Assembly (NCBI GenBank): GCA_017461365.1
Contig: JAFTYG010000007.1
Coordinates: forward strand, 1-46,122
DNA: 46,122 nucleotides
Reading direction: 5' to 3'
From: Clostridia bacterium
GTDB taxonomy: Bacteria; Bacillota; Clostridia; Oscillospirales; CAG-272
Shown: positions 1 to 46,122 of the stretch, in pieces
Layout of the letters: each line of letters opens with the position of its first letter
Position numbering within the stretch: the stretch's first letter is position 1
The notes under the pieces: model-generated
Database searches by the model: none
The model's input: the letters and a program-made list of their open reading frames with translations, nothing else
Told to the model about the DNA's origin: nothing
Position numbers and translations under genes: made by a program

Positions 1-20
1 AGTCTCGCATACGCTCGACA

Positions 21-39
21 GCTCCCTCCCGGAGGGAGC
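21..39. terminator. GC-rich hairpin, possible terminator
   Basis: A 7-bp stem (GCTCCCT with AGGGAGC) around a 5-nt loop, followed on the + strand by only CCTTTG. It may be a weak terminator of a gene left of the window or a repeat fragment. Confidence 0.35.
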
Positions 40-106
40 CTTTGACACAAAAACATTCTTCGCTAACCCTTTATTTGTTTTCTGTTTATCGGCAAAGCCT
101 ACTTGG

Positions 107-131
107 AACCCCGCCACTATGGCGGGGTTTT
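107..131 (+). terminator. Intrinsic terminator-like hairpin
   Basis: A 9-bp stem AACCCCGCC / GGCGGGGTT around a 5-nt loop, followed by a short T-tract. It would stop rightward transcription entering from the left edge. Confidence 0.55.
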
Positions 132-145
132 CGCCTTGCAATAAT

Positions 146-173
146 AAAAAGCCACGGACGACCGTGGCTTTTT
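146..173. terminator. Bidirectional terminator at the 3' end of the AraC gene
   Basis: A perfect 12-bp stem AAAAAGCCACGG / CCGTGGCTTTTT with a 4-nt loop. It has A and T tracts on both sides, so it can work in both directions. It overlaps the stop codon of the leftward AraC-type gene by two bases. Confidence 0.75.
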
Positions 174-1038
174 ATCTTATTCGATCCGCAGAGCCCTCTC
201 TATACTCCGTCGGAGTCATCCCGTACATATCCTTAAACATCCTGAAAAAATAATTCTCATACTCATACCCAACGCTTTCAGCTATCTGAGAAAGAGAAAG
301 CGACGTGTGCCGCAGAAGCATACGCGCAACGCTCATCCTGTGCCTGTGCACCACTCGCGAAAGCGACATTCCGTACTCCTTGTTGATTATCCTCGATACC
401 TGCTTCGAGCAAAGATGAAGCTCCTCTGCAATATCGTCTATCCTTATCTGCTCGGCATAATGCTTCGAAATATATTGGTCAAGCGTATTTATGTAATTTC
501 TGTATTTCAGATTTAACAGATCAGACCGCCCCTCGGGGAGCCGCAGACTCTTAAAAAAGGACATAAACAGGAGAGCTATAACGTGAGATGCGCCCTCGTT
601 CGTCCGCCCCGAGGCTATGACCGACGCGAGCTTTTCCATATAAAAGCGCATATCCCCGTCGATCTCAAACGCCGATATTCCCCTACCGAGCAACGCGCAA
701 ACATCACCGTATATGCCACCGTCTTTTTTCGGCGCGCTTTCGATAGCAAAAATAAGACAGTAGCCCTCCTTTGCCCATTCGCTGACGTAATGGTCTGTAG
801 CTGGCGGAATTATCACTGCCTTGTTCTCAAACACCCTCGCGCCATCCTCGGTAACTATCGATATACAGTCGTCGGGAACGAAAAAAAGCTCGTAAAATGA
901 ATGCTGATGGATACCGAGTAAAGCATCAGTCGCCGTCTTTCGCGCCATATGGTCGCAAAGCCTGAAGCTCGGTCTGTCGGCTATCACAGATATATGCACG
1001 TCCGATACGTCGGTCTCAAAAAGCAGCTCGTCAAACAA
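172..1038 (-). CDS. AraC family transcriptional regulator
   Basis: A 288-aa one-component regulator. Residues 1-170 look like the cupin-type effector-binding domain of this family (for example PATDHYVSEWAKEGYCLIF). Residues 185-285 carry the paired helix-turn-helix AraC domain: IDDIAEELHLCSKQVSRIIN, then LSQIAESVGYEYENYFFRMF with the conserved GMTPTEYR end. The start is TTG, chosen because a GGGGGTGA Shine-Dalgarno lies just upstream and no in-frame ATG occurs before the cupin region. It is divergent from the PnuC-like transporter gene, and each has its own sigma-A promoter in the 155-bp gap, so control of the transporter is a reasonable guess. The effector is unknown; a sugar or small metabolite is typical of the family. 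Confidence 0.88.
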   Translation of the reverse strand: MFDELLFETDVSDVHISVIADRPSFRLCDHMARKTATDALLGIHQHSFYELFFVPDDCISIVTEDGARVFENKAVIIPPATDHYVSEWAKEGYCLIFAIESAPKKDGGIYGDVCALLGRGISAFEIDGDMRFYMEKLASVIASGRTNEGASHVIALLFMSFFKSLRLPEGRSDLLNLKYRNYINTLDQYISKHYAEQIRIDDIAEELHLCSKQVSRIINKEYGMSLSRVVHRHRMSVARMLLRHTSLSLSQIAESVGYEYENYFFRMFKDMYGMTPTEYREGSADRIR

Positions 1039-1058
1039 AATATCACCCCCACGGGATT

Positions 1059-1087
1059 ATTATAATACAAACGCGCCGCTATTTCAA
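1059..1087 (-). promoter_or_regulatory. Sigma-A promoter of the AraC gene
   Basis: Read on the - strand: TTGAAA, 17-bp spacer, TATAAT, ending 21 bp before the TTG start. Both hexamers are near consensus. Confidence 0.7.
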
Positions 1088-1131
1088 TATAAAATCTGAA
1101 AATATTTCGAAAAAAATGTCTTATTTCTGCA

Positions 1132-1160
1132 TTGAATTATTTTTGTATTTGGATTATAAT
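1132..1160 (+). promoter_or_regulatory. Sigma-A promoter of the PnuC-like gene
   Basis: TTGAAT, 17-bp spacer, TATAAT, about 33 bp upstream of the ATG. The -35 boxes of the two divergent promoters are only about 45 bp apart, so one bound AraC dimer could affect both. Confidence 0.7.
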
Positions 1161-1193
1161 ACTGCCCGATAAGACTTGTGAAAGGCTGAAAAT

Positions 1194-1928
1194 ATGAAAA
1201 ACAAAAATCTTTATCTGCGGTATATCCCGATGTCCTTCGCGGCGGCTCTTATATTATTTTTCGCCGCGAAAAACGCGCTCTATCCCGCCGAGGGGCAACA
1301 GACCGAGCTCTGGTATCTGATATTTAAGACTATCCCCACCCTCGTCACGCTTGCGGTGCAGATACTTCTGATTGCCGCCAACCGTTACAGCTTTCTGCTC
1401 GGAGGGCTCAATTCCATCCTTTACGGCGTGGTCTATTTTATCGAGGGCGTACCCTTTTCGGCGGCGTTCGCCTTTCTCGTCTCTCTCCCAATTCAGATAT
1501 ATTCGTTTTTCCATTGGAAGAATAATACTAAGTCGGGGCAGGTCTCTCTCCGTTGGATGAGTACCAAGGGAAGGATCATCACCGTCGCAGCGACCGTAGG
1601 TATGTGGGCGATCTGCTATTTCTGGCTGTCAAGATATATGGTAATGAAGATACCGATGTGCGACACAATAACCTTCGCGCTCGGCGTAATCGTCACGGTT
1701 CTTTCGGCAAGAAGATACATAGAGTCGCAGTATCTCAGCTTTATATCAAGCTGTGTTTCCCTCGTTATGTGGATAGTGCTGACACTTCAGAACCCATCGA
1801 ATATAAACTACGCGATCATAGGCGCTTATAACCTCTACTGCATAGGACAGACCGCAGTCAATTGGACTCTGCTTTACGTTAAGGATAAAAAAGCAAAAGC
1901 AGCAGAAGAAAAAATAACGACTCAATAA
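1194..1928 (+). CDS. PnuC-like nicotinamide/vitamin transporter
   Basis: A 244-aa polytopic membrane protein with about seven hydrophobic segments, the size and topology of PnuC transporters, which move nicotinamide riboside or related vitamins by facilitated diffusion. The family-like stretch ANRYSFLLGGLNSILYGVVY (about residues 62-81) and the conserved Asn/Tyr-rich helix NINYAIIGAYNLYCIGQTA near the C-terminus support the call. The lysine-rich tail is cytoplasmic by the positive-inside rule. It is monocistronic, with its own promoter and a strong terminator just downstream. No riboswitch fits in the short leader, so control may come from the divergent AraC protein. Substrate is not determined: NR (PnuC), riboflavin (PnuX) and thiamine (PnuT) carriers share this fold. 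Confidence 0.75.
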   Translation: MKNKNLYLRYIPMSFAAALILFFAAKNALYPAEGQQTELWYLIFKTIPTLVTLAVQILLIAANRYSFLLGGLNSILYGVVYFIEGVPFSAAFAFLVSLPIQIYSFFHWKNNTKSGQVSLRWMSTKGRIITVAATVGMWAICYFWLSRYMVMKIPMCDTITFALGVIVTVLSARRYIESQYLSFISSCVSLVMWIVLTLQNPSNINYAIIGAYNLYCIGQTAVNWTLLYVKDKKAKAAEEKITTQ

Positions 1929-1935
1929 AAACTCA

Positions 1936-1962
1936 AGGGATGGCGCATCGCCATCCCTTTTT
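1936..1962. terminator. Terminator between convergent genes
   Basis: A 10-bp stem AGGGATGGCG / CGCCATCCCT with a 3-nt loop and five T's on the + strand. It ends the PnuC-like transcript and lies just past the stop of the convergent small gene. Confidence 0.75.
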
Positions 1963-1970
1963 ATGTCTCG

Positions 1971-2366
1971 TTATTCCTCGTCGTCATCATCGTGCTCATC
2001 AGACTCGTCTGACTCGGTCTCGTCGACAAGCTCCTCAAGCTCAAGCGCGATCGCCTCATGCTCCTTAGCACGTCTTTCCTCACGCGCAAGCTTCGTGCGC
2101 TCGATCTCGTCGCTCACCTTTTTGATCTTAGCCCTCACCTTGTCGATATTCTCGAGCACAGGGGCTATACGCTCAGCCTGAGAGACTCCCGTTTTCAACT
2201 GACGGTAAGTAAGCCTGCCGAGCATCTCGTATCCCTCGTCGCGCTTCGCCTCCAACGATTTGAGCTTCAAATGAAGCGCCGCAAGATCGGCGGCGTCTCC
2301 CGTCTCCTTCAGCGCTTTGTTTGCGGCGCGCTTTGCCGAGATCTTAAAAAGCTCCCAAGTTGCCAT
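1971..2366 (-). CDS. Small coiled-coil protein with acidic tail
   Basis: 131 aa, not recognised as a named family. Residues 1-100 are strongly helical with heptad-like spacing (ALHLKLKSLEAKRDEGYEML, VLENIDKVRAKIKKVSDEIE), and the last about 20 residues are almost all Asp, Glu and Ser. There is no signal peptide or membrane segment, so it is cytoplasmic. A strong GGGAGGAG Shine-Dalgarno precedes the ATG. It is divergent from spoVAC. The basic N-terminus plus acidic tail could mean a nucleic-acid or partner-binding clamp, but function is unknown. Confidence 0.7.
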   Translation of the reverse strand: MATWELFKISAKRAANKALKETGDAADLAALHLKLKSLEAKRDEGYEMLGRLTYRQLKTGVSQAERIAPVLENIDKVRAKIKKVSDEIERTKLAREERRAKEHEAIALELEELVDETESDESDEHDDDDEE

Positions 2367-2510
2367 TTTCTCCTCCCTTTTCTTAAATTTTTTCGGAAAC
2401 CCTTATCTGTAATTTATTATACACCAAAATATGCCAAAAGTAAATAGAGAATAAAAAAAGATTTAGAGGAAAAATTAAATATGACGTAAATTTTCTTTTG
2501 GGAGTAAAAT

Positions 2511-2963
2511 ATGAATATCGACAAAAAACAGTATAAAAAATATGCCGCCGCTCACGCGCCGAAATCGCCCATCCTGAAAAACTGCATCTACGCATTTTTC
2601 TTCGGAGGTCTTATCTGCGTTTTCGGTCAGGGGCTCGTTGACCTGTATAATAAAGTATTCGGTCTCATCCGCTCCGACGCATCCACACTGAGCTCTATAA
2701 CGCTTATCTTCATTGCCGTCCTGCTCACCGCCCTCGGAGTATTCGATAATATAGCGAGGAAAGCGGGTGCGGGTACTCTTGTTCCCATAACGGGATTTGC
2801 CAATTCTGTCGCTTCACCCGCTATCGACAGTCACGCCGAAGGTCTTATACTCGGCGTTGGAGCAAAAATATTCACCGTGGCAGGTCCCGTTTTGCTTTAC
2901 GGTACGCTTGCGGGAGCTATATACGGCGTGCTGTATTGGCTCGTCACCGTATTTGTCAAATAA
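2511..2963 (+). CDS. spoVAC: Stage V sporulation protein AC (SpoVAC)
   Basis: 150 aa, the same length as Bacillus SpoVAC. The protein is an inner-spore-membrane channel component that takes part in Ca2+-dipicolinate uptake during sporulation and release during germination. The diagnostic block GAGTLVPITGFANSVASPAI is present at about residues 86-105, followed by the SHAEGLILGVGAKIF helix. Three to four membrane segments are visible. Start chosen for the upstream TTGGGAG ribosome site. Unlike most sporeformers, no spoVAD or spoVAE follows; instead a convergent lipoprotein gene overlaps the stop by 8 bp. This implies that the rest of the spoVA set is elsewhere, or that this is a stand-alone paralogue. 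Confidence 0.9.
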   Translation: MNIDKKQYKKYAAAHAPKSPILKNCIYAFFFGGLICVFGQGLVDLYNKVFGLIRSDASTLSSITLIFIAVLLTALGVFDNIARKAGAGTLVPITGFANSVASPAIDSHAEGLILGVGAKIFTVAGPVLLYGTLAGAIYGVLYWLVTVFVK

Positions 2964-3444
2964 GCCGACGCGCAAGCCTTTCGTTCCCATCGGGATCGTC
3001 GGTCATCAGAAACACGACCGTCTCTCCCTCTCTCAGTACGCGGATATTCTGGCAGAGCGCGTAAAACTCCGTGTGTCTGAGAGCTACGCTGACAATATCG
3101 GCGCGTGCCCGACAAAGCTGTTCTATCCTTATGGCGTCGGTAGAAGAATAACAGCGTAAGACCGCTATCTCATACGGCGTTGCGAAAGACGATATGTAGA
3201 TAGAATAATCCTCTACCAGCGCAAAGCATTCGGCGGCATCCTCGCCGTAGAGTGCCTCGGCAAGAGTGTCGGACAGATAGCCCTCCTCGCCCTCAATGGT
3301 ACCCTTTGAATATATCACGCCTTCGGGAAGCGAGGGGCACGCCTCCATCAGCTCCGAAAGTATATCCCCCGTCGGGCGCTCCCCGCCACAGGAGCATAGC
3401 GACAAGCAAAGAGCGATAATTAAAATAAAACGAAAAAGCTTCAT
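2956..3444 (-). CDS. DUF4358-type lipoprotein
   Basis: 162 aa. A lipoprotein signal peptide with lipobox LCSC (Cys at about residue 19) is followed by a small soluble domain. The block FATPYEIAVLRCYSSTDA and the following helix IEQLCRARADIVSVALRH match the pattern of DUF4358 proteins of Clostridia (EIAVF..., then R...Q...F). Expected on the outer face of the membrane. Function is unknown; DUF4358 genes are frequent in sporeformers. Its 3' end overlaps the spoVAC stop codon in convergent orientation, which would make the two mRNAs complementary over 8 bp. Confidence 0.7.
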   Translation of the reverse strand: MKLFRFILIIALCLSLCSCGGERPTGDILSELMEACPSLPEGVIYSKGTIEGEEGYLSDTLAEALYGEDAAECFALVEDYSIYISSFATPYEIAVLRCYSSTDAIRIEQLCRARADIVSVALRHTEFYALCQNIRVLREGETVVFLMTDDPDGNERLARRLI

Positions 3445-3568
3445 AAAAAACCACCTCGGTTAAGTTTATGAAGCCTTTTTGCTTTTGAGCACCGAAAAAT
3501 AATGCAAAATCTAAAATCGATGTAGCGTCTCACCATTTGCCACGGGATAAAAACGAAAAGCAGATTTC

Positions 3569-3706
3569 AAATTGGAGTTTGTCGGGGAGTTGATATACTC
3601 GCACAGACTTAAATCTGTGCAAAATGAAACTCAAAGCCTTCCCCCACAGGGGAAGGCTTTTTGGTTAGTTTTCCCACCGATACAAACTGCTCGACAAACT
3701 CAAATT
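3569..3706. repeat. Nested inverted-repeat element with internal terminator
   Basis: Outer arms of about 15 bp (GAGTTTGTCG type at 3569-3586 and its complement at 3692-3706) enclose a 20-bp near-palindrome at 3601-3620 (one mismatch) and a perfect 12-bp GC-rich hairpin at 3633-3660 that ends in T's. The hairpin can act as a terminator. The overall form, long arms around inner hairpins, resembles a small palindromic (MITE-like) element; no ORF fits in it. Confidence 0.55.
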
Positions 3707-3734
3707 CATGTTTCGAATTAAAAAATCACCTCAA

Positions 3735-3763
3735 TTGTGCATTGTGCATTTTGCATTGTGCAT
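3735..3763. repeat. Short tandem TTGTGCATT-type repeats
   Basis: Three to four imperfect copies of a 9-10 bp unit (TTGTGCATT, TTTTGCATT) just downstream of the sugar transferase stop. Low-complexity DNA, probably replication slippage. No function suggested. Confidence 0.6.
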
Positions 3764-3768
3764 TTATC

Positions 3769-4359
3769 CTACTTTCCCCCCATAGCTCCGAGCACTGTCC
3801 GTAACACTATCCCCGTGTCTCTGCCCAAGCTCACCTCGCGCGCATACCTTGCGTCAAATCTCGCCTTATCTATATCCGATACGCTGTCCCGTCCGCTGAC
3901 CTGCGCAAGCCCCGTTATCCCCGGGCGCAGACGGTAAACTCCGCATCTTCGCCTCAGCTCGTGTATCTCCCCCTCCTCCTCAATGAGTGGACGAGGGCCC
4001 ACAAGACTCATATCTCCCCTGAGCACGTTGAAAAGCTGTGGCAGCTCGTCAAGACTGCTCCGCCGCAAAAATCTTCCCACGGGCGTAATATAACGCTCGC
4101 TGTCAGAAAAAGACGACTTTGGACAGCTCTGCGGAGCATATCTGTACATCGTCCTGAATTTATAACAGGTAAAAACTCTCCCGTCCTTTCCGACACGCCT
4201 CTGTCGGAATATCGCGCCGCCCTCCGAGGTCATACATATGATAAGCGCCACCGCGCACATAGGTATAAAAAGGAAAAATAAAAGCAACGTCGAAAAAAAT
4301 ATATCAAGGGCTCTCTTAAAAAAAAGATACCCGCCGCTCTTTCCGAATGACATCATCAC
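3769..4359 (-). CDS. Bacterial sugar transferase (PglC/WcaJ catalytic domain)
   Basis: 196 aa, the size of minimal PglC-type phosphoglycosyl transferases. These move a sugar-1-phosphate from a nucleotide sugar to undecaprenyl phosphate, the first membrane step of capsule, exopolysaccharide or glycan synthesis. One N-terminal membrane helix (about residues 14-43) precedes the catalytic part. Hallmarks are [20 protein letters not shown], the [20 protein letters not shown] block with the catalytic DE pair, and GPRPL followed by [16 protein letters not shown]. The start is one of three consecutive codons (GTG-ATG-ATG). It stands alone here; partner glycosyltransferases are not in the window. Confidence 0.92.
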
Positions 4360-4471
4360 ACCCCCACATTAGGATGTGTAATTTACATTATTTTAACACA
4401 CAGAAGTTGATTTTTCGGTAAAAATGTGCTAATATATAATCACAGTAATTATTGGCATCGGGAGAAAGACC

Positions 4472-5413
4472 ATGGTAATTTTTTCGGTCATCGTTATCCT
4501 CATACTCTTGTTTTGGTTTACTTTCGGATACGTATGCTTTTCAAGCGCGAACCGCCGAAGAAAAAGCCGCATATCCGAAAGAAACGACTTCTGCGGCGGC
4601 GGAGACATCCCAGAGGCGTCAAAGCGTAAATTAAAGGAATGCAGAAATTGGATAGATGAAAGCCGCTACGAGCCCATATATATCACCTCAAAGGACGGAA
4701 AAAGGCTCTTTTCAAAGCTCATCGCGCAAGACGGAGAAGCCAAAGGAACGGTTATCTTCGTTCACGGCTATCATTCCTCCGCAAGACGCGACCTTGCAAT
4801 ACAGGCAAAAAGCGCCTACGACGGCGGATATAATATTCTGCTCATCTGCCACCGCGCACACGGCATAAGCGAAGGCAAATACATATGCTTCGGTGCAAAG
4901 GAAAGATGGGACGTCCTTCTGTGGACGGAATATATAAACAACCGCTTTCCGAGCCTGCCGATAGCGCTTTTCGGGCTTTCCATGGGAGCGGCGACCGTTA
5001 TGATGGCGTCCGAGCTCTCTCTTCCCGAAAGCGTAGCCTGCATACTTGCCGACTGCGGCTTTACATCTCCGCGTGAGATAATCGGAAATACTCTGCGGTA
5101 CAAGCACAAAATAATAATTTACCCAACAATATTCTTTATGAATTTCTGGAGCATACTCTTGGCAAAATTCAACTATAACGAAATCTCCACGCTGAAAACT
5201 CTGACAAACAATACGCGCCCACTGCTCCTCATCCACGGCGAACGCGACGCGTACGTTCCCACAGAAATGTCAAGGCGAAACGCCGAGGTACGCCCCGAGC
5301 TTACAGAGCTTTTCACCGTCCCCGAGGCAAAGCACGCGCAGGCGGTGTATTTCGATACTGACGGGTATGTTAAAAAGGAATTGGAATTTCTGGATAGAAA
5401 TATGAGGTCGTAA
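4472..5413 (+). CDS. Membrane-anchored alpha/beta hydrolase
   Basis: 313 aa. An N-terminal hydrophobic helix (residues 2-24) anchors a serine-hydrolase domain. Visible hallmarks are VIFVHGYHSSARRD near the oxyanion hole, the nucleophile elbow GLSMGA (Ser catalytic), a late Asp in LLIHGERDAYVP, and His in PEAKHAQA. The closest general type is the serine aminopeptidase/BAAT-like group (S33 related). The protein is a paralogue of the one at 20427-21434, sharing SEGxYIxFGxxER and the SMGAATVxMA...LSLPE...ADCGFTSP region. Substrate unknown; an esterase or peptidase acting at the membrane is likely. Confidence 0.85.
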   Translation: MVIFSVIVILILLFWFTFGYVCFSSANRRRKSRISERNDFCGGGDIPEASKRKLKECRNWIDESRYEPIYITSKDGKRLFSKLIAQDGEAKGTVIFVHGYHSSARRDLAIQAKSAYDGGYNILLICHRAHGISEGKYICFGAKERWDVLLWTEYINNRFPSLPIALFGLSMGAATVMMASELSLPESVACILADCGFTSPREIIGNTLRYKHKIIIYPTIFFMNFWSILLAKFNYNEISTLKTLTNNTRPLLLIHGERDAYVPTEMSRRNAEVRPELTELFTVPEAKHAQAVYFDTDGYVKKELEFLDRNMRS

Positions 5414-5433
5414 ATACAAATTTGAATGGAAAT

Positions 5434-5673
5434 GGGGATGAGTCATTAAAGTGTGACTCATCCCCTTGCTTTTGCAGATTTTAAGCCTCAAATTTGAGGT
5501 TGTCTTTTTCGCTTACGCCTATTTCGCTGTTAGCGAAATGTGATATGTTCGCACACATATTGTCGTAGGGACCGCAAGAACAGAGTTCTTGCCTTTTTGC
5601 GTAAGCGAAAAAGATAAACCCCAAAAACTCCAACATAGCAAAGGGCTAAGTCACGTTCAAATGACTTAGCCCC
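5434..5673. repeat. 240-bp imperfect palindrome with terminal hairpins and branched core
   Basis: Each end carries a hairpin of the same family: a 12-bp stem at 5434-5465 (GGGGATGAGTCA) and an 11-bp stem at 5643-5672 (related, inverted). Inside, a perfect 16-bp stem pairs 5503-5518 with 5599-5614, with four further pairs outside it (5498-5501 with 5617-5620). It encloses three hairpins (5521-5539, 5543-5560, 5574-5592). The end hairpins may serve as terminators for the two convergent genes. The two halves are alignable inverted copies over about 75 nt, as expected for a mobile palindromic element or a structured RNA. Confidence 0.7.
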
Positions 5674-5681
5674 ATTTATAT

Positions 5682-6803
5682 TTAAAACACTATATTCACC
5701 CCGTTGACCTCAACGTCATCGTCGGCTCTTATCATTATATACTTTACCCCGTCGATAATACGCGTCTCGACAAGGTCGCTGTGCCCCGCATTGACCTTTA
5801 TAGTCACCTCTGGAGTCTTGACCTTCAAGGCAGGCTCGGTCACGTTCTTGGGATTTATCTCGGCGCTCTCGCCAAACTCCTCGGCGTACTTCTCCTCAAA
5901 GCTCGTCACCCTCTCCTCGGGAACTCCGCAGTATCTCAGCATATCCGCCGCGTCGCTCTTGCTCATAACAAGGGGAGCTTCTATCTTCTGCTCCTTGTGC
6001 TCGGCTATCATCTGATTTACCTGACTGTACACCGAACGAACGACCTTCATACTGCAATCCTCTTCCATAGAGCTCTGCAAAATACTTCCGAACGTGTCCT
6101 TCTGCTCTGCGGCGGGCTTTGACGGAAGTGCCGAAGAAAAGAGCGCGTCGACAACCGCCTCATGGCTGTCGCAAAGACTCTTTGTGTAATAAAGCGCCCC
6201 GTAGATATTCGCCCCGTGGTCCTCAAACGCGGGGAACATAAATCCGAGCTCGGGAGCGGAAAGCATCGTGTCGGCGCAAACAGTGCGGAAGCAGTTACCG
6301 GGAACGTAATAGCTCAGAGCCGCCTTTCCCGAGCGCACGGGACACACCGCGCAAACGATATATGAAAATACCTCGCCCGACTCACCCTTTTCTCCGTCGG
6401 CAGAATATGTAAATACGTCATATCTATCGTGAGCAAGCAGTATAACGTAATTTCCGTCGAACTCGTACGATGATATTATCTTTTCATACAGCTTGTCAAC
6501 GAGAGAGCTGTCGCGAAGCTCGGTGCTTCGCAGATCGGTAAGCAGCTTGTGCGCGTCGCTCTCCATTACATCCTTTGCCGAAAAATCTATCTCAAGAAGG
6601 TTTCTTCCGATATTTCCCGAAAGCGTCTTTTTGAGCACCGACAGAAGTCCGTCGGCATCATCCTCCTGCATAAGACCAAGGCTCTGATCAAACTTTGAGA
6701 TGACCTCCTTCTGCTCGTTTACAAAACAGCCGCATATACGGCTTATATTACTTTTTTCCTTGCGGTATCTTATCCGCAGCTCTGCAATTTCCTTTTCTAT
6801 CAT
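5682..6803 (-). CDS. DUF4317 family protein
   Basis: 373 aa, matching the length of DUF4317 proteins of Firmicutes. The N-terminal signature ISRICGCFVNEQKE and the following KKTLSGNIGRNLLEIDF block are typical. There is no signal peptide or membrane helix, so the protein is cytoplasmic. The C-terminus ends in a beta-rich stretch with several EV/IKV repeats. Function is unknown in the family. Start chosen for an upstream GAGG site; it is a single-gene unit ending at the palindromic element, with a hairpin at 5643-5672 that would stop its transcript. Confidence 0.85.
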   Translation of the reverse strand: MIEKEIAELRIRYRKEKSNISRICGCFVNEQKEVISKFDQSLGLMQEDDADGLLSVLKKTLSGNIGRNLLEIDFSAKDVMESDAHKLLTDLRSTELRDSSLVDKLYEKIISSYEFDGNYVILLAHDRYDVFTYSADGEKGESGEVFSYIVCAVCPVRSGKAALSYYVPGNCFRTVCADTMLSAPELGFMFPAFEDHGANIYGALYYTKSLCDSHEAVVDALFSSALPSKPAAEQKDTFGSILQSSMEEDCSMKVVRSVYSQVNQMIAEHKEQKIEAPLVMSKSDAADMLRYCGVPEERVTSFEEKYAEEFGESAEINPKNVTEPALKVKTPEVTIKVNAGHSDLVETRIIDGVKYIMIRADDDVEVNGVNIVF

Positions 6804-6928
6804 AGCATCCTCGTAAAAATTTATTTTCGTGCCCCACTATTTTATCACATTTTCTTTTTTATTTCAAGTATAAATTTCTATCAAAGACAAAAAATAGTTA
6901 TGAGTAAAAATACTAAGGAGGACAGATA

Positions 6929-7375
6929 ATGAATACTCATAACAAAGCGACGGCAGAGCTCCTTTCCGAGCTCTACAAAAACATGAAGATGGGAGCTGAC
7001 TCCATCGTCAACATCAGCTCAAAGGTAACCGAGGGCGAGCTCAGAGACGAGCTGACGCGAGAGCTCGACACCTATGAGGAATTTGCAAAAAAGACAAGCA
7101 AGCTCATCTATGAGGGCGGAGATACCCCCGAGGAAAAGAATATTATGTCCAAAATGGCGTCAAAGGTCGGCATGGCGATGAATACGCTTACAGACTCCTC
7201 CGAGAGCCATATAGCGCAGATGATGATAGAGGGCTCTACTATGGGCATCACCGAAAACAGAAAGCTCATCAGCAAATTTGAGGATCAGAACGTAAGCCCC
7301 GAAGCCATGATGCTTGCGCGCGACAGCGTCAAATTTATGGAGGACAGCGTCGAAAGACTCAAAAAATTTCTTTAA
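6929..7375 (+). CDS. Small all-helical protein, possibly ferritin-like bundle
   Basis: 148 aa, not assigned to a named family. Long amphipathic helices without breaks suggest a four-helix bundle, similar in appearance to DUF2383/ferritin-like proteins, with scattered Glu and His but no clear metal motif. It is soluble and Met-rich (SKMASKVGMAMN, HIAQMMIEGSTMG). A perfect AAGGAGG Shine-Dalgarno suggests strong expression. It is monocistronic with a strong terminator. Confidence 0.6.
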   Translation: MNTHNKATAELLSELYKNMKMGADSIVNISSKVTEGELRDELTRELDTYEEFAKKTSKLIYEGGDTPEEKNIMSKMASKVGMAMNTLTDSSESHIAQMMIEGSTMGITENRKLISKFEDQNVSPEAMMLARDSVKFMEDSVERLKKFL

Positions 7376-7392
7376 AACGAATATTCAACACG

Positions 7393-7440
7393 GAAGCGTG
7401 AACAAAAGCAACGTATTTTTGTTCGCGCTTCGTTTTTTGT
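7393..7440 (+). terminator. Intrinsic terminator
   Basis: A 15-bp stem (7393-7407 with 7417-7431, one G-T wobble), followed by GTTTTTTGTTGTTTTTT. It ends the helical-protein transcript ahead of the hydrogenase operon. Confidence 0.8.
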
Positions 7441-7453
7441 TGTTTTTTACATA

Positions 7454-7482
7454 TTGATTTATTCGGCGTTTTATGCTATAAT
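7454..7482 (+). promoter_or_regulatory. Sigma-A promoter of the hydrogenase operon
   Basis: TTGATT, 17-bp spacer, TATAAT with an extended -10 TG two bases upstream. It lies about 60 bp before the first gene and appears to serve all five genes to 12351, since no promoter or terminator is seen between them. Confidence 0.7.
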
Positions 7483-7545
7483 GTAAATAGCGTAATATAC
7501 TCAAACACAGGCTGACCAAAAAAATCAGATCGAGAGGAAAATATT

Positions 7546-7797
7546 ATGATAAACATTACAGTTTGTATCGGAAGCTCCTGCCATATAAAGGGATCGCACA
7601 AGGTCGTCGAAGGTCTTAAAAATCTGATAGCTGAAAACGGTATCGGGGATAAGGTATCGATCGGCGGTACTTTTTGTATGGGCGAATGTCAGAGAGGCGT
7701 TTGCGTAAGCATTGACGACACGGTGTTCTCGGTTTCTCCCGAAACGGTCGGAGACTTTTTCAAGGACGAGATACTCACGAGGGCAAACCTATGCTGA
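7546..7797 (+). CDS. Thioredoxin-like [2Fe-2S] ferredoxin, NuoE/HymA type (first copy)
   Basis: 83 aa. Four cysteines in the order CIGSSC ... CMGEC fit the thioredoxin-like [2Fe-2S] fold found in NuoE-type subunits of complex I and of NAD-linked [FeFe] hydrogenases. Such subunits carry electrons between a flavin or ferredoxin partner and the hydrogenase. It overlaps the next gene by 7 bp; that gene encodes a homologue sharing the GSSCHxKGS start, so the pair arose by tandem duplication. The protein is cytoplasmic. It may also be a signalling ferredoxin rather than a catalytic subunit, since no NuoF-like flavoprotein is present. Confidence 0.85.
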   Translation: MINITVCIGSSCHIKGSHKVVEGLKNLIAENGIGDKVSIGGTFCMGECQRGVCVSIDDTVFSVSPETVGDFFKDEILTRANLC

Positions 7798-8054
7798 TAG
7801 TACAGATCTGTGTGGGAAGCTCCTGCCATCTCAAGGGATCCGAGGACATAGTAAATCTTCTGCGAGAGGCCGTCGAAGAGCACGGACTTGAGGACGAGGT
7901 CGTTCTGATGGGTAGCTTCTGTACGGGAAAATGCAACCGCGAGGGCGTGACCGTACAGATAAACGACGACGTACATACGGGCGTGACACGCGAGAGCTTC
8001 AAGGAATTTTTCCAAAAGAATATACTGGACGCGGCAGAACGCGAAAGGACGTGA
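7791..8054 (+). CDS. Thioredoxin-like [2Fe-2S] ferredoxin (second copy)
   Basis: 87 aa, with cysteines CVGSSC ... CTGKC that bind one [2Fe-2S] cluster. It begins like its neighbour (IVQICVGSSCHLKGS) and is clearly its paralogue. The 7-bp overlap upstream and 7-bp gap downstream put it inside the operon, translationally coupled. Likely role: electron transfer to or from the sensory hydrogenase encoded immediately downstream (inference from context). Confidence 0.85.
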   Translation: MLIVQICVGSSCHLKGSEDIVNLLREAVEEHGLEDEVVLMGSFCTGKCNREGVTVQINDDVHTGVTRESFKEFFQKNILDAAERERT

Positions 8055-8061
8055 AACAAAT

Positions 8062-9738
8062 ATGCCAAACTGCCTTACACTGAAAAAATCCAATTGCAAA
8101 AACTGCTATAAATGCATCCGCCACTGCCCCGTAAAGGCAATACGCTTCTCGGGCAATCAGGCGCATATAATTGGAAACGAATGTATCCTTTGCGGACATT
8201 GCTTCGTTGTCTGTCCGCAGAATGCAAAGGAGATAGTCGACGGCACCGAAAAGGTGCGCGTACTGCTGCAAAGCGGAGATCCCGTTGTCGTAAGCCTGGC
8301 GCCCTCGTTTGTGGCGAATTACGACGGAACGGGTATCGGAGCTATGAGAAAGGCTCTCAAAAAGCTCGGCTTTTACGACGTCGAGGAGACCGCCATCGGC
8401 GCCACCTTTGTAAAAAACGAATACGAGCGTATGCTTGCCGAGGAGGACAGAGATATAGTAATATCATCCTGCTGTCACTCGGTAAATCTGCTCATACAGA
8501 AATACTTCCCCGCCTCGCTTAAATATCTTGCCGACGTTATGTCGCCCATGCAGGCTCACTGCTCGGATATAAAGAAAAGAATACCCAACGCAAAAACGGT
8601 ATTCATAGGCCCGTGTGTGGCAAAAAAGGACGAGGGCGAATATTATGAGGGCATCGTTGACGCGGTGCTGACCTTTGAGGAGCTCACAAATTGGATGAAG
8701 GCGGAGCACATAGAGCCCGAGCGCGAAACAGATGCCGACGAGGAGAGCCGCGCGCGCTTCTTCCCCACAACGGGTGGAGTGCTCAAGACTATGGCTCAGA
8801 ACGCAGTGGGATATACCTACGTAGCCGTTGACGGAGTAGAAAACTGCATATCGGCGCTCAAGGACATCGAAAACGGAAACGTACATAAGTGCTTCATCGA
8901 GATGTCCGCCTGCGCGGGAAGCTGTATCGGTGGCCCCGTAATGGAAAAATACCACCGCTCACCTATCAAGGACTATATGACGGTCGCGACATATGCGGGA
9001 GAGCGCGACTTTTCCGTAGCTCAGCCCTCCTCTCCCGAGCTTCGCAAGAACTTTTCGTTTATCGAGCATAAGCTCGCAACGCCGAGCGAGGCAGAGATCA
9101 TGTCGGCTCTCAGACAGATGGGTAAATTCAAGGCGTCCGACGAGCTCAACTGCGGCTCCTGCGGATATAACTCCTGCCGTGAAAAGGCTATAGCTATCTG
9201 TCAGGGCAAGGCTGAGATCTCTATGTGTCTGCCCTTCCTCAAGGATAAAGCCGAGAGCTTTTCGGATACCATCGTAAAGAATACGCCGAACGGCCTCATA
9301 GTCCTCAACACCAATCTCGAGGTACAGCAGATCAACGCCGCCGCAAGAAAGATAATGAACATCCGCGCAGAGTCCGACGTTCTCGGGGAGTCGGTAGTCC
9401 GTATCCTCGATCCCGCAGTATTTTTGCAGGTCAAAAACAGTGGCAGAAGCGTGAGAGATCAACGCATCTACCTTGCCGAATACAAGCGGTACGTAGAGCA
9501 GACCGTCGTTTATGACGAGGATTCAAGGCTTCTTGTCGGCATTATGCGCGACGTTACCGACGAGGAAGCGGCAAGAGAGAAAAAAGAAAGCATCAGCCGT
9601 CAGACCGTTGAGGTCGCGGATAAGGTGGTCGAAAAGCAGATGCGTATAGTCCAGGAGATCGCCTCGCTCCTCGGAGAGACCGCGGCTGAGACCAAGATCG
9701 CGCTTACCAAGCTCAAGGAGTCTATCGGAGATGAATGA
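8062..9738 (+). CDS. PAS-domain [FeFe] hydrogenase, sensory (HydS/group C) type
   Basis: 558 aa. Order of domains: two [4Fe-4S] ferredoxin sites (Cys 12, 15, 18, 22 and 41, 44, 47, 51), an H-cluster hydrogenase domain (about 75-310), an extra Fe-S domain with Cys 364, 367, 372 and 389, a PAS domain (about 405-505), and a helical tail. H-cluster motifs are SSCCHS (137-138), IGPCVAKK (185) and SACAGSCIGG (284, 288). This order is that of group C sensory hydrogenases, where H2 or redox state at the H-cluster is passed through PAS to an output protein. His in place of the usual Pro after CC is unusual. The stop overlaps the next gene, a phosphatase, by 8 bp, which supports a signalling role. Confidence 0.92.
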   Translation: MPNCLTLKKSNCKNCYKCIRHCPVKAIRFSGNQAHIIGNECILCGHCFVVCPQNAKEIVDGTEKVRVLLQSGDPVVVSLAPSFVANYDGTGIGAMRKALKKLGFYDVEETAIGATFVKNEYERMLAEEDRDIVISSCCHSVNLLIQKYFPASLKYLADVMSPMQAHCSDIKKRIPNAKTVFIGPCVAKKDEGEYYEGIVDAVLTFEELTNWMKAEHIEPERETDADEESRARFFPTTGGVLKTMAQNAVGYTYVAVDGVENCISALKDIENGNVHKCFIEMSACAGSCIGGPVMEKYHRSPIKDYMTVATYAGERDFSVAQPSSPELRKNFSFIEHKLATPSEAEIMSALRQMGKFKASDELNCGSCGYNSCREKAIAICQGKAEISMCLPFLKDKAESFSDTIVKNTPNGLIVLNTNLEVQQINAAARKIMNIRAESDVLGESVVRILDPAVFLQVKNSGRSVRDQRIYLAEYKRYVEQTVVYDEDSRLLVGIMRDVTDEEAAREKKESISRQTVEVADKVVEKQMRIVQEIASLLGETAAETKIALTKLKESIGDE

Positions 9739-10903
9739 TCTGTGCGCCGACATCGGATATAAAAGTATAAATCACATAGGAGAGGAGCTCTGCGGCGACC
9801 ACGTGGATATAGTAGAGGACAGCGACGGCTCTACAGTCATCGTTCTTGCCGACGGACTCGGAAGCGGCGTAAAGGCAAGCATACTTTCCACTCTCACCTC
9901 AAAAATAATCTCAACGATGATGGCGGCGGGCTTGCCGATAGAGGACTGTGTGTCCACCATAGCGGGCGCGCTCCCCGTCTGCTCTGTGCGAGGCGTGGCA
10001 TATTCGACCTTTACCATCATACGCATACTTAACAACGAGTGGGCGGAGATAATACAGTACGATAATCCGCACGTTATCGTTATAAGAAATTACGAAAACT
10101 ACGAATACCCCAAGACCGAAATGAATATCGGTGGAAAGCGGATATTCAAAACGACCTTAAAGCTCTGCGAGGACGACGTGTTCATCGCAATGAGCGACGG
10201 CTGTCCACACGCGGGCATCGGAGACGTGTATAACTTCGGATGGAAGCGTGAGGATATAATCGGTTATATGCAGGCGCTCGTCACGGGAGGATATACCGCA
10301 AAAAATCTGTCCACAATGCTCGTCGACGAGTGCGACAGGCTCTACGGTCATAAGCCGGGTGACGACACCACCGCCTGCGTTGTAAAGATACGCAAGCGCG
10401 AGCCCATGAATATCCTCTTCGGTCCGCCCTCAAACAGAGACGATTGCGATCTTATGATGTCGCTCTTTTTCTCAAAGGAGGGTAAGCATATCGTCTGCGG
10501 AGGAACCACCTCGTCTATCGCGGCAAAGTTCCTCGGCAAGCCCCTGCGCGCAAGTCTTAATTTCGAGCGCTCGGACATCCCCCCGATAGCCGAGATCGAG
10601 GGCGTCGATCTTGTCACCGAGGGAGTCATCACGATGAACAAGGTAATACAGTACGCCAAGGATTACCTCGGAGACAACGAGCTCTACGAGGAATGGAGCT
10701 TTAAAAAGGACGGCGCGTCTCTTATAAGCCGCCTGCTCTTTGAGGAAGCGACAGACATAAATTTCTACGTGGGCAGAGCCATAAATCCTGCCCATCAAAA
10801 TCCCGATCTTCCCATAAATTTCAGCATCAAGATGAATCTTGTCGAGGAGCTCTCCGATTGCCTGAAAAAAATGGGAAAACGCATTAAAGTAAGCTATTTT
10901 TAA
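9731..10903 (+). CDS. SpoIIE/PP2C-type serine phosphatase
   Basis: 390 aa. Residues 1-225 form a PP2C-like SpoIIE phosphatase domain with metal-binding aspartates in LADGLGSG (41), MSDG (156) and GDDTT (211-212). Residues 226-390 are a less familiar extension that may bind the sensor or a target. It is encoded directly after the PAS hydrogenase with an 8-bp overlap, so it is probably the output of that sensor, dephosphorylating a Ser/Thr protein such as an anti-sigma antagonist. No kinase or anti-sigma partner is encoded nearby. The protein is cytoplasmic. Confidence 0.88.
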   Translation: MNDLCADIGYKSINHIGEELCGDHVDIVEDSDGSTVIVLADGLGSGVKASILSTLTSKIISTMMAAGLPIEDCVSTIAGALPVCSVRGVAYSTFTIIRILNNEWAEIIQYDNPHVIVIRNYENYEYPKTEMNIGGKRIFKTTLKLCEDDVFIAMSDGCPHAGIGDVYNFGWKREDIIGYMQALVTGGYTAKNLSTMLVDECDRLYGHKPGDDTTACVVKIRKREPMNILFGPPSNRDDCDLMMSLFFSKEGKHIVCGGTTSSIAAKFLGKPLRASLNFERSDIPPIAEIEGVDLVTEGVITMNKVIQYAKDYLGDNELYEEWSFKKDGASLISRLLFEEATDINFYVGRAINPAHQNPDLPINFSIKMNLVEELSDCLKKMGKRIKVSYF

Positions 10904-10920
10904 CTGTAACGGAGGTATAA

Positions 10921-12351
10921 ATGCGTAAATTCGATACAAAGGTACAGCACTTGAAATATAAGGTGCTCCGCGAGGTGGCGCGCCTTGCGTGGAAGGACGA
11001 GCTCCTCGAGCATCTTATGGACGTTCCCAAGATCATCGTCCCCGGGAACAAGCCCACCATGCGTTGCTGTGTATATAAGGAGCGCGCCATCCTCGGAGAG
11101 CGCGTAAAGCTCGCTATGGGCGGAGACAGAGACAATCCCAACACCATCGAGGTAATAGAAATAGCCTGCGACGAATGTCCCGTAGGCGGTTATGAGGTAA
11201 CAAACGCCTGCCGAGGCTGCCTTGCCCACAGATGCGAGGACGTCTGCAAGCGCGGAGCTATCACATTTGACGACAACCACGTGGCGCACATAGATAAATC
11301 CAAATGCGTAGAGTGCGGAGCTTGCGCAAAGGTCTGCCCCTACACCGCCATAGTCAGCAGAAAGCGCCCCTGTCAGAACGCCTGCAAGGTCAAGGCTATC
11401 TCGATGAACAGCCAGATGGCGGCAAAGATCGACAACAGCAAGTGCATACAGTGCGGAGCTTGCGTATATCAGTGCCCGTTCGGAGCTATAATGGACAAAT
11501 CCTATATAGTCGACGCGATAAATACCCTGAAGGGTAGCGAGGGTGAAAACGGAAAGAAGAATTACAAGGTCTACGCCGTAGTTGCTCCCTCCATATCGAG
11601 TCAGTTTACCTACGCAAAGCTCGGACAGGTCATCACGGGACTCAAGGAGCTTGGCTTCTATACGGTCATCGAAGCCGCGCTCGGAGCGGATATGGTCGCC
11701 CTCGCAGAGGCGCGTGAGCTCTCGGAAAAGGGATTCCTTACAAATTCCTGCTGTCCCGCCTTTGTTCAGTATATAAGATCGTCTTTCCCAAATCTTGCCG
11801 AGCATATCTCTCATAACCTCTCGCCTATGGCTACGCTTGCGAAGTACATAAAGGACAAAGAGCCGAGCGCAAAGGTAATATTCATCGGCCCGTGTACGGC
11901 AAAGAAGGCCGAGGCTCAGCTCGAAACGGTAAAGCCGTACGTCGACACCGTTCTCACCTTTGAGGAGCTTCAGGCGCTCTTTGACAGCCGAGACATCGAC
12001 ATATCGACGCTTGAGGAGGACGTTCTCGACAACGCATCCTACTTCGGAAGAATATTCGCGCGTTCGGGCGGTCTTACCGACGCAACGGTACAGGCTATGA
12101 AGGAGCAGAACATCGACTTTGAAATAAAGCCCGTAATATGCGACGGAATAGAAGCCTGCCGCGTCGCGCTCTTAAAGAAGAGCAAAAACGTCCTTGACGG
12201 CAATTTCATCGAGGGTATGGCGTGCGTCGGCGGATGTATCGGCGGCGCGGGATGTCTTACTCACGGCGAAAAGAATAAAGCCGAGGTCGATAAATACGGC
12301 CGCGAGGCGATGGAAAAGACTATCGCCGACGCAGTATCGGTGCTGAAATAA
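10921..12351 (+). CDS. Monomeric [FeFe] hydrogenase, probably group B
   Basis: 476 aa. A conserved N-terminal region (1-90) leads to several Cys-rich Fe-S sites, including CVECGACAKVCP (129-139) and CIQCGACVYQCP (175-186). The H-cluster domain (about 215-470) has motifs NSCCPAF (277-278), FIGPCTAKKAE (325) and EGMACVGGCIGG (435, 439). Thr is replaced by Asn in the first motif, and Gln-Pro is missing after the third. It would interconvert protons and H2 with ferredoxin. A GGAGG ribosome site lies 17 bp after the phosphatase stop. The operon context suggests either a second reporter or the enzyme controlled by the upstream sensor. Confidence 0.9.
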   Translation: MRKFDTKVQHLKYKVLREVARLAWKDELLEHLMDVPKIIVPGNKPTMRCCVYKERAILGERVKLAMGGDRDNPNTIEVIEIACDECPVGGYEVTNACRGCLAHRCEDVCKRGAITFDDNHVAHIDKSKCVECGACAKVCPYTAIVSRKRPCQNACKVKAISMNSQMAAKIDNSKCIQCGACVYQCPFGAIMDKSYIVDAINTLKGSEGENGKKNYKVYAVVAPSISSQFTYAKLGQVITGLKELGFYTVIEAALGADMVALAEARELSEKGFLTNSCCPAFVQYIRSSFPNLAEHISHNLSPMATLAKYIKDKEPSAKVIFIGPCTAKKAEAQLETVKPYVDTVLTFEELQALFDSRDIDISTLEEDVLDNASYFGRIFARSGGLTDATVQAMKEQNIDFEIKPVICDGIEACRVALLKKSKNVLDGNFIEGMACVGGCIGGAGCLTHGEKNKAEVDKYGREAMEKTIADAVSVLK

Positions 12352-12364
12352 ATACAAAATTGAC

Positions 12365-12407
12365 AAAAGCAATAGTGTCGGCTCGTCGAGCCGACACTAT
12401 TGCTTTT
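12365..12407. terminator. Strong bidirectional terminator
   Basis: A perfect 21-bp inverted repeat with a 1-nt centre, flanked by A4 and T4 tracts. It separates the convergent hydrogenase operon and P-type ATPase gene. Confidence 0.9.
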
Positions 12408-12428
12408 ACTTATTGTGTTATTATGACA

Positions 12429-15113
12429 TCAATTATTTTCAGCCTTCTTCACTCTCGCGTTGTGCACGAGTCTGTGGATGACCTTATAGACCTCCATAAC
12501 GACAAGCGGAACAAAGATAAGTCCGAGAGCTATGAGGTAGAGCTTCCAATCAAGATATACAAGACCGAAGATCGCGTTCAAGGGAGTAAAGAGAACTACC
12601 GACATAAGAACGATAGCCGCAAGTGTTGCAAGGTTAACGTACTTGTTCGAGAAAACACCTATGCTGAATACCGAATGGTCAGAACGCATATTGTAGGTGT
12701 GCACCGCCTGAGACAGCGCAAGTATCATAAACGCCATCGTACGTCCTGCCGCGATCTTCGCCTCGGGAAGCTCGCTGAGTCCGAATACCTGACCGCAACC
12801 GATATAAAATCCGATAAGCGAAAGCACCGCGAACATAACGCCCGAGAATACTATCTTAAAGCCGAGTCCGTGAGCGAAGAGCCCCTCCTTCTTGGGCTTG
12901 GGCTTCTCGTCCATTATTCCCTTTTCAATAGGCTCCATTCCAAGCGCTATTGCGGGAAGGCTGTCGCCGACAAGGTTTATCCAAAGAAGCTGCATAGAGA
13001 GGAAAGGCGAAACGCCCGATACCATCATCGAGAAGAATACGGCAATGACCTCGGAAATATTCGTTCCGAGCAAGAAGCCAACCACCTTACGGATGTTGGA
13101 ATAAATTCCGCGTCCCTCCTTAACGGCGTCAACGATGGTAGCAAAGTTGTCGTCGGTAAGAGTCATGTCGGACGCGCCCTTTGCAACGTCGGTACCCGTG
13201 ATACCCATAGCGCATCCGATGTCAGCCGCCTTGAGCGCGGGAGCATCGTTTACACCGTCACCCGTCATAGAAACGACCTGATCCTTTCTCTGCCAAGCCT
13301 TGACTATGCGTATCTTGTTTTCGGGAGAAACACGCGCATATACAGAGATATGCTCTACCTTCTCGTCGAGCTCAGCGTCTGTCATAGCGTCGAGCTCAGC
13401 GCCCGTTATCGCCATGTCGCCCTCTTCGAAAATGCCTATCTCACGCGCGATCGCCTGAGCCGTGATAACGTGGTCGCCCGTGATCATTACGGGCTTGATG
13501 CCTGCCTTGCGGCAGATAGCAACGGCATCCTTTGCCTCGGGACGGGGAGGATCTATCATACCCACAAGTCCCATAAAGGTAAGCTCACTCTCAAGCTCCT
13601 CACTCGTAGGCTCTTCGGGAACCGTGTCAATTATCTTGTATGCAACCGCAAGCACACGGAGAGCATCGCGGCTCATATCGTTGGTTATCTGTCTTGCTTT
13701 TTCAATGTCGCCGCCGATGCATTTTGACGCCATTACGTCAAACGCGCCCTTGACTATAACGACGTTCTTGCCGTCAATAAGGTTTACTGTCGTCATCAGC
13801 TTTCTGTCAGAGTCAAAGGGAAGCTCGGCAAGTCTCGGATATTTTTCATTGAGCTCGCCCTTCTCGCTTCCGTTTCTGTGCGCCGCTAAAACGATAGCCG
13901 TCTCGGTAGGATCTCCGATATGCTGCTCGCCGTTCTCACCAAAGATGACCGAGCCGTCACAGCAAAGCGTACCGTATTCAAGAAGCTTTCTTACGTCTGC
14001 TCCGTTTTCCTTGGAGATCTTTTCGATCTCGCCGCCGTCAACGTAAGCCTTTACAAGCGTCATTCTGTTCTGCGTAAGAGTACCCGTCTTATCCGAGCAG
14101 ATGACCGACGCGCTTCCGAGAGTCTCAACAGCGGGAAGTCTGCGGATAAGCGCGTTTTTCTTTACCATGCGCTGAACACCGATGGAAAGAACTATGGTAA
14201 CAACGATGGGAAGTCCCTCGGGGATAGCCGATACCGCAAGAGATACGGCAACCATGAACATTTCCATAAGGTGATCCCAGCCGTTTGTAGCGATACCTAC
14301 GACAAATACTATAGCGCAGGCAACGAGAGCTACGACGCCAAGGTATTTTCCGAGCTTTGCAAGCTTCTTCTGCAAAGGCGTCTGCGAGTCGCCCTCGTCG
14401 TTGAGAAGATTTGCGATCTTACCCATCTCGGTGTTCATACCGATGCCCGTAACCACAGCCGTCGCCGTACCGTAGGTTATACTGCATCCCGAGAATACCA
14501 TGTTCGCTCTGTCACCCAGAGGCGCCTTTTCGTCGACAATTACGCCTGCATCCTTTTCAGAGGGCACAGACTCACCCGTCAGCGCCGACTCCTCGGATTT
14601 GAGGCTCACGCTGTGCAACAGTCTTGCGTCGGCAGGAACAAAGTCTCCCGCCTCGAGCTTGATGATGTCACCGGGGACGAGCTCGGACGCGTCTATAAGC
14701 TTCTCCTCGCCGTCGCGTATAACTCTCGCGTGAGGCGCGGACATACTTTTAAGAGCATCAAGCGCCTTTTCAGCCTTACTCTCCTGCATAACGCCCATGA
14801 TAGCGTTGAAGATAACGATTATCAGAATGAGCGCGGGCTCGAAGAACTCCATAGGATCTCCCTCACCCGTAATGAATACCTCATATCCGACTACAACAGC
14901 GGATATGACCGCCGCCAAAAGAAGAATGATGATCATAACGTCCTTGAACTGATCAAGAAAACGGCCAAATCCCGTCTTCTTCTTCTTTTCACGGAGCTTG
15001 TTTTCGCCGTAGGTCTTTCTCCTCTTCGATACCTCCTCCGAGGTAAGACCGCTCTCGGCATTTGTGGACAGCTCTCTCAGAATGTCTTCCGAATCTTTAC
15101 TGTGGAATAACAA
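12429..15113 (-). CDS. P2-type cation-transporting ATPase (Ca2+/Mn2+ export)
   Basis: 894 aa, full length. Visible in order: cation ATPase N-domain, membrane helices 1-2, actuator loop with LTGES (178-182), helix 4 motif AIPEGLP (ion site), phosphorylation site CSDKTGT (Asp 341), hinge TGDGVND, and helix 6 [13 protein letters not shown] like SERCA and PMR1. It would pump Ca2+ or Mn2+ out of the cytoplasm. The leader carries a yybP-ykoY riboswitch, which responds to Mn2+ and in other Firmicutes precedes such ATPases; this favours Mn2+ as a physiological substrate. Start: ATG with a GGAGGG site. Monocistronic. Confidence 0.95.
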
Positions 15114-15162
15114 AACGATTCCCTCCTAAAAAAATTTTTTCGGCTAAAAGTCCTGCGAATAC

Positions 15163-15281
15163 AAAAAAGCGAGACATATCCGCCGAATGCAGATAAGTCT
15201 CGTCATTTAAGATACAACCAGAGTTCAAACGAACTCATCATGTTGACGTATCACACACGAAAGTGTCGACTACTCCCTTAT
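15163..15281 (-). promoter_or_regulatory. yybP-ykoY (Mn2+) riboswitch
   Basis: On the - strand the RNA begins with the conserved AGGGAGUAG, then a hairpin, GUCAACAUGAUG with a GAGUUC/GAACUC hairpin closed by GAUAC/GUAUC, then GACGAGACUUAU. These match the yybP-ykoY consensus in order and spacing. The last helix (GAGAC...GUCUC) is followed by six U's (15168-15163), so a transcription terminator is part of the switch. Known of the class: Mn2+ binding turns expression on. It should raise ATPase synthesis when Mn2+ is high. Confidence 0.92.
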
Positions 15282-15291
15282 TCATACATAC

Positions 15292-15320
15292 ATTTTAGCA
15301 TATTATTGACCGATTGTCAA
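15292..15320 (-). promoter_or_regulatory. Sigma-A promoter of the riboswitch-ATPase transcript
   Basis: On the - strand: TTGACA, 17-bp spacer, TAAAAT. Transcription would start just ahead of the riboswitch. Confidence 0.75.
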
Positions 15321-15364
15321 GACTTTCTTGAAAAAAAACATAAAATGTAAATGATTGTTGACAA

Positions 15365-15405
15365 AAAGTTGACAAATAATTTATATTTAGATGTTATACT
15401 TTAAT
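15365..15405 (+). promoter_or_regulatory. Probable promoter of the two-component genes
   Basis: A tandem TTGACAAAAAG / TTGACAAATAA pair precedes TTATACT at about 19-20 bp spacing, longer than ideal. The repeated TTGACA hexamers could be binding sites for the response regulator encoded just downstream, as in autoregulated PhoB-type systems (inference). Confidence 0.4.
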
Positions 15406-15437
15406 GTGACGGATCATTCACTTTTAGGGAGGATAGT

Positions 15438-16109
15438 ATGCTGAAAATACTTATCGCGGAGGACGACAGAGAGCTCAGACAGCTTTTTACCCACGTATTG
15501 CAAAAAAACGGATATACAGTCAAGGGAGTTTCAAACGGTAAAGAAGCCCTTGACGCGATGGATAACGACTATTTCGACGTCATAATCACCGATATTATGA
15601 TGCCCGTTATGGACGGATACGAATTCGTGCGCTCTCTCAGAGATCAGGGAAATACCACACCCTGCCTCGTCATAACCGCCAAGGATGCCTTCGACGATAT
15701 GCGTCAGAGCTTTGTCTCGGGAGCTGACGACTATATGGTCAAGCCCGTAAACGTAAACGAGATGGTGCTCCGTGTCGGTGCGCTTTTGCGCCGCGCGCAG
15801 ATGATAAATAACCGCAGACAGGTCATCGGAGACACTGTGCTCGAATGTGATTCCCTTACGGTCATATCGGGCGGTGAGACATCGATACTTCCGCAGAAGG
15901 AATTTATGCTTCTTTATAAAATGGCGGCATTCCCCGGAAAGATATTCACTCGCCATCAGCTTATGGACGAGATCTGGGGATATGACAACGAGAACGACAC
16001 TCACACCGTGGACGTACACATAGGAAGACTGCGCGAGCGTTTCCGTGACAATAAGGATTTCAAAATAGTCACCATACGCGGCGTAGGTTATAAGGTGCTG
16101 AAAACATGA
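15438..16109 (+). CDS. OmpR/PhoB-type response regulator
   Basis: 223 aa. The receiver domain (1-120) has acidic pocket Asp 9-10, phosphorylated Asp 52 in TDIMMPVMDG and the conserved Lys in VKPVNV. The C-terminal winged helix (about 130-222) ends with the typical HTVDVHIGRLRERF and TIRGVGYKV. It binds DNA as a dimer after phosphorylation. The stop codon overlaps the kinase start (ATGA). Position opposite the Mn2+-controlled ATPase hints at envelope or metal stress, but the sensed signal is unknown. GGGAGGA ribosome site. Confidence 0.95.
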   Translation: MLKILIAEDDRELRQLFTHVLQKNGYTVKGVSNGKEALDAMDNDYFDVIITDIMMPVMDGYEFVRSLRDQGNTTPCLVITAKDAFDDMRQSFVSGADDYMVKPVNVNEMVLRVGALLRRAQMINNRRQVIGDTVLECDSLTVISGGETSILPQKEFMLLYKMAAFPGKIFTRHQLMDEIWGYDNENDTHTVDVHIGRLRERFRDNKDFKIVTIRGVGYKVLKT

Positions 16110-17269
16110 AACAGCTTTCAAGACATAACGAAAAAAGCTATTACGCAAAGATACGAAAGCAGCGAAAGCCTATCTTCAATCTGCGCATACGCCTCATGCT
16201 CTTCGTAACGCTCGAGCTGCTTGCAAGCGTTGCGCTAGCGTATATAGTCGACTTTTTCATAAACGACGTCGTACTGAAATTGTTAAACGAATATATCTTC
16301 AAAAACATACTTCCGTTCGAGGTCTCATTCCCCTTCTGGATAGACCTTGTGATCATCAGCATACTCGTCGGTATATTTGCCACCTTCGGGCTGTCGATGT
16401 GGCTCTTGCGCCCGATCAAAAAGCTCGAGGCTGCTATGGCGAAGATCGCAGACGGAGACCTCTCGGTAAGGATACTCACACAGAGCAGCTCGCGCGAGAT
16501 ACAGGAGATATATGCAGGCTTTAACCTCATGGCAGAGGAGCTCGGCTCTACCGAGATACTTCAGACCGACTTCGTCTCCAACGTCTCCCATGAGTTCAAA
16601 ACGCCGATAAACGCCATAGAGGGCTACTCGATGCTCCTTCAGGACAGCGACAATCTGACCGAGGAGCAAAACGAATACGTCGAAAAGATACTCTTCAACA
16701 CCAAGCGCCTCTCAACGCTTACGGGAAGCATACTTCTGCTCTCGAAGATAGAAAACCAAAAAATATCCACCAATAATTCAAATATCCGCCTTGACGAGCA
16801 AATAAGAGAAACGATCGTCGCCATAGAACCGCTGTGGGAGAAAAAGGGCGTCGAATTCGATATAGAAATGGAAAACGTCGTATATTTCGGCAACGAGATG
16901 CTTATGAGGCACGTTTGGTCAAATCTTGTCGGAAACGCGATAAAATTCGGGCCCGAGGACGGCACGGTAAGGATACGCCTTTATACCAACCGAAAGGGAG
17001 AGATAGTATTCACCGTCACCGATATGGGCGAGGGACTTTCAGAGGATGCAAAAAAGCATATCTTCGATAAATTCTATCAGGGCGACAGCTCGCATAAGGC
17101 GGAGGGCAACGGACTTGGACTCTCGCTCGTCAAAAAGATACTCGACCTCGAGGGAGGCTCGATATACGCCGAAAATCCCGAGGAGGGCGGATGTAAATTC
17201 ACAGTCGTGCTCAAAAGCAATAAGGAAAGATCGGCAAGATCTCTCAAAAAAGGAAAACAAAAGACATAA
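16106..17269 (+). CDS. Sensor histidine kinase with HAMP domain
   Basis: 387 aa. Two membrane helices (about 30-52 and 79-101) flank a very short outer loop of about 25 residues, so the signal is probably sensed in or near the membrane. HAMP follows (about 102-155). The phosphorylated His 162 sits in SNVSHEFKTPINAIEGYS, and the ATPase domain has N box NLVGNAIKFG, G boxes DMGEGLS and GNGLGLSLVKK. It is translationally coupled to the regulator by a 4-bp overlap. Short-loop kinases of this kind often sense envelope stress; the true signal is unknown. Confidence 0.95.
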   Translation: MKQLSRHNEKSYYAKIRKQRKPIFNLRIRLMLFVTLELLASVALAYIVDFFINDVVLKLLNEYIFKNILPFEVSFPFWIDLVIISILVGIFATFGLSMWLLRPIKKLEAAMAKIADGDLSVRILTQSSSREIQEIYAGFNLMAEELGSTEILQTDFVSNVSHEFKTPINAIEGYSMLLQDSDNLTEEQNEYVEKILFNTKRLSTLTGSILLLSKIENQKISTNNSNIRLDEQIRETIVAIEPLWEKKGVEFDIEMENVVYFGNEMLMRHVWSNLVGNAIKFGPEDGTVRIRLYTNRKGEIVFTVTDMGEGLSEDAKKHIFDKFYQGDSSHKAEGNGLGLSLVKKILDLEGGSIYAENPEEGGCKFTVVLKSNKERSARSLKKGKQKT

Positions 17270-17284
17270 AATAACCTTAAATTA

Positions 17285-17349
17285 TTGACAAAAACGAAAA
17301 CAGGTGATATAATAACCTCTGTAGGAGAGCCCGCTTTTCGGCTCTCCTA
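17285..17349 (+). promoter_or_regulatory. Consensus promoter and 5' leader hairpin of the MFS gene
   Basis: TTGACA (17285-17290), 17-bp spacer, TATAAT (17308-17313): perfect consensus. A 10-bp hairpin (17322-17331 with 17340-17349) begins almost at the expected start of transcription. No T-tract follows, so it more likely stabilises the 5' end of the mRNA than terminates it; it might also end the upstream kinase transcript. Confidence 0.75.
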
Positions 17350-17390
17350 TAAAAAATTGTGTATGCTACATATCGGAAAGGAACACAAAA

Positions 17391-18716
17391 ATGCCATCAT
17401 CTACACCAATACGCGGCAAGGCTAAGGCTATCGCGTGGCTGTGCACGCTCGTCTACTTCGGAAGCTATATGACGCGTCAGAACTTCAACGTAATGCTGCT
17501 CTACGTCATCGGAGATTTCTCCGCCGCATCGGGAATGTCCTCCGAGGCACTCTCGGTCAAGCTCTCTGTCATCCTGACAGCGATGACGGTAACGTACGGA
17601 GCGGGACAGGTAATCTGTGGATTTATCGGAGATAAGATAAAGCCTCAGTATATGCTTACGGGCGGGCTCGGACTTGCGGCGCTGACAAATATACTTATGG
17701 CGCTTCCCTTAGTTTCGACCTCCGAAAATATCGTCCTTATGACGGTGCTTTGGGCGGTAAACGGCTTTGCTCATTCGATGCTCTGGCCTCCCATCGTCCG
17801 CATAATGTCGATGTACCTCACCGACGACGAATACGGCTACTCGGCAGTGCGCGTCTCTTGGGGCTCGCAGTTCGCCACCATCATCCTCTACCTCGGATGT
17901 CCCCTGCTCGTCACCTACGCCCACCTGTCGTGGAGAACGGTAATATTTATCTGCGCCGTTGCGGGAATAGTAATAGACGTAGTATGGAATATCTTCTATC
18001 CCAAGCTTTTGCGCGAGCCATTAAAGGAAGCTCCGAAAAAAGCAAACGGCAAAAAGGGCTCGGGAGCTCCTCTGCCCGCACTCGTTATCATACCGCTTAT
18101 ATGTATATTCTTCGGAATAATCTTTCAGGGTATCATGCGCGACGGCGTTACAAACTGGACACCTAAGCTCCTCGACGATACGTTTGATCTCGGAGAGGCG
18201 CTCTCCACCGTCTCGGCGGTCGTGCTTGCGGTATTCAGCATAATCAGCTTCTCGCTCTACGATAAGCTCCACCGAAAGGTCTTTAAAAACGAGGTTTTCT
18301 GCGCGGGAATGATCTTCGCCTTTACAGCGATCATCGCATCGGTCGTGCTTGCTATGTTCGTCTTTGACATAAGCTCGGCTATCGTATCCATAATCCTTAT
18401 GGGCGTGATCGTTGCGAATATGCACGGCATAAACCTTATGCTCATCACCGTAGTACCCAAGAGATTTATAAAGAGCGGAAAGGTCTCGCTCTTCTCGGGC
18501 ATCCTCAACGCCTGCACGTATATAGGCGCGGCTGTCGGAAATACCGCCTTTGCATGGCTGTCCACCATATCTGCGGGAAACGGCACGGCAGAGGAAACTG
18601 TAAACTGGACGCCCGTAGTAATATCGTGGGTGGCAGTATCTGTTCTCGGTCTTGCCGTCTGCCTCGCCGCAGCGCCCCTTTGGAAGAAATTCTGTAAGAC
18701 CTACGCTGAAGACTGA
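17391..18716 (+). CDS. MFS transporter, OPA (GlpT/UhpC)-like
   Basis: 441 aa with about 12 membrane helices. The N-terminal half has features of the organophosphate:phosphate antiporter group: SYMTRQNFNVMLL in helix 1, AGQVICGFIGDKIKP between helices 2 and 3, and NGFAHSMLWPPIVRIMS in helix 4. The central loop is Lys-rich (EAPKKANGKKGSG). Candidate substrates are glycerol-3-phosphate or a similar sugar phosphate, but the specificity residues cannot be judged by eye. It has a consensus promoter of its own, and phospholipid-related genes follow on the same strand, which is compatible with a glycerophosphate substrate (inference). Confidence 0.82.
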   Translation: MPSSTPIRGKAKAIAWLCTLVYFGSYMTRQNFNVMLLYVIGDFSAASGMSSEALSVKLSVILTAMTVTYGAGQVICGFIGDKIKPQYMLTGGLGLAALTNILMALPLVSTSENIVLMTVLWAVNGFAHSMLWPPIVRIMSMYLTDDEYGYSAVRVSWGSQFATIILYLGCPLLVTYAHLSWRTVIFICAVAGIVIDVVWNIFYPKLLREPLKEAPKKANGKKGSGAPLPALVIIPLICIFFGIIFQGIMRDGVTNWTPKLLDDTFDLGEALSTVSAVVLAVFSIISFSLYDKLHRKVFKNEVFCAGMIFAFTAIIASVVLAMFVFDISSAIVSIILMGVIVANMHGINLMLITVVPKRFIKSGKVSLFSGILNACTYIGAAVGNTAFAWLSTISAGNGTAEETVNWTPVVISWVAVSVLGLAVCLAAAPLWKKFCKTYAED

Positions 18717-18792
18717 CGCTTTCGAGAAAATTTTTTCGACAAAATTTTACTAAAAGCGCGCCCAAATTTATTTTCAGTTTATTTTTGCGCGA

Positions 18793-18798
18793 TATAAT
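18793..18798 (+). promoter_or_regulatory. -10 box for the phosphatidyltransferase gene
   Basis: TATAAT 23 bp upstream of the ATG, after an AT-rich stretch with a weak -35 (TTTTCA, spacer 16). Because this box precedes the ATG, the start codon at 18821 is preferred over the upstream in-frame TTG. Confidence 0.45.
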
Positions 18799-18820
18799 TA
18801 TACAAGGATGGAGAAAGAAA

Positions 18821-19402
18821 ATGAGTGAAAAAAATGTAAATCGTTATCAAAAAAAGATATTTACTGTACCTAACGTTCTTTCTTTTGTGAGACTCGGACT
18901 TATCCCTTTATTCGTTTGGTTGTACAGCTTCGTGCATGAATTCGGTTGGGCAATAGCGGTGCTTGCCTTATCCTACGTCACCGACCTTGCCGACGGCTTC
19001 ATAGCAAGAAAATTCAATATGATGAGCGACCTTGGAAAGATACTCGATCCCATTGCCGATAAGCTCACGCAGATCTGCGTGCTCATCTGCCTTGTGTTCC
19101 GCTTTCCGCTTATGATGATACCGCTCAACTTCATAATAGTCAAGGAGCTGTTTTCGGGCATCCTCGGTCTTGTAAGAGTAAAAAAGACAAAGGATGTCCC
19201 CTCTGCGGTATGGCACGGTAAGGTCAATACAGCCCTCCTCAACACTACTATGATAGCGCACGTCGTATTCCCGACGATACCCGAGGCAGTATCGAATATC
19301 TCGATAGTTATATGCACCGCAATGATGGCAGTTTCGGCTGTCCTTTACGGCATAATGCATTTCAAAGCTATAAATAAACAAAAAAATTCTGATCAACAGT
19401 GA
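18821..19402 (+). CDS. CDP-alcohol phosphatidyltransferase (PgsA-like)
   Basis: 193 aa, an integral membrane enzyme with about five to six helices. The family motif DGx2ARx8Gx3Dx3D is complete: DGFIARKF, then GKILDPIADK. It exchanges CMP of CDP-diacylglycerol for an alcohol; with this length and the PNVLSFVRLGLIPLF start, phosphatidylglycerophosphate synthase is the most likely role. The ATG at 18821 has a purine-rich ribosome site; a longer reading frame would begin inside the promoter. The lipid kinase gene follows after 10 bp, so the two form a phospholipid operon. Confidence 0.9.
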   Translation: MSEKNVNRYQKKIFTVPNVLSFVRLGLIPLFVWLYSFVHEFGWAIAVLALSYVTDLADGFIARKFNMMSDLGKILDPIADKLTQICVLICLVFRFPLMMIPLNFIIVKELFSGILGLVRVKKTKDVPSAVWHGKVNTALLNTTMIAHVVFPTIPEAVSNISIVICTAMMAVSAVLYGIMHFKAINKQKNSDQQ

Positions 19403-19412
19403 GGTTAATCTT

Positions 19413-20279
19413 ATGGCAAAAGCGTACGTTCTTTATAATCCGATCGCAGGCAACGGACAATCAGAGGAAACAGTGAATACACTTCGCGCAATGATCTCGG
19501 ACGAGACGGTATTTTGCGACATGACAAAAAACGAGGCATATGAAAAGGATATTGCTTCGATGGACAAGGACGACTACATAATTGTCTGCGGAGGAGACGG
19601 AACGCTCAACCGCTTCGCCAATAAAACAGCAGATATGAATATCGAAAACGATATTCGTTATTTTCCCTGCGGAAGCGGAAACGACTTTGCGCGTGAGCTC
19701 GGCAAGGAAAGAAACTGCGAGCCCTTCTCGATAAAGAAATATCTTGAAGATCTCCCCACGGTCACAATAAACGGAGATACCTCCTTTTTCCTCAACGGCG
19801 TAGGCTACGGCATCGACGGCTATTGCTGTGAGGTCGGAGATAAGCTGAGAGAGACCTCCGATAAGCCCGTAAATTACACCTCTATCGCAATAAAAGGTCT
19901 GCTCTTCCACTATAAGCCCACAAACGCAAAGGTAACGGTGGACGGAAAGACGCATGAATACAAAAAGGTGTGGATAGCTCCCACCATGAACGGAAAATAC
20001 TACGGCGGAGGTATGATGCCCACGCCCGCGCAGGACAGACTTGCCGATGACGGAAAGCTGTCGGTCATGATCTTCCACGGCTCGAGCGCGCTCAAAACGC
20101 TTATGATCTTCCCCTCTCTCTTCAAGGGTGAGCACGTCAAGAGCACCAAATACGTCGAGGTGCTCGAGGGCTATGATATTACGGTAGAGTTCGACGAGCC
20201 GAGATCGGTTCAGGTAGACGGAGAGACGACCTTGAACGTAAGCGCATATACCGCAAAGTCGAAAAAATGTGCAGAATAA
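19413..20279 (+). CDS. Diacylglycerol kinase-like lipid kinase (DgkB/YegS family)
   Basis: 288 aa. The nucleotide-binding signature GGDGTLNRF (about 52-60) and PCGSGNDFARELG (about 84-96) are those of the diacylglycerol kinase catalytic domain. The C-terminal half is the beta-rich YegS-type domain, with the late YDITVEF...VQVDGE block. It phosphorylates diacylglycerol or a similar lipid to feed phosphatidic acid back to phospholipid synthesis. It is cotranscribed with the PgsA-like enzyme, which fits recycling of diacylglycerol made during lipoteichoic-acid or head-group turnover. Soluble, membrane-associated. Confidence 0.9.
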   Translation: MAKAYVLYNPIAGNGQSEETVNTLRAMISDETVFCDMTKNEAYEKDIASMDKDDYIIVCGGDGTLNRFANKTADMNIENDIRYFPCGSGNDFARELGKERNCEPFSIKKYLEDLPTVTINGDTSFFLNGVGYGIDGYCCEVGDKLRETSDKPVNYTSIAIKGLLFHYKPTNAKVTVDGKTHEYKKVWIAPTMNGKYYGGGMMPTPAQDRLADDGKLSVMIFHGSSALKTLMIFPSLFKGEHVKSTKYVEVLEGYDITVEFDEPRSVQVDGETTLNVSAYTAKSKKCAE

Positions 20280-20300
20280 GCTGTCAATAAAATAAAATCA

Positions 20301-20340
20301 AAATATCTGTCGCACCGCTCGGTTCGGCAGATATTTTTAT
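20301..20340 (+). terminator. Terminator of the phospholipid operon
   Basis: A 12-bp stem AAATATCTGTCG / CGGCAGATATTT (one wobble) with an inner ACCG/CGGT pairing, followed by T's. Confidence 0.75.
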
Positions 20341-20426
20341 ATATCCCAATTCCTTCTTCACATATTTTGCATCGCCCGACGCAAAATAATACGGACGAGA
20401 TATTAACCGAAAGAAGAAGATTTAAA

Positions 20427-21434
20427 ATGAACAATATCACCAAAGGAGCGCTGATAGGCTCTGCCGCCGCTGTGAGCACCGCCGCGATAGTGAGCGCCGT
20501 CTCTTACTCCGTAACGCATTCACTGATAAAAATAGCATTTAAAAGAGACCTCGGCATAACCCCGAGCGTACGAACAAAGCAGCTCTTCTCGGGATGCAAG
20601 CAAATGGCAGAGATCGAACGCTTCTGCACCGAGAACGCCGTAAAGCTCGATAACGGATGCTGTAAAAAGGTCGAGCTATGTGGCAGAGGTCGCCAAAGGC
20701 TCGTCGGACATTTCCACGCGTCGGACACGCCGAAACGCAATATCATTGCCATGCACGGATGGCGTACCACGTGGGCGAGAGATTTCGGAGCTGTGTCGGA
20801 GTTCTGGCATAAAAACGGCTGTAACGTCCTCTATGCCGAGCAAAGAGGTCAGAACAACAGCGAGGGAGAATATATCGGCTTCGGAATAGCCGAACGCTAC
20901 GATTGCCTCGATTGGGTAAAATGGATATGCGCGCAGAGCGCCTGCCAAGGTCTCCCCGTCTATCTGTGCGGAGTATCAATGGGCGCGGCGACCGTTCTTA
21001 TGGCAACGGGGCTCTCTCTTCCCGAAAACGTCAAGGGCGTTATTGCCGATTGCGGATTTACCTCGCCCCACAGCGTTTTCAAACACGTAGTAAATAAAAA
21101 TCTGCACTTTCCCTATGGCGCATACACGCAAAGAAAAATAGACAGGCTTTGCAGACAAAAGCATTGGCCCGATCCGCACAGCTATTCAACGGTAGAGGCA
21201 ATGAAGTCATGCAAGGTTCCCGTGATGTTCGTCCACGGCACAGACGACCGATTTGTACCGATACAGATGACCTACGATAACTACCGCGCCTGCGCCGCGC
21301 CAAAGAGAATGTTCATCGTCCCGGGCGCGGAGCACGGCATGGCATACTTCACCGATAAGCAAGGCTATGAGTACGAAATGCTCCGCTTTTTCTCCGATTG
21401 CGAAACGGGAGCTCTGAACAAAACCGCCCGATAA
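20427..21434 (+). CDS. Alpha/beta hydrolase, paralogue of 4472-5413
   Basis: 335 aa. A short N-terminal hydrophobic segment (GALIGSAAAVSTAAIVSAVS) suggests membrane anchoring or export. The hydrolase core has the MHGWRTTWARDFG oxyanion region, nucleophile GVSMGA (Ser), Asp in FVHGTDDRFVP and His in PGAEHGMAYF. The shared blocks with the gene at 4472 (SEGEYIGFGIAERYD, SMGAATVLMATGLSLPE, ADCGFTSP) show a common origin, while the outer parts differ, so substrates may differ. ATG at 20427 chosen over an upstream TTG because the purine-rich AAGAAGAAG is at proper distance. Confidence 0.85.
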   Translation: MNNITKGALIGSAAAVSTAAIVSAVSYSVTHSLIKIAFKRDLGITPSVRTKQLFSGCKQMAEIERFCTENAVKLDNGCCKKVELCGRGRQRLVGHFHASDTPKRNIIAMHGWRTTWARDFGAVSEFWHKNGCNVLYAEQRGQNNSEGEYIGFGIAERYDCLDWVKWICAQSACQGLPVYLCGVSMGAATVLMATGLSLPENVKGVIADCGFTSPHSVFKHVVNKNLHFPYGAYTQRKIDRLCRQKHWPDPHSYSTVEAMKSCKVPVMFVHGTDDRFVPIQMTYDNYRACAAPKRMFIVPGAEHGMAYFTDKQGYEYEMLRFFSDCETGALNKTAR

Positions 21435-21483
21435 AAAGTCAAAACACTTCAATATAATACGGCAACCGCACCAAAAAAGCCCT

Positions 21484-21520
21484 CGGCTGTTTCCTGATTT
21501 TAGGAAAACAGCCGATTTTT
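21484..21520 (+). terminator. Intrinsic terminator
   Basis: An imperfect 12-bp stem CGGCTGTTTCCT / AGGAAAACAGCCG with a 6-nt loop, then six T's. It ends the hydrolase gene. Confidence 0.8.
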
Positions 21521-21551
21521 TAATATTTTAGACATAATTTTGCAAAATCCA

Positions 21552-21580
21552 TTGACTTTTACAAAAAAGGGATATATAAT
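21552..21580 (+). promoter_or_regulatory. Sigma-A promoter of the large membrane protein
   Basis: TTGACT, 17-bp spacer, TATAAT, about 48 bp before the ATG at 21629. The in-frame ATG at 21593 lies too close to this -10 and has no ribosome site. Confidence 0.75.
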
Positions 21581-21628
21581 AGTGTTAGTATTATGGGATT
21601 GTTTACAATAAATTTTGACGGAGGAATC

Positions 21629-24403
21629 ATGTATAATATTATTTTCACTGTTTCACTTATCATTCTCCTTTTGCTTTTCGTAGGACTTACACTCCTCAAA
21701 GGCAAAAGACACGTCTGGTACTACTCGGTATCAAGAATAGCATCTATTCTTATATCGGGCGTGGCGTCATTCTTCCTTTCGGGCTTGCTCTCAGACGTTA
21801 TCGCGGATGCAGTCTACGGTATCCTCATAGATAAGATACCCGAAAACGTCAGCGGTATCCTCAACGATCTCGCCTCAGCCCCCAATGTGTTCAGCGCCCT
21901 TATCACGGCTCTGCTCGCGCCCATCTTCTTCGTTATATTCTTCTTCATTCTTAAGATCATCCTCAACTGCATAGCAAAGAATATCTGCATAGCGGTCGGT
22001 AAAAATCAGGCTAAGAAGAATGCGTCGGCAGAAGAGCCCGAGAAAAAGGAGCTCAGCGAAGCAGAAAAGGAAGCAGAAGCGACCGCCGAAAAGACCGAGA
22101 CCGTCGAATTGACCGAAACGGCAGAGACGACCGATACACCCGTACTCACCGAAGCGTCGGCAGAGCCCGACGGCAAAAAGGCTAAGAAGGCTAAAAAAGA
22201 AAGGACAAAAGAAGAAAAGCCGAAAAAGATAAAGAGAAGCAGCTACGCCCTCACACCCAAGGCAAACGCCGTCGGTATGCTCTGCGGCGCTTTCTGCGGA
22301 CTCCTTATGTTCTTCGTCATAATGGTTCCCTTCGTGGGCGTTGCGTCGATTGCTGACGAGGTAATGGATCTTGTCACGTCGATCGTAGCTCAGGAAACTC
22401 TCCTAACCGTCAATGAAGTGACCGACGGCGCGGCAAATAATCCCGTCTCCAAGACCTTCGGAACCGTCGGCGGAAAAGCCGTGTATAACGGACTTACCAC
22501 CACAAATATCGACGGAAAGCACAAAATGACACTCAGTGATGAGATACACCTCATTACCACCGCTGGCGACGCCGTTATGGCAACGATAAATAACGACGTG
22601 CCCCGCGACGAGGCGGCGGCATCCGTCAGAGAGGTAGAGGTGGCATTCAATGACTCCGATCTGCTCCCCGTCGTTCTCCCCGAGCTCCTTGCCGCGGCAA
22701 ACGAAAGCTGGGAAAAGGGAGAGGACTTCCACGGTATCGAAAAAATAACAGCCTCGGGCAGAGCTCAGCCCGTTGTCGATCACTTGGTGGAGATACTTGT
22801 CACCTCCGATTACGACTCGCTCAAATCTGACACCGAGACCGTCATTGAGATACTCGCCATCCTTGTCGAGCATGACGCTATAAATACAGCCATCAACGAT
22901 CCCTCAAGCATCCCCGCGCAAGAGGAAATGACCGCGCCCGTATTTTACGAGCTTCTTAAAAACGAACGCTTCTCTCCCATGGTCGGCACGCTTGCCGAGT
23001 TCGGAATACAGTATATAGGCGATCAGTTCCAACTCCACGCACACCGCGACGCGCTCTATTCCGAATTCATAACCGAAGCGACCGAAAAGACCGCGGCGGT
23101 TCTCACGCTCGACGAGGGCTACCGCCCCGAGCAAATGGAGCAGACCTATATAAACCTCTTTGACGACTACGGCTTGGACGTGTCCGAGGACTCCGCAAAG
23201 CAGACCGCCGCTCTCGCACTTGAGGAATTCTCCGACGGAGCAGTTACCGAAGAGAGTATGAAAGCCTTCCTTGCAAAGACCGAACTGACGCTTAACGACG
23301 GAAACGTAATAAAGCTCGACACGGCAGATACGCTTGCGCATAATAGCCTGATTATCTGCGTGGACGAGATAACCTTCGATATGAGCAAGGTTCCAGCCAC
23401 CGAGACCGAGTCTGAGGCGCTTGCCAAGGCGGTACATGAGATATTCACAATGACAAAGGTGCTTTGGTCGGGCGAATTTTCCGATCCGAGCTCAATACAA
23501 AAGCTCGGTCCTCTGCTCGATGCGCTCTCAAACACCGAGACTATGGGACACGATAACACGGCGCATCTGCTTACGGGTATCCTTCAATCCGATCTTGTAC
23601 ACGACCATATCGGATTTAGCCTTGTAGAAGCTACCGAGATGGCAAATATGATATTTGCAAAATGCGAAACACAGGGCTACACGCCCCTGCTCAAATCGCT
23701 CTCTGATACGGTCGAGGTCATCATATTCACGACCTCTGATACCGTTACAAAAGAGGAAGTGACCGCAAAGGTAGAAACGCTCCTCAATGACCTGACACCC
23801 GAATCGGCAGAGGTACTGCAACAGCTCGCCTCGACCGAGGTAATGGTAAGTCAGGGTGTTCCCGAGGCAAGCGCAGAGCCCGTCTCAAACCTTGTATCCA
23901 ATATGTTCGGAAACCTCGCAAGCTCCAAGGATAGCGGAATGAGCGAGGAGGAATATAAAAAGGAAGCCGAGGCTACGAGCAGCCTGCTCAATATAGCTCT
24001 CTCGGCTACGTCGTCGGACGGAAGCATCTTCAAGGATACGGGCGACGACTCTCAGACGGGAACAGACACATCAAAGGTAAACGGCATGACCGCCTCCGAA
24101 TATATCGACAGCGTTATGAGCTCCACCGTAATAACACAGACGATAGTAGACACGGCATATGCCGATGATGCCTCCGACAGTCCCGCGCTCGATCCCCTCA
24201 ATACGGGCAAGAGCCTCTCCGAGAGCGAGCAGACTCAGGTGCTGAATTCGCTCAACGAGCACTGGGCAAACGCAACCGAGGAGGAAAAGGCAAGCGAGGA
24301 CTACTTCAAGACCTACGCGGCTATCGGCGCAATAGTAAACTTCCCCATAGCTGTAGGTGAGGACGGCTCCCTCATCGCACAGGCAACGGAAACAGCGCAG
24401 TAA
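21629..24403 (+). CDS. Large membrane protein with CvpA-like membrane part
   Basis: 924 aa. Hydrophobic helices lie at about residues 2-20, 33-55, 85-115 and 220-250. Between the third and fourth lies a charged Glu/Thr/Lys-rich linker. The helices around the linker resemble CvpA family proteins split by an insert (KGKRHVWYYSVSRIASILIS; FFVIFFFILKIILNCIAKNI). The remaining about 670 residues are mostly helical, acidic and without cysteine motifs; they probably face the outside. The ATG at 21629 has a GACGGAGGA ribosome site. Function unknown. Similarity to CvpA is judged only from pattern. Confidence 0.55.
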   Translation: MYNIIFTVSLIILLLLFVGLTLLKGKRHVWYYSVSRIASILISGVASFFLSGLLSDVIADAVYGILIDKIPENVSGILNDLASAPNVFSALITALLAPIFFVIFFFILKIILNCIAKNICIAVGKNQAKKNASAEEPEKKELSEAEKEAEATAEKTETVELTETAETTDTPVLTEASAEPDGKKAKKAKKERTKEEKPKKIKRSSYALTPKANAVGMLCGAFCGLLMFFVIMVPFVGVASIADEVMDLVTSIVAQETLLTVNEVTDGAANNPVSKTFGTVGGKAVYNGLTTTNIDGKHKMTLSDEIHLITTAGDAVMATINNDVPRDEAAASVREVEVAFNDSDLLPVVLPELLAAANESWEKGEDFHGIEKITASGRAQPVVDHLVEILVTSDYDSLKSDTETVIEILAILVEHDAINTAINDPSSIPAQEEMTAPVFYELLKNERFSPMVGTLAEFGIQYIGDQFQLHAHRDALYSEFITEATEKTAAVLTLDEGYRPEQMEQTYINLFDDYGLDVSEDSAKQTAALALEEFSDGAVTEESMKAFLAKTELTLNDGNVIKLDTADTLAHNSLIICVDEITFDMSKVPATETESEALAKAVHEIFTMTKVLWSGEFSDPSSIQKLGPLLDALSNTETMGHDNTAHLLTGILQSDLVHDHIGFSLVEATEMANMIFAKCETQGYTPLLKSLSDTVEVIIFTTSDTVTKEEVTAKVETLLNDLTPESAEVLQQLASTEVMVSQGVPEASAEPVSNLVSNMFGNLASSKDSGMSEEEYKKEAEATSSLLNIALSATSSDGSIFKDTGDDSQTGTDTSKVNGMTASEYIDSVMSSTVITQTIVDTAYADDASDSPALDPLNTGKSLSESEQTQVLNSLNEHWANATEEEKASEDYFKTYAAIGAIVNFPIAVGEDGSLIAQATETAQ

Positions 24404-24490
24404 AAATACGCACAGCCGCTTTGCAGATCGATGCAAGGCGGCTGTCTTTTGAATTTTGAATAAATTTTTAAACAAATTTCCGAAAATCTA

Positions 24491-24519
24491 TTGACAAATC
24501 GTCGAAAACGTGGTACAAT
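24491..24519 (+). promoter_or_regulatory. Sigma-A promoter of the T-box/ABC operon
   Basis: TTGACA, 17-bp spacer, TACAAT. It is followed by a leader of about 360 nt before the first gene. Confidence 0.8.
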
Positions 24520-24540
24520 TTTAACACTTTAGTAAGCTAA

Positions 24541-24823
24541 TATATAAAAGCGTTGATCGAAAAAAAGTATCCGTCCAAAGGGCGCGCAGAGAGCCGTCGG
24601 TTGGTGTAAGACGGCAGTCGTATAGGTCGGAGAATACGTTTCGAAAGCTGTGCACCGAAGCTCCAAGGTCGGAGTGCGTAGGCTGTATCGGGTGCGACCG
24701 TAATATCGCAAGGGATGAATACACACCCCATAGAGGCTTTTTTCGAAAGAAAAAGGCGAAGCAGAGTGGTAACACGTTTTCATACGTCTCTGTGCCGAGC
24801 TTTGTCGGCGCGGAGATTTTTTT
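24541..24823 (+). promoter_or_regulatory. T-box leader, specifier UAC (tyrosine)
   Basis: All T-box parts are visible. Stem I has the AGUA (24566-24569) and GAA halves of the specifier loop, the AGAGAGCC and UUGGUG bulge/loop elements, and specifier UAC at 24635-24637. The T-box antiterminator has AGAGUGGUAACACG, with UGGU at 24767-24770. A 12-bp terminator pairs 24787-24798 with 24805-24816, followed by seven U's. UGGU pairs with a tRNA ending ACCA, that is discriminator A73, as in tRNA-Tyr. Uncharged tRNA-Tyr should allow read-through into the ABC transporter genes. Confidence 0.92.
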
Positions 24824-24889
24824 ATTTTGATTTCCGACAGACAAAAGGTCTGTTGAAAAATAAATTTACACACATAGGAGAATATCACT

Positions 24890-25855
24890 ATGAAGATCAA
24901 AAGGCTTTTAAGCATTACGCTTGCCGCAGTGATGATACTCGCGGCATTTTCCCTCACATCCTGCTCCAAGGATGAGACCTACACCGTAGGCGTTATCCAG
25001 CTCGTTACACACGATGCGCTCGATGCCGCTACACAGGGCTTCGTCGACGCTCTTAAGGCAGAGCTTGGCGAAGAGAACGTCACCATCGACATTCAGAACG
25101 CCGCTAACTCTACCGACACCTGCGCTACCATCGCAAAATCCTTCGTAACCAAGAACGTTGACCTCATTATGGCTAACGCTACCCCCGCTCTTCAGGCTGC
25201 TTACAACGCAACTCAGACGATCCCGATACTCGGTACGTCCGTAACTGAGTACGGTGTTGCTCTCGGAATAGAGAACTTCAGCGGTACAGTCGGCTCAAAC
25301 GTATCGGGTACGTCCGACCTCGCAGATCTCGATCAGCAGGCTCAGATGATCCTCGACCTCCTTCCCGAGGCAAAGAACGTAGGTCTTATCTACTGCTCCG
25401 CAGAGGCAAACTCCGACTATCAGGTAAAGAAAGTAAAGGCTTACCTTGAGAATAAGAACATCACCTGCAAGGAATACGCATTCTCCGACTCCAACGACGT
25501 TGCTACCGTAGCAGGTCAGGCGGCAAGCGAGTGCGACGCGCTCTACATCCCCACAGATAACACCGCCGCTTCCTGCGCAGAGACCATTTACGGAGCAACA
25601 GGCGACACACCTATCATCGCAGGTGAGGCAGGTATCTGCAAGGGCTGCGGTATCGCAACTCTCTCCATCAGCTACTACGACCTCGGCTACAAGACGGGTG
25701 AGATGGCAGCCGATATCCTCAGAGGCGAGGCTAAGATCGAGGAGATGCCCATAGCATACGCTGACGCAACAAAGAAGTACAATCCTACTATCTGCGCAGA
25801 GATCGGAATAGATAAGGCAGCGCTTGAAGCAGCAGGCTACGTAGCGCTTGACTAA
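24890..25855 (+). CDS. ABC transporter substrate-binding lipoprotein (TrpX-like, ABC_sub_bind)
   Basis: 321 aa. A lipoprotein signal peptide ends at LTSC (Cys about 25). The mature part is a two-lobed periplasmic-binding fold of the ABC_sub_bind type (TYTVGVIQLVTHDALDAATQ; NVGLIYCSAEANSDYQVKKV; SISYYDLGYKTGEMAADIL), the family that serves the predicted tryptophan importer TrpXYZ. It would capture an aromatic amino acid outside the membrane. Because the leader is a Tyr T-box, tyrosine is the best guess. Many GCT/GTT codons and an AGGAG site suggest high expression. A 13-bp hairpin after the stop probably protects this part of the mRNA. Confidence 0.9.
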   Translation: MKIKRLLSITLAAVMILAAFSLTSCSKDETYTVGVIQLVTHDALDAATQGFVDALKAELGEENVTIDIQNAANSTDTCATIAKSFVTKNVDLIMANATPALQAAYNATQTIPILGTSVTEYGVALGIENFSGTVGSNVSGTSDLADLDQQAQMILDLLPEAKNVGLIYCSAEANSDYQVKKVKAYLENKNITCKEYAFSDSNDVATVAGQAASECDALYIPTDNTAASCAETIYGATGDTPIIAGEAGICKGCGIATLSISYYDLGYKTGEMAADILRGEAKIEEMPIAYADATKKYNPTICAEIGIDKAALEAAGYVALD

Positions 25856-25872
25856 TTCAAAAAGCATATTTT

Positions 25873-25902
25873 TAGTCGGAGACGGTATCCCGTCTCCGAC
25901 TA
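25873..25902 (+). promoter_or_regulatory. Intra-operon hairpin after the binding-protein gene
   Basis: A perfect 13-bp stem TAGTCGGAGACGG / CCGTCTCCGACTA with a 4-nt loop, without a direct T-run. Such hairpins behind binding-protein genes usually stabilise the upstream mRNA or act as weak terminators, giving excess binding protein over membrane parts. Confidence 0.7.
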
Positions 25903-25933
25903 TTACGATTTTTACCAAGGAGATTTTTTCTTT

Positions 25934-26911
25934 ATGGATCAACTGATAAATTACCTGTCCTCACTCCCGGGCGCCGTGGCGCAGGGTATGATATGGGGCA
26001 TTATGGCGATAGGCGTGTATATAACCTATAAGGTGCTCGACATCGCTGACCTTACTGTAGACGGAAGCATCTGTACGGGCGCGGCTGTCTGCGCTACTAT
26101 GATGACACTCGGATATTCCCTTCCCCTCGCAATGCTCTGCGCATTTATCGCGGGTATGCTTGCAGGACTTCTGACGGGTATTTTTCATACCTTTATGAAT
26201 ATTCCCGCCATACTTTCGGGAATACTTACACAGCTGATCCTTTGGTCGGTCAACCTCAAGATCATGGGACTTGCGCTCGGTAAGACAAGCGCGGCAAACC
26301 TCCCCTTGTCATCAAGAAACTTCAATACCCTCATATCTATGCTCAATATGAACCGCTCGCTCATCATCCTTGCAGTTATATGCGCAGTGATGATCGCCGT
26401 TCTCTATTGGTTCTTCGGCACAGAGTTCGGTTGCTCGCTCCGCACAACGGGAGCAAACCCGAATATGAGCCGCGCGCAGGGTATAAATACCAACGTAGCA
26501 AAGATACTCGGTCTCGTTCTCTCAAACGGTATCGTCGCCTTCTCCGGCGCGCTTCTTGCGCAGTATCAGGGAAATTCCGACGCCAATATGGGTAAGGGTG
26601 CGATCGTTATCGGACTTGCCGCCGTCATCATCGGAGAGGCGCTCTTCGGATGGTTCGCGCGCAATAACTTTGCCCTCAAGCTCATCACCGTCATCCTCGG
26701 CGGTATAATCTACTTCATCGTTTATTCGACGGTAATATACCTCGGACTCGACTCCAACTACTTGAAGATGCTTTCGGCTATCGTAGTTGCTATATTCCTT
26801 GCCGCTCCTTATTGGAGAAAAAAGTATTTTTCGCGCGCAAAGAATACCGACGGCGAACAGCAAAAGCTAAAAAAGAAAGCCCCTAAGGGCAAGGGAAAGG
26901 AGAATGCGTAA
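25934..26911 (+). CDS. ABC transporter permease (TrpY-like, BPD_transp_2 family)
   Basis: 325 aa with about eight to nine membrane helices and a Lys-rich tail. The fold is that of branched-chain-type permeases (LSSLPGAVAQGMIWGIMAIG at the N-terminus; LRTTGANPNMSRAQGINTN in the conserved cytoplasmic loop that contacts the ATPase; LSNGIVAFSGALLAQYQGNS). It forms the membrane channel of the importer. An AGGAG site precedes the ATG, and the last base of the stop codon is the first base of the next gene, so the permease and ATPase are translationally coupled. Confidence 0.92.
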   Translation: MDQLINYLSSLPGAVAQGMIWGIMAIGVYITYKVLDIADLTVDGSICTGAAVCATMMTLGYSLPLAMLCAFIAGMLAGLLTGIFHTFMNIPAILSGILTQLILWSVNLKIMGLALGKTSAANLPLSSRNFNTLISMLNMNRSLIILAVICAVMIAVLYWFFGTEFGCSLRTTGANPNMSRAQGINTNVAKILGLVLSNGIVAFSGALLAQYQGNSDANMGKGAIVIGLAAVIIGEALFGWFARNNFALKLITVILGGIIYFIVYSTVIYLGLDSNYLKMLSAIVVAIFLAAPYWRKKYFSRAKNTDGEQQKLKKKAPKGKGKENA

Positions 26912-27705
26912 TGTTATACCTGAAGAACGTAAAAAAGACCTTTAACCCGGGAACTATCAACGAGAAAAAGGCTCTTTGCGGCGTAGATCTCCACCTCAAC
27001 GAGGGCGACTTCGTTACCATAATCGGCGGAAACGGCGCGGGAAAATCCACAACGCTCAACGCCATAGCGGGCGTGTGGCCCATCGACTCGGGAGAGATAA
27101 TCATTGACGGAGTAAACGTCAGTAAGCTCTCCGAGCACAAAAGAGCAAAATATATCGGCAGAGTATTTCAGGATCCCATGATGGGAACGGCAGCGCCGAT
27201 GGAGATACAGGAAAACCTTTCGGTCGCCGCAAGACGCGGAAAGCACCGTACACTCAAATGGAGCATATCGAGAAAGGAAAAGGCTGAGTTCCGCGAGCTC
27301 CTCAAGATACTCGAACTCGGACTTGAGGACAGAATGACCGCAAAGGTCGGTCTGCTCTCGGGCGGACAGAGACAGGCGCTGACCTTGCTTATGGCAACGC
27401 TTGAAAAGCCCAAGATACTTCTCCTCGACGAGCACACAGCCGCGCTCGATCCCAAAACGGCGGCAAAGGTGCTTGAAATATCCGATAAGCTGATAGCCGA
27501 AAACAATCTCACCGCAATGATGGTAACACACAATATGAAGGATGCCATCGCGCACGGCAACAGATTGATAATGATGCACGAGGGACGCATTATCTTCGAC
27601 GTATCGGGAGAAGAAAAAAAGAAGCTCACCGTCGACGCGCTTGTTCAGAAATTCTCCGAAACAAGCGGAAAGGAATTCTCCAACGACCGCGCGCTTCTTA
27701 ACTGA
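26911..27705 (+). CDS. ABC transporter ATP-binding protein (TrpZ-like)
   Basis: 264 aa. Complete ABC ATPase: Walker A GGNGAGKST (about 38-46), signature LLSGGQRQ, Walker B ILLLDEHTAALD (about 170-181) and switch His in MMVTHNM. It drives the importer from the cytoplasm. It overlaps the permease by one base and is the last gene of the Tyr T-box operon. Confidence 0.95.
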   Translation: MLYLKNVKKTFNPGTINEKKALCGVDLHLNEGDFVTIIGGNGAGKSTTLNAIAGVWPIDSGEIIIDGVNVSKLSEHKRAKYIGRVFQDPMMGTAAPMEIQENLSVAARRGKHRTLKWSISRKEKAEFRELLKILELGLEDRMTAKVGLLSGGQRQALTLLMATLEKPKILLLDEHTAALDPKTAAKVLEISDKLIAENNLTAMMVTHNMKDAIAHGNRLIMMHEGRIIFDVSGEEKKKLTVDALVQKFSETSGKEFSNDRALLN

Positions 27706-27763
27706 TATTCACACATACCCAAAAATTTAACGCGCTTACTGCGCGAACCCCTATAACAAACAG

Positions 27764-27807
27764 AAAGAGAGAAACAAAGCAGCTTTGCTAAGTTCTCTCT
27801 TTTTTCT
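27764..27807 (+). terminator. Terminator of the ABC operon
   Basis: A 10-bp stem AAAGAGAGAA / TTCTCTCTTT with an inner AAAGC/GCTTT hairpin, then T's. Confidence 0.75.
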
Positions 27808-27844
27808 GTCTGTAAAGCTTTTGCTATCGCAAAAGTAAAGTAGC

Positions 27845-27878
27845 TTTATTTACCGCACTTACGTATCCCCCTCGGTCA
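27845..27878. repeat. Left copy of 34-bp direct repeat; remnant of a gene 3' end
   Basis: This copy differs at 2 of 34 positions from 29996-30029, which is the 3' end of the helveticin-like gene. Read on the - strand it gives LTEGDT-stop-VR-stop, against LTEGNTQVR-stop in the intact gene. It is therefore a decayed piece of coding DNA. The two copies bracket the RsgI-domain lipoprotein and TetR genes. Confidence 0.85.
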
Positions 27879-27913
27879 AGCCCAAAAAGTGCAGCGTGCT
27901 ATAACCATTAAAA

Positions 27914-29140
27914 TCAGCCGTTTGCTTCAACAGATGCCTTGAGCTCTTGTTTTTTCTCAAGGAGAGCATTTTCTACCATAGTTATGTCCTCAGCGTGCGC
28001 CGTCTCGAATTCGGCAAAGAAGCTATCCTTTACGGCATTCAGATTAGCTTCCATTTCAGTAGCCTTTTCAGCCAGTGTTGTCTCGATGTTCTCGTCAAAC
28101 AGGGTATCTTCAATCTCTGTTAGCTTTCCCTCCGCTTGTCTTAATGTAGCGATAAGTGACTCCATTGCCGTGTTTGCCTGTATGCCAAGCTCCTCGTATG
28201 CCGCAAGAGCCTTATCATAGTTTTCCTCGCTCAACTGCAAGGTCGCAGTAGCATAAACATACTCCTCACCGTTAACCTCAAGAGAAGCAACGTAAGTCTT
28301 TTGCTTCAAAAGATCAACCTTTGCCTCGCGCAGCTTAACAAGAGATTTTTGATATTCGGATTCGGGAGAAACAAGCAGATCGTAGCGCAACTCGTCAAGC
28401 TCCGTGATGGCAGAGCTGTAAACGTCAAGCGCGGTCTTGTACGCGGTGTGAGTCAGCGTATAGATTCCGCCAAGAGATTCGATGACCTTTGCTACCTCCT
28501 CCTTTTCAGCAAATGAGATCTTGTATTCCTTGGCAGAATAGTAGGCGTTTCTCATTTCTTCTGTCAAAAGAAGGGCAGTTTCAATACGTCCTTGCGCGAT
28601 AACGTCATAAAGCTGTTCGTCCGTCATAGCAGTAAGCTCTTCCTCGGTGTAAAGCGAGGTGGAGAGAGCAAGCGCGCGGAGAGCCTCAGTGTTAAGTGCT
28701 TCAACTTTTTCGATCTGTCCGTTAATATCAAGCTTTTTGAGAGTATCGCTCGCCTTTTTTTCAACGTCCTTAATAAGTTCTTCGGCATATTTGGTATCGC
28801 CTGACACCGAGATTTTGACGGTGTTTTCGCTTGCCTCAACGTTTCCCTCAACAAGGTATCCTGTTTCGGCAGCAACAGATACCATAAGCTCAACCGCTTC
28901 TTCGGGTGTTTTTCCGACAAAAGTTTCTCCAACGATCAGAATACTGCCGTCGTCATTGAGTGCAGTTACAGATATGATCTTATTTTCATCATCGACCATA
29001 AACTCGACGCTTGGATTGATATCAACCGTTATTCTGGTTACGGTACCTTCTTCGGGCTCTGCGTTTCCGCATGAAACTAATACTAACGATGACAATAGCA
29101 TCATGATCGTCAGTGTTAAACATACAATTCTTTTTTTCAT
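27914..29140 (-). CDS. Lipoprotein with RsgI-type middle domain
   Basis: 408 aa. A signal peptide with lipobox LVSC (Cys about 24) anchors the protein outside. Residues 34-95 match the extracytoplasmic domain of anti-sigma factor RsgI (ITVDINPSVEFMVDDENKI, then ALNDDGSILIVGETFVGKTP and a GYLVEG). In RsgI this domain follows the membrane helix; here there is no anti-sigma part and no sigI gene nearby. The remaining about 300 residues are helical and coiled-coil rich. The promoter region carries the same ATTTTTGTGAAT box as the tetR gene, so TetR control is likely. Function unknown. Confidence 0.75.
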   Translation of the reverse strand: MKKRIVCLTLTIMMLLSSLVLVSCGNAEPEEGTVTRITVDINPSVEFMVDDENKIISVTALNDDGSILIVGETFVGKTPEEAVELMVSVAAETGYLVEGNVEASENTVKISVSGDTKYAEELIKDVEKKASDTLKKLDINGQIEKVEALNTEALRALALSTSLYTEEELTAMTDEQLYDVIAQGRIETALLLTEEMRNAYYSAKEYKISFAEKEEVAKVIESLGGIYTLTHTAYKTALDVYSSAITELDELRYDLLVSPESEYQKSLVKLREAKVDLLKQKTYVASLEVNGEEYVYATATLQLSEENYDKALAAYEELGIQANTAMESLIATLRQAEGKLTEIEDTLFDENIETTLAEKATEMEANLNAVKDSFFAEFETAHAEDITMVENALLEKKQELKASVEANG

Positions 29141-29200
29141 AGTAGGTCTTTCCTTTCCGAAACAAAAAATAGATGTGATTCTTCACAAGAGCATTATATC

Positions 29201-29212
29201 ATTTTTGTGAAT
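29201..29212. promoter_or_regulatory. Candidate TetR box before the RsgI-domain lipoprotein gene
   Basis: ATTTTTGTGAAT (+ strand), immediately upstream of the -10 TATAAT used on the - strand (its complement at 29193-29198). The identical 12-mer occurs at the same place before tetR (29903-29914). Confidence 0.5.
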
Positions 29213-29234
29213 AAGTTTATATAAGCAAAAAGCA

Positions 29235-29261
29235 TACAATGATAAAAAGCTTATCATTGTA
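29235..29261. promoter_or_regulatory. Perfect 11-bp inverted repeat between tetR and the lipoprotein gene
   Basis: TACAATGATAA and TTATCATTGTA separated by 5 nt, with T's following on the - strand. It could be a weak terminator of tetR or a palindromic operator; the sequence alone does not decide. Confidence 0.55.
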
Positions 29262-29283
29262 CAGTTTTTGCTCAAAGATAAGA

Positions 29284-29850
29284 TCAATCATCTTCAATTG
29301 AATTTTTTAGTGATACTTCAAGTGTTCCCATTAAAATGCCACAAAATCGTCCAACATAAATATGCGGTTCTTCTTTCATACCTTTCGACATCCAATTAAG
29401 GAGTACGCCAACCATATTATAGCAATATATATCGCAAAGCATCTCTCGTTTTTTTTCATTCAACTTCAAATCAAGCCGTTTGGCTTGTTCGTCAATAATT
29501 CCCAAAACATATCGACGTGCAAATTTATACAGATACACTTCAATCATTCTTAAATCAATCGAAATGAAAATTTTTGAAAAAAAGATTTTTTCCTTCAAAA
29601 TTGCTTCAAAAACAGCTGTATAATCTTGCTGCCACGTTTCATATGTAAACTCTTGGCTTACAGGAGCTTGCAGCTTTTCCTGAATTATGTAATTGACCAT
29701 GTCGTAAATATCTTGGAAATGGTAATAAAAGGTCATCCTTGCGACTCCGCAATCGGCGGTAATATCATTGATAGTGATTTTATCAAACGGCTTTTCCTTT
29801 AATATTTTCATGAATGAACTTATGAGAGCATTCTTTGTTAAAGATGACAT
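29284..29850 (-). CDS. TetR/AcrR family regulator (DhaS-like)
   Basis: 188 aa. The N-terminal HTH is typical: LISSFMKILKEKPFDKITIN, DITADCGVARMTFYYHFQ, with recognition helix RMTFYYHF. The C-terminal ligand domain has the pattern of the DhaS/TetR_C_8 group. The ATG at 29850 is preferred over the upstream TTG because AAAGGAAC lies at proper distance. The gene is more AT-rich than its neighbours, a sign of transfer together with the lipoprotein gene. The shared box upstream of both genes suggests self-repression. The ligand is unknown. Confidence 0.88.
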   Translation of the reverse strand: MSSLTKNALISSFMKILKEKPFDKITINDITADCGVARMTFYYHFQDIYDMVNYIIQEKLQAPVSQEFTYETWQQDYTAVFEAILKEKIFFSKIFISIDLRMIEVYLYKFARRYVLGIIDEQAKRLDLKLNEKKREMLCDIYCYNMVGVLLNWMSKGMKEEPHIYVGRFCGILMGTLEVSLKNSIEDD

Positions 29851-29902
29851 ATTCAAGTTCCTTTCAAAAACTCTTGATTTATTTCCTTATTCATTATAAC
29901 AT

Positions 29903-29914
29903 ATTTTTGTGAAT
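29903..29914. promoter_or_regulatory. Candidate TetR box in the tetR promoter
   Basis: A second ATTTTTGTGAAT, adjoining a TATAAT -10 on the - strand. Same arrangement as at 29201-29212. Confidence 0.5.
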
Positions 29915-29937
29915 ATTTCAACCGTTCATAGTTATAA

Positions 29938-29964
29938 GGGCTGACAGATATTTTCTGCCAGCCC
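29938..29964. terminator. Hairpin downstream of the helveticin-like gene
   Basis: GGGCTGACAGA / TCTGCCAGCCC, 10 of 11 pairs. It belongs to the same GGGCTGAC hairpin family seen at 42540 and 43415 and probably ends the leftward transcript. Confidence 0.6.
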
Positions 29965-29995
29965 TCACGTGCATAATTCTCTCGATATATTCGAA

Positions 29996-30029
29996 TTTAT
30001 TTACCGCACTTGCGTATTCCCCTCGGTCA
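29996..30029. repeat. Right copy of 34-bp direct repeat
   Basis: Covers the last eight codons and the stop of the helveticin-like gene plus five bases beyond. Its partner is at 27845-27878. Confidence 0.85.
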
Positions 30030-31194
30030 GCAGATACAGCTCGGTATGATCACGCTCCATATCTCCGCCGGGATTAAAAACGCAGTAAAGGTCTCCGTCA
30101 AGATATTTGATGCTCTCTATCTCAACGTACTTCTCGGAGACGGAAAAATCCTTCGTTCCGAGATATTTTGAAGCTATAAAGCTTATTTCCCTTATCTCTT
30201 TTCTTGATATTACGCCGTCGCTAAGCTCAAATATGTAAAGCTCAGGCTTTTTCGAGGTAGTTCCACCCGTGATAAGTATCTCTCCGTTCGCTCCTACTTC
30301 AACGCCCTGACACGAGCCGTTTTTGCATATACTGCCCGAGCTCGTCTGCCCCGTTGTAGCTATGAGCGCGCCGTAAAGCTCGCCGAGACTTGCGTCGGTC
30401 TCGGCGCGGTCAAGCGCCTCATGCACAGCGGAGAGTCTGTAGGCATTGATATAATGATTTCCCGTCACCTTTCCGTTATTGTCGGTATCTGCCTTTATAT
30501 ATATCGCAAGCATATCGGAGCTGTCATCTGCCCCGAAGTTTATGCGGTAGGTCGTAGCATTTTCGTGTACCTGACTGCCGTCTTTGGTCGCACGGCTCAT
30601 ATCCGTAAGTACCTTTACATCCGTGATGCTTCCGCTCTCGTATCTCAGGCGTGTCAGCTGTGTTGACCATGCGTTGTCATTTGATGTGTTCGCTCCGCTT
30701 GCTATAAGTACGTAGGTATGACCGTTATGGATAGATATGTCAAGTGAATCTCCGTGTCCATAGCCCTCGAGTACCGCATAGTCTAAGGTGACTGCCAAAC
30801 CGAGCGCACTGTTGACCTTGCATCGGCTGAGATATACCGTGGAGCCCTCCCTTTGGGTAACGAATATATATTCCTCTCCGTTTTCTTCATAAAAGGCAAA
30901 CTGCTGAACAGCGCGCGCAGAGGGGAGCGAGCCAAAGCGGAGAACGCTTACTCCGCCGAATCCCTCGGGGAGCTCTACGTCTGCGCCCTGCTCGACGTCG
31001 GAGGTCTCATTTTCGAGAGGCGCTGAGGTCTCTGAGCCATGAGACACGTCGGAGGTATATCCGACCTCACCGCTGTGTGAACCCGCGCAGCCCGTAAGCA
31101 TTATAAGCGCGGAAAGCAGCGCCGATACCGCATATATCGGCGCAGTACGGCAGACTGCATATCTTCGTTTTGTCGTATCTTTCATATCCTTCAT
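30001..31194 (-). CDS. Helveticin J-like lipoprotein
   Basis: 397 aa. A signal peptide with lipobox LTGC (Cys about 36) is followed by a Ser/Glu-rich linker and a beta-rich domain that carries the landmarks of helveticin J-type class III bacteriocins: STVYLSRCKVNS, EGYGHGDSLDISIHNGHTYV, NAWSTQLTRLRYESG and NGSCQGVEV. Helveticins are normally secreted and free; a lipid anchor is unusual and suggests a cell-surface binding or defensive role rather than a released toxin. No immunity or export genes are near. Position after the PlsR-like gene with a 107-bp gap leaves co-transcription open. Confidence 0.72.
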   Translation of the reverse strand: MKDMKDTTKRRYAVCRTAPIYAVSALLSALIMLTGCAGSHSGEVGYTSDVSHGSETSAPLENETSDVEQGADVELPEGFGGVSVLRFGSLPSARAVQQFAFYEENGEEYIFVTQREGSTVYLSRCKVNSALGLAVTLDYAVLEGYGHGDSLDISIHNGHTYVLIASGANTSNDNAWSTQLTRLRYESGSITDVKVLTDMSRATKDGSQVHENATTYRINFGADDSSDMLAIYIKADTDNNGKVTGNHYINAYRLSAVHEALDRAETDASLGELYGALIATTGQTSSGSICKNGSCQGVEVGANGEILITGGTTSKKPELYIFELSDGVISRKEIREISFIASKYLGTKDFSVSEKYVEIESIKYLDGDLYCVFNPGGDMERDHTELYLLTEGNTQVR

Positions 31195-31301
31195 TTCTTT
31201 TCTGCCTGTATCGCAAAGCCCATCTTGCTTGTGTATCGAAAATAAAGCTTTGTACCGTCCGTAAGCCCGAGAGCCCGTAACGTTAAAGCCGTATTCCCTT
31301 T

Positions 31302-32561
31302 TTATAAATTCTCCTTAGCGACAACGAGCATCAGCTTTATTCGATTTTCCTGATTTACCTTCGTCGCGCCGGGATCGTATTCAATATCAACAATATTGAG
31401 TCTCGGATCTATTCGCCTTACCTTGTTCATCATACCCTTAGCCGCAACGTGGCAGGGCAGACAGCCGAACGGCTGAACGATAACGATATTTTCATATCCG
31501 TGGTCGGCAAATTCAAGCATCTCCGCCGCAAGATACCAACCCTCGCCCATACTGTTTCCAACACCGATAACACCCTCTGCCCTCTTTTTCAGATCGTTCA
31601 CACGCTCAGGCGGAACGAACGCGGGGTTTGCCTCAATGGCGGATATAAGAATATCCTCCATCTTGAACATATACTTCATAACGATCTCCATGGCAAGCCG
31701 CTTTATCTTGCTTCCGCCGTAGAGCCGCAGATTTTCAAGAGCGCCGTTTGTCTTGTAGATACCGAAGCCGAGTATGCTCGGAACGTAGACCTCGCAATCC
31801 TGCTCGGCAAGAAACTCCTCAAGATGGTTGTTTCCGGGCGCGGAATATTTAAGATACAGCTCACCTATCACGGCAACCTTTACCTTCTTGGTCTTTTCTA
31901 TCTTGATAGAAGCAAAATCGTCCGCAATAGCCCGCAGATTTTTCTTGATAGCACCGATAGAATATCCGCGCCCCTTCGTAAAGGTCTTGCCGAGCTTTTC
32001 CGTCCACTTGTCGATCATAGCGTCGGTCTCACCCTTATTGACCTCGTAAGGACGCACCTGATTGCTCACTATCATTATCATGTCGCCGTAGATAAGCCCC
32101 GCAACAGCCATAAGAAGCGTCACGGGCGTGAGATTTAAGCCGGGATTGAGCTCAAGCCCCCACATATTTGCCGAAATAAACGGCACGTCAGGATAGCCCG
32201 CCTTTTCAAACGCCTTTCGCATAAGGTGGATATAGTTGCTGTCTCGGCAACCGCCGCCCGATTGCGTTATTATCATAGCCACCTTGTCGGGATCGTACTT
32301 GCCGCTCATAATAGTAGCAAGCATCTGCCCCGTCGTAAGCATGGCGGGATAGCACATATCGTTGTGAAGATATTTAAGCGCAAGCTGTAATACCTCGGGG
32401 CCCTCGTTTTCCATTATCTCGATCTTGAAGCCCTGCCTCTCCAAAATGGGCTTTAGTATCTTGAAATGTATCGGGGCCATGCTCGGAGAAAGGATAGTAT
32501 AGTCTTTTTTCATTTTGAGGGTGAATTTAACTCTATCCCTGTAATGCGTCTTTTTTTCCAT
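31302..32561 (-). CDS. BCR/HAD-type reductase subunit, PlsR-like (2-hydroxyacyl-CoA dehydratase D-component fold)
   Basis: 419 aa. Conserved cysteines in HNDMCYPAM, GGGCRDSNYIHLMRKA and PFGCLPCHVAAKG match the Fe-S-binding part of the C-terminal third of about 1400-aa acyl-CoA dehydratase activase fusions. Here it is separate: the ATG at 32561 has a perfect AGGAGGAAGG ribosome site, and the reading frame overlaps the upstream subunit by 29 bp. A two-gene split of this kind is known for plsA-plsR of Clostridium perfringens, which make plasmalogens anaerobically. An A7 run lies in the overlap, so slippage could also join the two frames. Confidence 0.8.
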   Translation of the reverse strand: MEKKTHYRDRVKFTLKMKKDYTILSPSMAPIHFKILKPILERQGFKIEIMENEGPEVLQLALKYLHNDMCYPAMLTTGQMLATIMSGKYDPDKVAMIITQSGGGCRDSNYIHLMRKAFEKAGYPDVPFISANMWGLELNPGLNLTPVTLLMAVAGLIYGDMIMIVSNQVRPYEVNKGETDAMIDKWTEKLGKTFTKGRGYSIGAIKKNLRAIADDFASIKIEKTKKVKVAVIGELYLKYSAPGNNHLEEFLAEQDCEVYVPSILGFGIYKTNGALENLRLYGGSKIKRLAMEIVMKYMFKMEDILISAIEANPAFVPPERVNDLKKRAEGVIGVGNSMGEGWYLAAEMLEFADHGYENIVIVQPFGCLPCHVAAKGMMNKVRRIDPRLNIVDIEYDPGATKVNQENRIKLMLVVAKENL

Positions 32562-35478
32562 TACCTTCCTCCTGCTTTTTCTGATCAATAGCCGCGATAA
32601 GACTCCTCAGACGTATCTTTATCGCGCCGAGGTTCGTGACCTCATCTATCTTTATCTGCGTGTACAGATCGCCGTAGTGCTCAAGCAAACTGCGCACCTC
32701 GTCGGTCGTCAGCGCGTCAAGACCGCAGCCAAAGGATACAAGATGTACAAGATACATATCCTTCTGCGTTGACACGTACTTAGCCGCCGAAAAGAGTCTC
32801 TGATGGTATGTCCACTGGCTGAGCAGATTTACCTTGAATTTAGGTATCATACAAGCCACCGCATCCTCGGATATAACGGCAAAGCCAAGCGCCGATATGA
32901 GCTTGTGAATACCGTGATTTATCTCGGGATCTGCATGGTAAGGACGTCCCGCAAGCACAATTATCCGCTTGCCCTCTGCGCGAGCCGCCTCTGCTATCCT
33001 CAGCCCCTCGCGATTTATGTCCGCCATATAAGCGTCGTACGCCTCATACGCCTTCTTGCAGGCGCTCTTCACCTCTTTCGACGTAAACGCGCCGAAATGC
33101 TTTTCAAGGACCTTCTTCATGCGCGCGGAAAACTCGCGTCTGTTGTGAGGACCGACGTAATCGTTGATGTACTTGATAGAGCCAAAATTGAGCGTGTTCG
33201 CCTCTATGACCTCGGGGTAGCCCGCAATGACCGCACAGTTGTAGTTTCTCGCGCTCTTCTTTTCATCAAAGTTAAAGGTCATGCAGGGGTAGAATATAGC
33301 ATCAACCCCCATCTCTATAAGCTGTTGGATATGTCCGTGCATCATCTTCGCGGGGAAGCAAACTGTATCCGACGGAATAGTTCCCTGCCCCTTGAGATAG
33401 AGCTTACGGTTCGAAAATCCGCTCATCCTGACCTTAAAGCCAAGCTCGCGCAAAAGCGTATTCCAGAACGGATACATCTCATACATATTAAGCCCCATAG
33501 GCAGACCTATAACGCCGCGCGTGCCCTCACCCTCGGGATACGCCGCAAGCTTTTTGAGCTTGTACTCATAGAGATTGAGAGAGTCGTCCTGAGACTTGTT
33601 CGTAACGGGCTTCTCACATCGGTTTCCTCCGATAAATCTGCGTCCGCCGCCGAAATCGTTTACCGTAAGCTGACACTTGTTGTTACAGCCCTTGCAGGTA
33701 ACACTCTTTATCGTATAGCTGAAGTTTTTCAACTCCTCATAAGAAAGAAGACCCGAAGCACCCTCGCCACTCTTCATCTGCTTTGCATAAAGAGCCGCGC
33801 CGTAAGCGCCCATCATGCCCGCAATATCGGGGCGTATGACCTCAGCGCCTATCTCCTGCTCAAACGCACGAAGCACAGCATTGTTAAGAAAAGTACCGCC
33901 CTGAACGACTATCCGCTTGCCGAGCTCCTCTGCCGAATGAACTCTTATTACCTTGTAAAGAGCATTTTTGACAACGCTTATCGAAAGACCTGCCGAGATA
34001 TTTTCAACCGTAACGCCCTCCTTCTGCGCCTGCTTTACAGACGAGTTCATAAAGACGGTACAGCGCGAGCCGAGATCAACAGGCTTGTCACCGAAAAGTC
34101 CAAGATTTGCAAACTCGTCGATAGGATAGCCGAGAGAGCTTGCAAACGCCTGCAAAAATGAGCCGCAGCCCGATGAGCAGGCTTCGTTAAGGAATATGTT
34201 ATCTATCGCGCCGCCACGTATCTTGAAGCACTTCATATCCTGACCGCCGATGTCAATAATAAACTCAACGTCAGGCATAAAATACTTAGCCGCCGTAAAA
34301 TGAGCGACCGTTTCGACAACGCCTATGTCTATTCCGAGCGCGTTTCTCATCATATCCTCGCCGTAGCCCGTAACGGCGCTCGATATTATCTTCACCTTGG
34401 GATACTTCTCATACATTTCCATAAGCGTATCCCTTACAACGTCAATGGGCTTACCCTGATTTGACTGATACTTTGAGAATATAATAGCCCCGTCCGCATC
34501 GGTAAGCACTACCTTCAGCGTAGTAGAGCCCGAGTCGATGCCAAGATAGGCGTCTCCCTCATACTCCACCCCCTCGCGCCTCGGAACACTGTGCGAATTG
34601 TGGCGCGCCATAAATTCGTCGTATTCCAGCTTGTCGGCAAACAAGGGGCGTAAGGTCTGAGTAGCCGAGAGCTCAGACTTCTCCCCGATCTTTTCAAGCA
34701 CAGCCTCAAGATCGACCTTCTCCTCGGCATAATAAGCCGCGCCGAGAGCGACAAATACAAGAGAATCCTCGGGACATACACCCTCGCATCCGAGCGTCTT
34801 GTCAAACGCGCGCCTCAGCTCGGACAGGAAGGTCAAAGGACCGCCGAGATATACTATATTTCCCTCTATCGGATGTCCCTGAGCTAACCCCGTAATAGTC
34901 TGATTGACTATCGCGTAAAAAATACTTGCCGAAATATCTTCTTTTCTTGCTCCTTGGTTGAGAAGAGGCTGTATATCTGTCTTTGCAAATACACCGCACC
35001 GCGAAGCGATAGAATATATCTTTTCGTGATGCTTCGCAAGCTCGTTCATCTCACCCGTTTCTATCTGCATAAGACTTGCCATCTGATCGGCAAACGCGCC
35101 CGTACCGCCCGCGCAGGTGCCGTTCATGCGCACCTCAAGATTTCCGCGCAGAAAAAGTATCTTCGCGTCCTCTCCGCCGAGCTCAATGACAACGTCGGTG
35201 TCGGGAAGTCTGTTGCTTATTGCAACCTTTGTGGCATAGACCTCCTGCACAAAGGGCACCCCCGCCCTCTCGGCAAGTCCCATTCCAGCTGAGCCCGACA
35301 CGGCGCATACCACGGGCTCGGTTATATTGAATTTATCAATGAGTCCCTTTATTACCTCTCGGGCCTTCTCCGTGATCATCGCAAAATGACGCTCATAGCT
35401 TTTGTGAAGGAGCTTACCCGAGTCATCAAGCACGACACACTTGATAGTGGTCGAGCCTATATCAATACCTATTTTCAT
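32533..35478 (-). CDS. Two-domain acyl-CoA dehydratase activase with DUF2229, PlsA-like
   Basis: 981 aa. Two ASKHA ATPase domains of the BadF/BcrA/HgdC group are seen: KIGIDIGSTTIKCVVLDD at 2-19 with the cluster-binding C122 in NGTCAGGTGAF, and YLGIDSGSTTLKVVLTD from about 312 with ACSSGCGSF. A Cys pair motif CKGCNNKC and a DUF2229 domain follow. Activases of this kind use ATP to push an electron from a [4Fe-4S] cluster to a partner reductase. With the overlapping PlsR-like gene it forms the two parts of a BCR/HAD-type enzyme. The upstream A-T-R enzyme ends 13 bp before this start. Confidence 0.88.
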   Translation of the reverse strand: MKIGIDIGSTTIKCVVLDDSGKLLHKSYERHFAMITEKAREVIKGLIDKFNITEPVVCAVSGSAGMGLAERAGVPFVQEVYATKVAISNRLPDTDVVIELGGEDAKILFLRGNLEVRMNGTCAGGTGAFADQMASLMQIETGEMNELAKHHEKIYSIASRCGVFAKTDIQPLLNQGARKEDISASIFYAIVNQTITGLAQGHPIEGNIVYLGGPLTFLSELRRAFDKTLGCEGVCPEDSLVFVALGAAYYAEEKVDLEAVLEKIGEKSELSATQTLRPLFADKLEYDEFMARHNSHSVPRREGVEYEGDAYLGIDSGSTTLKVVLTDADGAIIFSKYQSNQGKPIDVVRDTLMEMYEKYPKVKIISSAVTGYGEDMMRNALGIDIGVVETVAHFTAAKYFMPDVEFIIDIGGQDMKCFKIRGGAIDNIFLNEACSSGCGSFLQAFASSLGYPIDEFANLGLFGDKPVDLGSRCTVFMNSSVKQAQKEGVTVENISAGLSISVVKNALYKVIRVHSAEELGKRIVVQGGTFLNNAVLRAFEQEIGAEVIRPDIAGMMGAYGAALYAKQMKSGEGASGLLSYEELKNFSYTIKSVTCKGCNNKCQLTVNDFGGGRRFIGGNRCEKPVTNKSQDDSLNLYEYKLKKLAAYPEGEGTRGVIGLPMGLNMYEMYPFWNTLLRELGFKVRMSGFSNRKLYLKGQGTIPSDTVCFPAKMMHGHIQQLIEMGVDAIFYPCMTFNFDEKKSARNYNCAVIAGYPEVIEANTLNFGSIKYINDYVGPHNRREFSARMKKVLEKHFGAFTSKEVKSACKKAYEAYDAYMADINREGLRIAEAARAEGKRIIVLAGRPYHADPEINHGIHKLISALGFAVISEDAVACMIPKFKVNLLSQWTYHQRLFSAAKYVSTQKDMYLVHLVSFGCGLDALTTDEVRSLLEHYGDLYTQIKIDEVTNLGAIKIRLRSLIAAIDQKKQEEGNGKKDALQG

Positions 35479-35491
35479 CGGTTTCCTTTCC

Positions 35492-38443
35492 TTATCGGAT
35501 CTTATTCATGTAGCCGAGATACCTTATACCTATCTTAGACCACTTAAATCCCAGCTTTTTCAACTCCCGTATCGTAAATTCATTACTCATCGGAATATTC
35601 TTCGACGAGGAAGCAAGCGACGTGTAGAACGACAACACCGCAACAGCCTTGTCCGTGATCATTTCCTTGAGAGACTTTTCGAATATCTCACGCGGAACCT
35701 CCTTTATGCTCCTGAACAGCTTCTTCGCGAGAGTATCGACGGTAAACATATGCGGATTGTAGAGATTGTAAATGTTGTTGACTCTGTTGTGAAGAGCAAG
35801 TCTGACGTACGCGTCGGCGCACTCGTCAACGGGAGTAAAGTCTATCGGATAGTCCGCGACCTCCTTGCTGTACACACCTACCTTTAGTATGCCTCTGCAA
35901 CGGTCAAGAAAGCCGTTGTCCTGAGCGTTTCTCTGGAACTTGCCGTCCGACATTCTCCAGGTCAGATTTCCGATACGGAAAATATTCGCCTTAAGCCCGT
36001 TCTCACGCGCAAGCAATACTCTCTCTTCAGCCTTGTATTTCGAATGAATATAGACGTTCTGAGTGTAATTCTGACCTATGTCAAGTATAAATTCGTCAAA
36101 CTTAGCGTCGGGATTTTTCTGCTCAACAGTGCCCGCGCCGTGAACGCTTGCGGTAGACGTATGCTGAAGCACAGCCCCCGAAAGCATACAGAAGTCTATA
36201 ACGTTCTGCGTACCCACGACATTTGTGCGCTCAAACTCCTCATAGTGTCCCGCATGGCTTACGTTCGCGGCGGTGTGGATGACCATATCCACCCGCTTCA
36301 CAAGCTGATCGTAATCCTCGTCCGACAGCCCGAACTTAGGCTGCTTTATGTCACCGATCCTTACCTTGTACCTGAAATATTCATGCTCCTTGGGGAAATA
36401 ATATTTCAGTATATTTTTCAGCTTCTCCTCACTGCGGACAAGACAAATAACGTGCATCTTTCTTCTGAGAAGCTCGCGGAGAATATGCGAGCCGAGGAAG
36501 CCCGTAGCTCCCGTAAGAAGAACGTACTTCACCTCATTGTTGTGCAGCATATTGGAGTTGTGCCTGATAAGCTCGTTTATGTCTATGCGGTTGTCATCCG
36601 AGGCAGCCTTGTCCTTAACCGTAAGCAATACCTTCTCAAGCTGCTCGACAGTGGGATTTTCATAGATCTCCTGAGCCTGAACGCCGATAAGCGCCGAGAC
36701 CTCGAGAGCTGCAAGGCTGTCGCCGCCGAGATCAAAGAAATCCTCCTTGATGCCTATGTTTCTGCATCCAAGAACGTTTTCAAATGCCGCGGCGATCTTC
36801 TTCTGCTCTCTCGTCGTCGGAGGAACGTGCTCAACAGTCTTTTTGGCAACGACCTCTCTGACCATTTTGATAGCTTCCTTACGCTTTATCTTGAGCGTGG
36901 TCGTCTTGGGGAAATCCCTCGAAATGAACGCAATGGAGACCATGCGCTTGTAGGGAGGAAGCGTGGCATTAAGAGCCTTAATTCCGAGCTTTATGGACTG
37001 CGTCAGATTTTTGTCATTGAAGTCGGCAGGCTGAACCACCGCGCAGAGCTTGCCCTTATTTTCGTAGACCATAACGTCCTTAACTCCGTCGAGCACCGCG
37101 ACCTGAGCCTCAAGCTCCTCGGGATATATGTTCTTTCCGTTGTCAAGGATTATCAGATTTTTCGAGCGTCCCGTTATGTAAAGATAACCGTCCTCGTCAA
37201 AATAGCCGAGGTCTCCCGTACGGAGATAGCCATCCTCAGTGAACGCTTCTGCCGTAGCCTCGGGATTTTTGTAGTAGCCGAGCATAACGCCGTCGCCCTT
37301 TACGATGATCTCACCGTTATCTATCTTAACGTCCATATAAGAAACGGGCTTTCCGACAGAGCCGAAGCGATTCATGTTCGGATAGTTTGCCGAAATAAGA
37401 GGCGAGCACTCCGTAAGTCCGTAGCCCTGATACATATTTACGCCAAACTCGTCAAACGCTTCAGCAATCTCAGGGCGCAAAGCCGCGCCGCCGACTATCA
37501 CGTTGGTGAGATTGCCGCCGAACTTATCAAGAAGACTCTTGTAGAGCTCGCGCCTTGCGTCGATCTTTAAAGTCTTGAGTATTCTGTTTACCTTCTTCGC
37601 CGCAGCGACCTTGCGCTTGTTCGGACCGCACGAAATCCCCTCCATGACCTTCTTGTAGAAGATCTCAGCGATCGTCGGAACCACAAGGATTACCGAGGGC
37701 TTAAATCTGTTGAGATTTGCAACTATATTTTCAAGCTTGTCGTTGATACAAACGGTCGCTCCGCAGTAGAGAACGCCGAGATTGTCAACTGTCAGCTCAA
37801 AGGTATGATGGATAGGCAGCACAGACATAACGATAGGATCGCTCTTCAGATTTTGAGCGAAATCCATCCGGTAAATATCGTTTATATTTGACACGATATT
37901 CTTCTGACTGAGCATAACACCCTTGCTCACACCCGTCGTACCCGACGTAAAAAGTATCTCAGAGAGCGCATCGGGATCGATCTTTGGCAGCTTTACGTGC
38001 TCGGTTCGCAGTATGTCGCGGAAGGACTTGTCCGAGAAAAGAACGACCTCTTTTACACAGTTTTCAGCCTCGGTTATCTTTCCGAGCATAGACTCAAACT
38101 CCTCGGAAAGAAATACCATATCCGCGTCTCCCATCACGAGCAGATCAAGCATCTCATCCTCAGAGAGCATCTTGTCTATCGGGATGATAACGTTAGCGCT
38201 GCACGCAACGCCGAGAAACGTAGTTACCCAACGGTAGCTTGACGAGCCGATGATAGCGATATGCTTCCCTGTCCAGCCCTTTTTCACAAAATAGGACGCG
38301 ACCGAGTTCACATCACGCTCAAGCTCAGTAAAGGACTTACCTACGACAACGTCGTCAACGATATACCTGTAAGCATCTCTGTCTCTGTACGCCTTTGCTA
38401 TTTCTTTTACATATTCCTGAAGATCGACAAGCGTCTTTTTCAC
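35492..38443 (-). CDS. Adenylation-thiolation-reductase enzyme (carboxylic acid reductase-like)
   Basis: 983 aa. A-domain about 1-525: P-loop LFTSGTTGVSKG (164-175), YGLTE (341-345), YLRTGDLGYFDEDGYLYITG (406-425). Carrier domain about 545-610 with the phosphopantetheine Ser 576 in DLGGDSL. Reductase domain about 636-983: LTGATGFLGSH (643-653) for NADPH, catalytic Tyr798 and Lys802 in VYIHSKYKAE. Such enzymes activate a carboxylic acid, load it on the carrier and release it as an aldehyde (or alcohol). There is no condensation domain. It is shorter than classic reductases of this type (about 1170 aa). Start is GTG with GGAG upstream. First gene of the Pls-like operon; the acid is probably a fatty acid (inference). 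Confidence 0.9.
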   Translation of the reverse strand: MKKTLVDLQEYVKEIAKAYRDRDAYRYIVDDVVVGKSFTELERDVNSVASYFVKKGWTGKHIAIIGSSSYRWVTTFLGVACSANVIIPIDKMLSEDEMLDLLVMGDADMVFLSEEFESMLGKITEAENCVKEVVLFSDKSFRDILRTEHVKLPKIDPDALSEILFTSGTTGVSKGVMLSQKNIVSNINDIYRMDFAQNLKSDPIVMSVLPIHHTFELTVDNLGVLYCGATVCINDKLENIVANLNRFKPSVILVVPTIAEIFYKKVMEGISCGPNKRKVAAAKKVNRILKTLKIDARRELYKSLLDKFGGNLTNVIVGGAALRPEIAEAFDEFGVNMYQGYGLTECSPLISANYPNMNRFGSVGKPVSYMDVKIDNGEIIVKGDGVMLGYYKNPEATAEAFTEDGYLRTGDLGYFDEDGYLYITGRSKNLIILDNGKNIYPEELEAQVAVLDGVKDVMVYENKGKLCAVVQPADFNDKNLTQSIKLGIKALNATLPPYKRMVSIAFISRDFPKTTTLKIKRKEAIKMVREVVAKKTVEHVPPTTREQKKIAAAFENVLGCRNIGIKEDFFDLGGDSLAALEVSALIGVQAQEIYENPTVEQLEKVLLTVKDKAASDDNRIDINELIRHNSNMLHNNEVKYVLLTGATGFLGSHILRELLRRKMHVICLVRSEEKLKNILKYYFPKEHEYFRYKVRIGDIKQPKFGLSDEDYDQLVKRVDMVIHTAANVSHAGHYEEFERTNVVGTQNVIDFCMLSGAVLQHTSTASVHGAGTVEQKNPDAKFDEFILDIGQNYTQNVYIHSKYKAEERVLLARENGLKANIFRIGNLTWRMSDGKFQRNAQDNGFLDRCRGILKVGVYSKEVADYPIDFTPVDECADAYVRLALHNRVNNIYNLYNPHMFTVDTLAKKLFRSIKEVPREIFEKSLKEMITDKAVAVLSFYTSLASSSKNIPMSNEFTIRELKKLGFKWSKIGIRYLGYMNKIR

Positions 38444-38500
38444 AATTTTTTAACTCCATTCACATATATATAACTTTTTGTAAACAAAAACCCAACATAT

Positions 38501-38529
38501 ATTATACAACATTTAAAATTAGTTGTATA
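38501..38529 (-). promoter_or_regulatory. Possible promoter of the A-T-R/Pls-like operon
   Basis: On the - strand a TATAAT (complement of 38501-38506) lies about 58 bp upstream of the GTG start. The -35 (TATACA) is poor, so regulation by an activator is possible. The rest of the 311-bp gap to trkA is AT-rich with no further element seen. Confidence 0.4.
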
Positions 38530-38655
38530 TATTTTTTTCAAAAATTTATTATCAATTTTTCGTGATTTTTCGTCGTATGCCCCAATGTAAATTCGAATTT
38601 TCAGCTCATCATCCGCTATCATGGCGTGATTTCCCCACCCGTTTACATAAATCAC

Positions 38656-38684
38656 TTGAATTTACATAAAAAGTGTGATATAAT
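38656..38684 (+). promoter_or_regulatory. Sigma-A promoter of trkA-trkH
   Basis: TTGAAT, 17-bp spacer, TATAAT with the TGA extension frequent in this genome. A leader of about 64 nt follows; no known K+ or c-di-AMP riboswitch fits in it. Confidence 0.75.
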
Positions 38685-38754
38685 AGGTACGTTCCGTAGG
38701 ATCTGCCTGCGAAATAACCGTATCGGATGTATTTATGTATTAGGAGCTATAGCT

Positions 38755-40110
38755 ATGAAAATAGTAATCATCGGTCTTGGCACTATAGGCAGGACCATAC
38801 TTAAAAATCTGTCGGGAAAGGGACACACCGTAACCATCATCGACGAGGATAAAGATAAGATCGAAAGCCTCATCGAAAAATACGACGTCTCAGGCGTCGT
38901 CGGTAACGGCGCGTGCCTTGAGATTCAAAAGGAAGCAAACGTAAAGGGCGCAGATCTCGCCATAGTGCTTACGGGCAGCGATGAGCTCAACGTGTTCGCT
39001 TGCCTTGTTGCAAAAAAGATAGGCGTAAAAAATACCATCGCCCGCGTCCGAAATCCCGATTACAGAAAACAGATCATGGATATGAAGGACGAGCTCGGTA
39101 TCTCAATGATCGTCAATCCCGAAAAGGATACCGCAAACGAAATATTCAATCTTATCAACCTACCATCCATAGCGCAGGTCGAGCACTTTGCAAACGGCAG
39201 AGCCCTGCTCGTCGAGATAGTTGCCGAAAAGGGATGCTCCCTCATCGGTGAGACGCTTATCTCTCTCGGCAAAAAGCTCACCACAAAGGTGCTCATATGC
39301 GCCGTTCAGAGAGGACAGGACGTCATCATCCCGACAGGTAACTTTACTATCGAGGAGGATGACAGAATTCACCTGACCTCCGACGCAAAATCCCTGCGTG
39401 ACTTCTTATCTGAGATTAACCTCGTCACCTCGCCGCTCAAAAATATTATGATCGTAGGCGGCAGTAAGATAGGGTATTACCTTGCCGACGAGCTATCAAA
39501 AAAGAAATATAAGATCAAGCTTATCGAAAGCAATAAATCAACCGCCGAGGAGCTCGCGGACAGCCTGCCCCGCGTCACCGTTATCTACGGAAACGGAACG
39601 CGGCACGATCTGCTCCTTGAAGAGGGCATCGAGGCGATGGACGCCTTCGTCGCGCTCACCGATACCGACGAGGAAAATATGGTCGTCTCAATGTTCGCCA
39701 ATAAAATGAAGGTAAGAAAGACCATCACTCAGATCAAGAGCGATGACCTGTACGGTATGCTCGACGAGCTCGGTATCAATAATAACGTCTCGCCCAAGGA
39801 CATCGTCGCGGACAAAATTATCAGCTATATCCGAGCGATCGCAAATAAGAGAGGCAGTAACGTCCTCACACTCTACCGCTTGGTAAACAATCAGGTCGAG
39901 GCGCTCGAGTTTCTCGCAAAGAAGCAGGAGCGTATATACGATAAGCCCCTGAGAGAATTGAAGATCAAGGAAAATTGCCTCATCGCCTGCATCATCAGAC
40001 AAAGCGAGGTCATTATCCCTGGCGGTAACGATTGCATAAAGCAAGGCGATAACGTCATCGTCGTTACCACACATAAGAACTTCGATGACCTCACCAATAT
40101 CTTCGAGTAA
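38755..40110 (+). CDS. trkA: Trk potassium uptake regulator TrkA
   Basis: 451 aa, the usual TrkA length. Two repeats, each with a Rossmann RCK-N domain and an RCK-C domain: KIVIIGLGTIGRTILKNLSG at residues 2-21 and NIMIVGGSKIGYYLADELS at about 227-245. It binds nucleotides (NAD/ATP) and gates the TrkH channel from the cytoplasm. The ATG at 38755 is used because it has TAGGAG upstream and gives the canonical N-terminus; a longer frame would start before the promoter's expected transcript. The trkH gene follows after 14 bp. Confidence 0.96.
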   Translation: MKIVIIGLGTIGRTILKNLSGKGHTVTIIDEDKDKIESLIEKYDVSGVVGNGACLEIQKEANVKGADLAIVLTGSDELNVFACLVAKKIGVKNTIARVRNPDYRKQIMDMKDELGISMIVNPEKDTANEIFNLINLPSIAQVEHFANGRALLVEIVAEKGCSLIGETLISLGKKLTTKVLICAVQRGQDVIIPTGNFTIEEDDRIHLTSDAKSLRDFLSEINLVTSPLKNIMIVGGSKIGYYLADELSKKKYKIKLIESNKSTAEELADSLPRVTVIYGNGTRHDLLLEEGIEAMDAFVALTDTDEENMVVSMFANKMKVRKTITQIKSDDLYGMLDELGINNNVSPKDIVADKIISYIRAIANKRGSNVLTLYRLVNNQVEALEFLAKKQERIYDKPLRELKIKENCLIACIIRQSEVIIPGGNDCIKQGDNVIVVTTHKNFDDLTNIFE

Positions 40111-40124
40111 GGCGGCGATCGGAT

Positions 40125-41708
40125 ATGAATTATAAAAAGCTCGGAAAGATACTCGGCAAAATTATGATACTTGAGGCGATACTGATGATCGCCCCACTTG
40201 CCGTTTCATTGATCTATAAAGAGGGCGCAAAAAACGTCCTCGCCTTCCTCATCCCTATCCTTGCGCTCACGCTCGTCGGATTTCTGTTGCAGATACCAAA
40301 GCCCAAAAGAGATAATCTCTATCAGAAAGAGGGCTTTGCACTGACGGCTCTCGTCTGGGTAGTTATGACACTCTTCGGAGCCATCCCCTTCATCATCAAC
40401 GGCGATATTCCGAATTATATAGACGCTTGGTTCGAGATAATGTCGGGATTTACCACAACGGGATCAAGCATCATCACCGACATCACGGCAGTCTCACACT
40501 CCACACTCTTCTGGAGAAGCTTTTCCCACTGGATAGGCGGTATGGGAATACTCGTGTTCGTGCTTATCTTTATCCCCGAAAGCAATGAGGGCTCCTCGAT
40601 GCACCTGCTCAGAGCCGAAAGCCCGGGACCTCAGGTCGGTAAGATCGTATCAAAGATGAAGGTCACAGCAAGAATCCTCTACCTCATATATCTCGGAATG
40701 ACCGCACTTGAGATCATCATTCTCTGTTGCGGACCGCTCACAGATTATAACGCTATGAAGGACGCCCTCGGAGAGGCGGCGGCTAACAGCTACCATAACG
40801 ATAAGATATTCAACGCCCTCCTTGCATCCTTCGGATGCGCGGGCACGGGAGGCTTTGGCTTTATCCCGGGAAGTATGGAGTATTTTACCCCCTTCGCGCA
40901 GTACGTAATGTCGGTATTCCTCATTTTGTTCGGATGTAACTTCAGCCTGTATTACCTAATACTTATCGGAAAGGCGAGACAGATATTCAAAAGCGAGGAG
41001 TTCAAGAGCTACTTTCTCATTATCACCGCGGCTGTCACCTTCGTGTTCATAAGCCTCGTAGGAAAATTCGAAGCCTTCCCACAGACCTATACCACAGAAG
41101 AAGCCTTCAGGCACTCACTGTTTCAGGTAGCATCCCTTATGACCACCGCAGGATACTCGACCACAGACTTCAACGTTTGGCCGATGCTCGGAAAAACAGC
41201 GCTTGTAGTCGTAATGTTCATAGGAGCTATGGCAGGCTCGACCGCGGGAGGTATTAAGGTATCAAGAATAGTCATCGCCCTCAAAGGAGCGTATATCAAT
41301 ATAAGAAAGCTCATCAATCCAAGATACGTCCCAAAAGCTAAATTTGAGGGAAAAACACTTGAGGAAAGAACGATAAACGACGTGTTCGCGTTTATCACAC
41401 TCTATGCGTTCATCTTTGTGGCGGCGATATTCCTGCTGTCCTTCGATCCCATCAACGGAGAAATAATAACGGTAGTCTCCGACGCGGGAACCTACACCGT
41501 AAAGCACGGATTTTTCAGTAATTTCTCTGCCGCGCTCACCTGTATCTCCAATGTCGGTCCCGCATTCGAGGCAGTCGGACCGTACGCAAGCTTCGCGGAG
41601 TACAGTATGTTCTCTAAGGTCATCCTGACGCTTACTATGATGATCGGCAGACTCGAGATCCTCCCCGTCCTCATCCTCTTCAGCCCGAAAACGTGGAAAA
41701 AGATTTGA
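40125..41708 (+). CDS. trkH: Trk potassium channel subunit TrkH
   Basis: 527 aa, many membrane helices. Filter-like repeats are visible: FTTTGSSIITDI, GCAGTGGFGFIPGS, MTTAGYSTTDFNVW and CISNVGPAFEAVG, each with a central Gly, as expected for the fourfold pore of Ktr/Trk channels. HWIGGMGILVF is also conserved. Imports K+ together with TrkA; needed for turgor and pH homeostasis. Confidence 0.96.
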   Translation: MNYKKLGKILGKIMILEAILMIAPLAVSLIYKEGAKNVLAFLIPILALTLVGFLLQIPKPKRDNLYQKEGFALTALVWVVMTLFGAIPFIINGDIPNYIDAWFEIMSGFTTTGSSIITDITAVSHSTLFWRSFSHWIGGMGILVFVLIFIPESNEGSSMHLLRAESPGPQVGKIVSKMKVTARILYLIYLGMTALEIIILCCGPLTDYNAMKDALGEAAANSYHNDKIFNALLASFGCAGTGGFGFIPGSMEYFTPFAQYVMSVFLILFGCNFSLYYLILIGKARQIFKSEEFKSYFLIITAAVTFVFISLVGKFEAFPQTYTTEEAFRHSLFQVASLMTTAGYSTTDFNVWPMLGKTALVVVMFIGAMAGSTAGGIKVSRIVIALKGAYINIRKLINPRYVPKAKFEGKTLEERTINDVFAFITLYAFIFVAAIFLLSFDPINGEIITVVSDAGTYTVKHGFFSNFSAALTCISNVGPAFEAVGPYASFAEYSMFSKVILTLTMMIGRLEILPVLILFSPKTWKKI

Positions 41709-41741
41709 TAAATATCTGATAAATAAGAGTAATAACCAAAA

Positions 41742-41769
41742 ATAAAATCGAAAAAAATTTCGATTTTAT
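41742..41769. terminator. Terminator after trkH
   Basis: ATAAAATCGAAA / TTTCGATTTTAT, a 12-bp perfect stem in an AT-rich context. Confidence 0.65.
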
Positions 41770-41772
41770 CGC

Positions 41773-41801
41773 TTGAAAAATTCACAAAAAAATGATATAA
41801 T
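41773..41801 (+). promoter_or_regulatory. Sigma-A promoter of the small-gene pair
   Basis: TTGAAA, 17-bp spacer, TATAAT with TGA just before. Followed by a structured leader of about 150 nt. Confidence 0.8.
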
Positions 41802-41957
41802 TTAAGTGTAGGAAAGCCTACCAAGAGAGCGATGTAGCCTATTCACATCCGCGGCAGTCAGATGCGTTTAAACTATAAGTTTCGCTCGATCCTCTCTGTA
41901 TATTACGATTTCGTCGGTTCTGCCCGAGCCGTAACGTCGAGAGAGGAGGGTTAGCAA
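41802..41957 (+). promoter_or_regulatory. Structured leader that can hide the ribosome-binding site
   Basis: CCTCTCT (41891-41897) can pair with AGAGAGG (41940-41946), which overlaps the GGAGGG Shine-Dalgarno, closing a hairpin with inner UUACG/CGUAA and CGGUUC/GAGCCG stems. Alternatively, the same CUCUCU pairs with AGAGAG at 41824-41829 next to GAGCGA/UCGCUC (41827-41832 with 41882-41887), closing a branched 5' domain that contains GAUGU/ACAUC and AAACU/AGUUU hairpins. The two forms exclude each other, as in translation-level riboswitches or ribosomal-protein leaders. I do not recognise the class. Confidence 0.6.
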
Positions 41958-42206
41958 ATGAAGCGTGTAAAAGCAGGTTGTATTCTTCAAACGCTTGTAT
42001 TTATGCAGAAGGAAGATTGCGGTTTCAGCAAGGAATCCCAGCTCAGATACAATCGTGAGGAGGTCGAAAAGTATAAGAAAGACCTTGAGAAGAATAAGAC
42101 TCGTTATCAGATCGTGTCCGTAGAGGAGCAGGAAGATGCGTCCATTATCGTTCGTGTCAGAAAGCACCTTAACGATAAGACCGACGTCAGCGAATATTTT
42201 AACTGA
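41958..42206 (+). CDS. Small protein behind the structured leader
   Basis: 82 aa, not recognised. A basic start (MKRVKAGCILQTLVF) is followed by a predicted helix rich in Lys and Glu and a beta-like RYQIVSVEEQ...IIVRVRKHL stretch. Soluble, two cysteines, no membrane segment. The first nine codons lie next to the proposed switching hairpin. A perfect 12-bp hairpin separates it from the Veg-like gene, so the two are likely on one transcript at different levels. Confidence 0.7.
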   Translation: MKRVKAGCILQTLVFMQKEDCGFSKESQLRYNREEVEKYKKDLEKNKTRYQIVSVEEQEDASIIVRVRKHLNDKTDVSEYFN

Positions 42207-42211
42207 CACAA

Positions 42212-42241
42212 ATAGCCGTCCGAGTCTGTTCGGACGGCTAT
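42212..42241 (+). promoter_or_regulatory. 12-bp hairpin between the two small genes
   Basis: ATAGCCGTCCGA / TCGGACGGCTAT with a 6-nt loop and no T-tract. More likely an mRNA-stabilising or partial-attenuation hairpin than a full terminator, since the next gene has a GGAG site 17 bp later and no promoter of its own. Confidence 0.65.
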
Positions 42242-42257
42242 CATTATAAGGAGAGAA

Positions 42258-42533
42258 ATGAATAACGTAGATTATATTAAACGCGAGATCAAACGGCTTT
42301 ATGAAAAAGATCCCAACGTCCATATTAACGTAAAGATGACACACCCAAAGGTTATAGTGGAAGGTACACCCGCCGTTATAAAGGGCGTGTATAGAAATAT
42401 CTTCCAAATCGAGGAAAACGATAGCGGTCATCCTAACCGCCACACGTTTCAGTACGGCGACGTTTTGACAGGACAGATAGTGATCGAAGAACTTGATTAT
42501 GTACCGATGATAAGCGTATTGAATAAAAAATAG
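42258..42533 (+). CDS. Small protein with Veg-like C-terminal half
   Basis: 91 aa. The part GVYRNIFQIEE followed by FQYGDVLTGQIVIEEL resembles the Veg (DUF1021) pattern of Firmicutes, in which a small Sm/SH3-like barrel has ...YPSVFVIQ... and ...YSYADILT.... The N-terminus differs (helical, Lys/Glu). Veg is abundant and linked to biofilm control in Bacillus. The match is by eye and partial, so this is only a suggestion. A GGAG site precedes the ATG. Confidence 0.5.
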   Translation: MNNVDYIKREIKRLYEKDPNVHINVKMTHPKVIVEGTPAVIKGVYRNIFQIEENDSGHPNRHTFQYGDVLTGQIVIEELDYVPMISVLNKK

Positions 42534-42539
42534 TGAGAA

Positions 42540-42596
42540 GGGCTGACGGAAAGCAATCGTCAGCCCTCAAAATTTGAGTCGCAGAAAGCAAAGAAA
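42540..42596. repeat. 57-bp direct repeat, left copy (contains terminator hairpin)
   Basis: Starts with a GGGCTGACGG...CGTCAGCCC hairpin that ends the Veg-like gene, then CTCAAAATTTG and a purine-rich tail. It differs from 43415-43471 at six positions. The copies flank the methyltransferase gene at 875-bp spacing. Confidence 0.85.
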
Positions 42597-42606
42597 GCCA
42601 AATCGG

Positions 42607-42635
42607 TTGAAAAGTTCATAGAAATATGATATAAT
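42607..42635 (+). promoter_or_regulatory. Promoter of the methyltransferase gene
   Basis: TTGAAA, 17-bp spacer, TATAAT with TGA extension. Confidence 0.7.
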
Positions 42636-42703
42636 AAACCCATGGATAAATAAGAATTTGTTTGTCAGATTGTTATATCATGGTGGCAAAGGAAGGGTTA
42701 AAA

Positions 42704-43375
42704 ATGAGCATAAAAGAACAATTCAATTTTGTAGCAAGAGAATACGATGCTAATCGAAAAAAATTCATACCTTGCTTCAATGATTATTACGAAAACACAA
42801 CAAAGTTTATTATTTCCAATATTGAAAAACCTAAAAGAGTTTTAGATTTAGGCGCAGGAACGGGACTGTTATCTTATTTTTGGTATCAGGAATGTCCATT
42901 GACAGAATACATATTGGTTGATATAGCGGATGAAATGTTGAATATCGCTCGCAAGAGGTTTGAAGGTATAAACAACATATCTTATCAAGTGATGGATTAT
43001 TCAAAGGAACTGCCAAACGAGGATTTTGATGTAATTGCGTCGGCTTTATCAATTCATCATTTGGAGAATGAGGATAAGCAAAAACTTTTCACACGAATAT
43101 ATGACAAATTGCCGAGTGGAGGTCTATTTGTAAATTACGATCAGTTTTGTGGCGAGCAATCCGAGATTAGCAAGTGGATTAATTCTTATTGGAAAATCCA
43201 ATTAGCAACGAGTGGCTTGACTGAACACGATATAGAATTATGGAGAGAGCGACAAAAGTTAGATAGAGAATGTTCTGTTGGAGAAGAAATCGAAATGCTT
43301 CGCAAAAGTGGATTTAAGATAGTTGAATGCGTGTATTCATGTCAGAAATTCTCGGTAATTGTCGCCATCAAATAA
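42704..43375 (+). CDS. Class I SAM-dependent methyltransferase
   Basis: 223 aa. SAM-binding motif I VLDLGAGTGLLSYF (about 49-62), motif II VDIADEMLNIARKRF (about 75-89), and DVIASALSIHHLENEDK after it are clear. The closest general type is the Methyltransf_25/UbiE-like group acting on small molecules. The ATG at 42704 has GGAAGGG upstream. AT-rich codon choice (TTT, ATT, AAA) sets the gene apart from its neighbours, and two 57-bp direct repeats flank it, so it is probably an acquired cassette. Substrate unknown. Confidence 0.85.
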   Translation: MSIKEQFNFVAREYDANRKKFIPCFNDYYENTTKFIISNIEKPKRVLDLGAGTGLLSYFWYQECPLTEYILVDIADEMLNIARKRFEGINNISYQVMDYSKELPNEDFDVIASALSIHHLENEDKQKLFTRIYDKLPSGGLFVNYDQFCGEQSEISKWINSYWKIQLATSGLTEHDIELWRERQKLDRECSVGEEIEMLRKSGFKIVECVYSCQKFSVIVAIK

Positions 43376-43414
43376 AACAAATTCCAATTTGTCGATGAGA
43401 ACCAAATACACAAA

Positions 43415-43471
43415 GGGCTGACGGAACACAACCGTCAGCCCTCAAAATTTGCATCGCAGTAAGCAAAGAAA
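43415..43471. repeat. 57-bp direct repeat, right copy
   Basis: Same unit as 42540-42596 with six differences. Provides a terminator for the methyltransferase gene. Confidence 0.85.
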
Positions 43472-43600
43472 AGGGATTTTCAAAAAAGCAAGTCGAAAGT
43501 TCCTATGAAAACACTCAAAACCGGTGTCTTGTGCCGAAACAAAGCGTTTGGGTGAAAATCTGTGGTCATTTGACAAAAGAGCGAATTGGAGATAACAAAC

Positions 43601-43640
43601 AAAAAATCAGTCCAAATCTTGCAAAATGGACTGATTTTTT
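43601..43640. terminator. Strong A/T-flanked hairpin
   Basis: AAAAAATCAGTCCA / TGGACTGATTTTTT, a perfect 14-bp stem with a 12-nt loop. Works as a bidirectional terminator. Confidence 0.75.
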
Positions 43641-43800
43641 AGTGCATAAAGCACAAATTTTGGTCGGAGTGACAGGGTAACTCCGCTACGCTCCGTGATA
43701 CCCACGCACTTCGCCTGACAAGCGAGCTTGTCGATCTCCGCGCGGGGTATGCGAACCTGCATTTTGCTTCGCAAAACAGCTTCAAATCAACACATCAAAC

Positions 43801-43841
43801 AAAAAATCACAGACGAGGGCAAGCCCCGTCTGTGATTTTTT
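43801..43841. terminator. Second strong A/T-flanked hairpin
   Basis: AAAAAATCACAGACG / CGTCTGTGATTTTTT (15 bp) with an inner GGGC/GCCC. Same style as the hairpin at 43601, including a nearby TTTGGTCG. Confidence 0.75.
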
Positions 43842-44063
43842 GGTCGAGCGAAACCGTCAATATCCGAACTCCGCCCTCGGGTGCTGAACAAAGAAATTCG
43901 GCAGCACTGACAGCGACATTGGCTGTCGGCACTGCCGACTGGTCGGAGTGTTCATAACAGACCTAATTTTAATGGCGATATGCCAAGCGGTCGAAACATA
44001 TTCCTGAACAGCCGAAAAAGTCTGTATTTATAAGGCTTTTTTGAAAGAAAGGAATATGAATTT

Positions 44064-44435
44064 ATGGAAAAGTACATTATCGAAAACGGCATCAAATACG
44101 AGCTTAAAGGCGAGCAATACCACCCGATTTTCAGCAAAACGAACACTGCCAAGCATCACATCGGAAAATACGGACTGCTTCACCGTGACTATCTCAAGCA
44201 ACACAAGAGAGGTACTTATACCACACTTCTCACGGAAGGCAGACTCAACGCATACCTTCACGAAATCGACGTAAAAGCCAATGAAATGGTAGAAGACATA
44301 GTTGCTAACCTTGCACGAGAACGTGGCATAGACGAAGAATTAAAGGCTTCTGATGCACTTAAATGGGTTGCCGAGATGAACAACATCAAGGCAAGTGCGG
44401 AAGAAATCGTTTTGCGGGAGGTGATCTATCAATGA
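44064..44435 (+). CDS. tnpV: Transposon-encoded protein TnpV
   Basis: 123 aa. The sequence follows the TnpV pattern of clostridial mobile elements: an N-terminal YELKGEQYHPIF, then HIGKYGLLHRDYLKQHKRGTY, a TLLTEGRLNAYLHEID helix, and the C-terminal LKWVAEMNNIKASAEEIVL. TnpV is carried by Tn4451-like elements beside the resolvase; its job is not well defined. No recombinase is in the window. The stop codon overlaps the start of the next gene (ATGA), as in other elements. Confidence 0.88.
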   Translation: MEKYIIENGIKYELKGEQYHPIFSKTNTAKHHIGKYGLLHRDYLKQHKRGTYTTLLTEGRLNAYLHEIDVKANEMVEDIVANLARERGIDEELKASDALKWVAEMNNIKASAEEIVLREVIYQ

Positions 44436-44698
44436 AGTCGATCATCAACGAGCTTTGGCACGGAAACATCATACCACAGGAAGATAGCCGAACTAACTCA
44501 AAGGAAATGAAAGAACTGCTCGGATATATGTCACGGCATCACGAGGATTTGGAGAAAAGCTTTACCGATGAACAGAAAGAAACCTTCGAGAAATTCCACG
44601 ATTGTTGGAGCGAGTATATGAGTTTGGCAGAGGCAGCCATTTTTGAGTACGCTTTCAAACTTGGAATGCAGATTGCTATCGAAACCTTAACTGAATAA
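44432..44698 (+). CDS. DUF6809-type small protein of mobile elements
   Basis: 88 aa, helical. The pattern ELWHGNIIPQE ... EKSFTDEQKETFEKFHDCWSE ... FEYAFKLGMQIAIETL fits the DUF6809 group that often follows tnpV in clostridial elements. The ATG at 44432 overlaps the tnpV stop, showing coupling. Function unknown. Confidence 0.72.
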   Translation: MKSIINELWHGNIIPQEDSRTNSKEMKELLGYMSRHHEDLEKSFTDEQKETFEKFHDCWSEYMSLAEAAIFEYAFKLGMQIAIETLTE

Positions 44699-44704
44699 AG
44701 CTTG

Positions 44705-44743
44705 GCGGTGCTATTCGCGTTTTGTCGGTGGCACCGCTTTTTT
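44705..44743 (+). terminator. Terminator of the tnpV unit
   Basis: GCGGTGC / GCACCGC stem with a long loop and six T's. Confidence 0.75.
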
Positions 44744-44777
44744 ATCCATACATATCCTACAAAATCCGACAAATATA

Positions 44778-44806
44778 TTGAAAATCTTTCAAAACCGTGA
44801 TATAAT
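44778..44806 (+). promoter_or_regulatory. Promoter of the HTH-JetD-like operon
   Basis: TTGAAA, 17-bp spacer, TATAAT with TGA extension, about 36 bp before the HTH gene. Confidence 0.8.
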
Positions 44807-44842
44807 AAAAATACATAACTTTTGTTTTTAGGAGAGTTAGAT

Positions 44843-45037
44843 ATGATTATGAATAACGAAATGCCCGATCGTTGGTATTCCACCAAAGAAATTTGTGCTT
44901 ACTTGGGTATCAGTCGTGATACGATGCTTGTTTGGATTGCAACAAAGAATATGCCCGCGCATAAGGTTGGACGCAATTGGAAATTCAAGGTCAGCGAAGT
45001 TGACGAATGGATCAAGAGTGGACAAGCGGCGGAATAA
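44843..45037 (+). CDS. Excisionase-like HTH DNA-binding protein
   Basis: 64 aa. A single MerR/excisionase-type winged helix: RWYSTKEICAYLGISRDTML, then VGRNWKFKVSEVDEWIKSG. Such proteins start mobile-element or defence operons and either regulate them or direct excision. The ATG at 44843 has AGGAGAG. It ends two bases before the start of the JetD-like gene, so both are co-expressed. Confidence 0.88.
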   Translation: MIMNNEMPDRWYSTKEICAYLGISRDTMLVWIATKNMPAHKVGRNWKFKVSEVDEWIKSGQAAE

Positions 45038-45039
45038 GA

Positions 45040-46065
45040 ATGATGAAACATATAGAAAAAATAAAAAAATACGGCAAAAAGACGATTTCCAAGACGGATT
45101 TGGAGACTCTTTTTGCAGCATCTTCGGACGAGGAGCTATTTGGAATAATATCGGTTCTTTCTGAACAGAAAATCTTATCTCCAATCAAAAATTCAAAAAC
45201 GAACGGAAATAGATTATACCCCATTTATTTGAAATATAAGATATCACTTCCGCAAGATACCTATGAAGCTGAATTGAAAGAGATAAGTGCGCTCCATCCC
45301 TTACTTCAGAGTAATGGCTATTTGCAGTCAAAACCGGAAGAATATAAGAAATATCGTTTACTACTTCAAAAACTTGACCGTTATTTATTTTCTCGAAGCG
45401 TAAATGAGATTTCTATTTCTCGCAAGGAACGCTCGTTTGAAATATTCGATGAAGAAAAAGCACTTGACGATAAAACATTTTGTACCTTGCTTGAACGCAT
45501 TGGAATCACACCAAACGCACTTGCTCTTTATGATACCCCCGAATATTGCTTCAATGACTATATTCCCGACAGAAAAGCGCAAATGACGCTTTTGATCTGT
45601 GAAAACAAGGATATTTGGTTTAACATTCGCCGTATGATGTTTGAAAACAATGTAACTAACATCTTTGATACCTATATTGATGGAGTCGTTTACGGTTGCG
45701 GGAATAAGGTTAGCGGAATGGGTGCGTTGACTACATACACAGAGTTTATCGGTTCAGAGGTAAAATATCTCTATTGGGGAGATATTGATCGTGCAGGATT
45801 GAATATTTATTTGAGTGCTGTTCGTGCGAACCCCAACATCAATATCAAACTATTCGTTCCTGCTTATGAGGAAATGCTGCGTTTGGCACAGTCAAGGAAT
45901 ATTCCCGATAGCGATGATGAACGCAATCGCATTGAAGATTACTCACAGATCTTTGATTTGGTCAATCAAAATTTAAGAACTATATTTGAGCAAAGCATTC
46001 AAAACAACAAACGAATTCCTCAAGAAATCATAACCTATGCATTCTTGAAGGAGAATATGAGGTAA
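45040..46065 (+). CDS. JetD-like TOPRIM protein (Wadjet-related, DUF2220)
   Basis: 341 aa. An N-terminal winged-helix-like part (SKTDLETLFAASSDEELFG, then a basic loop) and a middle domain lead to a C-terminal TOPRIM domain: LLICENKDIWFNIRRMMFEN with the catalytic Glu, VYGCGNKVSG, and LYWGDIDRAGLNIYLSAVRA with the Asp-x-Asp pair. This is the layout of JetD, the nuclease subunit of Wadjet anti-plasmid systems, which cuts closed circular DNA after SMC-like loop extrusion. JetA, B and C are not seen in the window. The gene is AT-rich and belongs to an operon that continues to the right. Confidence 0.75.
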   Translation: MMKHIEKIKKYGKKTISKTDLETLFAASSDEELFGIISVLSEQKILSPIKNSKTNGNRLYPIYLKYKISLPQDTYEAELKEISALHPLLQSNGYLQSKPEEYKKYRLLLQKLDRYLFSRSVNEISISRKERSFEIFDEEKALDDKTFCTLLERIGITPNALALYDTPEYCFNDYIPDRKAQMTLLICENKDIWFNIRRMMFENNVTNIFDTYIDGVVYGCGNKVSGMGALTTYTEFIGSEVKYLYWGDIDRAGLNIYLSAVRANPNINIKLFVPAYEEMLRLAQSRNIPDSDDERNRIEDYSQIFDLVNQNLRTIFEQSIQNNKRIPQEIITYAFLKENMR

Positions 46066-46069
46066 ACAT

Positions 46070-46122
46070 ATGGCTTTACGTTCAGAGCTTTCAGAACTGC
46101 TTGCAGGCTTTGAAAAGCGAAT
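46070..46122 (+). CDS. Start of the next operon gene (cut by the window end)
   Basis: An ATG with GAGG eight bases upstream opens a frame reading MALRSELSELLAGFEKR up to the last base, only four bases after the JetD-like stop. Too short to assign. Its identity (for example an SMC-like JetC, another ATPase, or something else) would decide whether the operon is a Wadjet system. Confidence 0.6.
   Translation, partial: MALRSELSELLAGFEKR

What the first reader, a model, noticed from the sequence alone, without database searches (positions are those of the whole stretch)
31302..38443. Adenylation-thiolation-reductase enzyme in one operon with a PlsA/PlsR-like reductase pair
Three genes with gaps of 13 bp and an overlap of 29 bp encode an acid-activating, aldehyde-releasing A-T-R enzyme, then a two-domain ATPase activase with DUF2229, then its Fe-S partner. 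The last two have the layout of BCR/HAD-type reductases such as PlsA/PlsR, which turn lipid esters into vinyl ethers (plasmalogens). An aldehyde-making enzyme in the same operon suggests a combined route to ether lipids or fatty aldehydes, or a new acid-to-aldehyde chemistry. I know of no description of this gene set as a unit.
Basis: partly seen in the sequence, partly recalled or inferred. Interest (0 to 1): 0.85.

Follow-up and report, generated by a model that had tools for sequence, protein, structure and literature searches.

The report
Fatty-aldehyde enzyme with plasmalogen-synthase-like partners
Three neighbouring genes, an enzyme that probably turns fatty acids into aldehydes and a specialised offshoot of the oxygen-sensitive enzyme pair that makes plasmalogen lipids, travel together in a number of gut bacteria of plant-eating animals, which points to an undescribed branch of anaerobic ether-lipid making.

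Summary
In detail: 35492-38443 encodes adenylation, carrier and thioester-reductase domains (ATR), followed after 13 bp by a PlsA-like activase/DUF2229 protein and, overlapping it by 29 bp, a PlsR-like Fe-S subunit.

The unit is conserved. Of 55 ATR loci examined from a genome scan, 36 have PlsA directly downstream, in differing neighbourhoods; 6 have an iron alcohol dehydrogenase directly upstream instead. ATR-linked PlsA is one clade (33 of 95 tree rows, SH-aLRT 100).

It is not simply the known plasmalogen synthase. 21 of 25 operon genomes checked carry a second, ordinary PlsA elsewhere. The linked PlsR differs beside its cluster cysteines: GGGCRD in 33 of 33 (A for D in 63 of 63 others) and CLPCH in 31 of 32 complete (CLPNH in 63 of 63). 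In the window genome the operon looks horizontally acquired.

Most likely ATR makes long-chain aldehydes that the specialised pair uses, or works alongside, in ether-lipid synthesis. Genes, linkage, clade and motif change are shown; substrate, product and joint chemistry are inferred. I rate it a new variant of a known kind. Lachnospiraceae bacterium G41 (not marked as a MAG) carries it, so it should be testable.

The parts
35492..38443 (-). ATR: adenylation, carrier and thioester-reductase enzyme, 983 aa (GTG start)
36854..38404 (-). A domain of ATR (residues 14-530), acyl-activating type
   Evidence: Pfam AMP-binding 202 bits; long-chain acyl-CoA ligase model 243 bits, below its cut-off of 476, against 127 bits for the amino-acid adenylation model
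36632..36799 (-). carrier (T) domain of ATR with phosphopantetheine serine S576
   Evidence: PP-binding; S576 in 36 of 36 relatives
35513..36523 (-). thioester-reductase (R) domain of ATR, residues 641-977, YxxxK at Y798/K802
   Evidence: NAD_binding_4 154 bits; Y798 and K802 in 36 of 36
32533..35478 (-). PlsA-like protein, 981 aa: two BcrAD/BadFG ATPase domains and DUF2229
32857..33510 (-). DUF2229 domain of the PlsA-like protein; cluster cysteines C707 and C748 (C918 follows it)
31302..32561 (-). PlsR-like Fe-S subunit, 419 aa (ORF open up to 32588)
32241..32243 (-). codon of D116 (numbering of the 428-aa ORF) in GGGCRD, next to cluster cysteine C114
   Evidence: D in 33 of 33 operon PlsR, A in 63 of 63 others
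31452..31454 (-). codon of C379 in CLPCH, three residues after cluster cysteine C376
   Evidence: C in 31, S in 1, 1 truncated, of 33 operon PlsR; N in 63 of 63 others
38501..38529 (-). promoter-like site upstream of ATR
   Evidence: consensus match only

Best explanation
A conserved, mobile three-gene operon for anaerobic lipid chemistry. ATR activates a long-chain fatty acid with ATP, loads it on its own carrier domain and releases it as an aldehyde with NAD(P)H. The PlsA-like and PlsR-like proteins form an ATP-driven [4Fe-4S] radical reductase of the 2-hydroxyacyl-CoA dehydratase/benzoyl-CoA reductase kind. They are a specialised paralogue of plasmalogen synthase whose residues beside both clusters have changed. 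The two activities most likely serve one ether-lipid pathway: the aldehyde, added to a free glycerolipid hydroxyl, gives the same hemiacetal that reduction of an ester would give, and the PlsA/PlsR-like pair turns it into a vinyl or alkyl ether. SHOWN: genes, domains, kept residues, conserved linkage, single clade, motif change, second ordinary PlsA in most hosts checked. INFERRED: long-chain substrate, aldehyde product, cluster ligands, shared pathway, hemiacetal step.
For: Linkage: 36 of 55 ATR loci have PlsA directly downstream; gaps between ATR and PlsA run from -1 to 104 bp in 33 loci measured. Surrounding genes are shared within subclades but not across them: no other gene family is found in more than 15 of the 37 operon loci clustered. 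Pairwise distances of ATR and PlsA correlate (r 0.95, 32 loci, 0 of 2000 permutations as high; shared descent of the hosts alone would also give this). Linked PlsA is one clade, 33 of 95 rows, SH-aLRT 100. 21 of 25 operon genomes have a second PlsA; the 20 fetched lie in two other clades, without ATR beside them. Motif change. Aldehyde product: six ATR genes follow an iron alcohol dehydrogenase directly. Long-chain aldehydes, not alcohols, were reported to be used for plasmalogens by bacteria (PMC9702350 section 5, read, citing Goldfine and Hagen 1972).
Against: No substrate was tested. The A domain scores far below the curated cut-off of the long-chain ligase model (243 of 476 bits). Two ATR genes nested in the operon clade (L133, L168) have no PlsA beside them, so ATR can exist without the linked pair. 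In the window genome, in G115 (76% complete) and in 4 of the 25 genomes, the linked PlsA is the only one found, so it may simply be the plasmalogen synthase there. A diacyl lipid is the known PlsA substrate and needs no aldehyde. The loop around C114 and D116 is poorly modelled (pLDDT under 50 at residues 110-115), so how near these residues lie to a cluster was not measured.
Confidence: 0.45

Rival explanations
1. The linked pair is an ordinary sn-1 plasmalogen synthase, and ATR is a separate fatty-acid reductase kept beside it for membrane balance (for example turning scavenged fatty acids into aldehydes or alcohols).
For: The PlsA types scanned share the same Pfam layout and the cluster cysteines are kept; ATR occurs with an alcohol dehydrogenase directly upstream instead in 6 of 55 loci and with neither in 2 close relatives; in 6 of 28 operon genomes the linked PlsA is the only one found.
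Against: 21 of 25 operon genomes already have an ordinary PlsA; the linked pair has 8 (PlsR) and 7 (PlsA) clade-specific substitutions, some beside cluster cysteines, where the other three clades have 0 to 4.
Confidence: 0.25
2. The pair acts on a different ester or position: sn-2 of glycerolipids, membrane-spanning lipids, or saturated alkyl ethers in the manner of Ger.
For: [quoted passage not shown] A second PlsA in the same genome suggests a split of labour.
Against: Gives no role to ATR. The double-ATPase layout suggested there as a Ger mark is also present in the five other PlsA proteins scanned here, from Listeria, Subdoligranulum, G068, G41 and a genus-mate, so it does not single out this pair.
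Confidence: 0.15
3. A small-molecule pathway: the radical enzyme dehydrates or reduces an acyl group on CoA or on the ATR carrier, and the reductase domain releases an aldehyde product that is not a membrane lipid.
For: Reductase-domain release is typical of peptide-aldehyde synthetases (recalled); the next best relatives of the T-R part in the order are proteins of over 2400 aa; the PlsR-like fold is that of CoA-ester dehydratases.
Against: No condensation domain; the A domain resembles acyl-CoA ligases more than amino-acid adenylation domains; no gene family beside the operon is found in more than 15 of 37 loci; PlsA lies within the family of lipid-acting enzymes.
Confidence: 0.12
4. Chance adjacency without shared function.
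For: Some ATR genes lie elsewhere.
Against: 36 of 55 loci, differing neighbourhoods, tight spacing. No PlsA of the operon type was found without ATR where the upstream side could be read: in 394 genomes of the order the best other PlsA is 63% identical, and in 397 genomes of the G41 family operon-type PlsA occurs in 3, two with ATR and one cut by the contig end.
Confidence: 0.03

Closest known systems
PlsA/PlsR plasmalogen synthase (Clostridium perfringens, Enterococcus, Lactococcus, Listeria type)
   Same: Two BcrAD/BadFG ATPase domains, DUF2229 and a dehydratase-like partner; gene order plsA-plsR as described for C. perfringens (PMC12838417 section 8, read); conserved cysteines.
   Different: Separate clade; GGGCRD and CLPCH in place of GG[CG]CRA and CLPNH; third gene ATR in front; in most hosts checked, beside a second PlsA in the same genome. 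C. perfringens PlsA itself was not available for comparison; Listeria PlsA was.
Ger, glycerol ester reductase (Thermotoga, Desulfatibacillum)
   Same: PlsA-like with two ATPase domains (PMC13274423 section 18, read; PMC8788747, passages).
   Different: No experimentally tested Ger sequence was available to me, so kinship was not tested; no ATR is mentioned in the passages read.
Carboxylic acid reductase (CAR) and reductase-terminated synthetases (AusA, LgrA)
   Same: Order A-T-R, Rossmann thioester reductase, kept Y and K.
   Different: 184 bits against a cut-off of 1300 for the CAR family; 274 against 2500 for AusA; smaller (983 aa), from gut Clostridia, and linked to PlsA/PlsR-like genes.
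2-hydroxyisocaproyl-CoA dehydratase, benzoyl-CoA reductase, double-cubane-cluster protein
   Different: 8-12% identity over the aligned residues; partner fused to two ATPase domains; no CoA-ester pathway gene recognised beside it.

Membership tests
PlsA/PlsR plasmalogen synthase | two BcrAD/BadFG ATPase domains plus DUF2229 | tested here: met
   shared by the five other PlsA proteins scanned, so not specific
PlsA/PlsR plasmalogen synthase | partner subunit of dehydratase fold directly downstream | tested here: met
PlsA/PlsR plasmalogen synthase | three cluster cysteines in each of the two catalytic parts | tested here: met
   C79, C114, C376 of PlsR and C707, C748, C918 of PlsA kept (C376 in 32 of 33, one sequence truncated). 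That these are the ligands is inferred.
PlsA/PlsR plasmalogen synthase | motifs shared by all 63 other PlsR here, including that of Listeria: GG[CG]CRA and CLPNH | tested here: not met
   D in 33 of 33 and C in 31 of 32 complete operon PlsR. That these motifs define the activity is my inference.
PlsA/PlsR plasmalogen synthase | conversion of an sn-1 ester to a vinyl ether | not testable with these tools
   needs expression and lipid analysis
Ger glycerol ester reductase | two ATPase domains in the PlsA homologue | tested here: inconclusive
   present, but also in the five other PlsA proteins scanned
Ger glycerol ester reductase | conversion of ester to saturated alkyl ether | not testable with these tools
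   needs expression and lipid analysis
Carboxylic acid reductase | A-T-R domain order with intact catalytic residues | tested here: met
Carboxylic acid reductase | score over the NCBIfam CAR cut-off | tested here: not met
   184 bits, cut-off 1300
Long-chain fatty acid activating enzyme | score over a curated long-chain ligase cut-off, or a proven substrate | tested here: inconclusive
   best single-domain model is a long-chain ligase, 243 bits, but under its cut-off of 476
Non-ribosomal peptide synthetase | condensation domain | tested here: not met
   none found by Pfam

The most novel reading that the evidence does not exclude
An aldehyde-fed branch of anaerobic ether-lipid biosynthesis: ATR makes a long-chain aldehyde, and a PlsA/PlsR paralogue with an extra cysteine and an aspartate beside its catalytic cluster joins or transforms it, giving a lipid that the canonical PlsA in the same cell cannot make. 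This would explain at gene level the old report that anaerobes take long-chain aldehydes, but not alcohols, into plasmalogens.
Probability: 0.3. Interest if true: 0.85.

Novelty: new variant of a known kind. Interest (0 to 1): 0.68.

Why it matters
Anaerobic plasmalogen synthesis was tied to genes only recently (2021, by PMC9702350), and the literature read here says PlsA and Ger cannot be told apart by sequence. A clade set apart by two clear residues beside the cluster cysteines, and found with an aldehyde-type enzyme wherever the upstream side could be read, gives a concrete handle: it predicts a distinct activity, offers residues to swap, and occurs in a named strain (G41) whose record is not marked as a MAG (that it is in culture is recalled, not checked). 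A paper on dimethylacetals in rumen contents is listed (PMC3587585; title and start of abstract seen), so the unit may bear on the lipids of such communities.

Tried and rejected
Contamination or mis-binning of the contig: considered because the genome is given 5.8% contamination. A DUF4317 protein at 5682-6803 is 71% and 65% identical to the two genus-mates and has no match in G068 or G115, so that part of the contig fits its genus, while PlsA is 54-55% to the genus-mates and 86-87% to G068/G115. I read this as horizontal gain. Two other genes do not settle it: TrkA is 39% to both genus-mates and 45% to G150 of another family, and a hydrogenase protein has no match at E 1e-60 in the one genus-mate searched (G032) but up to 85% matches elsewhere in the family, in 24 of 59 genomes with the window's own.

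Counting domains to tell PlsA from Ger: rejected, since the five other PlsA proteins scanned have two ATPase stretches as well. Solved structures by sequence for PlsR: no hit at E 0.1; the fold search gave the answer. Predicting the acid from the A-domain pocket: not done, as no coordinates could be measured; sequence hits were mainly luciferases and 4-coumarate ligases, and the fold search of ATR (model with mean pLDDT 82.0, pTM 0.51) listed adenylate-forming enzymes and synthetases that contain one in its first 50 rows. Published description of the unit: none noticed in the listings (open-access library; most subscription papers are not held). Of the six papers I opened three (PMC12838417, PMC9702350, PMC8788747); PMC10076029, PMC10191378 and PMC8585039 were seen as listings only. 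The original PlsA/PlsR paper (PMC7812594) is not held, so its sequences and motifs were not seen; Listeria, Fusobacterium, Acetoanaerobium, Collinsella and Subdoligranulum PlsA stood in.

The p-values use a window of four residues chosen after the two changes had been seen; they are descriptive only. Rows dropped before counts: from the trees L125 and L165 (the same contigs as L062 and L063), and L119 and L120 from the ATR tree (the same as L133 and L158); L178-L202 (25 of 80 loci, A domain only); the scan itself kept 80 of 282 relatives. Counted apart among the 55: L142, L161, L163, L170, L172 and L173 (cut by contig ends) and L162 (scrambled).
Full report

HOW OFTEN THE THREE GENES GO TOGETHER. 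In the window's family a full-length ATR match occurs in 3 of 118 genomes searched: the window's and two of another genus (G068, G115); the two genus-mates of the window genome lack it. In G068 and G115 PlsA and PlsR follow it, 84-87% identical to the window's. In 394 genomes of the order, a search with the T-R part (E 1e-60) gave six genomes: the window's, two with a further short ATR (G150, G392) and three with proteins of over 2400 aa. In 398 genomes of the phylum (E 1e-50) the ten genomes with a match besides the window's have only distant ones (35-39% identity, open frames of 787 to 2653 aa). An alignment of five ATRs was then used to scan the genome-contig collection, one genome for each of 84,980 species (282 relatives, the best 80 kept). 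Of these 80 loci, 55 (L123-L177) carry an ATR or part of one; the other 25 match only the A domain and were set aside. Of the 55, 36 have PlsA directly downstream on the same strand (PlsR follows where the contig goes on), 6 have an iron alcohol dehydrogenase directly upstream (L154, L158, L159, L160, L164, L176), 1 has such a gene converging from downstream (L153), 5 have neither (L133, L168 and the distant L174, L175, L177), 6 are cut by a contig end and 1 is scrambled. Two of the 36 (L125, L165) are the G115 and G068 contigs again. In 33 operon loci the distance from ATR to PlsA is -1 to 104 bp. Surroundings are shared within subclades (lspA in 14 and an Amidohydro_2 gene in 15 operon loci upstream, thioredoxin and its reductase downstream in five others) but no other gene family is in more than 15 of the 37 operon loci clustered. 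The hosts are nearly all metagenome-assembled Lachnospiraceae and other Clostridia, many with record titles that name gut or rumen of herbivores; one operon host is Lachnospiraceae bacterium G41 (L156), whose record is not marked as a MAG. It is mentioned as a genome in a study of ruminants (PMC9562222, passages); that it is a cultured rumen strain is recalled.

A SEPARATE CLADE BESIDE AN ORDINARY PLSA. DUF2229 was searched in the genomes of 34 of these loci; 25 of them are operon genomes. 21 of the 25 have a second full DUF2229 protein, 4 have only the operon copy (G879, G883, G887, G892). Of three further operon genomes, G068 has two, G115 and the window genome one each. The 9 ATR genomes without the operon also have a DUF2229 protein each. 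Twenty of the 21 second copies were fetched; none has an ATR beside it, though 8 have a lone AMP-binding gene within about 5 kb. In a tree of 95 PlsA rows the 33 linked ones form a single clade with SH-aLRT 100; the second copies fall into two other clades, 9 with the fused, roughly 1430-aa kind (with Listeria, Acetoanaerobium and Collinsella) and 11 in a split kind (with Fusobacterium); the sister of the linked clade is a second split kind found in the window's family and in Subdoligranulum, without ATR (quick search, no bootstrap). Conversely, 219 of 394 genomes of the order have a PlsA at E 1e-300 or better, and the best besides the window's is 63% identical (G068 and G115 were not in this sample). 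In 397 genomes of the G41 family 50 have one, and only three are of the linked kind (G891, G873, and G990, whose contig begins inside PlsA). So no linked-type PlsA was found without ATR where its upstream side can be read.

THE CHANGE BESIDE THE CLUSTERS. The 96 PlsR sequences aligned keep C79, C114 and C376 (numbering of the 428-aa ORF; one is truncated before C376). In the linked clade the residue two after C114 is D in 33 of 33, and A in 63 of 63 others; the residue three after C376 is C in 31, S in 1 (L129) and missing in 1 (L138) of 33, and N in 63 of 63 others, so CLPNH becomes CLPCH. L272 (G990) fits the rule, as do 38 further ordinary loci. In PlsA, A749 follows C748 (33 of 33; P in 60 of 62 others, A in 2), I751 is in 33 of 33 against V in 62 of 62, and H912, before C918, is in 32 of 33 against 1 of 62. 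With one criterion for all four clades, the linked clade has 8 (PlsR) and 7 (PlsA) clade-specific sites, 3 and 2 of them within four residues of a cluster cysteine; the other clades have 0 to 4 sites, 0 or 1 of them near (the window of four was chosen after seeing the sites). That these cysteines bind [4Fe-4S] clusters, and that C379 could be a further ligand, is inferred from the fold family.

HORIZONTAL GAIN IN THE WINDOW GENOME. The window's PlsA is 54-55% identical to that of its two genus-mates, which lack ATR, but 86-87% to that of another genus, whereas a DUF4317 gene on the same contig is 65-71% identical to the genus-mates and unmatched in the other genus. The operon therefore looks acquired; two other genes tried did not settle the contig's descent (see Tried and rejected). 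The window genome has no other DUF2229 gene.

HOW IT MOST LIKELY WORKS. ATR should activate a carboxylic acid, load it on S576 and release it by reduction. The pairing with iron alcohol dehydrogenases in other loci speaks for an aldehyde product. The A domain scores best against a long-chain acyl-CoA ligase model among single-domain models (243 bits, cut-off 476) and about twice as high as against the amino-acid adenylation model (127 bits), and no condensation domain is present; so a fatty acid is the likely substrate, unproven. The PlsA/PlsR-like pair should be an ATP-driven radical reductase. Bacterial plasmalogens are held to arise by reduction of the sn-1 ester of finished diacyl lipids, yet long-chain aldehydes, unlike alcohols, were also reported to be used (PMC9702350 section 5, read). 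A fatty aldehyde added to a glycerolipid hydroxyl gives the hemiacetal level that ester reduction gives, so a pair specialised for this input would explain the operon. This last step is my inference and the least certain. Rivals are that the pair is an ordinary synthase beside an unrelated reductase, that it makes another ether in the manner of Ger, or that it belongs to a small-molecule pathway.

KNOWN OR NEW. PlsA/PlsR, Ger and CAR-like A-T-R enzymes are known; PlsA and Ger cannot yet be told apart by sequence (PMC13274423 section 18, read). I noticed no description of the three-gene unit or of the CLPCH clade in the listings, from an open-access library that lacks most subscription papers and the original PlsA/PlsR paper. 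I therefore call it a new variant of a known kind, of good interest because it is conserved, sharply marked, and testable in E. coli and perhaps in strain G41.

Noticed in passing
L238-L248 (second, split PlsA copies), about 1.9 kb upstream of the PlsA midpoint: A patatin-like phospholipase gene (one of them checked by Pfam) lies before the ordinary plsA on the same strand in 11 of 11 of these loci, and an AMP-binding ligase lies within about 5 kb in 8 of 11; this suggests acyl-chain remodelling next to plasmalogen synthesis.
   Followed up: partly
L154, L158, L159, L160, L164, L176: ATR genes directly preceded by an iron-containing alcohol dehydrogenase, a likely two-step acid-to-alcohol unit.
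   Followed up: partly
15 operon loci of Lachnospiraceae, e.g. L166 9151-9936: An Amidohydro_2 family gene sits directly upstream of ATR, after lspA in 14 of the loci; its role is unknown.
   Followed up: no
window 8062-12351: Two iron-only hydrogenase-like genes with a SpoIIE-like phosphatase gene between them.
   Followed up: no
window 12429-15113 (-): A P-type cation ATPase gene; the ORFs opposite it (12360-13727 and 13920-15110, +) have no Pfam match at E 1e-8 and are probably not genes.
   Followed up: partly
window 21593-24403 (+): A 936-aa ORF without any Pfam match at E 1e-5.
   Followed up: no
window 45007-46065 (+): A protein with a JetD C-terminal (Wadjet) domain at the window's end.
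   Followed up: no
L108-L114 and L118: Proteins with open frames of 1440-1476 aa (L109 787 aa) and a thioester-reductase part 35-39% like ATR's in more distant genomes of the phylum; layout not examined.
   Followed up: no
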